Shown here one piece after another: positions 1-64,000 of a stretch of DNA of 64,000 bases. Source of the stretch: Chrysophaeum taylorii (taxonomy: Eukaryota; Sar; Pelagophyceae; Pelagomonadales; Pelagomonadaceae). A program made the translations under genes and the position numbers. Every line of letters starts with the position of its first letter. Position 1 is the first letter of the stretch. The stretch is from assembly GCA_029834535.1 (NCBI GenBank), contig JAQMWT010000510.1:1-64000 (forward strand), given 5' to 3'. The notes below the pieces were generated by a model that saw only the letters and a program-made list of their open reading frames with translations, searched no databases and was not told the origin of the DNA.

Positions 1-9
1 TATTCCGCG

Positions 10-441
10 TTAGGGTATATAAGATTCGATCAACCGTAAGGTTGTAACATAGCGACCACACAATGTGTGCTGCACCACAGGAATATTCGGAAAGTTCTTG
101 TGGTGGATCTGGTTGGCGGTGTCCGACGCATCGAGTGCTAGCACGACTCGAAACGACGTCCCACACGTTTCGTTGGCTCGTTGGAGACCTAAAGTACTGC
201 CTCCGGCTCCACTGAACAGCATCACCACCTTGCGATAAGTGATTGGAAGCCATTGAACCTTTTCATATCGGCGGCGGATCTCCGCTTCGGTGATCTCGCG
301 GCATTTCTTTTCATCTTCTTCCGACCTTCGAGCGAAATCGTCGCTGCCTTCAGGTCGTTTGAGGGTGGACTTGTCCGTCATAGCGGTCGTAGCGTCCTTC
401 TGCACCGTGCTCAGCAGCATCGGCGGGGAGATTCGTCGCAT
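10..441 (-). CDS. C5 cytosine DNA methyltransferase domain (N-terminal part) of element A
   Basis: A 143-residue frame at the 3' side of gag-protease. After a basic linker it reads WLPITYRKVVMLFSGAGGS, followed by LGLQRANETCG and VVLALDASDTANQ, then NFPNIPVVQHTL. This is the layout of DNMT motif I (the DLFSGxGG S-adenosylmethionine loop) with the acidic residue of motif II and the N-F-P that often follows. In element E the same stretch lies in one frame with the protease linker, so the domain belongs to the element. The catalytic motif IV and everything after it lie beyond the window for this copy. Function is inferred from motif layout only. Confidence 0.78.
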   Translation of the reverse strand: MRRISPPMLLSTVQKDATTAMTDKSTLKRPEGSDDFARRSEEDEKKCREITEAEIRRRYEKVQWLPITYRKVVMLFSGAGGSTLGLQRANETCGTSFRVVLALDASDTANQIHHKNFPNIPVVQHTLCGRYVTTLRLIESYIP

Positions 442-3400
442 CGCGTCAAGTGACTAGCGACAGAAACGGTGAAAGAAAGGTTCCCCTTGTCGTATCCTTC
501 TTCACATTCTTTCGTAAGTTCGTTGATCGTAGAGACGTTCAACTCATCTTCGTACCTAACGATATCACCAATCGCAAGGACTTCGCCTTGAGTGACGACC
601 GTCGGCACTTCTTCCGTGGCAGTAACCGCCACCCGAGCAGCGGACCGGTCGCGCTCTTCGCAAGAAGAACACATTCCTTCGACAACTCCCAACTGCTCGT
701 TCTCAGCAAACGTAGCGACGAAAACCTGTCCTCTTTCCATAGGTTTCGACAAAATAACCGGTAGATTGTACGTTCGACCGGGCTCGATTTGAAGCGTGCG
801 CGCAGCATAAGCTATTACTTCTCGCGCGTCTTCTCCCGGAGCTGGGGAGAATTTGGTCGTAGCATGTCCCCGCGTAGCCAAGGCTACCTTACGTTCCGGC
901 GGCGGGCTTCGGAGATCTTTAATCGTGCTCAAACGAGCGTAAACTCGAGTCTTGACCAGGTCGAGACTCTGCCGAAAGGCATCGTGTTGATGATTGTAAA
1001 TCGGTACGGTTATCGGATTTCGATCGTAAATAGACCGAAAGGTCACGATTGGTGCATCGACTCGTTCATCCTTAACTTTAATCTTCTTGCGCCCGTAGAC
1101 GACTTGGGTTCGACAAAAACAGATCCGATCATGGGGAAAATCCACGATGGCTCCTAAAACTCGTATATCGCGCCCTCCCAACAGGAACAGATAATTCGTA
1201 TCGGCTACAATAGCGACAATGGGGGCAGCGAAGTCGTCGGCGAAAGCGACCCGAAGGGCGATCCAACGATGGATCGTCGTCGTATTCAACCCTGATCCGT
1301 ACAGCTTGCGCTTAATCGGAAGTTCGCCTTCATCGAAAATCAACTGATCTTTGGTCAACTTTTTGACCATTTCTCGGCAAATATAAGAAACATCTGCCAT
1401 TCCATCGACACCGATGGTCGTCGAGAATTTCGGTCCGTCACGATTCCTGTAGATGTGACAGGCTATAAACGTTAGAGTACCCGTATCTAAACAACTGAGG
1501 GTAATCAAATCATCTTCGATCGTCTTGCCGTCTCGCGGCGTCAACGAAGTGTGAGCACATCGGGCTCTGACTCGCTCATCTCCGGGGTTGGGCATCGATA
1601 CCGCGGCTTGAGCTTTCGTATTATCTGTTGTTGGCGTCTTCGCCATAACGCTCGCGGCAGCCTCTTTATCTGGCGGCTTCCGCTCTTCCTCCAAGACAAT
1701 CTCCGAGGGAATAAACGCTGGTAGGGGATCCTGGTCTTCGTAATCCTTGGAAGCAAACAACCCCTCCCATAAATCATTCATTTCGTCGTTCCAGAATGCA
1801 TCTGTGAATTCATTCGTCGCCTGCTGATCCTCATCAGCATCGGCGATCGGTTCCGTGTCAGCTGCGGCTTTGAGTCTGCAGCTGCGCGGTTGTTCTGGTG
1901 GCTTCTTTAGCAAGAAATTCCGAGCTTTCGTCCACCAATCCTGCAGGTTCCACGTCGGCTCGTCTTCGTCCCACTTGAGAACGCTGCTAATCTTCTTCAT
2001 AAATCTATCCTTTTCTTCCGGCGGCGTATCCGTGTCTCGATCCGTAGTAATCGAAACCGTTTCGGGGGGGTCCGCAGGAAAAGATGGCGTCGTCCCCGAC
2101 GTCAACTCTATCGTAAAATCGTCGTCTGCAATACTCGCGCTGGTCATCGTCTCGTCAGTCGAATGCGCGCACGAGCTATCACTGCAGAAATTCATGTCTG
2201 GCTCACAGCCAGTTCGGTCGCCAGCGGTCGTCTCTGGAGGGTCCAAAGATAAGCCGATGGCATCGAGGGCTTCCTCATCAAAAATAAACGGTGGGTCGTC
2301 CGTGGACGACTCGTCAAATAACGTTAACGCGGACACTGGTTCACAAAGTGTAGCTTCTTCATCTTCCGAATCTGAATCGCCTTCCCAGTATCGTGGAGCT
2401 TCAAGTTCCTCGCTCGAATCTTCGAGCTCATCGCTCGACATCTGCTCATAAATCTGTGCCAAAGACCGACGATTGGTCAGCACGTCGTTGGGTGGCTCGT
2501 CCATCGGTGGGCGAGCAAGATCTTCGAATGCGGCCGCGGCAAGGGCGTCGGCTGCGTCGTCGGTGCGGGTGTCCGTGTTCGGGTACACCGTCACTCCTAA
2601 TGGTAACTGTTGACCGCAAGGGGTCGTAAATGCGAACGTTGCAGACGACTGTCCCGAGTCTTCTCGGTAACGACCATCGTCCGAATCTCGATCGCGAGAT
2701 CTTCGTCGCCGGCGGCGGCGTGAATGTCTGCTAGAGCTCCTGCTATCTTTCCGTCGGCGCTGGCACGAGCTGCTACGGCTCTTGTCGTGGCGTCGGGGGC
2801 TCCGGCTATCTCGACGGCCCGTTCGTGTCGAAGACGATCGGCCGTGTCCATCTGTTAAGTGCTGCACGGTATCCATAACCGTGGTTAGCTGCGTGCCCAT
2901 ATCATTGAGTCTGCTCTGAATATCGTGAGCAGCGCTCGAACCGAGGGTGGCATTAGAACTGCCGTCGTCACGCGAATGATTATCTTTCCTTTGTCGGCTC
3001 TCCCATCGTCCTCGCGAAATGGGCTTTCTGCCGTCTTTGATGTATTTGCACATCGCTACATAATAGTCGTCGGGCTCGCGGTTGCAAATGACGCGGTTCC
3101 CGTGTTCATCCTTGTCGTGGGTCGCTAAGAAAAACCCACAGTCCTTGCACGTCCTCTCGAACCACTTTTTCGGATTCTCTTCGAGGCGTAAGGCTTCATA
3201 TTTCGTCGTTTTATCTTTCGTTCCCGAGACGAGAGCTCGTCCTCCGCGTCCAGGCGGCGGCTTCTGCGGCTTCCCGCTCGAGGGGTTCATCGAGTTTCGG
3301 CTGTTCTTCTCCGCCATGGCTGTTGCGAAGTCGTTTTCGAGCCGCGTAATCAGCGACAACGTAGACGTAAACGTCTTATACGTCGTCGGGTGTCCGCTGC

Positions 3401-4670
3401 GCATCGTTCGCACGCGGGATTTCAATTCGCTGGACTCCAGTCCACGTATCAAGTAAGAGATGATCTCCACGTCGTTGAGATCTCGGTTGGCCACGGAACA
3501 GTATGCCATGGCTTCTTGCTGAAATTTAATGCAATACGTATGTACGTGACGTTCTCCAGAGCGTTTCGGAACGGTCGCTTGGGTCGTGCATTGTAACTTT
3601 CGTAATGATTCCTCTGCCGTCACCGGCAGCGGACAACTCTCTCGGAAATATTTCAAAATCTTGAGGCAATACTTCTCGTTCAATCGTCGTATCCGTCGTA
3701 CAACGGAACCGTACTCCTCATCGTCGATATCCCGACGTAAATAGAAAGACGCTGGGTGATCGAGGTCTTTACACAGGTCTTCATACTTCTTTAAGTGTTC
3801 TCGAAAAATCGGTGCGACCGTGTCGCGCAGGGTCGCGGGAAGCAGATATCGGAGTTTCTCCAAGCTGAAATGGTCTTCGGCTAACGTACTCATCACCGCG
3901 CCCGCATCTAAATCGAACTGGTCCTGATCGCGTCCATCGAGAACCAGTTTAAAAGTTTCGGTTTTTAATCCAGAGGTTGATCGCCGCTCCTTGTAGCGAT
4001 CGTGTTTAGCTAACGCGCCCGCGAGTCGATCCGTAAAACCCATCAAGAACTCCTGGGTGTCGATCTTGCCGGCGCCACGCGTCTCCTCCTTTTCTTCTTC
4101 ATTATCGTCTTCATAGCGCGGCTTCCTAGTTTTCGCGCGTGATCGTGTAGTCGGCGGCTCTTCCTCAGCTCGGGACTCCGGGCCGCTCGCTCGCATTGAT
4201 CGACTCGGCGTACGTAACTCGTCTCTTTCACGGGTCAACGAGCTTACTTGCTCTTGGAAGGCGTCTGCTCGAGCGTTGGCCCGACGCAGTTGCTCTATTA
4301 GTTCTTCTTTCTCCTTCCGTTGTAGCCGTTCTTTTCGTTCGTCATCTTCCCCTAATAGTTTTAAAAGTTGTTCTTGCGCGCGTTCGTTCTCTACGCGTAA
4401 TTCCTGCAAGAGAGCCTCATAGAACTCTTTCATTATCGTTGGGTCCTGGGGTACTGCACGCGTTGACGGAGCTGTCGATCGTCCTCCCGTCGGTCTCTCC
4501 GTGGGCTTGCCGTCGTTGTAGTCTAGCTCTTCTTCCTCGTCAACTTCTGTATCGTGCTCTTCTTCATCGTCATCATTATCATCATCGTCATTCCGCTCGT
4601 TCGTCTCATCCTGACGGCTTGGCGGTTCTTCATATCGTAGCTGCTCGACGGCAGCATCATCGTCTTCCAT
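411..4670 (-). CDS. Gag-protease polyprotein of element A
   Basis: A 1419-residue open frame. Visible in order: acidic N-terminus (about 1-60), predicted coiled coil rich in E, R, L and Q (about 80-160), a capsid-like helical region (about 235-470), a Cys/His module near residue 505 (CxxCGFF then HDKDEHGNRV then C), an arginine-serine tract (about 610-690) like the RS domains of splicing factors, a long acidic linker, and a retropepsin-like region (about 1085-1180) with GVDGMAD and, later, FLLGGRDIRVLGAIVD. The start at 4670 (MEDDDAA) is supported by element E, where the matching Met is at 51438 (MEEDDAA). The frame leads directly into the methyltransferase region. Assignment to gypsy-like elements rests on relatedness to elements G and B, which carry RT. 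Confidence 0.8.
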   Translation of the reverse strand: MEDDDAAVEQLRYEEPPSRQDETNERNDDDDNDDDEEEHDTEVDEEEELDYNDGKPTERPTGGRSTAPSTRAVPQDPTIMKEFYEALLQELRVENERAQEQLLKLLGEDDERKERLQRKEKEELIEQLRRANARADAFQEQVSSLTRERDELRTPSRSMRASGPESRAEEEPPTTRSRAKTRKPRYEDDNEEEKEETRGAGKIDTQEFLMGFTDRLAGALAKHDRYKERRSTSGLKTETFKLVLDGRDQDQFDLDAGAVMSTLAEDHFSLEKLRYLLPATLRDTVAPIFREHLKKYEDLCKDLDHPASFYLRRDIDDEEYGSVVRRIRRLNEKYCLKILKYFRESCPLPVTAEESLRKLQCTTQATVPKRSGERHVHTYCIKFQQEAMAYCSVANRDLNDVEIISYLIRGLESSELKSRVRTMRSGHPTTYKTFTSTLSLITRLENDFATAMAEKNSRNSMNPSSGKPQKPPPGRGGRALVSGTKDKTTKYEALRLEENPKKWFERTCKDCGFFLATHDKDEHGNRVICNREPDDYYVAMCKYIKDGRKPISRGRWESRQRKDNHSRDDGSSNATLGSSAAHDIQSRLNDMGTQLTTVMDTVQHLTDGHGRSSSTRTGRRDSRSPRRHDKSRSSSCQRRRKDSRSSSRHSRRRRRRRSRDRDSDDGRYREDSGQSSATFAFTTPCGQQLPLGVTVYPNTDTRTDDAADALAAAAFEDLARPPMDEPPNDVLTNRRSLAQIYEQMSSDELEDSSEELEAPRYWEGDSDSEDEEATLCEPVSALTLFDESSTDDPPFIFDEEALDAIGLSLDPPETTAGDRTGCEPDMNFCSDSSCAHSTDETMTSASIADDDFTIELTSGTTPSFPADPPETVSITTDRDTDTPPEEKDRFMKKISSVLKWDEDEPTWNLQDWWTKARNFLLKKPPEQPRSCRLKAAADTEPIADADEDQQATNEFTDAFWNDEMNDLWEGLFASKDYEDQDPLPAFIPSEIVLEEERKPPDKEAAASVMAKTPTTDNTKAQAAVSMPNPGDERVRARCAHTSLTPRDGKTIEDDLITLSCLDTGTLTFIACHIYRNRDGPKFSTTIGVDGMADVSYICREMVKKLTKDQLIFDEGELPIKRKLYGSGLNTTTIHRWIALRVAFADDFAAPIVAIVADTNYLFLLGGRDIRVLGAIVDFPHDRICFCRTQVVYGRKKIKVKDERVDAPIVTFRSIYDRNPITVPIYNHQHDAFRQSLDLVKTRVYARLSTIKDLRSPPPERKVALATRGHATTKFSPAPGEDAREVIAYAARTLQIEPGRTYNLPVILSKPMERGQVFVATFAENEQLGVVEGMCSSCEERDRSAARVAVTATEEVPTVVTQGEVLAIGDIVRYEDELNVSTINELTKECEEGYDKGNLSFTVSVASHLTRCDESPRRCC

Positions 4671-5135
4671 ATCGGCTCTGGCTCGTTCTAGTCGGCCGAG
4701 ATCAGAGCGGGTCCAAAATGGTTGAGTCGTCGTCGTTCTCGTGCTCCTTCGGCTCTGGAACTTCTAATCGTCCACGACACGCGTAATATCGTCGTTGCGT
4801 GCGTCTTCCACCGACAAATCTATCCGTACGGTGGGCGGCAGAACTCGTCTCTGCCCGGCAAACAATGCCTTATCCGTGAGTTGCGATCTCACTCCGCTCG
4901 CCTGCGGCAGCGGTACCCGGGTTGCGCGTCGGTTAGCACCAAATCGCGCGTCGTCACTTCCGACGACTAACGTATCCGGCCGGGGAACTTTCCCACGGCA
5001 ATGGTCCTTCTGGAATTCCTTGTCGGCGCGCTTGATCAGGGCGCGCACGGCTTGTCCGGACCGTGTAGAGAATGCAAGATGCACTAGTTCGTTGCGACCG
5101 ATATAGTCGCTCGAATCTCGTATTCCTCCACCACC

Positions 5136-5473
5136 TGTGGCGTAAGGAGAATTTTAGGGGCTACCTGGCGTGCCTTCGAATCCTGGCTCGCCGATCGCGT
5201 CCGTGCCCTTGGTGGGATCACTGGACGAGGATGGCCGTTCTCCCGCCACGCGACCACAAACAACTCCTGCGCCTGGTCCTCTCAACTTGAGGATCGGCTG
5301 TTGCTTTATGATCAAGGATATATCGAAAATAGGAAATCAGGGTGACGTGCGTCACGGAAAAAGGAAGATGATGTCATAGAGAACACTGACATCATCGGAA
5401 CGGAGTAGGGTGCCCCTGATAAGGGGGGCCCTAGAAGAGGGGTAAGCCTTAGGAGGCGGGAGTTGCCGCCACA
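5136..5473 (-). repeat. 5' LTR of element A
   Basis: On the minus strand the LTR begins TGTGGCGGCAACTCC at 5473 and ends CGCCACA at 5136, giving 7-bp inverted termini of the usual TG...CA type. Its first 35 bases are clearly related to the LTRs of elements C, E, G and B, including the 'CTAAGGCTTACCCC' block. The sequence directly inside (lower coordinates) matches TGGTGGAGG and is the likely tRNA primer site, shared with C and E. Confidence 0.85.
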
Positions 5474-5567
5474 CTCCCCACACACACCCCCCTCTTAGCA
5501 GTCGACATTTAAAGACAAACAGACAGACAGACAAACAAACAAACATCTGCCGATTAGTAGTAAGGAT
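5474..5567. repeat. CTGT-rich interspersed repeat, copy 1
   Basis: Just outside the LTR of element A. Read on the minus strand it runs TACTACTAAT, GGCAGATGTTTGT, a (CTGT/TTGT)n tract, TTTAAATGTCGACTGC and TAAGAGGGGGGTGTGTG. A near copy lies at about 13363-13452 and a shorter, degenerate one at about 47690-47780. Element A inserted at its edge. Class unknown. Confidence 0.6.
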
Positions 5568-5607
5568 TTTTGGCTTAATTGGGGCGCGATCCAAAAAACT
5601 CGAATCG

Positions 5608-5683
5608 AAAATAAGGGACCGATCAAAGAATAGTGGCCGGCTTGTTTTAGCCCTCTATTATTTTCTATTCGGTCCCTTATTTT
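5608..5683. repeat. Inverted repeat with 15-bp arms
   Basis: AAAATAAGGGACCGA at 5608-5622 is repeated in inverted form as TCGGTCCCTTATTTT at 5669-5683, with a 46-base spacer. A further GATCC/GGATC pair lies just outside, so the whole could form an extended hairpin. It may be a small inverted-repeat transposon or a terminus; no target-site duplication was found. Confidence 0.55.
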
Positions 5684-5689
5684 TGGATC

Positions 5690-6629
5690 GATGCGGGCGA
5701 AGGTGTACGACGGGTGCGAGCCAGTCGACGACAACGACGACGGCGCCGAAGAAGATGGCTTCGATGAGGTCGGCACAGAAGCACTCAGAAGGCGCTCGGT
5801 AAGCTGAAAGGCGCCGCATCGCCGCTCTAGAACGCTTTCGGAGCTGCGATTGAAGTTCATTTCCGCTGTTCGTGTGCCGAGGGCGTTGAGCGCCGCTTGT
5901 CGCGCCCCGTAGCGCAGCTGTACGCTCGAGTCGCCGTTCCGCGTCGCTGTTCGCGCCGCTCCAGTCCTCGATCCGTAGCGGATGTCCCGTCGCGCCCTTC
6001 GCTGCGCCGCTCCTGCGATACCTGCGCGGGTGTTGCTCGCTGCCCCTCGCGCCGCAGGCGCAGCTCGCGCCCCCGCGCCGGAGGCGGCGCTCGCGCCGGG
6101 CGTCGTTCGCGTGCTCAAAGGTGGCTGTCGCTCGCGTGCTTCGCGCGCGGTTCTTGTTGACACCGCGATCCGCTCCTACTGGCACGACGAGACGTTCGAC
6201 GCCCGCGGCGTAACGGTGCAAATCGTCCTCTTCGACACGATGATCGCGTCGGGCTTCACCGAGGATAACTCGCGCGCTTCGGTCACGCCGGCCAGTAGAC
6301 GCGGCTTCTGCGCGCACGATCTGCGGCTCGCGCTCGACCAGTGGGAGTGGCTGTGGCTGAGCGCGACGCGCAACGCCGACCGCGGACTAACTCTGCGTGG
6401 GGGGCCGTTATCCCGCGTTGTCGGCGTGCTCGCAAGGCCAGGTATTCGAGCTCGTGTCGACCCTCAACCTGAAGCTCGAAGTCTTCGGCCCTAATTACAC
6501 CCAAATCAGTCCGACGTCCTGGACATCCACGCGCCCCAGTCGCCGCGCTCGTCTGTCCGGGACGCTTCTGCCCGTGCGGCCCGAGATTGGAGTCGTCCAG
6601 TACCACGGAACTGGCGACCACGCAGGCGC
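5690..6629. other. Unassigned GC-rich stretch
   Basis: About 940 bases between the inverted repeat and the Helitron upstream array. Long open frames exist on both strands (for example minus 5495-6317 and plus 5982-6494), but they are arginine/alanine-rich, overlap one another and show no recognisable motif, as expected from high GC. No gene is supported. It could be the 5' flank of Helitron H1 or captured sequence. Confidence 0.5.
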
Positions 6630-6637
6630 ACGAATGA

Positions 6638-6835
6638 CATTTTCTTTGTGACCAGATGAAATTTCTTTGGTGACCAAAAGACATTTTTCGTGCCTGTCAA
6701 CAAGAGAGTGTCATTGGTCACCCAAAAAATGTCATTTGGTCATGGCCTGACCAAATGACATTTTTTTGAGAGACCAGATGACATCACACAAAACCGAAAA
6801 AGGTCGTGACCAAATGACACTTTTTCGTGACCAAA
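6638..6835. repeat. Iteron-like TGACCAAATGACA array with perfect hairpin
   Basis: At least seven copies of the 13-mer TGACCAAATGACA or close variants occur in about 200 bases in both orientations. Two of them form a perfect hairpin: AAAAAATGTCATTTGGTCA (6724-6742), spacer TGGCC, then its complement (6748-6766). The array lies immediately upstream of, and slightly inside, the first Helitron Rep frame, whose first residues (RDQMT repeated) are simply the translated repeats. Inference: binding sites for the Helitron Rep or for a host factor. Confidence 0.7.
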
Positions 6836-7623
6836 TGACAATCCCCCCTAAAAATAAACAGCGACGCTACGAGCTGCGCCGAGGTATCGTCCCGCTTGAT
6901 GATTATGCGGGGTTTCCTCGAGCACTCTACGATGCGTTCTTCCACCTATTTGTTACGCGTCGCGGGATCACGCTCAACACTATCATCCCACCTGACAAGT
7001 ACCGTCAGCTCGCGCTCGTCTTCGATAATCGATTTGCGCGTTCGATGCCACTCTTGTTTATCTGCGCGAACAAGATCCGGCGCCACAACGCGAGTCGGGC
7101 TGTTGCTGGCAGCATCAACGCGAATCCTGAGGAGTTCGAGAAACTCAAGGCCTTCGGGACGCCCCCAGATTCCAGGACAATGCTCGAATATGCCAAAATG
7201 AACCCCAAGACGAAGAAAGCCAAGCAGCTCGCAAAGGAAGTCCATTGCTTTACGCAGTTCCCTTCGGGGAAAGTGCCCTGGAGCAGTGCCGAGCGCGACG
7301 CCGAGATGAGACACGTCATGAACGACATGAGAAACCACGGACCGGGAGCCGTCTTCGTCACCCACGCCATGGACGACGTCCATAACGAGGACACCGTACG
7401 TCTCGCGTGCGCTTTCACAAAACATGGCATTTTCCCCTCTCTCGATGATCCCAACACGCCCAAAATACTCGAGCAACTCGCGTGGCCCAACGACGACCAC
7501 CCCGAAGCTCAAATCGTGCTCGACGACGCGAAGCTCAACCAGCTGGCGGGCGACAACCCCCTTGCCACTGCGCTCGTTTTCGACTTCAACAACGGAAACA
7601 TGCGCCGAACCTCCTCCGCATAG
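6766..7623 (+). pseudogene. Helitron-like N-terminal domain of H1 RepHel
   Basis: Open for 285 residues. From about residue 35 it reads like the Helitron_like_N domain: a helix-rich segment, then HVMNDMRNHGPGAVFVTHAM and DDVHNEDTVRLA, which matches the 'G.P.LFFT...D.HN' core of that family. The first 30 residues are translated iteron repeats, so the true start is uncertain and may be at a later Met or lost. The reading continues in another frame after about 7590, where LLRIDETRLKDEDL follows, so one frameshift separates it from the next segment. Confidence 0.72.
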
Positions 7624-8132
7624 ACGAAACCCGCCTCAAGGACGAAGACTTGCGTCGTCGACCTGCGGGCCTCTTCGGACGCGCGGTTGCGATGCGCATG
7701 GTCTTCGAATCCACCAAAAAAATGGCCCAACACGGCCACTCGATTTTATACGGCGGGCTCGCTCCTCGTATGTTGGCCTTCGTCGTGCATCACGCGGATC
7801 TCCGAGACGCCATGATCGAAGCTCGCAACACTCAAATTCGCGGCGACTTGCCCTACTCCTACCACGCCATCGACCTCGCCGAACGCCTCCTTCGCGAACG
7901 GCGAATCAAGGAACGAGGCGGTTTGATGATCGCACGAAACGCCCAATCGGGCGGCTACGACCGCGTCGAACTCGAACATCGCGCTCGTCGATGTGTAGCG
8001 CACACTATGACGCACCAACATCAGAAGACGTGCGAAAAAAAAATAATAACGATGGCTGTCGGCTCTGCCATCCGTGCAGCCACAACGTGAGCGAGCTCAT
8101 CTTCGAACTCAAACCCAACTGCAACAAAAACT
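7591..8132 (+). pseudogene. Middle part of H1 RepHel with Cys/His-rich stretch
   Basis: One frame (to 8090) covers a helical segment with MAQHGHSILYGGLAPRMLAF and then EHRARRCVAHTMTHQHQKTC. The next recognisable piece, GCRLCHPCSHN, is in a second frame after a run of nine A at about 8035-8043, and the main Rep frame resumes at 8133. The H..T..C.....CR..HP pattern is the one seen in Helitron proteins before the Rep core. The poly-A slip looks like a simple decay event. Confidence 0.65.
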
Positions 8133-10904
8133 ATGCGACCACCCGCGATAGCGGACCATGTCGACATACGTTGCTTCTGCTACGAGAAGCATCGCCACCG
8201 ACGCGACGAAGACGATAAGCGGAAGCTCGTCGATGTCGAGGCAACTACCAAGATCGCGCGCATCGGTACGGAACCTGGACTTCACCTCGATAACCAGGAC
8301 GAGCGACCCATCGTCTTCGACGTACATCGCCCTCTTTTGTCAGAGTCGGCTACGCACGAAGAAAGAAAAAAAGACCCGTTCTGGCAACTCCGAGCGCTCG
8401 TCCACAACGGCTTCCGATTCCAGGACTTGGATGCAAAAGGCCAACCGACCTCCATGGGAGACTGGGACCGACGTACATGGCTCGCAGAGATTATCGAAAA
8501 AGAACGGCCGATCGGTGCGACCTTGCGATGTCCAGGATACGGAAAAATCCTCGAGCACCTCGCAGAGCTCGCGTCCGCGGCCTCCTTCGAACGACCCGAG
8601 GTCCGCGCCAGGTTGCGGAAGCTCTTCGATGCCTGGACATGGAACGATTTCGAATGCCGGAACGCCCTCATTCCGGACTACAACGAAATAGCGGTTCTCG
8701 CTGAAGGCAGCAACGTCAACGCGCAGTCGATGGGAATCGGCGTCAACGCCAAGGAAACCGCGCTCTACCTGTCGAAGTACGTCTCCAAACACGTCTCGCA
8801 AATCACGTATGCGGCGTCCCTCTTCGCCGACGCTTGGGACGCTGTCAAGGAATACAAGACGTCCCCAAACACGGACGACGACGCCGTGAAAACCACTTTT
8901 GCGAAACAAGTCGCGCAGCGCATCGTCAACTCCCAGTGCGACGAACTCGAGAGCGTGGAAGCTGCCAGTATCGTGCTCGGGCTGCCCTCGTCGTTTTCTT
9001 CTGAGAAACACGTCCCCTTTTCGACCGCGGACCACGTCACTTTCTTGTGGCAACAGAAGAAAAAATATCAAGAAGAAATCGGCGAAACCGACAGCGACGA
9101 CGACGACAAGAATAACTATCGACAAGAAGTTGACGAAGTCGACGACGACGACGACGACGCTCGAGATGACGATGCCCCTTCAGATGCCGCGCTACGAGAA
9201 GACGCAGGCAAGCCATCTCGGGACGAAATGCCACGTGAGAAGTCCATCTTCTCCCGAATCTTCGTCACGATCGAGAACGGCGACCGCAAGACCGTCGTCG
9301 TGACGCAACCCGAGACCTACGCCTGGCGCGACGAACGTCTCGTTGATGTCAATGCGACCGAGTTTGCACGCCTCTTTCAATTACGCGTCGCGAACCATAC
9401 CGACCGCGATTGGCTCGAAACGTATCGAGATCACTTCTACCGCTACGCCATCGCCGATCCCATCGCCGCATCACGCGCCGCCGCCGCCTGCGCCGACGCG
9501 CCCGACGACAAGGCGGGACGACCCGTCCATCGATTCGTGCTTCGAGAACCGCACCCTTTGCGCCGAACTCATCTCCTCGTCCGAAGAGCAAAATCCGTCT
9601 TGCTCTCCTACGTGGGGACGCGACCGGTCACCAAAACTCAATCGCAGAAACAAATCGAACGCAACATGGCTCTTTACGCCGCAGCCTTCGTGCCCTGGAT
9701 TTTGCGCGAGTGCGAGCGCCCATTCGAACCAACGGTTTCGACGTTCGCACGGTTTTATGATGCACTCGAGACAGACGCTTGCCTGCGCGGCCCAAAAAAC
9801 GACCAAGATCCGGCGCGTCGTCGCAAGCGAGCCGTCGCCGTCGGGCGTCACGCTGCGATCCAAAACTTCGACCCAACGTTTAACGACAAGATCGCGGCGC
9901 TCATCCTTCATTTTCGAGGGCGATACCGGGACCTTTGGATCGACACTCCCCGGCCTACTGAGGCCATTCCCGTTCGCGAAAGAGACGATGGCGCTGCCGC
10001 GAAAGCGCTCGCCGTCGTCCGCGTTGCCTTTTCCCCAGATGAAAGCCAAGCACGACAGCTCCAAACGCGCGGCGACGAAATCAAGCGGCTCAAAGATGTG
10101 AGAGATTCTGTCGTGAGCGCCCTTCATCCGCTGCCGCCACGAGGCCACGCGGCCGCGTCTGCGCCGTACGACGAAATTTGCGAGAATTTTCGCTCCGCCC
10201 TCACGGCCGCAGTTTCGCCACACCTCATACGACACTTTCGCGACACGGACCAAACGAGACAATGGCTACGACAGCCGCTCGCCCGCGAAGACGGCTTCGC
10301 GCGCGCTCGTCGAGAACAAAAGACTAGACTCGGAACGAGCGCGCATTCGACGCCACCCGGCGACGTCGAGATGCCGCAAGCGTTCGACCCCCTCACGGAC
10401 GACCAATGGCAACGACAACGAGCAGCGTGGAATCGGGCAAATCCCAAACCGGGTCCGCCCCCGCTTACTCCTCTTCGGCGCAAATTCGGCGCCGCTCTTT
10501 ATCGCGTCATCCGAAATTCCGTCGAAGCTCCCGATCGCGCCGACACCGTCGAAAACATCCAGGACACCTTAGCAGCCGCCGGCTTCGGCTCCATGCAGGT
10601 CTATCTCCTCGTTGGTCCCGGAGGATCGGGAAAGACCGCCGTCCTCAAAATTCTCCGCGACCAAGCGCGCGAAGACAACCTCGGGCACATCATCATGGCC
10701 TCCTATGTCGGCGTCGCGTCCGCCGCCTTCCGAGAAGCGACGTTGCTCACCATGCTTCATCTCGGCAGGACCACCAAAATTCCGGCGTCCGTCGAGTCGT
10801 CGCGTTTGGAGGCCCAGCGTCGCAACTTCGAAATTCAAACCGGCGTCAAGCTCCAAGACGTCGTCCCCTCGTCCCCTTCGTCATCGACGAGGCCTCCTTC
10901 ATAA
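8133..10904 (+). pseudogene. Rep core and first part of PIF1-like helicase of H1
   Basis: A 923-residue open frame. Near residue 195-225 it has YNEIAVLAEGSNVNAQSMG followed by ALYLSKYVSKH. The two tyrosines four residues apart (YLSKY) fit the paired catalytic tyrosines of Helitron Rep. An acidic linker (about 325-355) separates this from the helicase, whose Walker A motif GPGGSGKTA lies near residue 830. The frame ends shortly after KLQDVVPSSP; the Walker B part continues in another frame (10862-11122), so a frameshift lies near 10860. Role: nicking and strand transfer plus unwinding in rolling-circle transposition. Confidence 0.8.
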
Positions 10905-11140
10905 GCGCTGGCCTCTTGGGCAAAGTCGACTACGCCTCCCGCGCGCTCATGGAAGAACGCAACGTGCCCTTCGGCGGCATTCCCGTCGTTCTCGCCGGCG
11001 ATGTCGAGCAGAAGGACCCCGTGAAACAAGGCGACCCGTGGTACAAGACCATGGTCAAAAAGGCCGTCCGCAAGCAGACCATCAACCCGGACACCTACGT
11101 GCCGCCGGCCTCCGCATTCTAGAACAAGCGCGACGAACAA
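10862..11140 (+). pseudogene. Walker B segment of H1 helicase
   Basis: In the frame reaching 11122 the product reads PFVIDEASFISAGLLGKVD and later PFGGIPVVLAGDVEQKDPV. This matches the DEISM...(L/V)...GDFxQLPPV stretch (Walker B and motif III) of PIF1-type helicases, with GDVEQKDPV in place of GDFxQLPPV. The SINE at 11150-11548 interrupts the gene shortly afterwards. Confidence 0.7.
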
Positions 11141-11149
11141 AATTAGAAC

Positions 11150-11548
11150 TAACTTAACTAACTTCAGACCTCGCCCGAGCCTGGGAGCCAGGCCGGACAG
11201 GCAGGAGCCGATCCGGAATCACAGAGGAAAATCACGCAGTTGGGGCAGAGGCGAGGGACGAGGACTCGTTGATGACGGACCGCCGCTGCCCGCGGTCTTG
11301 TGCGAAGTCGTGCAAAAGCGTCGCAGGCCGTACACGTGTTGGTCCACGAACAATCGACCTGTCCGTCGCGTTCTGCTCAACCGAGCGAACCCCACCCCAG
11401 CGCGGACTTTCCGGATGCTAACCGGCCAGCCCGGGAGGCGAGCAGGCACCTTCTCACTCCGGGACGGCCGGGGCCGCCGCAGGGAGCAAGCGTGTTAGGC
11501 GCCGTCCTCCATCGCAACCAACGGTTAGCGATCGCAGGGTTAGGGTAT
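11150..11548 (-). repeat. SINE subfamily a, 399 bp, inserted in Helitron H1
   Basis: Minus-oriented copy flanked by a perfect 9-bp target-site duplication AATTAGAAC (11141-11149 and 11549-11557). On its own strand it starts ATACCCTAACCCTGCGATCG, contains a GATGGAGGACGG...CCTAACACGCTTG block shared with the start of the LINE at 61740, and ends TCTGAAGTTAGTTAAGTTA. It has no coding capacity. It is inserted antisense in the helicase gene, so it came after the Helitron. Confidence 0.82.
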
Positions 11549-11557
11549 AATTAGAAC

Positions 11558-12350
11558 AGATCATGAGATCTTTCGACGACCCCGACTTCGCACAAAACCC
11601 AACTCGAAATGCGCCGAACCAATAATCCGACCCCAGTCACGCGCGACTTCGTCGACAGCAGCAAAACGCTCGGCGCCGTCGACGTCCAAGATCCAGCGTG
11701 GCGCTTCGCGCCTGTCGGCGTCTTGTCCCACGTCGACTCGACGCGCTCAATTACGCCCAAGCGACGAATTTTGCCCAGTACTTTGGTCTCCCCTTCGTCA
11801 CCTGGAACATCGACCCCGCCGACCCCGAGGCTCTCGCCCACGTCCCTTACGACGACTTCTACGAAGCAGAGAAAGTGACGATGCGAGCCTCTTGGGTCGA
11901 AGGAGCCCCGCCCGTCATCTTCCAAAACGAAAATCCCAAGTGCAACTGGGCCAACGGCACTGCCGCGCTATCCCACGACCTCCTCGACGAATCCGACCAG
12001 ACCTGCGCGCCGCTCGCCGAAGCGCGCCAGATTGGAGGCTACCAAGAAGTCCACCTCCCAACGCCGCCGAAGACAATGACCGTCCGCGTCGGAAATCGAA
12101 GGCGCGAGGCGAAAGAGAACGAGACCCCACCTCCCGCCTATAAGTGGCACGTGATGCCGCTCGACGACTTCGAAAACGAACTCCTCGACTTCCAGCATCG
12201 CAACCCCGACGCCGACGACGGCGAGATCGACGACGGCACCCATCTCATCCCGCTCGAGAAGAAAATCATCTTTCGGCGAGCGACACCGAAGTCAAGCGCC
12301 TCCGTAGCGCCGTCGCCGTCGATTAAAACCTGCCGTCAAAAAAGGCCGTA
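11558..12350 (+). pseudogene. Helicase middle segment of H1 (motifs after the SINE)
   Basis: Begins with QLEMRRTNNPTPVTRDF, like the L.R.TN.V...N segment of Helitron helicases, then changes frame at about 11735. The second frame (to 12351) has a TWNIDPADPEAL segment and GAPPVIFQNENPKCNWANGT, which aligns with the GAPVMLLRN...GLCNGTRL segment of PIF1-type helicases. A loop of about 100 residues rich in acidic residues follows. Confidence 0.65.
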
Positions 12351-12654
12351 GTCGACTTTCCCGCGCAGCTCGCGTTTGCCATCACCGACTTCAAGGTCCA
12401 AGGACGCACGCTAAAAAAAATCGTCATCAACCTCGCGCACCACCCCAAAGTTCTCAGGTGGAACCTCAAAGGCTTCTACATGCTCATTTCGCGAGCACTC
12501 GGACGCGACGGCCTCCGATGGCTACAAAAAGATCCGCGCGCTGTCGATGTCGTCACCAATCCCAAGCACGACGACTTGTTGCCAGCGTGGGATTGCGGCT
12601 ACGACCAAAAGGGCACATCTGGGACGCGCGTCGCGCCGCCAACGCATACCAACA
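12351..12654 (+). pseudogene. C-terminal helicase motifs of H1
   Basis: Read in the frame starting at 12351: VDFPAQLAFAITDFKVQGRT, then LKKIVINL and FYMLISRALGRDGL. This matches helicase motifs V and VI (QFPL.LAFAMTINKSQGQTL...YVALSR). The reading is cut by an LTR fragment at about 12655, so the Helitron 3' end is missing here. Confidence 0.7.
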
Positions 12655-12993
12655 CCGCTGCAGTGGCTTTCTCCGACACCCGCCCCCCTCGGCCGGACCA
12701 GAGGCCTCGACAACCCTTTCTCCCAGGACGAACCGCGGGTGAAACCACCACACGCCCGATCTCAGCGTTAACACTCACGCCATCACGAAAATCGGACAAT
12801 CAAAAGAGGGTAATAGCAAGAAGACAGCAACAAAGCAATACAAATGCCTGGTACATTGGGTTCAGTGGAAGCGCAGGTGAGGATGTCAAGATGACCCCCA
12901 ACCCCCCATAATTGCAAGGTCAATACCAGAGCAACAATCAGGGTAAGTCAGGTGGCAGGCAGGCAAGTGGGGGGAATGGGCGTTACTGCCACA
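12655..12993 (-). repeat. LTR fragment of the element F family
   Basis: The right edge at 12993 is TACTGCCACA, the complement of the TGTGGCAGTA that opens the LTR of element F at 56185. Similarity to 56185-56525 runs over nearly the whole piece, including the 'CACTTGCCTGCCTGCCACCTGACTTACC' region, and stops at 12655 within Helitron H1. It is a truncated solo LTR. Confidence 0.75.
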
Positions 12994-12997
12994 GCGG

Positions 12998-13235
12998 CGT
13001 GTGCGGATCAGAGCAGCTTAGATTGGCGGGGGTGAGAGCGACGAGCTCAAAGGAGAGTGGGGTGAGTGGATGTGAGCACGAGGGGGTTTACGCCGAACTT
13101 ACGGGGGTTGGAGATTGGGACTAGGTGAACTTACTGACCAGGTGAACTTGCTGGGACCAGGTGAACTTACTGGGACCAGGTGAACTTACTGCGGTTAGAG
13201 ATTGGGACGAGGTGCACTAACTGGCCTGCACTTGT
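12998..13235 (+). repeat. Repeat shared with 48460-48685 (GGTGAACTTACTGG units)
   Basis: Shares GTGTGCGGATCA, AGCAGCTTAGATTGGCGGGG and several GGTGAACTT(A/G)CTGG units with 48460-48685, ending at GGCCTGCACTTGT in both places. At 48400 these units follow directly on the last codons of a Helitron helicase, so this is probably the 3' untranslated part of the second Helitron family. Confidence 0.6.
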
Positions 13236-13320
13236 TACGTCTTATTACGTCTTACTCAGTCATTCTTGTTCGTCTCTTCACCGGCCCCCGTCGCGACCCG
13301 AGCCCCCGGCCCCTCGAACA

Positions 13321-13356
13321 GTCTCTCTTCGAGAGGGCTAGTTTTTCAACCAAAGG
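13321..13356. repeat. CTCTCTTCGAGAG-GG-CTAG hairpin motif, copy 1
   Basis: A 5-bp stem hairpin (CTCTC-TTC-GAGAG, 13323-13335) is followed by GGCTAG and TTTTTCAACCAAAGG. The same 30-35 bases recur at 28770-28806 and 52454-52490 next to DRC12. Hairpin plus CTAG resembles a Helitron 3' end, but see the rejected items. Confidence 0.5.
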
Positions 13357-13362
13357 ACTCTT

Positions 13363-13452
13363 TACTACTAATAGACAGATGTTTGTCTGTCTGTCTGTTT
13401 GTCTGTCTGTTTGTCTTTAAAGGTCGACTGCTAAGAGGGGGGTGTGTGGAGA
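13363..13452. repeat. CTGT-rich interspersed repeat, copy 2
   Basis: TACTACTAATAGACAGATG, a (CTGT/TTGT)n tract, then TTTAAAGGTCGACTGC and TAAGAGGGGGGTGTGTGG. It matches 5474-5567 read on the other strand. About 70 bases of unassigned GT-rich sequence follow. Confidence 0.6.
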
Positions 13453-13523
13453 GCATGAAGGATGTGGGTGGGTTTGTGGGGTAGGAGGGATGTGCCTGAC
13501 GGGCGGAGATAAGTACGCGGGAC

Positions 13524-14841
13524 CTAGTCGGGGTCATCGCCGAGTCGTGGGGCAGGCGAAGAGAGGACGGGCCCCGCCCGTAGGTCGTACGCATGCTGCC
13601 GCCGGACGTATGTGCGACGAAGGGTGACGTCCTGCTGGGATCGGGCGGCCTGGGTGGGGTTCCCCGAGGCGGCGACATGGGTGAGGGCGGTGAGGGCACA
13701 GCGAGCCCGGCCTAATGCGTTGGCGATCCCCCACTCACGGTAGATGCGGCGAGTTTGGGCCGCCTTTGCATTTGTTGGCGCAGCCGCTTGCCAACCAGGT
13801 TCGCGCAGCGATGCGCTCTGCGCATGTTTGGGCGAGAGCGTGGCACGCCGCGCTGGCCTCACCGAAGGCACCAAAGACGAGCCGGCGACGGTGCCGTAGC
13901 TACGTAGGCGGTGTTCGACAGGGCCCAAGAAGCCCGGCGGTGGTGCTGTACCCGGCTGGGGGATGATGGCGTCGATGCCGCGGGCGTGAGCGAGGTATTC
14001 GGAGTGGACTTGCGCTGCGCGCCGATCGACAGGCGATGGGTGGGAGGGATGGAGGGCGTGGGCGGTGTATAACGAACCCCAAGCGAGGGTTTTGATGTCG
14101 TAGAGTTGCTCCTTACCCTGATCGCGACCGATGCGTGATGGTTGCGATGGAGGACGGTGCCTCATGAATCCTGAGCCTTGCGAGGGCATCCGCCCTCCCG
14201 GCGTAGGTTGGCACCTATTCGCCTCTCGGGCGGGCCGGTTGGCAGCCGGAACGTTCGCAGTGGGACGGGGTATGGCCGGGGGGCGCAGACGGAAGGTTAT
14301 CGACGAGTTGGTTGTCAGTCACATCGCGGTCTCCTCGTCGCATGGCGACAAGCTTGATGATCACTCTCCGCCGACCCACCTTTCGGCGCCCCTCGTCTAC
14401 AGGCCCGTGATTCCGGACTGGCTCCTGTCGGTCCGGCCTGGCTCCCATGCTCGGGAGAGGTCTGAAGTTAGTTAGTTAGTTAGTTAGTTAGAGTTGCTCC
14501 TTGTTGTCGAGCGTGGTTAGGATGTCTGGGGCGACGTGGCGACGAGCGAGATTGCCTCGGTACCGGCCGTAGAGGCGCGTGCGAATGGTAGGGGCGACGA
14601 CGTCAGCAAAGATGCCGAAAACATCGGACAGGGCTGGGATGCCGGCCTCTTTGACGCTGCAGAGGACGCACTCGAGCTGGCCGTCATGCCAGGTGGTCCG
14701 CGCTCCTCCGCGGTTGACAAGGTTGGCCTGCGTGAGAAGCACCTTGCCGTGAGCGTCGAGAGCGACGTCAGTGCCCAGAATGCGAGTGCCCACGAGGCCC
14801 GACCAAGCTGGAGAGGGGTAGCCAAAGTACTGGGCACACAT
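13524..14841 (-). pseudogene. PD-(D/E)XK nuclease-like protein fragment, split by a SINE
   Basis: Minus strand. The upstream part (14841 to 14503) ends HVAPDILTTLDNKEQL and the downstream part (14100 to 13524) resumes YDIKTLAWGSLYTAHAL. The SINE at 14115-14488 sits exactly between, its 14-bp duplication covering the KEQL codons. PDI and DIK separated by about a dozen residues fit a PD-(D/E)XK nuclease core. The following VDRRAAQVHSEYLAHARGID, GPVEHRLRSYG and FGAFGEAS pieces resemble a protein type I recall from algal and invertebrate mobile elements. FGAFGEAS is in a different frame from its neighbours, so there is at least one frameshift as well. Which element it belonged to is not clear. 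Confidence 0.55.
14115..14488 (+). repeat. SINE subfamily b, 374 bp, with 14-bp target-site duplication
   Basis: Flanked by TAGAGTTGCTCCTT at 14101-14114 and 14489-14502. It starts ACCCTGATCGCGACCGATG, has the GGTTGCGATGGAGGACGG block shared with subfamily a and the LINE, and ends CTGAAG(TTAG)n. The first bases of the right-hand duplication overlap the tail, so the exact length is uncertain by about 2 bases. It interrupts the minus-strand nuclease-like gene. Confidence 0.88.
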
Positions 14842-14993
14842 CTCAGCCCATCAGCGGTTGGGGATTTGAAGGGCGGAGCTGGGCCACGAGCTGATGAGCG
14901 TGGTCGAGAAGCGATCCCAGGAGGGCGCCGCTACTCGAAGTGCATCGGTGATGGGAAGGGTGGCCGCAAGGCGTCCCCCGAATCAGGGTAAGG
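14842..14993. other. Probable upstream remainder of the nuclease-like gene
   Basis: On the minus strand this reads as protein-like sequence leading into the fragment at 14841 but with a stop between. No motif is recognisable. Confidence 0.3.
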
Positions 14994-15129
14994 ATCAGGT
15001 AGGCCCGCGAGCCAGGCATTGATCCTCCAAGCCGTCTACGGCGACCTCGCAGACTATTTCCACGACCCGCGGCGGCTCTTTCAGCGCGCCATTTTCACGC
15101 CCCGTCGAAACGATGTTGTCGATGCTGAC
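14994..15129 (+). pseudogene. Helicase fragment of a second Helitron (H2a)
   Basis: Reads LILQAVYGDLADYFHDPRRL then FQRAIFTPRRNDVVDAD. This matches the 'YF..RAILTPRN..VD..N' segment of Helitron PIF1-type helicases and is nearly identical to 47785-47930. It is cut at 15130 by the LTR of element G, which inserted in the codon after DVVDAD. Confidence 0.7.
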
Positions 15130-15452
15130 TGTGGCGGCAACTCCTGACCGCTAAGGCTTACCCCCCCTCTCTCGAGGCTTGATACCCGTTCAACGGGACA
15201 CCTTTCCCGATATTCTTAGTGACATCATACCTCTCTCTTGTGAGAAGCATTCTTGCTGTATTCTTGTAGTTTCCTTGCTATCATATTCCATCTCTCCATC
15301 TTGTTGAGAGGCTTGGTGAGCGTGAGCAAGGTGTGTGGCGAGCATACCCGACCCCGAGTCCGTGTTTTCCTCGTTCAGTGAGGTCTAGGACGAGTCGGTG
15401 AGTACCCCCTTTGTCACCCGGGGGTCGGGAAGGTTTTTCTGTGCCGCCATAC
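15130..15452 (+). repeat. 5' LTR of element G
   Basis: Begins TGTGGCGGCAACTCCTGACC and ends GTGCCGCCATAC, 323 bp, matching the two LTRs of element B (31192-31514, 38801-39123). The inner flank CGTGGTGGAGTACACGAGA is the likely primer site. Confidence 0.85.
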
Positions 15453-15882
15453 GTGGTGGAGTACACGAGATCGTGCGACTACATCGGTCGCCGACGAGCG
15501 AGTGCTGCCGTACGTGTTGTATTACGTGGTCCGGATTTGTACGTGCGCCCTGATCAAGCACACGGAGTTCCATTGGACCGGTTTGCGTTGAGAATATACG
15601 CGAACGTTGTTTGTGTTCGTACGATCCGAGTGACGACGAACACGCGTGCGAGTTGGAAATCGCAGCGCATTCTCCCGGGAATTGATTTTGGTATAGCTGA
15701 ACGGTGGAAGCTGTTTAGCGAGTGGGATCGCTACCCACGGGCATTTTTGAATTGCCAGCGGATTGGAATTCCGCGAGTGCTGTTTTTACAGCGACAGATA
15801 GCGTTGTTGGAATCAACGTGAATTACTTCGAGTGATCGGATCCGGACGTGTTTCGAGATTCTTGATCGATATTTGATACAGT

Positions 15883-18550
15883 ATGGAGATAAACGCAGAC
15901 GTGCGTGAGGAAGAATCTCCTCCAGTTCTTCCCGCCGCCCCTGAGATAGGCCGCGAGGAAGGTGAATTAAGAGAGGCCGAGGCAGTCGACGTTGCTGACG
16001 TGCCCCCTGATGTGCCTCCGGATACTGCCATTTTTCGCCGTTGAGTCCAACGACTCCGGACCGTGGCGAGCGTGTTACTATTGAGCGCGGATCTGCAGCC
16101 CGAAGTCGACTTCGTGAAGACCTCGAGCGGAGACGTCGCGAAAATGAACGATTAGCTGAGCTTCTGCTCGTGAAAGGGCTGAAGCGAAAGAGGAAGCGGC
16201 TCGACGAGAAGTTGATATGCTCAATGATGCATTACAGCAAGAGATTGAGACCTCGAAGACCCTACGTGAAGAGGTTGAACGATTTCGTCGTGAACGAGAT
16301 AAATTGTTAGCCGAACGTACGCGTCGGGAGAGTAGCCGCGAACGACCCGTGAGTCGACCCGAACCGGAAACGCCCGTGAGGCCGCCTGAACCGGAAAGGA
16401 ACACTGAAACGGGGAATGAACCTCCGCCCCGAGTCGATACGGAGAATGAGGGTAGGGCGGACGTTGATAATGAAAGTACGAAATTTTGACAGGAATTATC
16501 GCGGGGAATATCGCAGACGGTTGCTAACGGCTTCGAAAAGGGCAACTTGAGCCGATCCCATCGACCCACTTCCAGTTTGAAGCCTGATAACTTCAAACTC
16601 GCCATCGACGGCCGAGACCAACGGCAATTTAATTCGGATTCGGCGGTGATGATGCATACTTTAGCAGATGACCATTATTCGGTCGAGAAATTACGTTACT
16701 TACTACCTGTGCATCTACGGGGCACCGTTGCACCAATTTTTGAGGAACACTTGCAGAAATACGAGGAGCTCTGCGATGAGCTACCACACGGTCCGTCGTT
16801 TTACTTGAAATTAGATACTGACGATGAAGAGCATGGAGTCTCGGTTCGTCGTATCCGTCGTCTTAACAAGACGTATTGCGACAAGATTTTGGATTATTTT
16901 AGATCGACTTGCCGACCTCCGCGCACGCAGCAGGAGCTGCTTGACAAGCTGCGGAAGGTCACCCAGGCTTCAGTTCCGAAGAAGTCTGGGGAGCGTCCAA
17001 ACGTATTGTACCAGATTCCAATCTGAAGCCTTGGAGTTTTGTTCCGTGTCCAGCCGCACGATGGATGATGTCGATATCCTCGACCAGCTTATCAGTGGAT
17101 TGACGTCCAAGGAGTTGAGGACCCGTGTGCGGACTATGAGGAGCGGACATCCTGATAGTTACGTGACTTTTAAGTCGATGGTAGCGCTTATTACGCGGCT
17201 CGAGAACGACTTACGAAAGTTGATGGAGGAGGAGAAGGACCAAGGCCCACCTAATCCGAAATCGAATAAACCGCCGCGAGGGCGGGGAGGTCGAGCTATG
17301 GCCTCCGATCAACAAGCCAAGCAAGATGCGGATAAACCGTCTGGGAATACGGATCCGCTGATCTTACGAGATCCTTTTTTGTGGGGCAAGAGAACGTGCC
17401 CGCACTGTGGGTTCTTCTGGACCACCCATGATGAAGATGAACACGGAAATCGCGTAGTTTGCAACCGCGATCCGGATCGTTACTACTGTGCGATGTGGAA
17501 GCGAATTCGTAAGCAGAAGAAGCAGCCCATATCGCGGTCCGATTGGGCGAAGCGTGATGATGCATCTCATGCGAACGCCACGCACGGATCGGAGCCTTCT
17601 AATGAAATTCAAACGGCCCTCACCGATCTTGGAACCACAATGGCGACCATGGTGAGCGAGGTCAGAAGCATCAAGGATACTACGTCGTTTTCTACACGAC
17701 AGCGAGACGGACGATCACCTTCTAGACGATCGTCGCGCCGACATCGAAGCCCGAGCCCTGATCGAAAAGCCCATACTGCTCAAGACAGCCCGAGTCCTTG
17801 CCGTCACCGGAGCTCTAGTCGCAATTCGCGCCGGCGCCGACGTCATCGACATTACGATGACGAGTATGACGGAGGCAGATATCAGGATAGTTCGGGACAT
17901 TCGAGCGCATCTTTCGCGTTCCAATCTTTATGCGACGCGCCGCCAATGTCGGGGGTTGTCTTTTACCCGACGGCGCGCCCTGCCCGAGTCTCCGATGATG
18001 TTGCCGATGTCGCTGTGACGAGCAGCCATCGTTTGCAACAGGAGCAACATACCACCAACGCTCGGATCGTTCGGTGGCCTTCTACATCGTATGTGGAAGC
18101 AATGTCAGATGCTACTTGGGATTCTCCGCACTACTGGGAAGACTCAGATTCGGAGACCGACGAACCCATGCCGCAGGTTCCAGTGTCCCCCCATTCGTCA
18201 ATGTGCATGTCTTGCAGGGCAGTTCACGATGATGACGTTAGACCTTTTGAGTTGACGTCGGGGACGACGTCTTCTTTTCCTACGGGCCCCCGAGACCGTT
18301 TTAGCCGTTTTAGCCGATGTTTTAGCCGATACAGTTTTGGTCGCAGCAGAGCAGACCACAGCGGCGCCGATGGAGGAGAAGTTGACGGGAATGTCCGATT
18401 TGATGGACGAGAAACGACGATTACCAGAAGTTCCTATGCTTCCGCTTCCAACAGATGCGCCGGGGACGGCTCATGCTTTTTCTGCTGCCCCCGACAATCA
18501 AAAGTGGACGTTCCGCCGGATCCTGAACCTGAACAGGAGCCGAAAGTAAG
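15883..18550 (+). pseudogene. Gag region of element G
   Basis: Starts at the Met of MEINADVREEESPPV (15883). In order: acidic N-terminus, coiled coil with RLREDLERRRRENERLAEL, capsid-like region with LKPDNFKLAIDGRDQ (about 16570-17230), Cys/His module CPHCGFFWTTHDEDEHGN (about 17398-17470) and an RS-rich tract (about 17700-17860). The domain order is the same as in family 1 elements A and E. The region is broken. Confidence 0.72.
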
Positions 18551-21190
18551 GAGCGAGCCGAATGTGCGCGTCAAAGGTGAAAAGATCAATAAGAGCCACC
18601 CTGAGGTGAGGTTCAAATACGAAGAAAAGTTCGATGTGCCATGGAAGGATGCGCCGCGCGATGCGGACGGTGTACCGTTACCGCAGACTCCCGAGCACGT
18701 CAAGGACAATGATGCGATGAAAGTCGTAATTCCGACGAAGGAAGAAGTCGAAAAGGTTGTTCGAGATCTAGGAATTCCCGACAACCCGCATCTGGATGAT
18801 GATGCGAAGATGATGTTGAGCCACTGCGTGCAATACGCGTGGGCTTTCTTTGATCCGATTATGAGACCCGTGGACTCGCCACCGGTTTCTCTACGCTTTA
18901 AAGACGCAAACCCACGACCGATCAAGATGACGCCTTATAGGTTGACGCCAGCAAAGCTCGAGTGTCTCAGAAAGCAGATCACTGAGTGGTGTCGCGATGG
19001 AGTCATCCGACCGGCGAACTCTCCGTGGGGATTTCCTGTACTGATGCTGCCTAAGAAGGGAGCAGAGGCCGGGACGTCGAATGCTTTTCGTGCTGCCGTT
19101 GACTTGCGTCAGCTCAATGATCAGCTGGTCAATGACAGTTGGCCGAATATTCGTCAAGATGATGCTTTGGCTTTTCTTGCCATGCGCCGTTGGCGGACGT
19201 GCATTGATATTCGATGGGGTTATCATAACTTACGTTTGGACGCCGCTGCTCAGGACGCCGTTACGATGGTTAGTCCACTTGGAGCCCACAGTTTCTTGCG
19301 CTAGCCTCTAGGAGTTAAAACAGCAGGAGCTCTCTTTGTAAGCAGATGGCTAGCGATTTGTCCACATGGATGTATAAGGACTTGGTCGCGTTTGTCGACG
19401 ATATTATGATGGGATCGGATGAACTCCATCGACATTTACAAGTTTTGATTGAAGTGTTGTGCCATTTAGCACAGCGAGGATATAGTGGACGAACTTCGAA
19501 GTTCCACCTCCTCAAGGATGAAATCGAGTTTTTGGGACATATTTCGACTCCGGAAGGCTTGAAGCCGAATCCCAAGACGTTAGAAGCGTTGCAGCAGATG
19601 CCGATTCCCGGTACGTTGCCCAATACGTCCCCGAAGACCCAGATTCGATCTTTCATTGGCATGAGCAACTATTGCCGCCGATATGTGAAGAATTATTCGA
19701 AGATTGTGGAGCCGCTTAGGCGATTGTGTCTTGAAGGCGTTAAGTTTGAGTGGACGCCTGAGTGCCAAAAGGCATGGGACACGATCATCGAAGCTTTGGT
19801 GGATTCTCGTGGAGTTTATCATCCTGACTACGATCTTCCTTTTCAGATCCGCTCGGATGCTTCCAAGGATGGTCTGGGTGCGTATCTTTTTCAGCTCGTG
19901 GAAATCAAGGACGAAACCGGCAAGGTGACACGAGAGGAACGAGTAATTGAGTATTGGAGCCGAGCTGTGCCGAAAGAGATGCGGAACTATGAGCCTCGCC
20001 GGCTAGAGCTACTGGCAGTTTATTCTTTCTCTTGAGCATTTCCGCTCTTATATTGAAGGTCACAAGACGATCCTTGAAACAGATCATCGCAACTTGACGT
20101 TTTTACGAAAGGCGAAGCACTCGTCTGGGCAGTTGGCTCGATGGGCGATGCGGCTCGCCAATTTTGATCCTGAATTGGGTTACAAGCCAGGGAAGTCGCC
20201 GGGAATGAGCATCCCTGACTGTCTCTCTCGCAATCCTATAGATCATGTCATCGAGACGGACGAGTTTGGTGAACCCTTGAACCACGCGTATCTAGTGTGC
20301 CAAGAACTCCCTCGTTCTGTTGATGATGAAGGAGTACCTTTACCTGGGTGTCATGTCATTCTGTCGTTTGTTGCGACTGAGTTGCCTGTGGAGGAAGAGG
20401 ATGAAGACCTCGATGATCCGATGCAATTGGTCACGTCTCATGCTACGAAACAACGTCAGAAGCAACGACTTCAGACCCAGCCTAGTATTTCCCGTGATGC
20501 CGATGATTACCAAGAGTACATCGACAAGATTCCGGATAATTTGACTTTGGAAGAGATAGCCAAAGAGCAGATCACTGATGCTACTTGCGAGGACATTCGT
20601 TATCGCATGGCTCAGGGCCATTCTCTTCGTCGGTACGGAGCCAATTATCGCTATCAAGTGGTGAAAGGAGTTCTCTACCGTGCCGCACTTGACTTGCACC
20701 CGATGATAGTCGCACCCCGAACTTTACGGACGCGCATCATCCGATTGTACCATGACACACCTCTCAATTGTGGTCATATGGGTCGTCAAAGTACAGTGCA
20801 GTCGACACTTGAACGTTTTTGGTGGCCTCATGTGTATAATGAGGTGGGTGCTAACATTGCTGGTTGCATAGTGTGCAAGAAAGCTCGTACGCCTGAACCA
20901 AAGAGAGCAGGTCTGCTTCAGCAACCGGTGTATGATGGTGATTGTGTCGTCCTTTGTATGGATTTGTTTGGACCTTTGCCCAGTGCTGGTCCCGAGACAT
21001 ATCTCATCGTTTTTTTTGATCCATTTTCTCATTTCTTGATTCTTGACGTACTACGCCATAAGACTGCTGAGTCAATCCTCGAGTCTTTTGTCGCGAATAT
21101 ATTACTCAAAGGTTATCTACCTCAGAGGATTCGTACCGACAATGGGAAAGAGTTCGTCAACAAGTTGATGGAAGAGTTTTGTCATCTTGC
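18551..21190 (+). pseudogene. RT, RNase H and partial integrase of element G
   Basis: Gypsy-type order. RT: PYRLTPAKLECLRKQITEW, then AVDLRQLND, then the catalytic FVDDIMMGS. RNase H: IRSDASKDGLGAYLFQ and, later, ETDHRNLTFLRKAK. Integrase: the HHCC zinc region (YHDTPLNCGHMG ... CIVCKK), DLFGPLPSAGPETYLIVFF and RIRTDNGKEF. The plus-strand sequence matches B closely until about 21190, where unrelated sequence begins. Broken. Confidence 0.82.
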
Positions 21191-21932
21191 AGAGAAATCT
21201 GCTGCCTCTTACCCTTATCCGTCCGTTGAGAACGTGACCTCTTCCTTACCCTTCTTCTTCCTTTCGACACAATCAAATAGTCCTCTGATTTGTGCCTACG
21301 CTCATCATCATGGTCTAGCGCGTCCCGAGGTATCTAGCACTATACACTTCACCTTTCTCGTGTAGTTCTAGATGCCGCCTGTCGTGTTCTGAGGATATAG
21401 GGAACATACCTTTTCATTCCCCGAATTAACTACTTCCAGACGTTCACGATGAGATGGGATGGTTTCCCAGGTGATTTACCACTGCTTGCTAAATGCTCTG
21501 CAGGTTATGGGCCCAGGCGGGTCCCTGAGAAACCATGTGTCAACATGCACGTAGCCTATGGGTATTGGGCTGTTACCGCGCCAGCTCAGCCTCGACGTGT
21601 GACACGCTTGTCAATATATCGCCATTACCATTGGACTGTATATAATATCTTTTTAGCTCACGTGATCACGTAACCTTGTGTGCACCTGTTCATAGCATCG
21701 TATTGTCATGTCAATGTTGATGTGTGTGTAATTGGCTAACCTGTACTCTTGCAAACATGTTATGGAATATTTTGGGTACGTCCACTCGTACATTCCATGG
21801 CAATGCTTAACAAGCTCCTCGAGAGCACCAAAACTAACCAGCTGCCTGAGTGACTACGCTTAGCGACACTACTCTGGACTCACAGCTTGCACAGTCGTCA
21901 TATAGACACATTTTCCATCGAAAAATCGATGA

Positions 21933-24797
21933 GTGTACATAGACACCGATAGACAGACCCCCTTAGAATGTCTAGACAGTGTCAACTGCGTGACTGAACC
22001 CACAGGTTCCCCGTCAACTGCTATGGCAGAACACGCAGCACGAGCCGCACCTAAGGCGATCACAGGTGCGGATATATTGAAGCTCGAAGCTCCTGTAGTT
22101 GAGTTCCTTAATGACGGGAACCGCTTTCAGCTTCAGAACCGCAAGGTATCCTTGCAAATCAAGCATATCAAGCAATTACTACGGTCCAGTCATGCCGATG
22201 CTTTCCTCGAGTACGACTCGTATGAAGCATATACTCGGCCATGCAAGGACTACGAAATCCTCCGGAATCAAATTCTCGATCGCGTTTTATTGGAATGGAA
22301 GACCGATAGGGCTGCTGATCTCCGCTTAACTGTTGATGAGTTACCCCCTGAGTATCATGAGTGGCATTTCACCGACGAAGCTTTTCCCCACTTGCCTGAT
22401 GCAGAAGTAGCTCAGCTAACTACCGTCTGTTACGACTATGAAGTCAAAGCATTACGTCCTGAAATCAACGCTCGTTTCTTAGAAGAGGAACGAATCTTAA
22501 ATCGCGCGCACCCGAAGGCACTAGCTTTCGACACTCGTGGTCGTGCCCCGGTTACCATGTTTTCGTTAACTGCAGCTGACTGGCACACTTACCAGAACAC
22601 GTACGCTACATTTTTACATACTTACTTCAATCTTGAAAGTGTTGGAAAACCGGCACTTGCGGCCTGGCCCGCCATCAATGAGATATACAACAAAAGCTAT
22701 TTACCCAACAAGGCTCGAGCTATTATGCTCATCGCCTTTAATCACTACGAGTCTGTTACGACTACTGATGTGTCTTATTTGAAACAGCAATTTAACTCTG
22801 TTGTTTATAATCCTAACTGGTATGTCCATGTATTTATCGAAGCTGTCCTAGCATTTAGGCAAATCTCTTACCAACTTAACCAGGAAGAGACTGACCTTCA
22901 ATTCGACTTTGGCACTCTTTGCAGAAAAATCTATGGAGAGATACATCGGCACTATGCCGATAATACCAGCAACAATCGTTACGATCGTGGTTGGGTAGAT
23001 TGGTGTTATATGTACGAAACCCGATCTTCATCTCGACCTGTACCAGAAGCTGAACGATTGTGTCACCCTACCAACCCAAGCTACATTTTAGAATACGCAT
23101 TAGACCTTTACAATGTCGTATCAAATGGGTCGAACAAAAGACGCTTAGAACGCCCTGTTTCTTGGCAACCCTATGTCGAAGGTTTATCATCTCAACCAAA
23201 GCCAAAGTTACTCCTTACACATACTTTGGACTCATCGGACAAAAGTCTGACTCAAACTGCTAACACACTCGCCTTCATCACTTCGTCCCAACCTGGTACA
23301 TCTTCCACGTTTAATGCTAGACGCTTGCGTAACTCTAATGATGCTCGCCAGCCTTTCTCTCGCAGCGATTTATCGTATTATCGTCCTGGTGATTCTTACG
23401 TCACCAAGAAAACTGCCGGACAGTCCCATGACCGTCCAATTTACCCCCGCACTTTTGACAGGTCCTCTCGGTCTAACATGAAATTATTAGATCGAACAAA
23501 CCACACCTTAAACACCCTGCGAGAGCAGTGTAGCGAACTCACGAAGCATGTGACAGATAATGATACCACGGCTCAGCTACAACAGAATATCAACAAGTTA
23601 TTTGAGACCTTGCTACAATCAGCCGATATCCTGTCAACAACATCTACTGAGGACAACAGTAGTTTACTTCGTCTAAACGAACAGCTCATGTTTGCAGAAG
23701 ACATCATTTATGATGTAGACGTTCATCTATCCTCGACCGAAAAGTCGTTAAACTACGTGGAGCCACAACACCATACTGTCGTTACTGCTCCCACCCCAAC
23801 AACAACTCCTCCTACTACAAACACACAGGGTAATCCTTCCAATACTGTGTCTAACCTCTTTACCGCTTCCGCCATCTCGGCTTTACCACCAGCATTATTG
23901 TCCTCGCTATCTTCACAGGTCCAATCTGCCCTCAACCTACCACCACAAGCCGAAACCAAAAGGGATGCCGATCACACCTCTCTATCGTCATTTGACGAAA
24001 AGCACGGCATGGCTGATGAGGCTGACGAGCCATCACCACCTGTTCAACCGATCATTATTCCAACGAATCTGTTATTGCTGAAGAACTTCTTTACCGCCAG
24101 TCTCTCCACTACTTGCCCACATTCGGAAAACGCCTTCCTCACCAACTACATGAAGGTAAACAGTGTCCCTCCACATTGCTCTTTCCTATATTTTGACTCT
24201 TGTGCTACCATCTCATTGATGTCCACCTACGATTTCGCTATACCCAATCATATAATACCATTGGACTCTAAGTACGCTCCGATTGTTATTCAGACGGCAA
24301 CAGGACAACAACGGGCATCACACATGATGTTAACACGCAACATCGTTATTCCCCTACCAGATCATCCACAAATTGGCTACGTTAAGATCGACTTCGCTTT
24401 ATGTCTTCAACCAGTGCATGACCGACATCTCGCTATCCTGAGCATGCTCGAATGGAACCAGACCAATCTTACCACCGTGTTCAACGATCGAGCTGAGCCA
24501 AAGCTCAGCGCTGTCACGAGCCGCATAGACAAAGATGTACGTATACCCATACACTATGTCGCAGCTAATTTACCCGCTCTCCCTTGTATCACTTACAACA
24601 TCGCGCGCGACAAGCGGCTGGAACTTCGCTCCCTTGCATTTCCCCTCAAGCGATACCATGAAAACAGGGATCTACTGGCATACTACAATTACCTACTCCA
24701 ACGAGTTTTACCAGATCGACCGTGGATTCGCCCTTTGGTTCTCAATCTTCGGAAACAGAACAAATTTGTTCAGCAAAATACGCAGCCATTAAGTTGA
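21933..24797 (+). CDS. Gag-protease of the copia-like element
   Basis: A 954-residue open frame; an internal Met (MAEHAARAAPKAITGADI, 22023) is a likelier start than the first. Residues about 30-480 are a gag-like helical region unrelated to family 1 or 2 gag. A coiled-coil stretch (about 510-620) and a Thr/Pro-rich linker follow. A retropepsin-like domain near residues 755-840 reads LYFDSCATISLMS and then IVIQTATGQQRASHMM. The end overlaps the methyltransferase region in another frame. The large gag and its separation from gypsy gag support a distinct superfamily. Confidence 0.72.
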   Translation: MYIDTDRQTPLECLDSVNCVTEPTGSPSTAMAEHAARAAPKAITGADILKLEAPVVEFLNDGNRFQLQNRKVSLQIKHIKQLLRSSHADAFLEYDSYEAYTRPCKDYEILRNQILDRVLLEWKTDRAADLRLTVDELPPEYHEWHFTDEAFPHLPDAEVAQLTTVCYDYEVKALRPEINARFLEEERILNRAHPKALAFDTRGRAPVTMFSLTAADWHTYQNTYATFLHTYFNLESVGKPALAAWPAINEIYNKSYLPNKARAIMLIAFNHYESVTTTDVSYLKQQFNSVVYNPNWYVHVFIEAVLAFRQISYQLNQEETDLQFDFGTLCRKIYGEIHRHYADNTSNNRYDRGWVDWCYMYETRSSSRPVPEAERLCHPTNPSYILEYALDLYNVVSNGSNKRRLERPVSWQPYVEGLSSQPKPKLLLTHTLDSSDKSLTQTANTLAFITSSQPGTSSTFNARRLRNSNDARQPFSRSDLSYYRPGDSYVTKKTAGQSHDRPIYPRTFDRSSRSNMKLLDRTNHTLNTLREQCSELTKHVTDNDTTAQLQQNINKLFETLLQSADILSTTSTEDNSSLLRLNEQLMFAEDIIYDVDVHLSSTEKSLNYVEPQHHTVVTAPTPTTTPPTTNTQGNPSNTVSNLFTASAISALPPALLSSLSSQVQSALNLPPQAETKRDADHTSLSSFDEKHGMADEADEPSPPVQPIIIPTNLLLLKNFFTASLSTTCPHSENAFLTNYMKVNSVPPHCSFLYFDSCATISLMSTYDFAIPNHIIPLDSKYAPIVIQTATGQQRASHMMLTRNIVIPLPDHPQIGYVKIDFALCLQPVHDRHLAILSMLEWNQTNLTTVFNDRAEPKLSAVTSRIDKDVRIPIHYVAANLPALPCITYNIARDKRLELRSLAFPLKRYHENRDLLAYYNYLLQRVLPDRPWIRPLVLNLRKQNKFVQQNTQPLS

Positions 24798-25834
24798 CTA
24801 CTCGCACGACCAGTTTTCTCTCACAAGAGTCCAATCTCCGCAAACCCTCTGTCATGTTACTTTGTTCTGGTTTGTCAACTCCGGCGTTCCTGTCTCAAGC
24901 CACTAATGACTTAGGCTTAAATATCAATGTAAAAGTTGTTGTTGAGTCTGATGATACGCTTGTTCGTATGTTACGCCACCGTTTTCCTACTGTACTATTA
25001 TTTGAATCTCTCCCCGCCTTTATTAACCATCTTCACCTAATCTCACCCGAGGAAAGGCGCACATTCTATTGTGATATAATTGAGATCACTCCTCCCTGCA
25101 CAAACAGGAATTTACTAAAACAACAAAAGTCAGAAGACTTACACAGTCTGCTGGACGATTCTCTTTTCGACAGCATGCTGTCTGTCATCAAGCTACTCCA
25201 GCCCTTGGTACTACTGGCTGAGATGACGCCTCCGCATAAGTACTGTCATCAAGACCACATCACAGTGGCCAACCTTATCTATACTACCCTTGATTACTGT
25301 GTCGATGTTGTTGATAGGTTCCCGACCTACCTATGTGGCGACTACCAATCTAGAGAAAGGTGGATATGCGTCGCCCGCAGATATTCTACTGGACCAATTA
25401 AACTATCATCGTGGCCCATCCTCCATCCACGCCCCTTCCTAAAGATCGTGGATGATCTACAAGCTATTCCCAAGCGCCTTTGGCTACCTAACCACCTAAC
25501 CAAAGACTGGATCCGGGTGTTCCCCGATCCTCCATATATACCCGTTCCTAAAACGTTTGCACCTTACTCTCGCACAGGTTCTGCTCAGCTTACTATGGCT
25601 GACCTTGAATCCCTCAATATGTTACTACTTCGCCTTCACTCACAACAGGCTCACGAGCAACGTACTCACTCTGTTCAACCCGAGTGTACTTACCATCAGT
25701 TGTGCTTTAAACGCTCCTCTATGGAGCCATTACCCAATGCAACACATCCTATACACGTCGAGATTTTACAATCCTCTATAACGTGTTCGCAAGCTTACAT
25801 ACTAACTCACCCACTCCTGTGTCCTATTACATAA
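24722..25834 (+). CDS. C5 cytosine methyltransferase-like domain of the copia-like element
   Basis: A 370-residue frame. Motif I-like: KPSVMLLCSGLSTPAFLSQA (about 24840-24900) with acidic VVVESDDT of motif II. Motif IV-like: CDIIEITPPCTN (about 25070-25103), the GPPC loop with the catalytic Cys. Motif VI-like: LVLLAEMTPPH. Motif VIII-like: YQSRERWICVARR (about 25342-25383), close to the PQxRERxxxxG of C5 enzymes. A target-recognition-like segment with several Trp and Pro follows. Motifs IX and X are not clear. The sequence is only remotely like the methyltransferase of the gypsy-like elements, so it looks like a separate capture. Activity cannot be judged. Confidence 0.72.
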   Translation: MDSPFGSQSSETEQICSAKYAAIKLTTRTTSFLSQESNLRKPSVMLLCSGLSTPAFLSQATNDLGLNINVKVVVESDDTLVRMLRHRFPTVLLFESLPAFINHLHLISPEERRTFYCDIIEITPPCTNRNLLKQQKSEDLHSLLDDSLFDSMLSVIKLLQPLVLLAEMTPPHKYCHQDHITVANLIYTTLDYCVDVVDRFPTYLCGDYQSRERWICVARRYSTGPIKLSSWPILHPRPFLKIVDDLQAIPKRLWLPNHLTKDWIRVFPDPPYIPVPKTFAPYSRTGSAQLTMADLESLNMLLLRLHSQQAHEQRTHSVQPECTYHQLCFKRSSMEPLPNATHPIHVEILQSSITCSQAYILTHPLLCPIT

Positions 25835-26060
25835 CCGTTTTCGAAACTAACCAACCGTCACACAGGTTATTACTTACAACCTCATCAACATCACACAACT
25901 CCTACTTCTTAACTGGTGGCCACCATTCCGACGGCAACCTCACCATAGAGAACGCCACCACCAACCAAAGACCCCCATCAACGCCTTTGGGAGCACGTAT
26001 ACGTTCACTGCTTCCGACATCCCCCGCGACCGGGACAGGTCCATATATCTGGAGCCGTTT

Positions 26061-27420
26061 ATGGGTTACTTGTGGATAGTCCAAGCCCTTCCCCAAGTTG
26101 GCTCCGCTACCACCTATGGCACCGCCATACAAAACCTCGTGTCCAGATGCGCTCTCGTGATGCCTGGCTGCCTTACCTACAAGGCCACCGACAACTCTTT
26201 CGATTACAAGGATTCTCTTTTTGCTCTGGAAGATCATCACCTATCTCATAGTCGCTATATAGGGTACCTTCGTGGAAGTGACCGCAAGCTCGGCTCTAAA
26301 ATCCACTCAATGCTTGCTCCATTGCCAACCGTCCGAGGGTATGCCAATATTATTTTACTCGACCCTCGCAACGGGAAATTACGCTACCCCACTCGACCGG
26401 AGTTGATTCGTGCTAACAACCACACCAAACAACAGGAATCTTTCCTCTTGTCTCTACGCCATGACCTTTGCTGTGACATGCTCAGCAATGCTCTGCCTGC
26501 CGGTACGTATAGCACTCTGTACAAGCACCTTTCGCTCATCGTCGCCGATATTAAATCCCTTATGTTGGACCCTACCTTCCAACATACTGCTGCCGTGACG
26601 AAGAAACCCTATGTATCCAATTTCATGACCGTTGACTCATTGCCTTCCCGCCGTACATGCACCACTTTAACTTTGAAGTTGAGTCTGCCATCGGTTTCAT
26701 CGCCTCCGCCTCCTCAACTCGCCTTCGTTCTCTCCTTAATGCTCACTATCGTGGCGCCAAGATCGTGGAGCCCGCTATCATGTTCCCATGGGCGGTGATA
26801 CACACCGTTCAAAGCTATAACCTTCTCCCGAACGCCACGCTCGAGCGCATTCATCATGCTATTCTGAGTCCGTAACAGCTACTCTACAACCAACTCAGCA
26901 CTCCCCAACACGATATGCTCAAGATTTTTGGCGCTGAATGTTACCTCCTATTGGAGCCCCATGAACACCACAAGTGGGAACCGTGCCGCCGCAAATATCT
27001 GTATCTCTGTTGCGCCAACGCACAAAACCCGCTCGTCTCCCCACGCGTCGACCATCTCGCTGACGTCGTCCTCAACCCTGGAAACGGACAAATTCGTGTT
27101 TCGTCCAAGCTGCAATTCCTCTACATGTTGCAGCATCCTACTCCTGATCCTGAACTAGCTTCTCCGCCACACGCTCCTTCCGCGCCTTTCTCGCTCACAC
27201 CCCACACCACTATGCAAGATCATATCATTCAGAGGTGGACGAAGACTTCTCATCCTCAGAGGGGGCACTCCCCACCTCCTTCAGCTCCTCCTTCTTCGTC
27301 CCCTACTCCGGTCTCTTCTCCATCTTCTGACGCTACCGCCGACGAATCTGGCTCTATGTCACCGCCGCCCTTGCTTCCTTCTTACGAAGATCTTTTTGCA
27401 CAAGATGACCTCATTCTTGT
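26061..27420 (+). pseudogene. Integrase region of the copia-like element (partial)
   Basis: The clearest part is 26657-27160: AIMFPWAVIHTVQSYNLLPN resembles the '.W..A...A.YL.NRLP' helix of copia integrases, followed by MLKIFGAECYLLLEPHEHHK and the KYLYLCC strand, then a Pro/Ser-rich linker. The upstream 26061-26600 part (YLWIVQALPQVGS, GYANIILLDPRNGKLRYP) is probably the integrase core but I cannot place its acidic residues. Broken. Confidence 0.55.
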
Positions 27421-27422
27421 CC

Positions 27423-28553
27423 CACGCCGTTTGTTTTCTTCCTCTATCTGCCGGAGGATGCTCTCTTGTGCGCTTTCGTTTTCTCGGCGTAACTCGCGTA
27501 AATGTGCTTCATAAATCTCGTTGACGATCGGTGTTTCGTTGTCTCGCGCACGTGCTGGATGGGTTGCCGGTTGCCTCGCCGGCGGCGCTCCCAGCGGTTC
27601 GTTGCCGTTGTAGTTCAGCTCTTCTTCATCATCATCATCCTCGGTATCATCATCATCATCATCATCATCGTCGTCATGCCGTTCGTTCGTCCCCTCGGGA
27701 TGACTTGAAGGTTCGGGTTCTCGCATCTGCCCGCCAGCAGCGTCGTCTTCCTCCATGTCGGTGTCGGCTCGCTCCAATCGGCCAAAATCAGAACGGGTCC
27801 AAGAAGGTTGAGTCGTCGTCGTTCTCGTGCTCCTACGACTCTTGGACTTTGGCTTGTCCACGTCACGCGTAATATCGTCGCCGCGTGCGTCTTCCACCGA
27901 CCGATCTATCGGTTCCGGTGGGCGGCAGAGTCCGTCTCTGCCCGGCAATCAATGCCTCAGTGAGTAGCGAACTCACTCCGCTCGCCTGCGGCAGCGGTAC
28001 CCGGGTTGCGCGTCTGCTCCAACCGATCCGCGCGTCGTCACCTCCGACGGCTAAAGTATCCGGCCGGGGATCTTCCCCACGGCGATGGTCCCTCTCGAAC
28101 TCTTCGTCGGCGCGCTTGATCAGGGCGCGCACGGCTTGTCCGGACCGTGTAGAGAATGCAAGATGCACTCGTCCGCTGCGACCGATATGGTCGCTCGAAT
28201 CTCGTATTCCTCCACCACCTGTGGCGGACAGGGAAATTTTCCTACCTGGGCTCACCTTCGAATCTAGGCTCGCCGCTCACGCCCGGGCTCTTGGTCGAGT
28301 CGCTGGACGTGGAAGGCCGTTCACCCGCCACACAACCACAAACAACTTCCGTGCCTGGTCCTCACAACTGGAGGATCGGCTGTTGCTTTATGTTTAAGAT
28401 ACACTTGAATCACTGAAATCAGGGTGACGTATGTCACAGAAAAGGAAGATGATGTCACAGAGAACTGACATCATCAGATCGGAGTAGGGTACCCCTGATA
28501 AGGGTGAGCCCCAAAGTTGGGGTAAGCCTTAGGAGGAGGAAGTTTCCGCCACA
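27423..28553 (-). mobile_element. LTR retrotransposon fragment C (family 1)
   Basis: Minus strand. It holds a complete 5' LTR (28220-28553), leader and the first part of gag (MEEDDAAGGQMREPEPSSHP from about 27756), ending at 27423 against the copia-like element. It is nearly identical to the matching part of element E (51105-52237) because both lie in the duplicated host segment, so the two descend from one insertion. A 6-base microhomology (CACGCC) lies at the junction. Broken remnant. Confidence 0.82.
28220..28553 (-). repeat. 5' LTR of fragment C
   Basis: Opens TGTGGCGGAAACTTCC at 28553 on the minus strand and closes CCGCCACA at 28220, followed by the primer-like GGTGGTGGAGGAATACGAG. It is related to the LTR of A and nearly identical to that of E. 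Confidence 0.85.
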
Positions 28554-28758
28554 CCATCACAGCGTGCAAGAGCGACGCAAGTATCGCGATCAGCTTGATT
28601 CAACTCGATTACGCCACCTTCGTCGAGCGCCAGCCATGTGGCAGATGTGTGACAGACGCACATTGAACTTCCCGTTTATACTATCCGTTCAGTGTCGAAA
28701 ATACTGAAAAACTGAGCTAGCGACGACGGCTTCGCCAACGCAGAAATCAGCCGAAGCG

Positions 28759-28805
28759 CTTTGGTTAAACCCTTCTCTTCGAGAGGGCTAGTTTTTCAAC
28801 CAAAG
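28759..28805. repeat. Palindromic hairpin element, copy 2
   Basis: CTTTGGTT (28759-28766) and AACCAAAG (28798-28805) enclose CCCTTCTCTTCGAGAGGG, itself a near hairpin, and GGCTAG. The inner part and right arm also occur at 13321-13356. Confidence 0.55.
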
Positions 28806-29049
28806 GCTGGCAATTAACGCGATTTAACATTGGCGGATTCCCAGGAAAATTGGCCGGCAATTGGCGCGCTCTCCTCTTCATCACAATGAACCCTCGGTCC
28901 GGGGCTCCCGACAGGAGGTCGGAGCCTCAGCAGCCATGACGATTTTTACGTCGAAACCAGATTTCATGATATGGTGACAGGAGCTAGAAATCGCGAATGC
29001 GCTCCCCCCGGGTGGCTCTGAGCTCCGGTCGACGCCTCGTCCGACCCTC

Positions 29050-29673
29050 TCACAGGCTGGGCCTGGGGCTGCGGGCAGGGGGGCGGTAAAGTTTCCTGGG
29101 ACCATCGTGGGGGTATCCTCGAATAAGCTTGTAATGGCGACGGTGCAGCCCCTGCCTGGTGTCACAGAATTCTGCTTGCGGGTTCTTTGGGCCAGGCTTT
29201 GCGCTGAGTTCAGAGACAGTCAGAGAGTCAGTTCCATCAACCGACTGTCTCTTCAACTCGCTAAGGAGTCTGCTGTCCGACCTGACTCGCCCTTGGGTGG
29301 AGATGGCCAAGGTTGCACTGACAATGGAGTCGTCGACGACGACCTTGCGGAACCGCGGGGGCATGACGCCTACCACTGAAAAAAGCCAAGCGGCGACGAA
29401 TGCAATAAGAACGCCGCTTCGTTCGTTTCGACGTGGGTATCCGCTGAGCGTGCTCCGTGAGTCGAGTTCTTTTTTGCCACCGTCTTCCCTGGTTAGCGCT
29501 CGATTAGGCGAAACTAGGGTTTTGGCGCTTTTTCGCAATCGCAAATTTTCCGCGGCTCGGCGTCTCGAGGCGAGAACACTCGCCGTGGCAGGCCGTGAGG
29601 CAAGGGCGGCGAGGAGTTGGTGAGGTGCGGGCCTCGAAGCGACGGAAGCTTCGCGCCGTGAGCAGTCTTCCAA
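29050..29673 (-). CDS. Hypothetical single-pass membrane protein, divergent from DRC12 (copy 1)
   Basis: A 207-residue minus-strand frame, kept open at the same length in copy 2 (52734-53357). It has an Arg/Ala-rich N-terminus, one hydrophobic segment (VLIAFVAAWLFSVVGVM, about residues 88-104), then PPRFRKVVVDDSIVSATLAI and a Ser/Lys-rich part. It could be the first exon of a longer gene: a second minus-strand frame (28881-29165) overlaps its end and is also conserved in copy 2. I recognise no family. The start is 257 bases from the DRC12 start on the other strand, suggesting a shared promoter. The high GC makes a chance frame possible. Confidence 0.38.
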   Translation of the reverse strand: MEDCSRREASVASRPAPHQLLAALASRPATASVLASRRRAAENLRLRKSAKTLVSPNRALTREDGGKKELDSRSTLSGYPRRNERSGVLIAFVAAWLFSVVGVMPPRFRKVVVDDSIVSATLAISTQGRVRSDSRLLSELKRQSVDGTDSLTVSELSAKPGPKNPQAEFCDTRQGLHRRHYKLIRGYPHDGPRKLYRPPARSPRPSL

Positions 29674-29721
29674 GTTTCACGCTTCTCCACATTCTTGGAT
29701 CATTTTTCGGCACACCCGTTT

Positions 29722-29733
29722 CGTGACGTCACG
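29722..29733. promoter_or_regulatory. CGTGACGTCACG palindrome between divergent genes (copy 1)
   Basis: A perfect 12-bp palindrome with the TGACGTCA core that bZIP factors of the CREB/ATF type bind. It lies about 50 bases from one start and 197 from DRC12, and is conserved at 53406-53417. No TATA box was seen. Regulatory role is inferred. Confidence 0.4.
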
Positions 29734-29929
29734 ATACCCCAAAGATAGTGGTTCGGAAGGTTTCGGTTCTCGCTTCTCGGACGTAACCAAAGGATTGTAC
29801 CCCCCTTTGCATGATGTCGATACTCGAAACGTCTTGGATTCGTCAATTAAAAACGTAACGGCCAACCCGGCAATCAAAGAGGGTGCGACGCTGTGTCCCG
29901 TGTAGAGTGACCTTGGATTCATCGACTGT

Positions 29930-30487
29930 ATGGCGAGCAAGAGAAACAAGGGTTACAACGCTGATGTATGTGAGGATGGTATGATGACGTCTGGTGAAGA
30001 AGCCAATATGTATCGCGCAACGTGCCAATCGTTGCAGATGCAGCTTGCTGACAGGACCGTCACAATGATTAAGGCCAAACAGGATAAGAACGGGCTAGAA
30101 AAACAAGTTGCGATGATTAAGAATGAATTCAATGAGAAACAAAAAACTGCGTTCGAAATAACCAGAGACATGACGCGGCAGTACAAGAGCATGCAAGAGC
30201 AACTTGTAGATCGGATAACGCAGCTCTCCCAAACAGTGCAGGAGCTTCAGGACAAGCTTGAACACGCAGAAAAACACTTGAATAGCACTTTAAAAGAGAA
30301 AGATCATATGATCCAGATAAAAGATGAAGAGATCGCGCATTTGAAGGCCAAAATGGAGGACATGGCACAAGAATTCGGTGGAATGCTGAAGGAAACACTC
30401 GAGAAGATGCGCGAGCGTATCGATGTCATATCTTCGAACATCGATGTGGAGATCGGAATCAAGCAAACTTACAAACACGGGAAGTAG
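29930..30487 (+). CDS. DRC12: DRC12/CCDC153-like dynein regulatory complex subunit, copy 1
   Basis: An intronless 185-residue protein, almost entirely alpha-helical coiled coil with heptads from about residue 30 to 175, the usual length for this family. The segment ITRDMTRQYKSMQEQL (about 67-82), then KDEEIAHLKAKMEDMAQEFG and MLKETLEKMRERID near the C-terminus, is the pattern I know from DRC12 (CCDC153), a small coiled-coil subunit of the nexin-dynein regulatory complex of motile axonemes. The start MASKRNKGYN is the first Met and is preceded by a conserved 257-base divergent intergenic region. About ten residues differ from copy 2; this copy keeps the Arg of DMTRQYK. Other short axonemal coiled-coil proteins are the main alternative. 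Confidence 0.74.
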   Translation: MASKRNKGYNADVCEDGMMTSGEEANMYRATCQSLQMQLADRTVTMIKAKQDKNGLEKQVAMIKNEFNEKQKTAFEITRDMTRQYKSMQEQLVDRITQLSQTVQELQDKLEHAEKHLNSTLKEKDHMIQIKDEEIAHLKAKMEDMAQEFGGMLKETLEKMRERIDVISSNIDVEIGIKQTYKHGK

Positions 30488-30719
30488 CATGATCAGGCGG
30501 GAATTTGCCTCCGTGCAAATCTTAAGGGTAAACTGGCTCGTGGCGCGCTGCGCACCCTAAAGGAAGTGGGGCCTCGAGAAAACGTGCCGATGCTGTTCGG
30601 GGTGTAATTAAGATGTAGGCGAGTGTCGAGCACATAACAGGTCGTGTAGGGTATACTGGTTCGCAGCATATAGATATATTATCCACCCGATTCAGCAGAC
30701 AGTGACCGGGTAGTGTCCC

Positions 30720-31150
30720 ATACGGGGATGGGGATTTCCCAAAAAACGGGTAGGGAGACCCGCATGGAGCGGGTTTGACGGGTGCGGGTACGGCGGGTCC
30801 GGGTAGAAAACGCACTCTTTTGGGGCTTAGGGGGTGCGGATGCACGGAAGGTGCGGGCACATGATGGGTCTGGGTACACGGGGGGTATGGGTACATGATG
30901 GGTGCGGGTACGTGATGGGTGCGGGTATACGGACGGTGCGGGTGCACGGAGGGTGCGGGTACATGATGGGTCTGGGTACGCGGAGGGTTCGGGCACGTCG
31001 TGCGCGGGTGCGTCGAGGAGGCAGGTACGCTCGAGAGTGGGTACGGTGGTCGGAGACACCCACTTGGCACGAGGTCGTTCTAGTGCGATTCCGCACGTTT
31101 CCGGGCTCTTTTGACCATCGGGTGTACCAGATACCCTCCGTACCCGGTAC
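30720..31150. repeat. Degenerate GGGTAC/GGGTGC tandem tract, copy 1
   Basis: Dozens of 6-8 base units such as GGGTAC, GGGTGC, GGGTCTGGGTAC and ATGATGGGT. Proline- and arginine-rich frames on the minus strand here are translated repeats, not genes. Similar tracts lie at 54420-54830 and 44960-45130. Confidence 0.75.
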
Positions 31151-31191
31151 CCGGCTAGAGGTAGAAAATTTCATTTTCGCCATGACCCCCC

Positions 31192-31514
31192 TGTGGCGGC
31201 AACTCCTGACCGCTAAGGCTTACCCCCCCTCTCTCGAGGCTTGATACCCGTTCAACGGGACACCTTTCCCTATCTTTTAGTGACATCATACCTCTCTTTT
31301 GTGAGAAGCATTCTTGCTGTATTCTTGTAGTTTTCCTTGCTATCATATTCCATTTCTCCATCTTGTTGAGAGGCTTGGTGAGCGTGAGCAAGGTGTGTGG
31401 CGAGCATACCCGACCTCGAGTCCGTGTTTTCCTCGTTCAGTGAGGTCTAGGGCGAGTCGGTGAGTACCCCCTTTGTCACCCGGGGGTCGGGAAGGTTTTC
31501 CTGTGCCGCCATAC
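31192..31514 (+). repeat. 5' LTR of element B
   Basis: TGTGGCGGCAACTCC ... GTGCCGCCATAC, followed by the primer-like CGTGGTGGAGTACACGAG. Confidence 0.88.
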
Positions 31515-31964
31515 GTGGTGGAGTACACGAGATCGTGCGACTACATCGGTCGCCGACGAGCGAGTGCTGCCGTACGTGTTGTATTACGAGGTCCGGATTT
31601 GGACGTGCGCCCTGATCAAGCACACGGAGTTCCATTGGACCGGTTTGCGTTGAGAATATACGCGAACGTTCTTTGTGTTCGTACGATCCGAGTGACGACG
31701 AACACGCGTGCGAGTTGGAAATCGCAGCGCATTCTCCCGGGAATTGATTTTGGTATAGCTGAACGGTGGAAGCTCTTTAGCGAGTGGGATCGCTACGCAC
31801 GGGCATTTTTGAATTGCCAGCGGATTGGAATTCCGTGAGTGCTGTTTTTACAGCGACAGATAGCGTTGTTGGAATCAACGTGAATTACTTCGAGTGATCG
31901 GATCCGGACGTGTTTCGAGATTCTTGATCGAAATTTGATACAGTATGGAGATAAACGCAGACGT

Positions 31965-33504
31965 GCGTGAGGGAGAATCTCCTCCAGTTCTTCCCGCCGC
32001 CCCTGAGATAGGCCGCGAGGAAGGTGAATTAAGAGAGGCCGAGGCAGTCGACGTTGCTGACGTGCCCCCTGATGTGCCTCCGGATACTGCCATTTTTTCG
32101 CCGTTGAGTCCAACGACTCCGGATCGTGGCGAGCGTGTTACTATTGTGCGCGGATCTGCAGCCCGAAGTCGACTTCGTGAAGACCTCGAGCGGAGACGTC
32201 GCGAAAATGAACGATTAGCTGAGCTTTTTGCTCGTGAAAGGGCTGAAGCGAAAGAGGAAGCGGCTCGACGAGAAGATGATATGCTCAATGATGCATTACA
32301 GCAGGAGATTGAGACCTCGAAGACCCTACGTGAAGAGGCTGAACGATTTCGTCGTGAACGAGATAAATTGTTAGCCGAACGTACGCGTCGGGAGAGTAGC
32401 CGCGAACGACCCGTGAGTCGACCCGAACCGGAAACGCCCGTGAGGCCGCCTGAACCGGAAAGGAACACTGAAACGGGGATGAACCTCCGACACGAGTCGA
32501 TACGGAGAATGAGGGTAGGGCGGACATTGAGAATGAAAGTACGAAAATTTTACGGGAATTATCGCGGGGAATATCGCAGACGGTTGCCAACGCCTTCGAA
32601 AAGGGCAACTTGAGCCGATCCCATCGACCCACTTCCAGTTTGAAGCCTGATAACTTCAAACTCGCCATCGACGGCCGAGACCAAACGCAATTTAATTTGG
32701 ATTCGGCGGCGATGATGCATACTTTAGCAGATGACCATTACTCGGTCGAGAAATTACGTTACTTACTACCTGTGCATCTACGGGACACCGTTGCACCAAT
32801 TTTTGAGGGATACTTGCAGAAATACGAGGAGCTCTGCGATGAGCTACCACACGGTCCGTCGTTTTACTTGAAATTAGATACTGACGATGAAGAGCATGGA
32901 GTCTCGGTTCGTCGTATCCGTCGTCTTAACAAGACGTATTGCGATAAGATTTTTGGTTATTTTAGATCGACTTGCCGACCTCCGCGCACGCAGCAGGAGC
33001 TGCTTGACAAGCTGCGGAAGGTCACCCAGGTTTCAGTTCCGAAGAAGTCTGGGGAGCGGCACGTCCAAACGTATTGTACCAGATTCCAATCTGAAGCTTT
33101 GGAGTTTTGTTCCGTGTCCAGCCGCACGATGGATGATGTCGATATCCTTGACCAGCTTATCAGTGGATTGACGTCCAAGGGGTTGAGGACCCGTGTGCGG
33201 ACTATGAGGAGCGGACATCCTGATAGTTACGTGACGTTTAAGTCGATGGTAGCGCTTATTACGCGGCTCGAGAACGACTTACGAAAGTTGATGGAGGAGG
33301 AGAAGGACCAAGGCCCACCTAATCCGAAATCGAACAAACCGCCGCGAGGGCGGGGAGGTCGAGCTATGGCCTCCGATCAACAAGCCAAGCAAGATGCGGA
33401 TAAACCGTCTGGGAATACGGATCCGCTGATTTTGCGAGATCCTTTTTTGTGGGGCAAGAGAACGTGCCCGCACTGTGGGTTCTTCTGGACCACCCATGAT
33501 GAAG
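31965..33504 (+). pseudogene. Gag region of element B
   Basis: The Met of MEINADVREGESPPV is at 31945. Coiled coil RLREDLERRRRENERLAEL, capsid-like region from about 32610 (SLKPDNFKLAIDGRDQ) and the Cys/His module CPHCGFFWTTHDE at about 33460-33504 match element G closely. The SINE at 33505 falls inside the Cys/His module. Broken. Confidence 0.72.
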
Positions 33505-33878
33505 CTAACTAACTAACTAACTAACTTCAGACCTCTCCCGAGCATGGGAGCCAGGCCGGACCGACAGGAGCCAGTCCGGAATCACGGGCCTGTAGACGAG
33601 GAGCGCCGAAAGGTCGGTCGGCGGAGAGTGACCATCAAGCTTGTCGCCATGCGACGAGGAGACCGCGATGTGACTGACAACCAACTCGTCGATAACCTTC
33701 CGTCTTCGCCCCCCGGCCATACCCCGTCCCACTGCGAACGTTCCGGCTGCCAACCGGCCCGCCCGAGAGGCGAATAGGTGCCAACCTACGCCGGGAGGGC
33801 GGATGCCCTCGCAAGGCTCAGGATTCATGAGGCACCGTCCTCCATCGCAACCGCAGTCGGCGATCAGGGTAAGGGCGT
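33505..33878 (-). repeat. SINE subfamily b, 374 bp, inserted in element B
   Basis: Minus-oriented; on the plus strand it opens CTAACTAACTAACTTCAGACC. Flanked by a perfect 12-bp duplication CCCATGATGAAG (33493-33504 and 33879-33890). Element G has the uninterrupted site at about 17427-17440. It has the same length as the copy at 14115-14488. Confidence 0.9.
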
Positions 33879-33904
33879 CCCATGATGAAGATGAACACGG
33901 AAAT

Positions 33905-34740
33905 ATTATTTGCCTGAAGCGGAATGGTCATCGTCGATGTGTATAGCGTCTCCGCCCTGCGTTCATTCCGCACTCTGCAACTTGACATCCAGAGATGTTG
34001 GCAAGGGTGTTACGGCCACTAACTGGACGATGAAGTTGTGCAAGATGGCTGGCTTCATGATGTGGCTGATTGAAGAGGAGGCGTCCATTATTTCGTATAT
34101 AGCGCGTTTACACCCTTACGTGTACGTCGTCAATTTTCATGATATCACACCTACTCTGATGAGCTCTCGCGTGCGATTGTTGGTTTCCAGTCACCCACTG
34201 CACTTGCAAGAGGCTCCGAAGACATGTGTGAACATGCAACAAAAATTTGCTGCAGCTTTGGGTTATGCTCATGAACGCCACCTTCTCCAGCTGAATAATC
34301 TTGGCTCGTCCCGATAAGCAACAGATACGGCTTACACCGTTACGCGGGTTCCTCTTCGTTTGGGACCGCATCGCTCGGACACTCCGCCTTTGACTCTCAA
34401 GATGACGGCCGAGTTGCTCACGATGCCGGTGGATCATGATTGGGCTAGCTTGTCTAAGACAGACTCGTTCAAACATTTAGCGTCTGTCGTCCCTCCAGAT
34501 ACTCTTGCGATTTTTGCAGTCGATCTGCACAATTCCGTGACCAGAGGTTTCCGCCAAAGTGGTGAAGTCCTGCCGACCGCGTTGAGCCCGACAGATCGAT
34601 CCTTTGAGCAGTATTTACGAATCTCCGACACCACCTTTCGTCACGTAGAGTTTCCGCTGTTAAACACGCGTACTCGTGTCGTTAAGTGGGTGTCAAAGGA
34701 TGATCTCCAGGATCCCACTAAATGGGAACCGCCAGAAGTT
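33905..34740 (+). pseudogene. C5 cytosine methyltransferase domain (motifs IV-X) of element B
   Basis: Seen in order: motif IV CIASPPCVHSALCNL (about 33940-33985), a motif VI-like WLIEEEASII, motif VIII-like TPTLMSSRVRLLVSS (about 34150-34190), then in the next open stretch motif IX-like PPLTLKMTAELLTMP (about 34385-34430) and motif X-like FKHLASVVPPDTLAIFAVDL (about 34470-34530). The same motifs recur in elements E and F. The segment runs into the EVPMLPLPTDAPGTAHAF linker that in element G also leads to RT, placing the methyltransferase between gag and RT. Broken. Confidence 0.78.
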
Positions 34741-35035
34741 CCTATGCTTCCGCTTCCAACTGATGCGCCGGGGACGGCTCATGCTTTTTCTGCTGCCCCC
34801 CCCCGACAATCAAAATGGACTTTCCGCCGGATCCTGAACCTGAACAGGAGCCGAAAGTAAGGAGCGAGCCGAATGTGCGCGTCAAAGGTGAAAAGATCAA
34901 TAAGAGCCACCCTGAGGTGAGGTTCAAATACGAAGAAAAGTTCGATGTGCCATGGAAGGATGCACCGCGCGATGCGGACGGTGTACCGTTACCGCAGATT
35001 CCCGAGCACGTCAAGGACAATGATGCGATGATGCG

Positions 35036-37357
35036 ATGAAAGTCGTAATTCCGACGAAGGAAGAAGTTGAGAAGGTTGTTCGAGATCTAGGAATTCCCGA
35101 CAACCCGCATCTGGATGATGATGCGAAGATGATGTTGAGCCATTGCGTGCAATACGCGTGGGCTTTCTTTGATCCGATTATGAGACCCGTGGACTCGCCA
35201 CCGGTTTCTTTGCGCTTTAAAGACGCAAACCCACGACCGATCAAGATGACGCCTTATAGGTTGACGCCAGCAAAGCTCGAGTGTCTCAGAAAGCAGATCA
35301 CTGAGTGGTGTCGCGATGGAGTCATCCGACCGGCGAACTCTCCGTGGGGATTTCCTGTACTGATGCTGCCTAAGAAGGGAGCCGAGGCCGGGACGTCGAA
35401 TGCTTTTCGTGCTGCCGTTGACTTGCGTCAGCTCAATGATCAGCTAGTCAATGACAGTTGGCCGAATATTCGTCAAGATGATGCTTTGGCTTTTCTTGCC
35501 ATGCGCCGTTGGCGGACGTGCATTGATATTCGATGGGGTTATCATAACTTACGTTTGGACGCCGCTGCTCAGGACGCTGTTACGATGGTTAGTCCACTTG
35601 GAGCCCATAGTTTCTTGCGCTTGCCTCTAGGAGTAAAAACAGCAGGAGCTCTCTTTTGTAAGCAGATGGCTAGCGATTTGTCCACATGGATGTATAAGGA
35701 CTTGGTCGCGTTTGTCGACGATATTATGATGGGATCGGATGAACTCCATCGACATTTACAAGTTTTGATTGAAGTGTTGTGCCATTTAGCACAGCGAGGA
35801 TATAGTGGACGAACTTCGAAGTTCCACCTCCTCAAGGATGAAATCGAGTTTTTGGGACATATTTCGACTCCGGAAGGCTTGAAGCCGAATCCCAAGACGT
35901 TAGAAGCGTTGCAGCAGATGCCGATTCCCGGTACGTTGCCCAATACGTCCCCGAAGACCCAGATTCGATCTTTCATTGGTATGAGCAACTATTGCCGCCG
36001 ATATGTGAAGAATTATTCGAAGATTGTGGAGCCGCTTAGGCGATTGTGTCTTGAAGGCGTTAAGTTTGAGTGGACGCCTGAGTGCCAAAAGGCATGGGAC
36101 ACGATCATCGAAGCTTTGGTGGATTCTCGTGGAGTTTATCATCCTGACTACGATCTTCCTTTTCAGATCCGCTCGGATGCTTCCAAGGATGGTCTGGGTG
36201 CGTATCTTTTTCAGCTCGTGGAAATCAAGGACGAAACCGGCAAGGTGACACGAGAGGAACGAGTAATTGAGTATTGGAGCCGAGCTGTGCCGAAAGAGAT
36301 GCGGAACTATGAGCCTCGCCGGCTAGAGCTCCTGGCAGTTATTCTTTCTCTTGAGCATTTCCGCTCTTATATTGAAGGTCACAAGACGATCCTTGAAACA
36401 GATCATCGCAACTTGACGTTTTTACGAAAGGCGAAGCACTCGTCTGGGCAGTTGGCTCGATGGGCGATGCGGCTCGCCAATTTTGATCCTGAATTGGGTT
36501 ACAAGCCAGGGAAGTCGCCGGGAATGAGCATCCCTGACTGTCTCTCTCGCAATCCTATAGATCATGTCATCGAGACGGACGAGTTTGGTGAACCCTTGAA
36601 CCACGCGTATCTAGTGTGCCAAGAACTCCCTCGTTCTGTTGATGATGAAGGAGTACCTTTACCTGGGTGCCATGTCATTCTGTCGTTTGTTACGACTGAG
36701 TTGCCTGTGGAGGAAGAGGAAGAAGACCTCGATGATCCGATGCAATTGGTCACGTCTCATGCTACGAAACAACGTCAGAAGCAACGACTTCAGACCCAGC
36801 CTAGTATTTTCCGTGATGCCGATGATTACCAAGAGTACATCGACAAGATTCCGGATAATTTGACTTTGGAAGAGATAGCCAAAGAGCAGATCACTGATGC
36901 TACTTGCGAGGACATTCGTTATCGCATGGCTCAGGGCCATTCTCTTCGTCGGTACGGAGCCAATTATCGCTATCAAGTGGTGAAAGGAGTTCTCTACCGT
37001 GCCGCACCCGACTTGCACCCGATGATAGTCGCACCCCGAACTTTACGGACGCGCATCATCCGATTGTACCATGACACACCTCTCAATGGTGGTCATATGG
37101 GTCGTCAAAGTACAGTGCAGTCGATACTTGAACGTTTTTGGTGGCCTCATATGTCTAATGAGGTGGGTGCTTACATTGCTGGTTGCATAGTGTGCAAGAA
37201 AGCTCGTACGCCTGAACCAAAGAGAGCAGGTCTGCTTCAGCAACCGGTGTATGATGGTGATTGTGTCGTCCTTTGTATGGATTTGTTTGGACCTTTGCCC
37301 AGTGCTGGTCCCGAGACATATCTCATCGTCTTTTTTGATCCATTTTCTCATTTCTTG
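35036..37357 (+). CDS. RT, RNase H and integrase N-terminal part of element B
   Basis: Long open frame. RT fingers and palm: RPVDSPPVSLRFKDANPRP, AVDLRQLND and catalytic FVDDIMMGS (about 35710-35736). RNase H: IRSDASKDGLGAYLFQ (about 36165) and ILETDHRNLTFLRKAK (about 36390). Integrase zinc region: YHDTPLNGGHMG ... CIVCKKART (about 37070-37210), then MDLFGPLPSAGPETYLIVFF with the first catalytic Asp. The order RT-RH-IN is that of Ty3/gypsy elements. A 177-bp SINE piece follows at 37358. Confidence 0.88.
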
Positions 37358-37534
37358 GTTATCGACGAGTTGGTTGTCAGTCACATCGCGGTCTCCTCGT
37401 CGCATGGCGACTTGATGATCACTCTCCGCCGACCCACCTTTCGGCGCCCCTCGTCTACAGGCCCGTGATTCCGGACTGGCTCCTGTCGGTCCGGCCTGGC
37501 TCCCATGCTCGGGAGAGGTCTGAAGTTAGTTAGT
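37358..37534 (+). repeat. 5'-truncated SINE subfamily b, 177 bp, inserted in integrase of B
   Basis: Begins GTTATCGACGAGTTGG, internal to the full SINE, and ends TGAAGTTAGTTAGT. Flanked by a perfect 12-bp duplication TCTCATTTCTTG (37346-37357 and 37535-37546). Element G has the empty site at about 21026-21037. Confidence 0.9.
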
Positions 37535-37546
37535 TCTCATTTCTTG

Positions 37547-38770
37547 ATTCTTGATGTACTACACCATAAGACTGCTGAGTCAATCCTCGAGTCTTTTGTC
37601 GCGCATATATTATTCAAAGGTTATCTACCTCAGAGGATTCGTACCGACAATGGGAAAGAGTTCGTCAACAAGTTGATGGAAGATTTTTGTCATCTTTTCA
37701 ATGTTCGGTATAGTACCACGATTCCGTATCATGCTCAGGCTAATCCTGCGGAAAGGGTCAACCGCTTTATCAAGGCTTTCCTCCGTGCGTGCCTTCAAAA
37801 CCGCAAGATCACGGAATGGCCCGAATTCGCGGAGTACATTGCTTTCTGTTATAATCGTAAATTTATTCCGGGAACTCAGATCTCACCTTTCATGCTTCGT
37901 CTTAACCGGCAGCCTTTATTGCCAACCGATTACACGATCATGGATCTTGATGTCCGCCGCCTGCCGAAAACTCGCTCCGATGTTGTGGCAGAGACTCGCG
38001 AGAGGCTGAAGTTCTATACCGCTACGGTGAACGAAGCTCGTGAGAAGGCTCTTCGTAAACAACGTCTCGCCTATAATGCGGACCATGTTGATGTGGAGTA
38101 TGAAGAAGGTTCACATGTTCTGCTCTACATCCCTTTTCTTCAGAACAAGCTTCGACCGGAATGGCGCGGTCCATTCGTTATTTTGGAACGCTTGTCCCCG
38201 GTCACTTACAGGATTGAGTCTCTTGATTATCCTCCCGAACGCCGTTGTGTTCATGTTAGTCAGATTACCCCTGTGATGGTTTCTCCAGTGGTCGATCGAG
38301 CTGTGCCCAAGCCCAAGGAGACCTTTCGGGATGATTACAAGCATGGTAAGTTCGTTATCTTTCGGATTCCGGATAATAAACGGTCCGATTGGCGAAAGAA
38401 GATTTATGTCGCTGAAGTTTATGAACCCTATGATTTTGTGAATGATCGAGTCGCTCTGCATTTCTATGCTGATCTCGGTCCCCATGACAAGGTTTCTTAT
38501 TACAAGCCTACTTCACATCTCTCTACTCGCAAGCTTAAGCCGGAATACAAGGACGTGGACGGTCGCAGTTTCACCGACAAGACCAAGGTCAACAACAGTA
38601 CCACTCCTTGTGTCACCGACTTCGCCCCGCATGAGATCGATGTGTTGATTCCTAAGTTCACTTTACGTGGTGGACGCGTTCCTGAACCTGTCGTTGAACG
38701 TGCCTACAAGAAGATTCGTTCTCGAGATGCTCATTCAGCCAAGGCTCGTGCTTCTCGCCGGACTCGCTGA
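37547..38770 (+). CDS. Integrase C-terminal part of element B with extra basic module
   Basis: Contains RIRTDNGKEF (second catalytic Asp, about 37640) and AQANPAERVNRFIKAF (catalytic Glu, about 37740), followed by the GPFVILERLSPVTYRI SH3-like part (about 38165-38215). A further C-terminal module of about 130 residues follows: GKFVIFRIPDNKRSDWRKKI, YVAEVYEPYD and ALHFYADL, which look like a small beta-barrel (Tudor, chromo or BAH-like), then a basic tail ending AKARASRRTR. The module may guide integration to chromatin; this is inference. Confidence 0.78.
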   Translation: MLDVLHHKTAESILESFVAHILFKGYLPQRIRTDNGKEFVNKLMEDFCHLFNVRYSTTIPYHAQANPAERVNRFIKAFLRACLQNRKITEWPEFAEYIAFCYNRKFIPGTQISPFMLRLNRQPLLPTDYTIMDLDVRRLPKTRSDVVAETRERLKFYTATVNEAREKALRKQRLAYNADHVDVEYEEGSHVLLYIPFLQNKLRPEWRGPFVILERLSPVTYRIESLDYPPERRCVHVSQITPVMVSPVVDRAVPKPKETFRDDYKHGKFVIFRIPDNKRSDWRKKIYVAEVYEPYDFVNDRVALHFYADLGPHDKVSYYKPTSHLSTRKLKPEYKDVDGRSFTDKTKVNNSTTPCVTDFAPHEIDVLIPKFTLRGGRVPEPVVERAYKKIRSRDAHSAKARASRRTR

Positions 38771-38800
38771 GGGCAGCTCGTGTTCTCACCAGGGGAGTCC

Positions 38801-39123
38801 TGTGGCGGCAACTCCTGACCGCTAAGGCTTACCCCCCCTCTCTCGAGGCTTGATGCCCGTTCAACGGGACACCTTCCCCGATCTTTTCAGTGACATCATA
38901 CCTCTCTTTTGTGAGAAGCATTCTTGCTGTATTCTTGTAGTTTCCTTGCTATCATATTCCATCTCTCCATCTTGTTGAGAGGCTTGGTGAGCGTGAGCAA
39001 GGTGTGTGGCGAGCTTATCCGACCCCGCGTCCGTGTTTTCCTCGTTCAGTGAGGTCTAGGACGAGTCGGTGAGTATCCCCTTTGTCACCCGGGGGTCGGG
39101 AAGGTTTTTCTGCGCCGCCATAC
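38801..39123 (+). repeat. 3' LTR of element B
   Basis: TGTGGCGGCAACTCC at 38801 to CGCCGCCATAC at 39123, followed by the C-run of element P's first terminal repeat. Confidence 0.88.
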
Positions 39124-39330
39124 CCCCCCCCCCACCACACCACACCCCCCTTTCCCTCTCTCGCTAAAACACATTACGTACACGCTCAAGAAGCCCGTTA
39201 ACTGACACTGTCAAGTGCTGTCCCTGCGTCGAAGGAGACAGGACGCACAGAGGACAAGCACTTCTACCACTGCAACAAGGACTCCGCCCAGGTGACAACT
39301 AATTTTCTGTCTCTAGGTTATGGGCCCAGT

Positions 39331-39559
39331 CGAGGTAGAAAATTTCACTTTCGCCATGATCCCCCCCCAACCACCACACCACCCCCCCCCCCCCCTTCCC
39401 TCTCTCGCTAAAACACATTACGTACACGCTCAAGAAGCCCGTCACCAGACACTGTCAAGTGTTGTCCCTGCGTCGAAGGAGACAGGACGCACAGAGGACA
39501 AGCACTTCTACCACTGCAACAAGGACTCCGCCCAGGTGACAACTAATTTTCTGTCTCTA
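39331..39559 (+). repeat. Terminal repeat 2 of element P
   Basis: CGAGGTAGAAAATTTCACTT ... ACAACTAATTTTCTGTCTCTA. It shares the C-run, the CTCTCGCTAAAACACATTACG block and the GGACAAGCACTTCTACCACTG block with the other two copies. The 15 bases between repeat 1 and repeat 2 (GGTTATGGGCCCAGT) resemble the start of the internal region after repeat 2 (GGTTTGGGCCC). Confidence 0.8.
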
Positions 39560-39725
39560 GGTTTGGGCCCTCGTCACAGTCGCGGAGTCCTTTCACCTCG
39601 CGTCACTCGGAGACAATCGCTCGCTCGACGTCCCGACCTCGACAGGCTATCGAAGTTCACTTCGACGCCACCCCCCCAACTCAAGTCAAGCCAAGATCCC
39701 CACCACGTCATCATCATCGCCCAAG

Positions 39726-41549
39726 ATGTCTCGCGGCAACCCAGATATGCGGCGAGAATTCGAACAACTCAGGCAAGATCACGCTCGAGAGCTCGATGCC
39801 TTGAAGCAAGAACATGACGACCTTAATAAGGATCACGCTCAAGATATCGCGGACCTGAAACAAGCTCAAGCCGCACGCGACAACGCACGCGACCAGCAAT
39901 TCCAGCAGATGCAGAACCAGCTCGCCGCCCTTACCAGCGGAACCCCTCCTGCACCCGCTCCAGCGAGTACACCTTCACCCACCACCCCGGACCCCACCCC
40001 CAGCACGCTCACAAGTCAAGACCCACAGACCCCAACCACGTCCCGCGACTCGCCGCACAAGATGTCACGCACGCAAGACCAAGACCCGCACCAAGCGATC
40101 GCACCACTAGAAGACGATTTCGCCGCCGACCATGCCGCCGACGACGAAGATCTCGACGACGACAACGAAGCAGATCTCGACGACGATCAACTCGACGCAC
40201 TCGACGCGAACTACGCCGCCCACCGTGCCCTCGTCGAAGCCCACCTCGATCTGTCAATGCAGCTATACAAGCAGCTAAAAACCCCACTGCAGTTCGAAGC
40301 TGCCGCAGCCGCTCACCGAGCCATGCTTCAGCAGCTATACCGGCAGGAGGACCAACAGTACGCCGCAATTTGCAGCAGAACCTCCCCTCCGCCCGTCCCG
40401 CGAGCTCCTCCCGATGTTGCCGCCGCTCCCGCTTCACCACCACAAGCCCTGACCACTCCAGTCACACCACCCAAAGCCACGACCACCCCGGTCACCACAC
40501 CGACCGTCCCGACCGTCCCACCGACCATCCCGGTCGTCACCCCAACCACAATCCCACCTTCCTCTGCCTCTCCAGGCACCACCCCATCACCATCACGCTG
40601 TTCGCTTTCCTCGCCACCGATGTCGAACACACCACCAGCACTCCACACTCAAGTCCCCATCTCCGACACCACTGCCCTTATTACCCCGGTAAACGGCACA
40701 CTCCTCTCCGAAGACCAACGCCTCCACCCGCGCAACTACGCCACGTATGGTTGTGACGACCCTGGCAACTTCTCCGACACCACCACCCTTCCTCCCTCCT
40801 CTATGCACCCCGAAGTTCTCTACAACGCATTGATCGCAACTCAAACCGCACTCGCCCGCGCCAACGCCCGCCTTGACGCCGAAGCCCGCGCTCACGACGA
40901 AACCAAATCCGATCTCGCCCAAGCAAAAGCTCATCTTTCCGCCCAAGAAGCCTCCTTCGCGATCCTCCACGACACCCAACGAGCCCAGGATGCTGTTCTT
41001 CAGCATATCCTCGACTCCCTTCCACCGCCTATCCACCCGGATGCCCCTCGTATCACCCCCCACACCTACTCCATCTACGGTTACGACCCTGGTACACCCC
41101 CATGCACCGACACCATATCCCCACCAGCACCACAGCCGCAAGTTGTTCCTTCACCGCCGACCCCTTTCGCTCCAACACCCACTTTCGCTCCACCACCCAC
41201 TGTCGCTCCGACTCTCCATTCAGACCCACGTTCCTCTTCTGAGGGCGTAAACCCGCTCAACCTCTCTCACGACCCACCCCTCTTCCACTTCCCCGGACCC
41301 GGCACCCCGGACTCCTCACACCATCTCATTTCTCCCGCACACGACACTCCTTTCCCCAAGTCCCCTCCCGACCGCATTCCTTCGCCTCCACCATGTGCCC
41401 CACCTCCATCTTACGCGGACTCCCCACTCAACCTTACCCTCTTCCCACACAACGGATCCGGCCCCCGTACTACCTACACCCCTCCAGGCCTTCTTTCAGC
41501 CGAATCCACCCTCCAACACCTCACCACCCGCCTCACCTACCCCCCATGA
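39726..41549 (+). CDS. Proline/threonine-rich coiled-coil protein of element P
   Basis: A 607-residue open frame, the only one in the element. Coiled coil at about 5-70 (FEQLRQDHARELDALKQEHD), acidic patch (about 130-160, DDDNEADLDDDQLDALD), a second helical part (about 165-230), a long Pro/Thr/Val-rich linker, another coiled coil (about 370-440, ALARANARLDAEARAHDETK), and a Pro-rich C-terminus. A short motif occurs twice: NYATYGCDD (about 340) and TYSIYGYDPG (about 460). The helical parts with linkers could be a gag-like structural protein, but no zinc knuckle, protease or capsid motif is recognisable. Codon use looks regular and the frame is uninterrupted. Confidence 0.55.
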   Translation: MSRGNPDMRREFEQLRQDHARELDALKQEHDDLNKDHAQDIADLKQAQAARDNARDQQFQQMQNQLAALTSGTPPAPAPASTPSPTTPDPTPSTLTSQDPQTPTTSRDSPHKMSRTQDQDPHQAIAPLEDDFAADHAADDEDLDDDNEADLDDDQLDALDANYAAHRALVEAHLDLSMQLYKQLKTPLQFEAAAAAHRAMLQQLYRQEDQQYAAICSRTSPPPVPRAPPDVAAAPASPPQALTTPVTPPKATTTPVTTPTVPTVPPTIPVVTPTTIPPSSASPGTTPSPSRCSLSSPPMSNTPPALHTQVPISDTTALITPVNGTLLSEDQRLHPRNYATYGCDDPGNFSDTTTLPPSSMHPEVLYNALIATQTALARANARLDAEARAHDETKSDLAQAKAHLSAQEASFAILHDTQRAQDAVLQHILDSLPPPIHPDAPRITPHTYSIYGYDPGTPPCTDTISPPAPQPQVVPSPPTPFAPTPTFAPPPTVAPTLHSDPRSSSEGVNPLNLSHDPPLFHFPGPGTPDSSHHLISPAHDTPFPKSPPDRIPSPPPCAPPPSYADSPLNLTLFPHNGSGPRTTYTPPGLLSAESTLQHLTTRLTYPP

Positions 41550-41770
41550 TTCGAACTTTCCGCCTCATACAGCCTCTACGACGAAGCCCACAACTACTAC
41601 AACGCACCTTCCCCGACCCTTCCCCTGATTCCATGGACGACTCCGTCGCCCGCCACCAAACCCACTTCATACGACCATACCTCTTCGGCTACTTCCCCGC
41701 CGTCCGCTCTTTTCCTTCTTCGACCTTTTTGGTCCAGAGCTCCTCCCCCCGAGTTCGCTCTGTGAGGGCG

Positions 41771-42008
41771 TAGAGGTAGAAAATTTCATTTTCGCCATGA
41801 CCCCCCCCCCCACCACCACACCACACCACCCCCCCCCTTCCCTTCCCTCTCTCGCTAAAACACATTACGTACACGCTCAAGAAGCCCGTCACCTGACACT
41901 GTCAAGTGCTGTCCCTGCGTCGAAGGAGACAGGACGCACAGAGGACAAGCACTTCTACCACTGCACAACAAGGACTCCGCCCAGGTGACAATTAATTTTC
42001 TGTCTCTA
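41771..42008 (+). repeat. Terminal repeat 3 of element P
   Basis: TAGAGGTAGAAAATTTCATT ... AATTAATTTTCTGTCTCTA, 238 bp, next to the right-hand CCGGC duplication. About 220 bases upstream (41550-41770) are Pro/Phe-rich coding-like sequence without a recognised motif. Confidence 0.82.
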
Positions 42009-43409
42009 CCGGCTTCTCGTTCATACAGGCGCCCGGCCATTCGGGTATACCCAGTGAATTTCCTGGTGTGGGTGCGATACCCGGTGATCCGGGGCGGGTA
42101 TTATCCGGACCCGGGACGTACCCGGACCCAGGACGTATACGGGAACGGGACGTACCCCGAACCGGAACTAGTCCTGAATTCCCACATACCCGTAACTGAA
42201 AAACGTCGCTTTGCGAGCGGCGCTGCTGCGGCCGAAAACGAATCCAAAAAAAAAAACGAAGCGCGTTGGACCCAGACAACGAAGCGCGCAGCACATGTGG
42301 CTTGGAGATTTAGACAAGTGCAGGCGATACGTTCACTTGATCCCAAATCTCAAACCCCGCCAAGTTTATGCTGCGCTCACTTCGACCTAGTCCCTCGCAA
42401 ACACTCGAAGTCGCCCGACCCCGCAATAGAGTTGAACTTCAATTTGGACGTGCTCGATGACCTCTAGAAGGCAACGTCGAGATTCCGTCGTCGAGGAACG
42501 TGGGCGACCAACAGAGTGGCGGCGCGCTTGATGGCGCCGAGGTCGTCGAACCCGATCCGCACGGCCAGAGCGCGCTCTCGTGGCCGGAGACGGTCGTCGA
42601 CAGCTGCCCGGGACGGCGCAGCGTGAGTATCGTCGCCGTCGCCATCGCTTTTCAGCTCTTCCCAGCCGCCGTCGCGGTGCGATCGATGGTTTACGGCTGC
42701 AGCTTGGCGTTCGAAGGTCGGTACGTCGTCGGTCGGACCGGGGAGCGCGATGTCGTTGTCCCCCTCCTCCTCCTCCTCCTCCTCCTCCTCCTCCTCCTCC
42801 TCCTCCTCCTCCTCCTCGATGATCTCGACATCGAACAAATTGGGCACGCGCATGGCGCGAGCGGCGGCGTCGGCGGCGAGCGATCGGTCGAGCTCCATGC
42901 CCCGCAACGGAGAGATCGGCCCTTGTCCGGGCGCTTGTCCACCTCGACCCAACGGGCGAAAAGCCAGAGAAATCCAACACTCGACGTCGAGAGCAACGGG
43001 TCCGGAGAAGCATCTGGCACATGTCGTAACGGCTTGCAGCTGGTCGACGGAGCGTTCGAGGCCTTGGATTTTTAACCAAATCGCGACTCGATGCAGCTGC
43101 GCGGCGGCGGCGTCCAGGTAGTAGTCCAGCCGGGCCTTGAGCTCTGCGATCTCCTGCTCGAAGGCGTCGTTCTCTCGCTGGAGAGCGTTAAGGTCACGCC
43201 CTTGCATTTTCTTTACCACGACATGTTTCCGTCAGACATCCGCACTGGCACCGCCTCTCTTGATCTTCCGAATCAGCGCCCGACGTAGAGGATCCCACTC
43301 GTCCTCCAGCTGCGCTCGTCCTCCAGCTGCGCCTCCATCGCGAAGCACGCTGCGTGTCGCCCGGGCGCGAGCCTGTCAATGTCGCTCCTTCATTCCTCCG
43401 ATGTCGCGT
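42009..43409. repeat. Segmental duplication, copy 1 (right part)
   Basis: Resumes the copy 1 segment after element P and is colinear with 54823-56184. It carries the acidic coiled-coil gene. In copy 2 the match stops because element F begins at 56185, so 43410-43820 may be further host sequence lost from view there. Confidence 0.85.
42464..43338 (-). pseudogene. Acidic coiled-coil protein, copy 1 (convergent to DRC12)
   Basis: A 251-residue minus-strand frame runs from an internal Met at 43219 (MVKKMQGRDLNALQREND). Copy 2 shows an upstream start, MEAQLEDEWDPLRRALTR, whose counterpart here is the Met at 43338; a 17-base tandem duplication (near 43297-43330) puts that N-terminus out of frame in this copy. 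Features: coiled coil RENDAFEQEIAELKARLDYY, a linker with GMELDRSLAADAAARAMR, a run of 18 glutamates encoded by (CTC)18 on the plus strand (42764-42817), then an acidic C-terminal half. Copy 2 has ten glutamates. I recognise no family. The tail-to-tail position with DRC12 is the same in both copies. Confidence 0.55.
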
Positions 43410-43825
43410 CGTCGCCCATGATCCCCGAGGCATGGCGATACCGCGCTCAAAGCTCATGAAGCTCCTCTCTCTTGCCGGTGACCTGCGCGTACGAATCCTA
43501 CGGAAAGCAAATGGCCCCGCCGCGCTGAAGGGCTGGTGCCTGTCCTTCGTCGGGGAGAGTGTCCATCGCGGTGAGGCATCGACATTCCAAAACCCAACGC
43601 CACTCGCCTACCTTATCCTAAACCCTTATTCATGGGCGTAGCTAACCGCCTGGGTGGCTGGAGGCCAGTCGAGGCCAGCCCGGCGCATTGGGCGCAGGCC
43701 AATCTCAGCGCCGTGCCCCTAAAAGCGGCCTGCGTCAACGCTCTTCCTCCCACTCACCCTAGCTCTTACTTTCCGCTTGACGCTCCGATCCTCGCCAATC
43801 TGAGCTGTTTTTATCAGCGCCCGAG
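43410..43825. other. Unassigned stretch upstream of the acidic coiled-coil gene
   Basis: No convincing gene. Short frames exist on the plus strand (for example 43354-43641) without motif support. If the minus-strand coiled-coil gene is real this holds its promoter. Confidence 0.4.
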
Positions 43826-44238
43826 TAACCCTGCGATCGCTAACCGTTGGTTGCGATGGAGGACGTCGCCTAACACGCTTGCTCCCTGCGGCGGCCCCGG
43901 CCGTCCCGGAGTGAGACGGTGCCTGCTCGCCTCCCGGGCTGGCCGGTTAGCACCCGGGAAGTTCGCGCTGGGATGGGGTTCGCTCGGTTGGGCAGAACGC
44001 GACGGACAGGTCGATTGTTCGTGGACGAACACGTCCGCGGCCTGCGACGCTTTTACACGACCTCGCACAAGACCGCGGTCCGCAGTGACGGTCCACCATC
44101 AACAAGTCCGCCCTCGTCCCTCGCCTCTGCCCCAACTGCGTGATATTCCTCTGTGATTCCGTACCGGCTCCTGCCGGTCCGGCCTGGCTCCCATGCTCGG
44201 GAGAGGCCAGAAGTTAGTTAGTTAAGTTAAGTTAGTTA
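43826..44238 (+). repeat. SINE subfamily a, about 413 bp
   Basis: Starts TAACCCTGCGATCGCTAACC, holds GATGGAGGACGTCGCCTAAC and the block shared with the LINE 5' region, and ends CCAGAAGTTAGTTAGTTAAG plus more GTTA units. About 90 percent like the copy at 11150-11548. No clear target-site duplication was found. Confidence 0.78.
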
Positions 44239-44959
44239 GAGTTTACTCCTTAATCCAGGCGCTGTGGCGCGCAGAGACAAACAACTGGCCGAGAATGTAC
44301 GCCAGGACCTCCACCCCGGCGAGTACGCCGAAGCCCTCGAGCAGTTGGAGCGCGCGTCTGAGAACGAGGAGACCTTCGTGATGACCGGTGACGAGAGCCC
44401 GTCTCAACGTCCCGTACTGGTTCGACAAGGGGTTTCAGGACTGCGACTTCCTTCTCGAGGGCGCCGACTGTAACCTCGCGCCAGACTCTGCCGAAGTCAA
44501 CGTAGCAACGAGGGCCTCGACTTCCTATTAAAAAAAAAGGCCTCTTTCAAGTGTCCACATCTTCTGCCTGCCCCCTCTTCTTCCTGAGTTTTGTCGTGTC
44601 CCACCGCTTCTTTTCGTGCCTCTCTGTTGCCTGTCCCGCCGCTCCTGTGCTGCTGCACTTTCCACCTTCCCGCCGCCCTCCCGTCGTCCCTCTCTTCTCT
44701 ACTCCGTCTCTCTCGCTTCTCTCGTCGTGAAACCACCCGCCTGCCTTGCCAGACCGTGTCTCCCCTTCGCGCCTGGTGCGTGGCGCGCGCCGGGGCGCGC
44801 GGGGCGCGGACCGCCCAGCCCACCGCTGGCCGCCCACCGTATCCTTTTCCGTTGTTTGTTCTGGGGGTGGGCGGCCGCGCGGGCGGCGGGGTACGGCCTC
44901 TGACAGTCGACGCGCGCTGCTACTCACGCGACCGTCGTGATCGCCAAAACAGTCATAAC
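44239..44959. other. Unassigned stretch with a pyrimidine-rich tract
   Basis: 44264-44520 has a plus-strand protein-like piece (ALEQLERASENEETFVMTGD, then LNVPYWFDKGFQDCDFLLEG in another frame), perhaps a broken transposon gene, but no family is recognised. 44560-44830 is strongly C/T-rich on the plus strand. No gene is supported. Confidence 0.4.
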
Positions 44960-45135
44960 TAGCACACTTGAGATGCGGGTGCGAGGCGGGTACGGGACCT
45001 CCAACGATGCGGGTATGTCGAGGGTATGGCGGCGTACTCGACGTGGGTACTTCGCCGACCCGGGTAGGTGAAACACGCGGGTGCAGCGCCGATCCGGGTA
45101 CGTAGCCGATCCGGGTACCAAAAGGACCCGAGGAG
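44960..45135. repeat. GGGTAC-type degenerate tandem tract, third site
   Basis: Units such as GATGCGGGTGCGAGGCGGGT, GATCCGGGTACG and ACGCGGGTGCAG, similar in style to the tracts beside DRC12 but not part of the duplication. Confidence 0.6.
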
Positions 45136-45204
45136 GCAAGGATTCCAGGTGCGAAGGTATGACTCGCGCGGAAAAGAAATTGGGAGCTTATGGAAATGGA
45201 ATCT

Positions 45205-45230
45205 AACTTAACTAACTAACTTCAGACCTA
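45205..45230 (-). repeat. 26-bp SINE/LINE tail insertion with 13-bp target-site duplication
   Basis: AACTTAACTAACTAACTTCA plus GACCTA, the complement of the common SINE 3' end, lies between perfect direct repeats GGAAATGGAATCT (45192-45204 and 45231-45243). It is an extreme 5'-truncated retroposition. Confidence 0.85.
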
Positions 45231-45299
45231 GGAAATGGAATCTTCCAGACATTTCCAGAAGATTCCAAGGGCCTCTCCGACGCTGGAAATGTGCGTCAA

Positions 45300-45960
45300 A
45301 ATCACGAATATTCAGTATGTAGAGCAAATGCCGTTCGTCTGCGTAACCAAGCGCAGCGGCGAACTCTTGTTGCATATTCTTGCCAGTCTCGGGAACTGCG
45401 CGCAAGTGGAGCGGGTGGCTGGATATCAACAACCGCACGCGACAGCTCATCAAACTGGGCGTTATGTCGTAAAAATTGACAACGTACACGTAAGGGTGTA
45501 AACGCGCAACATAAGAAATAATCGAGGCCTCCTGCTCTATCAACCACATGAAGAAACCAGCCATTTTGCATAATTTCATCGTCCAGTGGGTGGCGGTGAC
45601 TCCCCTGCCAACATCTCTGGAAGTCAAGTTGCACAGAGCGGAGTGTACGCAGGGTGGCGACGCGATGCACATCGACGATGACCATTCCGCGTAAGGTAAA
45701 TAAGTTTCGATCAACCGTAAGGTTGTAACATAGCGACCACAAAGCGTGTGCTGCACCACATGAATGTCCGTATAGTTCTTGCGGTGGATCTTGTTGGCGG
45801 TGTCCGACGAATCAAGTGCTTACACGACTCGAAACGACGTCCCACACATTTCGTTGGCTCGTTGGAGACCCAAAGAACTGCCCCCGGCTCCACTGAACAG
45901 CATCACCACCTTGCGATAAGTGATCGGAAGCCAATGAACCTTTTCGTATCGGCGGCGGAT
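45300..45960 (-). pseudogene. C5 cytosine methyltransferase domain of element E
   Basis: Motif I: WLPITYRKVVMLFSGAGGS at about 45870-45930, in the same open frame as the protease linker (frame 45820-46728), showing that methyltransferase and protease are one polyprotein. Motif IV: CIASPPCVHSALCNL at about 45630-45675. A motif VI-like WLIEQEASII and motif VIII-like TPSLMSCRVRLLISS (about 45420-45460) follow. It is closely similar to the B copy over motifs IV-VIII, so families 1 and 2 share one methyltransferase lineage. Broken. Confidence 0.8.
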
Positions 45961-47690
45961 CTCCGCTTCGGTGATCTCGCGGCACTTTTTCTCATCTTTT
46001 TCAGACCGTCGAGCGAAATCGTCGTCTCGCTTGGGTCGTCTAGGGGAGGATGCTTCCCAAGCAACAGCTGGAGCGTCCTTCTGCGCCGTGCTCAGCAACA
46101 TCGGCGGGGGAGATTCGTTGCAGCGCGTCAAGTGACTAGCGACGGAAACGGTGAAGGAAAGGCTCCCCTTGTCGTACCCTTCTTCACATTCTTTCGTAAG
46201 CTCGTTGATCGTATAAACGCTCAAATCATCTTCGTACCGAGCGATATCGCCGATTGCGAGAACCTCGCCTTGAGTGACGACCGTCGGCACTTCGCGCGTG
46301 GAAGTAACAGCCACGCGAGCAGATGACTTGTCGTGCTCTTCGCAAGAAGAGCACGCCCCTTCGACAATTCCCAGCTGCTCGTTTTCAGCGAACATAGCGA
46401 CGAAGACCTGTCCTTTTTCCACAGGCTTCGACAAAATCACCGGCAAATTGTAAGTCCGATCGGGCTCGATTTGTAGCGTGCGTGCAGCGTAAGCAACAAC
46501 TTCCTGCGCGGTTTCTCCTGGAGCTGGGGAAAGTTTGGTCGTAGAATGTCCCCGCGTCGTCAAGGCTACCGCTCGTTCCGGCGGCGGGCTGCGGAGATCT
46601 TTAATCGTGCTCAGACGAGCGTAAACTCGAGTCTTTACCAGGTCGAGACTCCGCCGAAAGGCGTCGTGCTGATGGTCGTAAATCGGCACGGTTGTCGGAT
46701 CTCGATCGTAAACAGATCGAAAGGTCACGAGGGGTGCATCGACTCGTTCACCCTTTACTTTAATCTTATTGCGTCCGTAGGCGACTTGAGTGCGGTAAAA
46801 TCAAATTCGGTCGTGGGGGTAGTCCACCACGGCTCCTAAAACTCGGATATCGCGCCCTCCCAACAGGAAAAGATAATTGGTGTCGGCCACAATAGCGACA
46901 ATGGGGGCAGCGATGTCGTCGGCGAGAGCAACCCGGATCGCGATCCAACGATAGATCGCCGTCGTATTCAACCCCGATCCGCACAGCTTGCGCTTAATCG
47001 GAAGCTTGCCGTCATCGAAAATCAACTTATCTTTGGCCAACTTTCTGACCATTTCACGGCAAATATAGGAAACATCGGCCATTCCATCAACACCGATGGT
47101 CTTAGAGAATTCCGGTCCGTCGCGATTCTTGTGGATGTGACTGGCCATAAACGTCGGAGTACCCGTATCCAAACAACTGAGGGTCACCAAATCATCTTCG
47201 ATAGTCTTGCCATCTCGCGGCGTTAACGAAGTGTGAGAACATTGGGCTCTAACTCGCTCGTCGCCGGGGTTGGGCATCGATACCGCGGCTTGGAGCTCTC
47301 GTATCATTTGTCGTCGTCGTCATCGACGCAGCGCTCGCGGCAGCCTCTTTATCGGGTGGCTTCCGCTCTTCCTCCATAACAATCTCAGAGGGTATCAATG
47401 CTGGTAGGGGATCCCGATCTTCGGCGTTCTCTGAAGCAAAAGACCTCACCCATAAATCGTTCATTTCATCTTTTCAGAATGCATCCGTAGATTCCTTCGT
47501 CATCTGGTGATCGACACATTCGGTGCCGATCGGTTCCGCGTCGGGTGCGGCTTCGATACCGTAGCTGAGCGGTCAATCCTTCGTCGGTTCGGGTGGCTTC
47601 TTTAGCAAGAAGTTCTGAGTTCTCGTCCACCAACCCTGCAGGTTCCACGTCGGTTCATCTTCGTCCAAATCAATAACGGTGCTAATCCTT
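45960..47690 (-). pseudogene. Protease and linker of element E
   Basis: Matches residues about 1000-1400 of the element A polyprotein: GVDGMADVSYICREMV, FLLGGRDIRVLGAVVD and the YNLPVILSKPVEKGQVFVA stretch. Broken. Confidence 0.72.
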
Positions 47691-47784
47691 ACTACTAATT
47701 GGCAGATGTTTGTTCGTCTGTTTTTTTGTTTGTTCGTTCCTTCCAATATAGAGGTCCGTTGGGAAACGTTTGTCTGTCTATTGA

Positions 47785-48402
47785 GGGTTTAGGCTCAGGT
47801 AGGCGCGCGAGCCAGACATTGATCATCCAAGCCGTCAACGGCCACCTCGCAGAGTATTTCCACGACCCGCGGCGGCTCTTTCAGCGCGCCATTCTCACGC
47901 CCCGTCGAAACGATGTTGTCGATGCTGACAACGCGCGCATGACCGCGGCCTTTCCCGGAGACGAGGCGTCGGAGTTCTTTTCGGCCGACTTGGTTGGGAA
48001 GACGACGCCTCGCTCTTTACACTCGAGCTTTCAACTCCCTGACAACCAACGGCATGCTGACTTTGAGCGCGAGCTTAAAGTCTTCGCAACCTCGACCCGT
48101 CGCACGGCCACTGCAACGGCACCCGATACATCATCGATCGTGTCGTGTCACCAAGGCACCTCCAACCAGTATCCTATAAGGCCCGCCTATGCCAAACGAT
48201 CAACAAGAACCAGGGCCAGATGCCCCGCAAGGTCGGCGTCCTCTTGCCCAAGCCCGTCTTCTGCCACGTCCAGCTCTACGTGGCTCTCTGTCGATCGGCA
48301 ACCCTGAGGATATCCTCTTCTGGGTCGACGACTCCACCCTACCCCACACGTGTTGCGCAATGCCGATAAGCCCCCTCCTGGCGTCTATACGCGCACTGTA
48401 GG
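47785..48402 (+). pseudogene. C-terminal PIF1-type helicase of Helitron H2b
   Basis: HLAEYFHDPRRLFQRAILTP and RRNDVVDADNARMTAAFPGD, then EFFSADLVG, match the 'YF..RAILTPRN..V...N......PG....Y.S.D' segment. Further on NGTRYIIDRVVSPRHL, ARLCQTINKNQGQ, VGVLLPKPVFCHVQLYVALC cover the GTRL, MTINKSQGQ and YVALSR motifs. The last codons read GVYTRTL then stop, a typical Helitron ending. The motifs lie in more than one frame and a stretch between them is missing relative to complete helicases. This helicase is of the common type, unlike that of H1. Confidence 0.75.
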
Positions 48403-48685
48403 TGAACTTACTGAGACCAGGTGAACTTACTGGGGGTTTTAGAGTAAACTCAAAGGCTAGCGGCGTGTGCGGATCAAAGCAGCTTAGATTGGCGGGGGTG
48501 AGAGCGACGAGCTCAAAGGAGAGTGGGGTGAGTGGGTGTGAGCACGAGTGGTTTACGCCGAACTTGCTGGGGTTAGAGATTGGGACTAGGTGAACTTACT
48601 GACCAAGTGAACTTGCCGGGACCAGGTGAACTTACTGGGGTTAGAGATTGGGACTAGGTGAACTTACTGGCCTGCACTTGTCTTC
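48400..48685 (+). repeat. GGTGAACTTACTGG repeats and shared 3' region of Helitron H2
   Basis: Several copies of AGGTGAACTTACTG(G/A) flank a 130-base block shared with 12998-13235. Both copies end at GGCCTGCACTTGT. Confidence 0.6.
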
Positions 48686-48784
48686 TTCTTAAATCCATCT
48701 TATTCGGTTCGGTTCGGCTCAACTCCGGCAACGCCGTCACAGCTCTTCTCTCTTGTCGGTGACAAATCCAAGCATTGCTTAATT

Positions 48785-51438
48785 GGAGAAGCGTCCCTAT
48801 CGTCCTCGGACATTCGCAACCGAAACCGTTTCGGGGGGGGTCCGCAGGAAAAGATGGCGTCGTCCCCGACGTCAACTCTATCGTAATATCGTCGTCTGCA
48901 TCGCTCGCAATGGTCATCGTCTCATCTGCCGAATGATCATCCGTGCTATCGCTGCAGAAATTCATGTCTGGTTCACTGCCAGTCCGGTCGCCAAAGGTCA
49001 TCTCGGGAGGATCCAAAGATAAGCCGATGGCGTCGAGGGCTTCCTCGTCAAAAACCAACGGCGGGTCGTCCCTGGACGACTCGTCAAGTAACGTAATCGA
49101 GGACACTGGTCCACAAGGTACGGCCTCTTCGTCTTCCGAGTCCGTGTCGTCTTCCCAGTATCGTGGAGCTTCGAGTTCATCGCTCGACTCTTCGGGTTCA
49201 TCGCCCGACATCTCCTCGTAAATCCGTGCCAAAGACCGACGATCGGTCAGCACTTCGTTGGGTGGCTCGTCCGGCGGCGGACGAGCAAGATCTTCGAGTG
49301 CGGCCGCAGCAAAAGCGTCGGCTGCGTTGTCGGAGCGGGTGTCCGTGTTCGGGTACATCATCAGTCCTAATGGTAGCTGTCGACCGCAAGGGGTCGTAAA
49401 CGCGAACGTAGCTGACGAATGTCCCGATTCTTCTCGGTAACCTCCACCATCAGAATCGCGGTCGCGTGATCTTCGTCGCCGGCGTCGGCGCGAATGTCTG
49501 CTAGGGCTCTGGCTTTCTTTCCGTCGGCGCGATCGTGAGCTGTGACTGCGGCTTCTGTCGCGGCGTCGGAGGCTCCGGCTGTCTCGACGGCTTGATCGTG
49601 TAGAAGACGACCGGCCGTGTCCGTCTTTCAAATGCTTCACTGAATCCATGACCGTGGTCAGCTGCGTGCCCATGTCGCTGAGTCTGCTCTGAATATCATA
49701 AGCAACGCCCGAACCGAGAGTGGCATTCGAACTGCCATCATCCCGCGACTGGGCATTCTTCTTCTGTCGACTTTCCCATCTGCCTCGAGAGGGAGGTTTC
49801 TTGTCGTTTTCGATGAACTTGCACATCGCAACATAATAATCATCTGGTTCACGGTTGCAAATAACGCGGTTTCCGTGCTCGTCCTTGTCGTGGGTCGAGA
49901 GGAAAAACCCACAACTCTTGCAAGTTAGCTCGTACCCCTTCTTCGGGTTCTCTTCCTATCGTAGCGGCTCATATTTCGTTTTCTTGTCTTTCGGCCCCGA
50001 GGCCAATGCTCGGCCTCCGCGGCCCTGCAGCGGTCGCTGCGTTTTCCCATTCGACGGGTTCTTCGCGTTGCGGTCATTCCGCTCTCTTCCAACGCGGTCG
50101 CGTGATCGTTCTCGAGCCGCGCAATCAATGACAACGTCGACGTAAATGTATCGTACGTCGTCGGGTGCCCGCTGCGCATGGTCCGCACGCGGGATCGTAA
50201 ATCGCTGGACTCCAGTCCACGTATCAAATAAGAGATGATCTCAACATCATAGATGTCTCGATTTGCCGCAGAGCAAAAGGCCATCGCCTCGCTCTGAAAT
50301 TTGGCACAATAAGTGCGCACATGGCGTTCCCCAGACCTTTTCGGAACGGTCGCATGGGTCGTACTCTGAAGTTTTCGTAGTGACTCCTCTGTCGTCATAG
50401 GCAAAGGGCAAGTCGATCGAAAGTATCTTTAAATTCGGGGGCAGTACTCCTTGTTCAGTCGTCGTAGCCGTCGTACCACTGAACCGTACTCCTCGTCATC
50501 GACGTCCCGACGTAAATAAAAGGACGCCGAACGGTCGAGATTCTTGCACTCTTCCTTGTACTTCTTAAGATGTTCACGGAAGATCGGTGCTACCGTGTCG
50601 CGTGAACTGACCGGTAGTAAATATCGTAGCTTTTCCATGCTGTAATGGTCGTCGGACAGCGTGCTCATCACGGCGTCCGCATCTAAATCGAACTGTCCTG
50701 GTCACGACCGTCAAGAACCAATTTAAACGTTCCAGTCTTCAATCCGGAGGTTGATCGCCGATCCTTACTGCGATCGTGCTTGGCCAACGCGCTGGCGAAC
50801 CGGTCAGTGAAGTCCATGAGGAACTTCTTGTCGTTGACCTTCCCATCGTCGTGCGTCTCCTCCTTAGTCTCATAATCATCGTCGTCGTCGCGCGGCTTCC
50901 TAACTTTCGCGCGTGTTCGCGTAGGCGGCGGCTCTTCCTCGGGTCGGGCCTCCGGACTGCTCGCTCGCCTCGAGCGACTCGGCGTGCGCAATTCGTCCCT
51001 CTCGCGGGTCAGTAGTCGTACTTGCTCGTATAGTTCATCCGACCGAGCGTTTGCGTGCCGCAGTTGCTCTCGCATCTCTTCTATCTCCTCCTGGCGTAAC
51101 CGTTCACGCCGTTTGTTTTCTTCCTCTATCTGCTGGAGGATGCTCTCTTGTGCGCGTTCGTTTTCTCGGCGTAACTCGCGTAAATGTGCTTCATAAATCT
51201 CGTTGACGATCGGTGTTTCGTTGTCTCGCGCACGTGCTGGATGGGCTGCCAGTTGCCTCGCCGGCGGCGCTCCCAGCGGTTCGTTGCCGTTGTAGTTCAG
51301 CTCTTCTTCATCACCATCATCCTCGGTATCATCATCATCATCATCATCATCGTCGTCATGCCATTCGTTCGTCCCCTCGGGACGACTTGAAGGTTCGGGT
51401 TCTCGTATCTGCTCGTCAGCAGCGTCGTCTTCCTCCAT
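48785..51438 (-). pseudogene. Gag region of element E
   Basis: From the Met at 51438: acidic N-terminus, coiled coil RQEEIEEMREQLRHANARSD, capsid-like part LKTGTFKLVLDGRDQ onward, Cys/His module (about 49855-49930), RS-rich tract with RHSRRRRRRRSRDRDSDGGG (about 49440-49600) and acidic linker. Closely parallel to element A. Broken. Confidence 0.75.
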
Positions 51439-51901
51439 GTCGGCGTCGGCTCGCTCCAATCGGCCAAAATCAGAACGGGTCCAAGAAGGTTGAGTCGTCG
51501 TCGTTCTCGTGCTCCTACGACTCTTGGACTTTGGCTTGTCCACGTCACGCGTAATATCGTCGCCGCGTGCGTCTTCCACCGACCGATCTATCGGTTCCGG
51601 TGGGCGGCAGAGCCCGTCTCTGCCCGGCAATCAATGCCTCAGTGAGTAGCGAACTCACTCCGCTCGCCTGCGGCAGCGGTACCCGGGTTGCGCGTCGGCT
51701 CGAACCGATCCGCGCGTCGTCACCTCCGACGACTAAAGTATCCGGCCGGGGATCTTTCCCACGGCGATGGTCCCTCTCGAACTCTTCGTCGGCGCGCTTG
51801 ATCAGGGCGCGCACGGCTTGTCCGGACCGAGTAGAGAATGCAAGATGCACTCGTCCGCTGCGACCGATATGGTCGCTCGAATCTCGTATTCCTCCACCAC
51901 G

Positions 51902-52237
51902 TGTGGCGGACAGGGGAATTTTCCTACCTGGACTCACCTTCGAATCTAGGCTCGCCGCTCACGCCCGGGCTCTTGATCGAGTCGCAGGACGTGGAACGCC
52001 GTTCACCCGCCACACGACCACAAACAACTTCCGTGCCTGGTCCTCACAACTCGAGGATCGGCGGTTGCTTTATGTTTAAGATACGCTTGAATCACAGAAA
52101 TCAGGGTGACGTATGTCACAGAAAAGGAAGATGATGTCACAGAGAAAACTGACATCATCAGATCGGAGTAGGGTACCCCTGATAAGGGTGAGCCCTAAAG
52201 TTGGGGTAAGCCTTAGGAGGAGGAAGTTTCCGCCGCA
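51902..52237 (-). repeat. 5' LTR of element E
   Basis: Minus strand TGTGGCGGAAACTTCC region at the right edge to CCGCCACA at 51902, 336 bp, followed by the GGTGGTGGAGGAATACGAG primer-like site. Confidence 0.83.
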
Positions 52238-52442
52238 CCATCACAGCGTGCAAGAGCGACGCAAGTATCGCGATCAGCTTGATTCAACTCGATTACGCCA
52301 CCTTCGTCGAGCGCCAGCCATGTGGCAGATGTGTGACAGACGCACATTGAACTTCCCGTTTATGCTATCCGTTTAGTGTCGAAAATACTGAAAAACTGAG
52401 CTGGCGACGACGGCTTCGCCAACGCAGAAATCAGCCGAAGCG

Positions 52443-52489
52443 CTTTGGTTAAACCCTTCTCTTCGATAGGGCTAGTTTTTCAACCAAAG
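52443..52489. repeat. Palindromic hairpin element, copy 3
   Basis: CTTTGGTT (52443-52450) and AACCAAAG (52482-52489) enclose CCCTTCTCTTCGATAGGGC and TAG. One base differs from copy 2 in the inner stem. Confidence 0.52.
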
Positions 52490-52733
52490 GCTGGTAATTA
52501 ACGCGATTTAACTTTGGCGGATTCCCAGGAAAATTGGCCGGCACTTGGCGCGCTCTCCTCTTCAGCACAATGAACTCTCGGTCCGGGGCTCCCGACCGGA
52601 GGTCGGAGCCTCAGCAGCCATGACGATTTTTACGTCGAAACCAGATGTCATGATATGGTGACAGGAGCTAGAAATCGCGAATGCGCTCCCCCCGGGTGGC
52701 TCTGAGCTCCGGTCGACGCCTCGTTTGACCCTC

Positions 52734-53357
52734 TCACAGGCTGGGCCTGGGTCTGCGGGCAGGGGGGCGGTAAAGTTTCCTGGGACCATCGTGGGGGTAT
52801 CCTCGAATAAGCTTGTAATGGCGACGGTACAGCCCCTGCCTGGTATCACAGAATTCTGCTTGCGGGTTCTTTGGGCCAGGCTTTGCGCTGAGTTCAGAGA
52901 CAGTCAGAGTGTCAGTTCCATCAACCGACTGTCTCTTCAACTCGCTAAGGAGTCTGCTGTCCGACCTGACTCGCCCTTGGGTGGAGATGGCCAAGGTTGC
53001 ACTGACAATGGAGTCGTCGACGACGAGCTTGCGGAACCGCGGGGGCATGACGCCTACCACCGAAAAAAGCCAAGCGGCGACGAATGCAATAAGAGCGCCG
53101 CTTCGTTCGTTTCGACGTGGGTATCCGCTGAGCGTGCTCCGTGAGTCGCGTTCTTTTTTGCCACCGTCTTCCCTGGTTGGCGCTCGATTAGGCGAAACTA
53201 GGGTTTTGGCGCTTTTTCGCAATCGCAAATTTCCCGCGGCTCGGCGTCTCGAGGCGAGAACACTCGCCGTGGCAGGCCGTGAGGCAAGGGCGGCGAGGAG
53301 TTGGTGAGGTGCGAGCCTCGAAGCGACGGAAGCTTCGCGCCGTGAGCAGTCTTCCAA
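52734..53357 (-). CDS. Hypothetical single-pass membrane protein (copy 2)
   Basis: A 207-residue frame, same length and about 95 percent like the copy at 29050-29673, with the same hydrophobic segment (VLIAFVAAWLFSVVGVM preceded by GA instead of GV). The second overlapping minus-strand frame (52562-52849) is also kept. Conservation of length after duplication mildly favours a real gene; no family recognised. Confidence 0.38.
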   Translation of the reverse strand: MEDCSRREASVASRLAPHQLLAALASRPATASVLASRRRAAGNLRLRKSAKTLVSPNRAPTREDGGKKERDSRSTLSGYPRRNERSGALIAFVAAWLFSVVGVMPPRFRKLVVDDSIVSATLAISTQGRVRSDSRLLSELKRQSVDGTDTLTVSELSAKPGPKNPQAEFCDTRQGLYRRHYKLIRGYPHDGPRKLYRPPARRPRPSL

Positions 53358-53405
53358 GTTTCACGCTTCTCCACATTATTGGATCATTTTCCGGCACACC
53401 CGTTT

Positions 53406-53417
53406 CGTGACGTCACG
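53406..53417. promoter_or_regulatory. CGTGACGTCACG palindrome between divergent genes (copy 2)
   Basis: Same site as at 29722-29733, unchanged after duplication. Confidence 0.4.
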
Positions 53418-53613
53418 ATACCCCAAAGATAGTGGTTCGGAAGGTTTCGGTTCTCGCTTCTCGGACGTAACCAAAGGATTGTACCCCACTTAGCATGATG
53501 TCGATAGTCGAAACGTCTTAGATTCGCAAATTAAAAACGTAACGGCCAACCCGGCAATCAAAGAGGGTGCGACGCTGTGTCCCGTGTAGAGTAACCTTGG
53601 ATTCATCGACTGT

Positions 53614-54171
53614 ATGGCGAGCAAGAGAAACAAGGGTTACAACGCTGATGTATGTGAGGATGGTATGATGACGTCTGGTGAAGAAGCCAATATGTATCGC
53701 GCAACGTGCCAATCGTTGCAGATGCAGCTTGCTGACAGGACCGTCACAATGATTAAGGCCAAGCAGGATAACAGCGGGCTAGAAAAACAAGTTGCGATGA
53801 TTAAGAATGAATTCAATGAGAAACGAAAAGCTGCGTTCGAAATAACCAGAGACATGACGCTGCAGTACAAGAGCATGCAAGAGCAACTTGTATATCGGAT
53901 AACGCAGCTCTCCCAAACAGTGCAGGAGCTTCAGGCCAAGCTCGAACACGCAGAAAAACACTTGAATAGCACTTTAGAAGAGAAAGATCATATGCTCCAG
54001 ATAAAAGATGAAGAGATCGCGCATTTGAAGGCCAAAATGGAGGACATGGCACAAGAATTCGGTGGAATGCTGACGGAAACACTCGAGAAGATGCGCGAGC
54101 GTATCGATGTCATATCTTCGAACATCGATGTGGAGATCGGAATCAAGCAAACTTACAAACACGGGAAGTAG
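53614..54171 (+). CDS. DRC12: DRC12/CCDC153-like protein, copy 2
   Basis: A 185-residue coiled-coil protein, same length as copy 1 with about ten substitutions. Some fall in the most conserved part: DMTLQYK replaces DMTRQYK, and EQLVYRITQ replaces EQLVDRITQ. A charge change in a coiled coil that must pack into the dynein regulatory complex suggests this copy may be under weaker constraint, although the frame is intact. Upstream region and CGTGACGTCACG site are preserved. The family call rests on the same pattern as copy 1. Confidence 0.7.
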   Translation: MASKRNKGYNADVCEDGMMTSGEEANMYRATCQSLQMQLADRTVTMIKAKQDNSGLEKQVAMIKNEFNEKRKAAFEITRDMTLQYKSMQEQLVYRITQLSQTVQELQAKLEHAEKHLNSTLEEKDHMLQIKDEEIAHLKAKMEDMAQEFGGMLTETLEKMRERIDVISSNIDVEIGIKQTYKHGK

Positions 54172-54419
54172 CATGATCGGGCGGGAATTTACCTCCGTGC
54201 AAATCTTAAGGGTAAAGTGGCTCGTGGCGCGCTGCGCACCCTAAAGGAAGTGGGGCTTCGAGAAAACCTGCCGATGCTGTTCGGGGTGTAATTAAGATGT
54301 AGGCGAGTGTCGAACACATAACAGGTCGTGTAGGGTATACTGGTTCGCAGCACATAGATATATTATCCACCCGACTCAGCAGACAGTGGCCGGGTAGTGT
54401 CCCATACGGGGATGGGGAT

Positions 54420-54830
54420 TTCCCAAAAAACGGGTAGGGAGACCCGCATGGAGCGGGTTTGACGGGTGCGGGTACGGCGGGTCCGGGTAGAAAACGCACT
54501 CTTTTGGGGCTTCGGGGGTGCGGGTACATGATGGGTCTGGGTACACGGAGTGTATGGGTACATGATGGGCGCGGGTACATGATGGGTGCGGGTATACGGA
54601 GGGTACGGTACGGGTACACGGAGGGTGCGGGTGCATGATGGGTCTAGGTACGTGGAGGGTTCGGGTACGTCGCGCGCGGGTGCGTCGAGGAGGCAGGTAC
54701 GCTCGAGAGTGGGAACGGTGGTCGGAGACACCCACTTGGTACGAGGTCGTTCTAGTGCGATTCCGTACGTTTCCGGGCTCTTTTGACCATCGGGTGTGCC
54801 AGATACCCTCCGTACCCGGTACCCGGCTTC
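54420..54830. repeat. Degenerate GGGTAC/GGGTGC tandem tract, copy 2
   Basis: Counterpart of 30720-31150, with different unit numbers. It contains the intact site where element P inserted in copy 1. Confidence 0.75.
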
Positions 54831-55280
54831 TCGTTCATACTGGCGCCCGGCCATTCGGGTATACCCAGGGAATTTCCTGGTATGGGTGCGATACCCGGTG
54901 ATCCGGGGCGGATATTATCCGGATCCGGGACGTACCCGGGCCCAGGACGTATCCGGGAACGGGACGTACCCCGAACCGGAACCAGTCCGGAATTCCCACG
55001 TACCCGTAACTGAAAATTCTCGCTTCGCGAGCGGCGCTGCTGCGGCCGAAAACGAAAAAAAAAAAAAAAAAACGAAGCGCGTTGGACCCAGACAACGAAG
55101 CGCGCAGCACATGTGGCTTGAAGACTTATACAAGTGCAAGCGATACGTTCACTTGATCCCAAATCTCAAACCCCGCCAAGTTTATGCTGCGCTCACTTCG
55201 ACCTAGTCCCTCGCAAACACTCGAAGTCGCCCGACGCCGCTATAGAGTTGAACTTCAATTTGGACGTGCTCGATGAACTT

Positions 55281-56113
55281 CTAGAAGGCAACGTCGAGAT
55301 TCAGTCGTCGAGGAATGTGGGCGACCAACAGAGTGGCGGCGCGCTTGATGTCGCCGAGGTCGTCGAACCCGATCCGCACGGCCAGAGCGCGCTCTCGTGG
55401 CCGGAGACGGTCGTCGACAGCTGCCAGGGACGGCGCACCGTGAGTATCGTCGCCGTCGCCATCGCTTTCCAGCTCTTCCCAGCCGCCGTCGCGGTGCGAT
55501 CGATTGTTTACGGCTGCAGCTTGGCGTTCGAAGGTCGGTACGTCGTCGGTCGGACCGGGAAGCGCGATGTCGTTGTCCCCCTCCTCCTCCTCCTCCTCCT
55601 CCTCCTCCTCGATGATCTCGATATCGAACAACTTGGGCACGCGCATGGCGCGAGCGGCGGCGTCGGCGGCGAGCGATCGGTCGAGCTCCATGCCCCGCAA
55701 CGGAGAGATCGGCCCATGTCCGGGCGCTTGTCCACCTCGACCCAACGGGCGAAAACCCGGAGAAATCCAACACTCGACGTCGAGAGCAACGGGTCCGGAG
55801 AAGCATCTGGCACATGTCGTTGCGGCGTGCAGCTGGTCGACGGAGCGTTCGAGGCTTGAATTTTTAACCAAATCGCGACTCGATGCAGCTGCGCGGCGGC
55901 GGCGTCCAGGTAGTCGTCCAGCCGGGCCTTGGGCTCTGCGATCTCCTGCTCGAAGGCGTCGTTCTCTCGCTGGAGAGCGTTAAGGTCACGCCCTTGCTTT
56001 TTCTTTACCACGACCTGTTTCCGTCCGACATCCGCACTGGCACCGCCTCTCTTGATCTTCCGAGTCAGCGCCCGACGTAGAGGATCCCACTCGTCCTCCA
56101 GCTGCGCCTCCAT
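55281..56113 (-). pseudogene. Acidic coiled-coil protein, copy 2
   Basis: Start at 56113 (MEAQLEDEWDPLRRALTRKI). The coiled coil ends at VAIWLKIQ, after which the frame shifts; the rest continues in the frame of 55281-55871 (ERSVDQLHAATTCARCFSG onward). Ten glutamates at 55581-55610. Both copies of this gene are therefore damaged, at different places, or the gene is spliced near this point. Confidence 0.52.
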
Positions 56114-56184
56114 CGCGAAGCACGCTGCGTGTCGCCCGGGCGCGAGCCTGTCAATGTCGCTCCTTCATTCCTCCGATGTCGCGT

Positions 56185-56625
56185 TGTGGCAGTACCGCCC
56201 ATTCCCCCCCACTTGCCTGCCTGCCACCTGACTTACCCTGATTGTTGCCCTGGTACTGACCTTGCAATTATGGGGGAGGTGTCATCTTGACATCCTCACC
56301 TGCGCTTCCACTGAACCCAATATACCAGGCATTTGTATTGCTTTCTTGCTGTCTTCTTGCTATTACCCTCATTTGATTCTCCGATTTCATTTTTTGAGGT
56401 GTTTGCGCTGAGATCGGGCGTGTGGTGGTTTCACCCGCGGTTCGGGTTGGGAGCAAGGGTTGTTGAGGCCTCTGGCCTGGCCAAGAGGGGCGGGTATCTG
56501 AGAAAAACCACTACAGTGGTCTCAGAAACGGGAATCGATAGTCCAACTCCCGGAATATCGATCTCCTGTTTTTCGGCGGCGAGTCGGTTCGTAACGGTCG
56601 AGTGAGTGCGAAGCCGACGCATTTG
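56185..56625 (+). repeat. 5' LTR of element F (right end uncertain)
   Basis: TGTGGCAGTA start is mirrored by the TACTGCCACA right edge of the minus-strand fragment at 12993. A primer-like TGGGTGAAGATCCA lies near 56627, which suggests the end, but no second copy reaches that far. Confidence 0.6.
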
Positions 56626-56988
56626 TGGGTGAAGATCCAGGGGATCACGGGTACCGCCGCGGGGTTCATTTTACGTGATTCGGATCGAACGGGGAGCGGA
56701 GTCACTACGACTCCACGAGGCAAAGCATTGTAAGACCTACCTAGGCAAAAAAAAACAAGTAAGCCCTAACCTAGCTCGCGCGAGGCAGACCACCTCCCTG
56801 ACGGCGAGCGACAGCACCGGGAAGGCCGCCCACAGCCTTCACGCGCAAGGCAAATCCTACCGTAAGTCCAGCGCACCGGTACAGCGCGCAGTCAGACGGC
56901 TGCCGGCAATTGTCGTCTGACGAAAAAGAGTGCAACAAGCGAGTTGTGAGCGTTCGGATTAACCTCATTATCCGGGCAAAGCGCGGTC

Positions 56989-59065
56989 ATGGCAGAAAGG
57001 CCAATGACAGAACGACCGCAGTGGCTTCGGGACGCACCGGAGCGTCTGCAACGATTCAGTGCGGGGACTCCATTTGTGTCTATTGGAAGAACACCGTTCA
57101 GTACGCCCTTTCAACGGCCGGAAGCCGAGGAAAGCGGCATCAGAAGATATGCAAGATCATCGGATAGCCTCGACAACCCCCCAAGCGTGATCATCCTTCC
57201 GGATCCACGCGCCGGCGAAGGGGGAGCTACGGTTGCGAAAGACGCAACCTCAAGACCGGGTGAGCCGACGTTCCCGTACGCACGACCCTACGAACGTGCG
57301 ATGAATGCTACGGAGTCATCTCGAGCGGACCCCGGAGCTCCTACGGCGATGCGTGGACCAGAGGAGAGTGCACCTCCTAGGCCACCATCCGCGAACACGA
57401 GAGCTGCGGCAGATTTTCGAGTGGATACCGACCCCGAGATTCTGCAGGCCATCAACGAGCGATTCGAGATGTGCCAGTCGCAGATCGAGCAAGTCCTACG
57501 TGAAATTGAGCGCACCCGCCGCGACGCGCAACAACAACGCTCAGAAGTGGAGCGGCAGCGGATCGACCACGATCGACTTCGACGAATGGTGGAGGAATCC
57601 AGGCGGGCGCATGCTCGAGAGGCACGGCCAGCCTCTCCGGATGCCACGCGTGTTACGCCCGAAGATGATGACGCTGTATCGGCACTGACCGACGATCAGC
57701 CACCGCGAAGTCAACCGGAGCCTATCCCGCAGCATCATACTGACCCCGGTTCAGCACGTCCTCGTAACGAAGAAGAGATACTTCAGATCAAGAAGGGAGC
57801 TGCTGGTATGACTCGTATCACGTTTTCGAATCTCAGTGGGCAAATTACTAAGGACCGGGGGGAGGTGGACGCGTGGTGGATGCAATTGCGGCGTATGATG
57901 GAAGGCAGAATTGACAAGCCTTCGATAGCGAGAAGCGTGATCGGAGGCGAGTATCAACTTGCCCCTATGGAAGCTTATCGCAAATGGGAAGCCGAACGGC
58001 CGCAGATGTGGAAAAGATACAAGGAAGGAACCATCACATTAAAAGAGTTGCGCCAGCATGATGAGGACTGTCTGGATGCTATGCAAGAGGCGACGAAGCT
58101 TACTTGCGACGAAGCTTACTTGCCCACCTCTGGCTACGGTCGAGGAGCTTGAACGTGAATGGTTCAATTTGCGGCAAGGGAATTTGTCATTGAATAAGTA
58201 TATTGCGCGGTGGGTGCAGGAATTCGGCCAGTGGCGAGCAATGTCAGGTCGCGATACTGATCCTGCTGCGTTCCGTTCGCACTTCATTGCTGGGCTCAAT
58301 TCTGAGCGCTTGCGGACGAGTGTCGAACTTGCTCAGGCCTCACCTCGTATGAAAGCATCTACTCTAACGCTCAATGATGTCATTCAATTGACCATCCAGT
58401 TCTCCAAGATTTTGGAAGCCAACCCTACTGCCAACATCGAAGAGGCGATTAAGAAGGAGAAGGGAAAGGAGCGCGCACCACGGATGATGAGGAGAGAACA
58501 TCAGCAGCAGATGCAGCAGTTGCAGCCAGTACAACGGGTTGTTTATGTTACTGACTCGGGATTTGGAACCTGGCTACCACAAGGGATAGATACCAATGCG
58601 CGTCGAGCAATTACGACGTGCCTTAGTTGCGGCCGGCATGGTAGTTTTTACCACGACAGCCGTGTGTGTCCTGTGCCGGACAATCCCTCGAGGAAGAGAC
58701 GTGCTGCTCCGACGTTGACGAATGCGGGTTTTCCAGCGACGCCAGAGGGACAGGAGCAATACCGACGGGCGCTTTTAGCTGCAGCTGGACAGGCTTCAGT
58801 GACTCAGCTAGCGCCGCGCGTTGTGCAACAGCCGCAGATGGTCTACACAGCTGCGCAGGTTCCAGGTGCAGGTCAACAGCAGTTGGTTGCAGGCACTCAA
58901 CAGCGTTTGGTTGCAGGCACTCGACAGCAGGTGGTCCGAAGGCAGTCCGCAGTGCAGCGGACCGCTCAGACCTCGGTGCGCCTGGATGATCTGACTACGG
59001 CTCTCAACACGATGAACTTGCTTCGTCAAGCACAGCACACGGCTCCAACGATTAGAGGGCATTAG
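56989..59065 (+). pseudogene. Gag region of element F
   Basis: Starts MAERPMTERPQWLRDAPERL. Coiled coil at about residues 145-215 (QSQIEQVLREIERTRRDAQQ), then a retrotransposon gag core: REWFNLRQGNLSLNKYIARW and FIAGLNSERLRTSVELAQAS match the 'F..L.QG..S...Y...F' pattern. A zinc-knuckle-like CLSCGRHGSFYHDSRVCP lies at about 58620-58675, followed by a Gln/Ala-rich tail with a repeated QQLVAGTQQ motif. Broken. Confidence 0.75.
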
Positions 59066-59122
59066 CCGCAGAGAGCAAACCCTAGCCAGCGCAATGATGG
59101 TGTCGCCGCTCAGTGGCTTGAA

Positions 59123-60721
59123 GTGCTCGGCGAAGATCAGGATGACGCTAAGCGAGCGGACTACTGCACTGTGCAATATTCTGAGCTCATGGAGGGCAAC
59201 GTGTATGACGGTGACGATGACGATGTTGGAGGCGATGATGATAGCTTCTCTGCAGAAGGCTATTCCCCTGGTGAGCCCATGGAACCTCCTTGCTTTTTGG
59301 TCATCACTGAAGATGCGCGGGTGGAGGAGCAGGGGCAAAGTACCGAAGTGACCGGAGTTGCACCCAGAGTTCCCTCGGAAGACGAAGATATCGTGACGGA
59401 TTGGGATATACGATTGTTCGTGAGGGACAAGATACCTTGGTTGCTATGGATATAGTGCCACCGAGGGACGACTGCGCCGAGCGTTACGCCGCTCACCCTT
59501 CCATCTCTTCGGATTTCGAGAGTTTCTGCCCTCAGACTGCGTTGAATACCACACGGGTTCCCAACCATCGTGAAAATAAAGCCATGAGGTACGATGGCAC
59601 GAGATCCGCCTCTTTGACGTATGTGCCTGTGGCTGTCTCTTCGCTAGATGCTTCGAAATATTCAATCATCGCTGCCGGTTTGGATGGCATGGCTGGTTCC
59701 CCTACATCGATCACCGCTTGTGTCGCAAGCTTGATCGTGACGGCAAATCATCTATCGTCAGCCTCTCCATACGATTCGTACTCTGAATGGGTCAGGAGGT
59801 TCGGGAGCTGCTATTCGAGAATGGGTCATTCTCCGGATCTCCTTGGCGCCAACGACATCCATACTGCTCATGTTCTTTGTTGGTCAAACTAATGGGCAGT
59901 TACTGTTAGGAGCACGAGAATTGCGACTCTTGGGTACGATTTTGGATTATGCAACAGAGAGAGCTATTTTCCGGCGTTCTGAAGTGACCATCGGAGTTCT
60001 CAAGAATCGGACTTCCGCCTCGCCACAAGACCAGCATGGAGTTGTCCTTTACAATGATGCATTCGATGCGACTCCGCAGGTAGTGCAGATGTTCCCGACA
60101 GCTAAGCTCGCTAAACAAGACGGGAATATCCAAACTTGGACGCCAGTTGTTAAACCGTGGAGTTATGACAGCCTGCTGCGCTCTATTCGTGCCAGAGCGA
60201 ATCACCATCATGCTCATCGCGGTGATCAGACGGCTGAAAATGCGGAAGACCAACTTATATGTCCTGCAGACGAGGAAGACATCATCCCTCATTTCGCGTA
60301 CGTGACGAGTACTTGATTTCTTCTTCCGAGCCAACCGTACTTCTTGGAGATGGAGTGCGATGTGCCGCTGGAAAAGGGTCAAGTATTCCGACCTCATCGG
60401 TCATTCCTCCCAGATCCCCGCCTCGTACCTGGCTCCTATTCATCGTATTGCTCCGACGAGCCCAACGAAGTTCATGTGGCCGTGGAGCACATTGGTGAAG
60501 AACCCATTGGTATCGACCCCGAAGTCCCGGTGGTCGAAGGCGAGATCATGCCGCATGAAGGATGTGTCAATATGCAGCTAGAAGCCACTGAGGACGTTTG
60601 TCATGCGACTCTCACGGCTGCTGTTGACGAGAATGAAGTCGAGGAGGATGTCTTGAGTGACAGACCTCCTCCTGAGCCACCTCCAGAGGAAGAAGTGAAA
60701 AAACACCAGAAATGGAGATAG
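59123..60721 (+). pseudogene. Protease and linker of element F
   Basis: Acidic stretch, then AAGLDGMAGSPTSITACVAS (about 59670-59730) and LLLGARELRLLGTILDYATE (about 59890-59950), which parallel GVDGMAD and FLLGGRDIRVLGAIVD of element A. The linker that follows (VKPWSYDSLLRSIRARANHH, ELEKGQVFRP-like part, acidic PPPEPPPEEEVKKHQKW) leads to the methyltransferase. Broken. Confidence 0.65.
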
Positions 60722-61739
60722 AGGCGACCGCTAAGGAGCTGCTATCTAAGCACGCCTCCTTTGTTTGGATACCCATCACCTACACCTTTGTCGTCGTCTA
60801 CTTTGCTGGCGCTGGAGGATCAACGTTGGGTATCCGGCGATGCAATGAGCTATATGGCAGTTCATTTCGCATTGTCTTGGCTTTGGGTGCTTGTCCTCAA
60901 GCCCGAGCCACCTTTGAGCTCAATTTTCCGAAGATTCCCTATGTTTTGCATGAGTTGGGGGAATCTCATCGCAGTACATACAACTTGGTGTTGTCGTATT
61001 TACATTCAGATTTTTGGAAGCATTCTTATTTTCACGCAAGTCCGCTGTGTATCTATGGGTCGACTGCCAATTTGCACTACAGGGACGCACGCACGGGCGC
61101 TACTATTACTTCTTGGGTCCTGCGTCATTTCCGCAACGCACCTTATGTAATTGGACGATGGACGCTCGAGCAGGAACCATCAGTGATCCCTCTTGTGCAT
61201 CACCTATTTTATGTGCCGCGCATTGTCGATTTTTATAGTATCACACCAGAATTGCGGTGCTCGCGCACGCGCCTACTTGCCTGCATTGTTCGCTTGGAAC
61301 TGCCGTTATTATCGCGTGTACCACCGAATTTACGGGGCCGTTTTGGGCCAGCGTTGGGATTTACAGGTGGTCACCCGCTCATTATGGTGAACAGTTTCTC
61401 ATCTACGCGCCCGGCTACCGGCCCTGCCTTCGCAGTGACGCGCAACAAATTGCAAATGGGACCTCATTTCTCGAACACCCGTCCACTCACGTTGCAAGTG
61501 CACCAGGATATTATGACCCTTCCTGCTACGTGGCAATGGGGTGAGAAAGTTTCAGAGACGGCAGCTATGAAGATGCTTGGCAATATGGTGCCACCCGCGA
61601 CTATGACGCGGATCGCGCTAGCAGTGCACAATTCGTTCGACCCTTCACTTCGAAATTTGGGTAAGTTGCGGAATATTGCGACGACGACGATAGCCCAACC
61701 CGATCACCATATTCTACGGTTTTCACCTTTTGCTGTCGA
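60712..61739 (+). CDS. C5 cytosine methyltransferase of element F
   Basis: One uninterrupted frame over the catalytic part. Motif I: TFVVVYFAGAGGSTLG (60783-60830). Motif II: FRIVLALGA. NFP: ELNFPKIPYVLHEL. Motif IV region: YFHASPLCIYGS (about 61027-61062). Motif VI-like: WTLEQEPSVI. Motif VIII: TPELRCSRTRLLACIV (about 61243-61290). Motif IX: RPLTLQVHQDIMTLPATWQW (about 61480-61540), close to the RxLTxxEAxxLQxFP of C5 enzymes. Motif X: AMKMLGNMVPPATMTRIALA (about 61565-61625), matching the QxGNxVPPxxxxxI signature. About 310 residues, short for DNMTs and without regulatory N-terminal domains, like a bacterial-type core. The frame then runs on into LINE sequence. The best single piece of evidence for the class. 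Confidence 0.85.
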
Positions 61740-61949
61740 GCGATGGAGGACGGCGCCTAATACGCTTGCTCCCTGCGGCGGCCCCGGCCGTCCCGGAGTG
61801 AGACGGTGCCTGCTCGCCTCCCGGGCTGGCCGGTTAGCACCCGGAAAGTCTGCGCTGGGATTGGGTTCGCTCGGTTGGGTAGAACACGACGGACGGGTCG
61901 ATTATTCGTGGACCAAAACGTTCGCGGTCTGCGACGCGACGAGAAGAAG

Positions 61950-62900
61950 GAAGAGTTGTTCGCATCTTTACGGCGGCGGGACATCTTCGCGGCCACGTTG
62001 CAGGAGACATGGCTCACCGGCAACGAGTCGCTCGAGCGACACGGCTAAGTCGCTGTTTGTTCCGGTTTGGCAGCCTCCGAGCAGTCTTCCCGCGGCAGCC
62101 AGGGTGTGGCCGTGGTGCTGTCCCCTGCGGCGCAACAGGCGTGGCACGCGAGCGGCAGCACCGTTATAAGCGCATCTGCGCGAGTCATTGCGCTGCGACT
62201 CGATGTCCAGGACGATGACGATCGAGACCTCGGCCTCTTCGTCATGAGCGCTTACGCTCCTGTCGGAACCGCGCCTGACGAGAAGTGGAACACGTTCTTC
62301 GACGACATTGACCTTGCGCTTCAAGCGCGGCGGCCGGACGACATCCTCGTCCTGGGGATGGACGGGAACGCGGCTCTCGGCGTGCGCTCCAAGTACGTCG
62401 TCGACGGCCCCTGTGGGCCCTACGGGGCGCCTTACGTCAACGACGCTGGCCGCCGTCTCCGCACGTTCCTCGCAACACGGCGTCTGGCGTCGGTCGGCAC
62501 GTTCTTCCGCAAGCGCGCCTACGCGTCGTGGCTGCACCCGCGCTCCTGGAAGACGTACCAGCTCGATCATATGATCTCACGGCGGCGCGACGTGCACCGG
62601 TTCGCTGATGTGGGTTAGACCAGCAACCTCGTGGACTCGGACCACCGCGCTCTCAAGTGCATCCTGCGCGTCAAAGTCCGCCTCGCACGGCCTCCTGGCA
62701 CACGGCCCTCTCTGGCGCGCCTCGACTACGCCCCCCTGCGCTCAGAAAGCACGCGCCTCGGATTCCGGCGCCGGTGGTGCTCGAAAGTGCTCGACATCTT
62801 CGGCTTGGGCCGTGGGTCACATGACGACGCGACCAACCATCAAGCACCGACCGACGCCACGGACGGGGTACCCGACGCCGACCGGGGCTCGCCGTCCTAG
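61950..62900 (+). pseudogene. LINE endonuclease region with in-frame stops
   Basis: AP-endonuclease-like: IFAATLQETWLTGNES (catalytic Glu motif QETW), GVAVVLSPAAQQAW, VMSAYAPVG, DILVLGMDGNAALG (the GDFNA-like motif), SWKTYQLDHMISRR (the xLDHxxxS-type motif), then NLVDSDHRALKCILRVKV (the SDH catalytic motif). All are in one frame, but TAA at 62046-62048, TAG at 62616-62618 and TAG at 62898-62900 interrupt it. No frameshift is needed. The copy is therefore dead, by point mutations. Confidence 0.82.
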
Positions 62901-64000
62901 CCATACTACCGCCTTTCGCGGGCGGCGGCCTCGGCCTCTGACGCCTTACTGCCGAAGATCCGACGCCTCCGACCCGGATGGTTTTAAGACGCGGCGGAAG
63001 AGCTCCAGCCTCTGATCGAGCGACGCAACTCCCTCCACGCGTCTGTGCTCTCACTCGGTGCCCAGCGCCGTCTTCGCTCGGCGTCCACTTTCCTCGATGA
63101 CCTTCGGGCGATCAAGTCGCGGCTCGCGAAGGCCGTAGCACGGGCGAAAGAGCGATGGATTACTCGTCTGTGCGACGGACTCAACGCGGGAAGCGATTCG
63201 CTCGGCGGCACCTCGAAATACTGGAACACGGTCGGACGGCTCCGACGCAGTCTCACGATGACCACATTGGCTAGGCAGGTGCAGATGACGAAGGCCGACG
63301 GTAGCAGGTGCTCGTCGCCACAGGAGAACGCCGACGTGTTCAAGGCGCACTTCAAGCAGCTCTACAGTCGACAAGCTCGCTACGACCCCACCGTGATCAA
63401 CGACGCTGACCAGTTGCCGATCCGTCCGGAACTCGGGGAACCACCGACGCAGGAGGAGATAAAACGGGCCGTTGGTCAGCTGAACTGGACCGCGCCCGGC
63501 GAATCGGGCCTGCGCGCGGAGGTCTGGAAGGTGCTCGCCACCGACGCTCGCACGCTCCCGCTGTTGGAGCGTGTAGTCCTCGAGTTCTGGGAGTCCGAAG
63601 TCCAGCCGGCCGAGTGGGACGTAGGCCTCCTCGGGATTCTCGCCAATAAGGGGGACCTCTCCCTGCCGGGCAACTACCGCGGGATCATGATGCTCGAGGT
63701 CGCGCAGAAGATCGTTTCGAACATCGTCCGTGCGCGACTCTACGTCATCTGCGAGGCCCTCGATCACGAGTCCCAACGTGGATTCCGACCCGAGCGCGGT
63801 ACGTCCGACGCCACCTTCTCGCTCAAGCTGGCGCTGAAGAAACGGCGTGAGCACGGTCAGGACTCGTGGGTACTGTTCATCGATTTCGTTAAGGCGTTCG
63901 ACCGCGTCCCGCGAGAGCTTCTCTGGGAGGTGCACCTGAAGTTCGGCGTCCCGCCGAAGCTCGTCGAAGTCATCAAGGGCCTCCACCGAATCCAGGTCCA
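62901..64000 (+). pseudogene. LINE reverse transcriptase region (5' half)
   Basis: Same frame as the endonuclease. A further stop (TAA, 62985-62987) follows RLRPGWF; after it the frame is open to the window edge. The thumb-less N-terminal part has KYWNTVGRLRRSL and FKAHFKQLYSRQ. RT motifs: ILANKGDLSLPGNYRGIMML (motif 1-2, normally PKKGD...NYRPISL), ALDHESQRGFRPERGTSDAT (motif 2a, QxGFRxxRST), and VLFIDFVKAFDRVPRELLW (motif A, FxDFxKAFDxV with the catalytic Asp). The YADD box lies beyond the window. Confidence 0.85.

Follow-up and report, generated by a model that had tools for sequence, protein, structure and literature searches.

A predicted C5-cytosine methyltransferase domain in the Pol region of a copia retrotransposon family of Chrysophaeum taylorii

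Introduction

Cytosine methylation usually targets retrotransposons. Retrotransposons that themselves carry DNMTs have already been described among LINE, DIRS and gypsy elements, according to the accessible portion of PMC5890265, and the copia case reported here is thus a variant of a described class. As presented in that portion, KnitGypsy-Dnmt3 of Klebsormidium nitens is likewise an LTR element whose Pol frame includes a C5-methyltransferase (C5-MTase), and it occurs in many copies under purifying selection (PMC5890265). It is a gypsy element with an enzyme assigned to Dnmt3, whereas the present element is copia; the same portion makes no mention of a readthrough junction in KnitGypsy-Dnmt3, whereas the copia family has a TGA junction. 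SymbioDIRS-Dnmt3 also carries a C5-MTase in the RT frame, and for this element self-methylation of the cDNA was proposed and CG activity was shown; unlike the present copia, it is a DIRS element with a tyrosine recombinase (PMC5890265). SymbioLINE-Dnmt resembles the present case as an orphan DNMT lineage within a retrotransposon, but the enzyme lies in ORF1 of a LINE, with neither LTR nor integrase (PMC5890265). Copia elements of Symbiodinium are described there as being without a DNMT domain (PMC5890265).

In the part of PMC12344493 available, one sentence places DNMT3 members within LTR Copia and DIRS elements, without a layout. The LTR case in the 2018 paper cited for this is a Gypsy element, so 'LTR Copia' may be a slip.

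Results and Discussion

The window copy of the element

The DNA analysed, here called the window, comprises 64,000 nt from C. taylorii (Pelagophyceae; GCA_029834535.1, contig JAQMWT010000510.1, positions 1–64,000, forward strand). It contains the following features.

21188..27424, + strand: defective copia copy, from 5' LTR to integrase remnant (blastn against copies L046, L049 and L050)
21188..21503, + strand: 5' LTR, 316 bp, matching both flanking repeats of the C42 copy
22023..24797, + strand: Gag-PR frame, uninterrupted in the window copy, with its first Met at 22023
24195..24218, + strand: protease-like motif DSCATISL, assigned from the motif alone
24795..24800, + strand: TGA CTA at the Gag-PR/MTase border (TGACTA in 32 and TGA in 35 of 37 distinct junctions)
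24842..25420, + strand: predicted C5-MTase core, motifs I to VIII
24851..24880, + strand: motif I region, VMLLCSGLST (CSGLST in 31/32 copies)
25073..25105, + strand: motif IV region, DIIEITPPCTN, with putative catalytic Cys (TPPCTN in 31/32 copies, Pro-Cys in 32/32)
25208..25234, + strand: motif VI region, VLLAEMTPP, with putative catalytic Glu (AEMTPP in 31/32 copies, Glu in 32/32)
25343..25381, + strand: motif VIII region, YQSRERWICVARR (QSRERW in 29/32 copies)
25421..25768, + strand: less conserved C-terminal portion of the MTase region
25769..26635, + strand: pre-integrase (pre-IN) region, frame-broken in the window
26636..27424, + strand: integrase remnant with SH3-like domain PF25597 (23.8 bits, under the cutoff of 27)

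The family member seen in the window is dead: it has frame breaks and an internal deletion, and it ends before the RT; relative to L049, 794 nt are missing ahead of the integrase remnant. A single LTR was found, with no 3' LTR detected within the 64-kb window. The Gag-PR frame has 53 matches in the genome, and in the window it matched no Pfam family at E 0.1 or better, protease included. The canonical aspartic protease motif is D-S/T-G; DSCATISL has Cys in place of the Gly. DSCATISLM was present in 30 of 31 instances found by pattern (L009–L048, overlapping loci included).

The MTase-bearing frame (24662–25834) holds all four of the peptides in which the original prediction had recognized C5-MTase motifs I, IV, VI and VIII, and these lie, as predicted, between the protease-like motif and the integrase remnant. 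In the ORF 24722–25834, codons 1–29 (24722–24808) run over the last part of the Gag-PR frame and find no match in most copies. Similarity to other copies stops near 25768, and the last residues of the ORF lie past another frame break.

Evidence for a C5-MTase

Judged from its sequence, the frame 24722–25834 encodes a divergent C5-cytosine methyltransferase core. The window protein alone matched neither PF00145 nor any other Pfam family, and gave nothing useful against Pfam, NCBIfam and PDB; the assignment comes from its relatives. PF00145 matches five of the six proteins aligned in A3, at best with E 1.5e-10; the sixth, without a match, is the window protein. The relative P0002 matches it above the curated cutoff (E 6.1e-5), and P0001 just under it (E 4.4e-4). 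A1, a profile built from just the window family, reached a C5-MTase no better than at E 0.13. The joint profile of this and a second copia MTase family matches M.HhaI at E 2.6e-6; in PDB it places 8yf3 first, and bacterial C5 MTases are its best sequence matches. An hhalign comparison of the two families gave 95.5%, E 1.4e-8, and an HMM built from the window, P0001 and P0002 found 6/6 second-family members (E 2.1e-13 to 8.9e-11 in a set of eight proteins). Searches by profile bear out the motif reading.

Structural comparison gave a divided result. The model of the core has a pLDDT of 67, and its first Foldseek match is the C5-MTase 3g7u (E 6.2e-5). VIA-align placed dehydrogenases level with DNMT1, and it did not tell C5 MTases apart from other Rossmann folds.

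P99, C100, E141 and R187 are invariant in A3. The Pro-Cys, the Glu and the last Arg are invariant across both copia MTase families, and the Pro-Cys and Glu are also kept in two database relatives. Compared with the canonical forms, motif VI has EMT where ENV is expected, and the double Gly typical of motif I is missing; in the second family, the Q and first R of motif VIII are lost. M.HhaI and other bacterial C5 MTases are stand-alone enzymes with a recognition domain, and only their catalytic part aligns with the copia MTase. Profile matches likewise span only the catalytic part, and no target-recognition domain or motif X was identified. The C-terminal part has a dN/dS of 0.19 (L049 vs L050) and an identity of 38% (L049/L063).

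Two relatives came up when the short frame served as protein query, and the same two when the alignment did. The MTase portion of a 1691-aa frame retrieved none. These searches reach relatives that have exact short words in common. No relative was seen in two scans of viral contigs.

Element architecture, copy number and selection

The MTase has at least 112 matches in the genome at 75–100% identity (111 of 1401 candidates scored), and the order protease, MTase, pre-integrase is kept in 30/30 of the best-scoring loci, which are not a random sample and in which the protease is recognized by motif. That the element is copia, as proposed, is supported by L049, in which the MTase and copia RT lie inside a single 1691-aa frame (RVT_2 at residues 1431–1651, E 7.7e-42). 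RVT_2 is also present in L050 (E 5.7e-42) and absent from the window copy. In L049, rve (784–866, E 0.0076) and SH3 (968–1007, E 5.6e-4) matches, both under their cutoffs, place the integrase ahead of the RT, which is the copia order. The 112 MTase matches gave 34 MTase/RT pairs with the RT downstream within 6 kb, and no pairs with it upstream or on the other strand. The C42 copy has 316-bp LTRs, 93% identical, and measures ~11.85 kb end to end. In L062, only the part from motif VIII onward is present in a matching frame.

Over the MTase core, dN/dS has a median of 0.15 (217 of 496 pairs, those with dS >0.08). This purifying selection supports the predicted benefit of the MTase to the element, and the many relatives with the domain in good order suggest that the element needs it. 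A DNMT domain is thus found within the coding frame, in many copies and under purifying selection, as in DNMT-encoding retrotransposons.

The TGA junction

A single frame continues across the TGA in 30 of 37 junctions, and the frames are offset in the other 7/37. L063 likewise has an in-frame TGA. UGA CUA is a high-readthrough consensus in human cells, as stated in the accessible part of PMC4359377. The retention of a TGA just ahead of the MTase, with the frame kept across it, points to stop-codon readthrough, and the conserved TGA CTA predicts control of dosage by this means.

Possible role of the MTase

The sequences themselves show what the domain is, where it lies in the order, how many copies there are, that the active site is conserved and under purifying selection, and that an in-frame TGA is retained in a context known to be leaky. 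Probably, then, the MTase is a Pol domain of a large Ty1/copia-type family that would be reached by readthrough of the TGA and would methylate the element's own cDNA. The element order would be LTR, Gag-PR, (TGA), MTase, pre-IN, IN, RT, RNaseH-like region, extra ORFs, LTR. Ribosomes would read through the TGA at a low rate, so that the MTase would be made only as a Gag-PR-MTase-Pol fusion, and it could then be packed into the particle together with IN and RT. Cytosines of the new cDNA would be methylated before integration; this might mark the cDNA as self, shield it or determine the chromatin of the newly inserted element. The CpG observed/expected ratio, 1.22 in the window and 0.96 in the element, indicates no depletion and counts against this reading.

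It is conceivable, with rather lower probability, that the domain is a true C5-MTase relative now serving a non-DNA role, either methylation of RNA (primer tRNA or genomic RNA), as DNMT2 methylates a tRNA, or binding of nucleic acid or SAM in the particle. The alteration of motifs I and VI and the lack of a recognized recognition domain are compatible with this, as is the SymbioLINE enzyme, which gave no DNA methylation in yeast and for which an RNA substrate is considered in the accessible text of PMC5890265. Against it, the Pro-Cys and Glu are invariant in 32/32 copies, in two families and in two database relatives, and the domain lies in Pol beside the RT, like the DIRS enzyme with demonstrated CG methylation (PMC5890265, same portion). 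A passenger domain, selected merely for its place in Pol (its effect on folding, processing or spacing), or an enzyme acting on the host genome rather than on cDNA, is improbable. Constraint is similar on all the adjoining Pol domains, and unusual methylomes are possible in hosts of such elements (PMC5890265, as far as accessible), but the core is better kept than the pre-IN region (59% vs 41% identity, L049/L063; dN/dS 0.09 vs 0.22, L049/L050) and the active-site motifs are retained. That the domain is no methyltransferase, but another Rossmann-like domain with chance motifs, is scarcely credible given the significant C5-MTase matches of the relatives and joint profile, and the top Foldseek match.

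Other copia families and the gypsy MTase

Two further copia families with homologous MTases are present in the genome. The copia assignment of the second family comes from one locus, L051; typing of 55 PF00145 places tied none of them to an RT match (RT scoring covered 150 of 1670 candidates). The genome has 57 PF00145 places, eight of which were read as loci.

A gypsy MTase in the same genome matches PF00145 above the cutoff, over the motif I region only, in 2/2 longer copies scanned. No similarity was detected between it and the copia MTases, which agrees with the predicted dissimilarity of the two enzymes, and setting the copia MTases against L001 and L002, two further C5 genes of this genome, found nothing. 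Two superfamilies each with an MTase had been taken to argue for repeated capture. The two superfamilies stand, and separate copia and gypsy captures would fit the absence of detectable similarity, which is no proof of them. Within copia, one old capture fits best with the homologous MTases of the further families, and the sequences favour a single acquisition common to three families over repeated capture.

Copia and gypsy lineages with different MTases form a natural pair in which to ask whether LTR elements gain from self-methylation of cDNA. Tentatively, a copia clade (at least three families here, with relatives in other eukaryote data) may be defined by the order PR-MTase-IN-RT, with the enzyme made only as a UGA-readthrough Gag-Pol fusion; with an unrelated C5-MTase in a gypsy lineage of the same genome, the need for cDNA self-methylation might then recur among the LTR elements of this host. 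Between two of the copia families, identity is 59% in the MTase core and 58% in the RT region, and this abundant lineage appears to have retained a C5-MTase of its own over a long period.

Identity of the copia MTase

All four peptides quoted in the original prediction as C5-methyltransferase (MTase) motifs I, IV, VI and VIII are present, in that order, within the stop-to-stop frame 24662–25834 of contig C510 (assembly of 70.8 Mb, 697 contigs). The ORF proposed there as the domain (24722–25834) contains them, but its first 29 residues lie outside the domain in most copies, since most matches from other copies start at residue 30 or 31. The Gag-PR frame upstream is closed by a TGA at 24795–24797.

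Searched alone, the window MTase protein matched no Pfam family at E ≤1 and nothing useful in the PDB. A protein database search with it returned only two sequences at E ≤0.001: P0001, an MMETSP transcript (392 aa, 41 % identity), and P0002, an ENA contig (269 aa, 37 % identity). Against PF00145 (DNA_methylase, cutoff 22 bits), P0002 scores above the cutoff (E 6.1e-5, 23 bits) and P0001 below it (E 4.4e-4, 20.2 bits). A second MTase family, family 2, comprises six loci (L003–L008) found via PF00145 and is homologous to the window family. In a set of eight proteins, an HMM built from the window protein, P0001 and P0002 matched all six (E 2.1e-13 to 8.9e-11), with only 0.64 and 0.042 for L001 and L002, two other C5 genes in the genome. 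The usual residues at C5-MTase motif IV are PPC; L002 (G000:C621), with a frame of 2086 aa, has TSC.

A profile–profile comparison links the window family to family 2 (95.5 %, E 1.4e-8; one pair compared). With a profile of the window family only, the best C5-MTase in the PDB reached just E 0.13; the joint profile of both families matched 8yf3 (4.3e-8) and M.HhaI (2.6e-6). The top PDB sequence match of both profiles, 8yf3, is entitled a DNA cytosine C5-carboxymethyltransferase with Cx-SAM. Among other residues, the joint alignment shows an invariant Pro-Cys in motif IV and Glu in motif VI, and in motif VIII the last Arg never varies; motif names and catalytic roles follow those of known C5-MTases. 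The window family departs at motif VI (EMT), and family 2 at motif VIII, where the Gln and first Arg are lost.

The AlphaFold2 model of the whole MTase region is weak (pLDDT 46), whereas that of the core (24842–25420) is fair (pLDDT 67). For the core model, Foldseek ranks the C5-MTase 3g7u first (6.2e-5), but VIA-align places dehydrogenases on a par with DNMT1, so that the fold comparison by itself is not decisive.

Architecture of the copia element

The predicted order recurs in the genome: protease region, MTase and pre-integrase region follow one another on one strand in 30 of 30 loci, which are the best-scoring MTase copies, the window copy included, and not a random sample. In L049, the MTase, pre-integrase region, integrase core, SH3-like integrase domain and copia RT lie in a single 1691-aa frame, with Pfam matches to rve (E 0.0076) and SH3 (E 5.6e-4), both under the curated cutoffs, and to RVT_2, the copia RT (E 7.7e-42). 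This copy, on contig C42 (L046 and L049), is bounded by 316-bp repeats, 93 % identical, spanning approximately 11.85 kb, a length calculated from the overlap between these loci. L050 shares this order; a frame break precedes its RT, and RVT_2 (5.7e-42) is in the next frame. Two ORFs, 427 and 266 aa long, lie downstream of its RT, between RNaseH and the 3' LTR (L050:6065–8146, + strand); neither has a Pfam match above cutoff, and the second has a coiled-coil appearance.

For the 112 MTase matches listed, at least 34 MTase/RVT_2 pairs were found with RVT_2 on the same strand and no more than 6 kb downstream, mostly about 3.3 kb apart; among these matches none had RVT_2 upstream or on the opposite strand within 6 kb (149 of 150 RT entries used). 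The putative protease was recognised from its motif alone. The canonical aspartic protease motif is D-S/T-G; the protease-like motif at 24195–24218 of the window reads DSCAT in 30 of 31 instances across L009–L048, overlapping loci included.

Proposed expression and function

At the Gag-PR/MTase border, 42 blastn rows were reduced to 37 by removing four overlapping loci and L050, in which the site is not covered. The junction reads TGACTA in 32, TGACCA in two, TGAATA and GGACTA in one each, and carries deletions in one. A single frame crosses it in 30 of the 37, and the frames are offset in seven, window copy included. L063, a further copia element, also has an in-frame TGA at this border, followed by CGC. 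According to PMC4359377, UGA CUA is the consensus for high readthrough in human cells; readthrough of the TGA is predicted here, although an internal start may serve the MTase instead.

With readthrough, the MTase would most likely be produced within a rare Gag-PR-MTase-Pol fusion, would most likely enter the particle in that form and, by its putative activity, would there most likely methylate element cDNA. De Mendoza et al. (2018; PMC5890265) propose cDNA methylation for the DIRS type, whose enzyme is reported to have CG activity.

Selection on the MTase

Across 32 copies (the 30 loci, L049 and L050), CSGLST, TPPCTN and AEMTPP are each retained in 31 and QSRERW in 29. Of 496 pairs of copies, 217 have dS >0.08, and over these the median dN/dS of the core is 0.15 (quartiles 0.10 and 0.20). 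Between L049 and L050, dN/dS is 0.09 for the core, 0.19 for the MTase C-terminal part, 0.22 for the pre-integrase region, 0.05 for the integrase and 0.15 for the RT. L063, chosen by RT score, is saturated in dS against L049, precluding dN/dS; identities are 59 % in the MTase core, 58 % in the RT region, 54 % in the integrase core and 41 % in the pre-integrase region. The MTase core is thus retained about as well as the RT.

Origin and other MTase-bearing elements

L062 and L063, ranked 1 and 3 by RT score, both match the window-family HMM (E 1.9e-43 and 3.4e-112). In L062 the matching frame begins just upstream of motif VIII, which leaves the catalytic part absent or disrupted. Family 2 is also assigned to copia, on one locus, L051, where RVT_2 (E 1.2e-40) lies downstream of the MTase on the same strand.

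An MTase had also been predicted in the gypsy element of the window:

roughly 31.2–38.8 kb, gypsy copy
33895–34860, partial MTase of the gypsy copy

The window's own gypsy MTase pieces have no Pfam match; longer gypsy copies bear the prediction out, matching PF00145 above cutoff at the motif I region (L057, E 5.1e-5; L056, E 2.9e-5). At least 150 genomic matches to the gypsy fragment were scored. No similarity was detectable between the copia MTases and the gypsy MTase, which is compatible with, and no proof of, the repeated capture originally suggested; separate captures by copia and gypsy would fit these sequences, but within copia one old acquisition fits best.

De Mendoza et al. (PMC5890265) report DNMTs in LINE, DIRS and gypsy elements and none in Symbiodinium copia elements. 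One sentence of PMC12344493, citing that study, places DNMT3 members in LTR Copia and DIRS elements. No copia DNMT was found in the portions of PMC9998398 and PMC12477816 available, and no copia element with the PR-MTase-IN order in the literature searched, mostly titles and the opening lines of abstracts, with preprints and most subscription papers outside it.

The window copy

The window copy is defective and has one LTR:

21188–21503, single LTR of the window copia copy

Its 5' end sits within a gypsy copy. The Gag-PR frame is open, the MTase frame is shifted relative to it right after the TGA, and additional frame breaks occur in the pre-integrase region. Relative to L049, 794 nt are missing at 26635/26636, and the copia match stops at 27424, short of the RT, where a different repeat starts. 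A 3.7-kb repeat, 96.7 % identical, at 27423–31157 and 51105–54828 adjoins the truncated copy. The CpG observed/expected ratio is 1.22 for positions 1–64000 and 0.96 for the copia element, with no depletion. Imperfect, G-rich 17-bp tandem repeats lie at 30833–30996.
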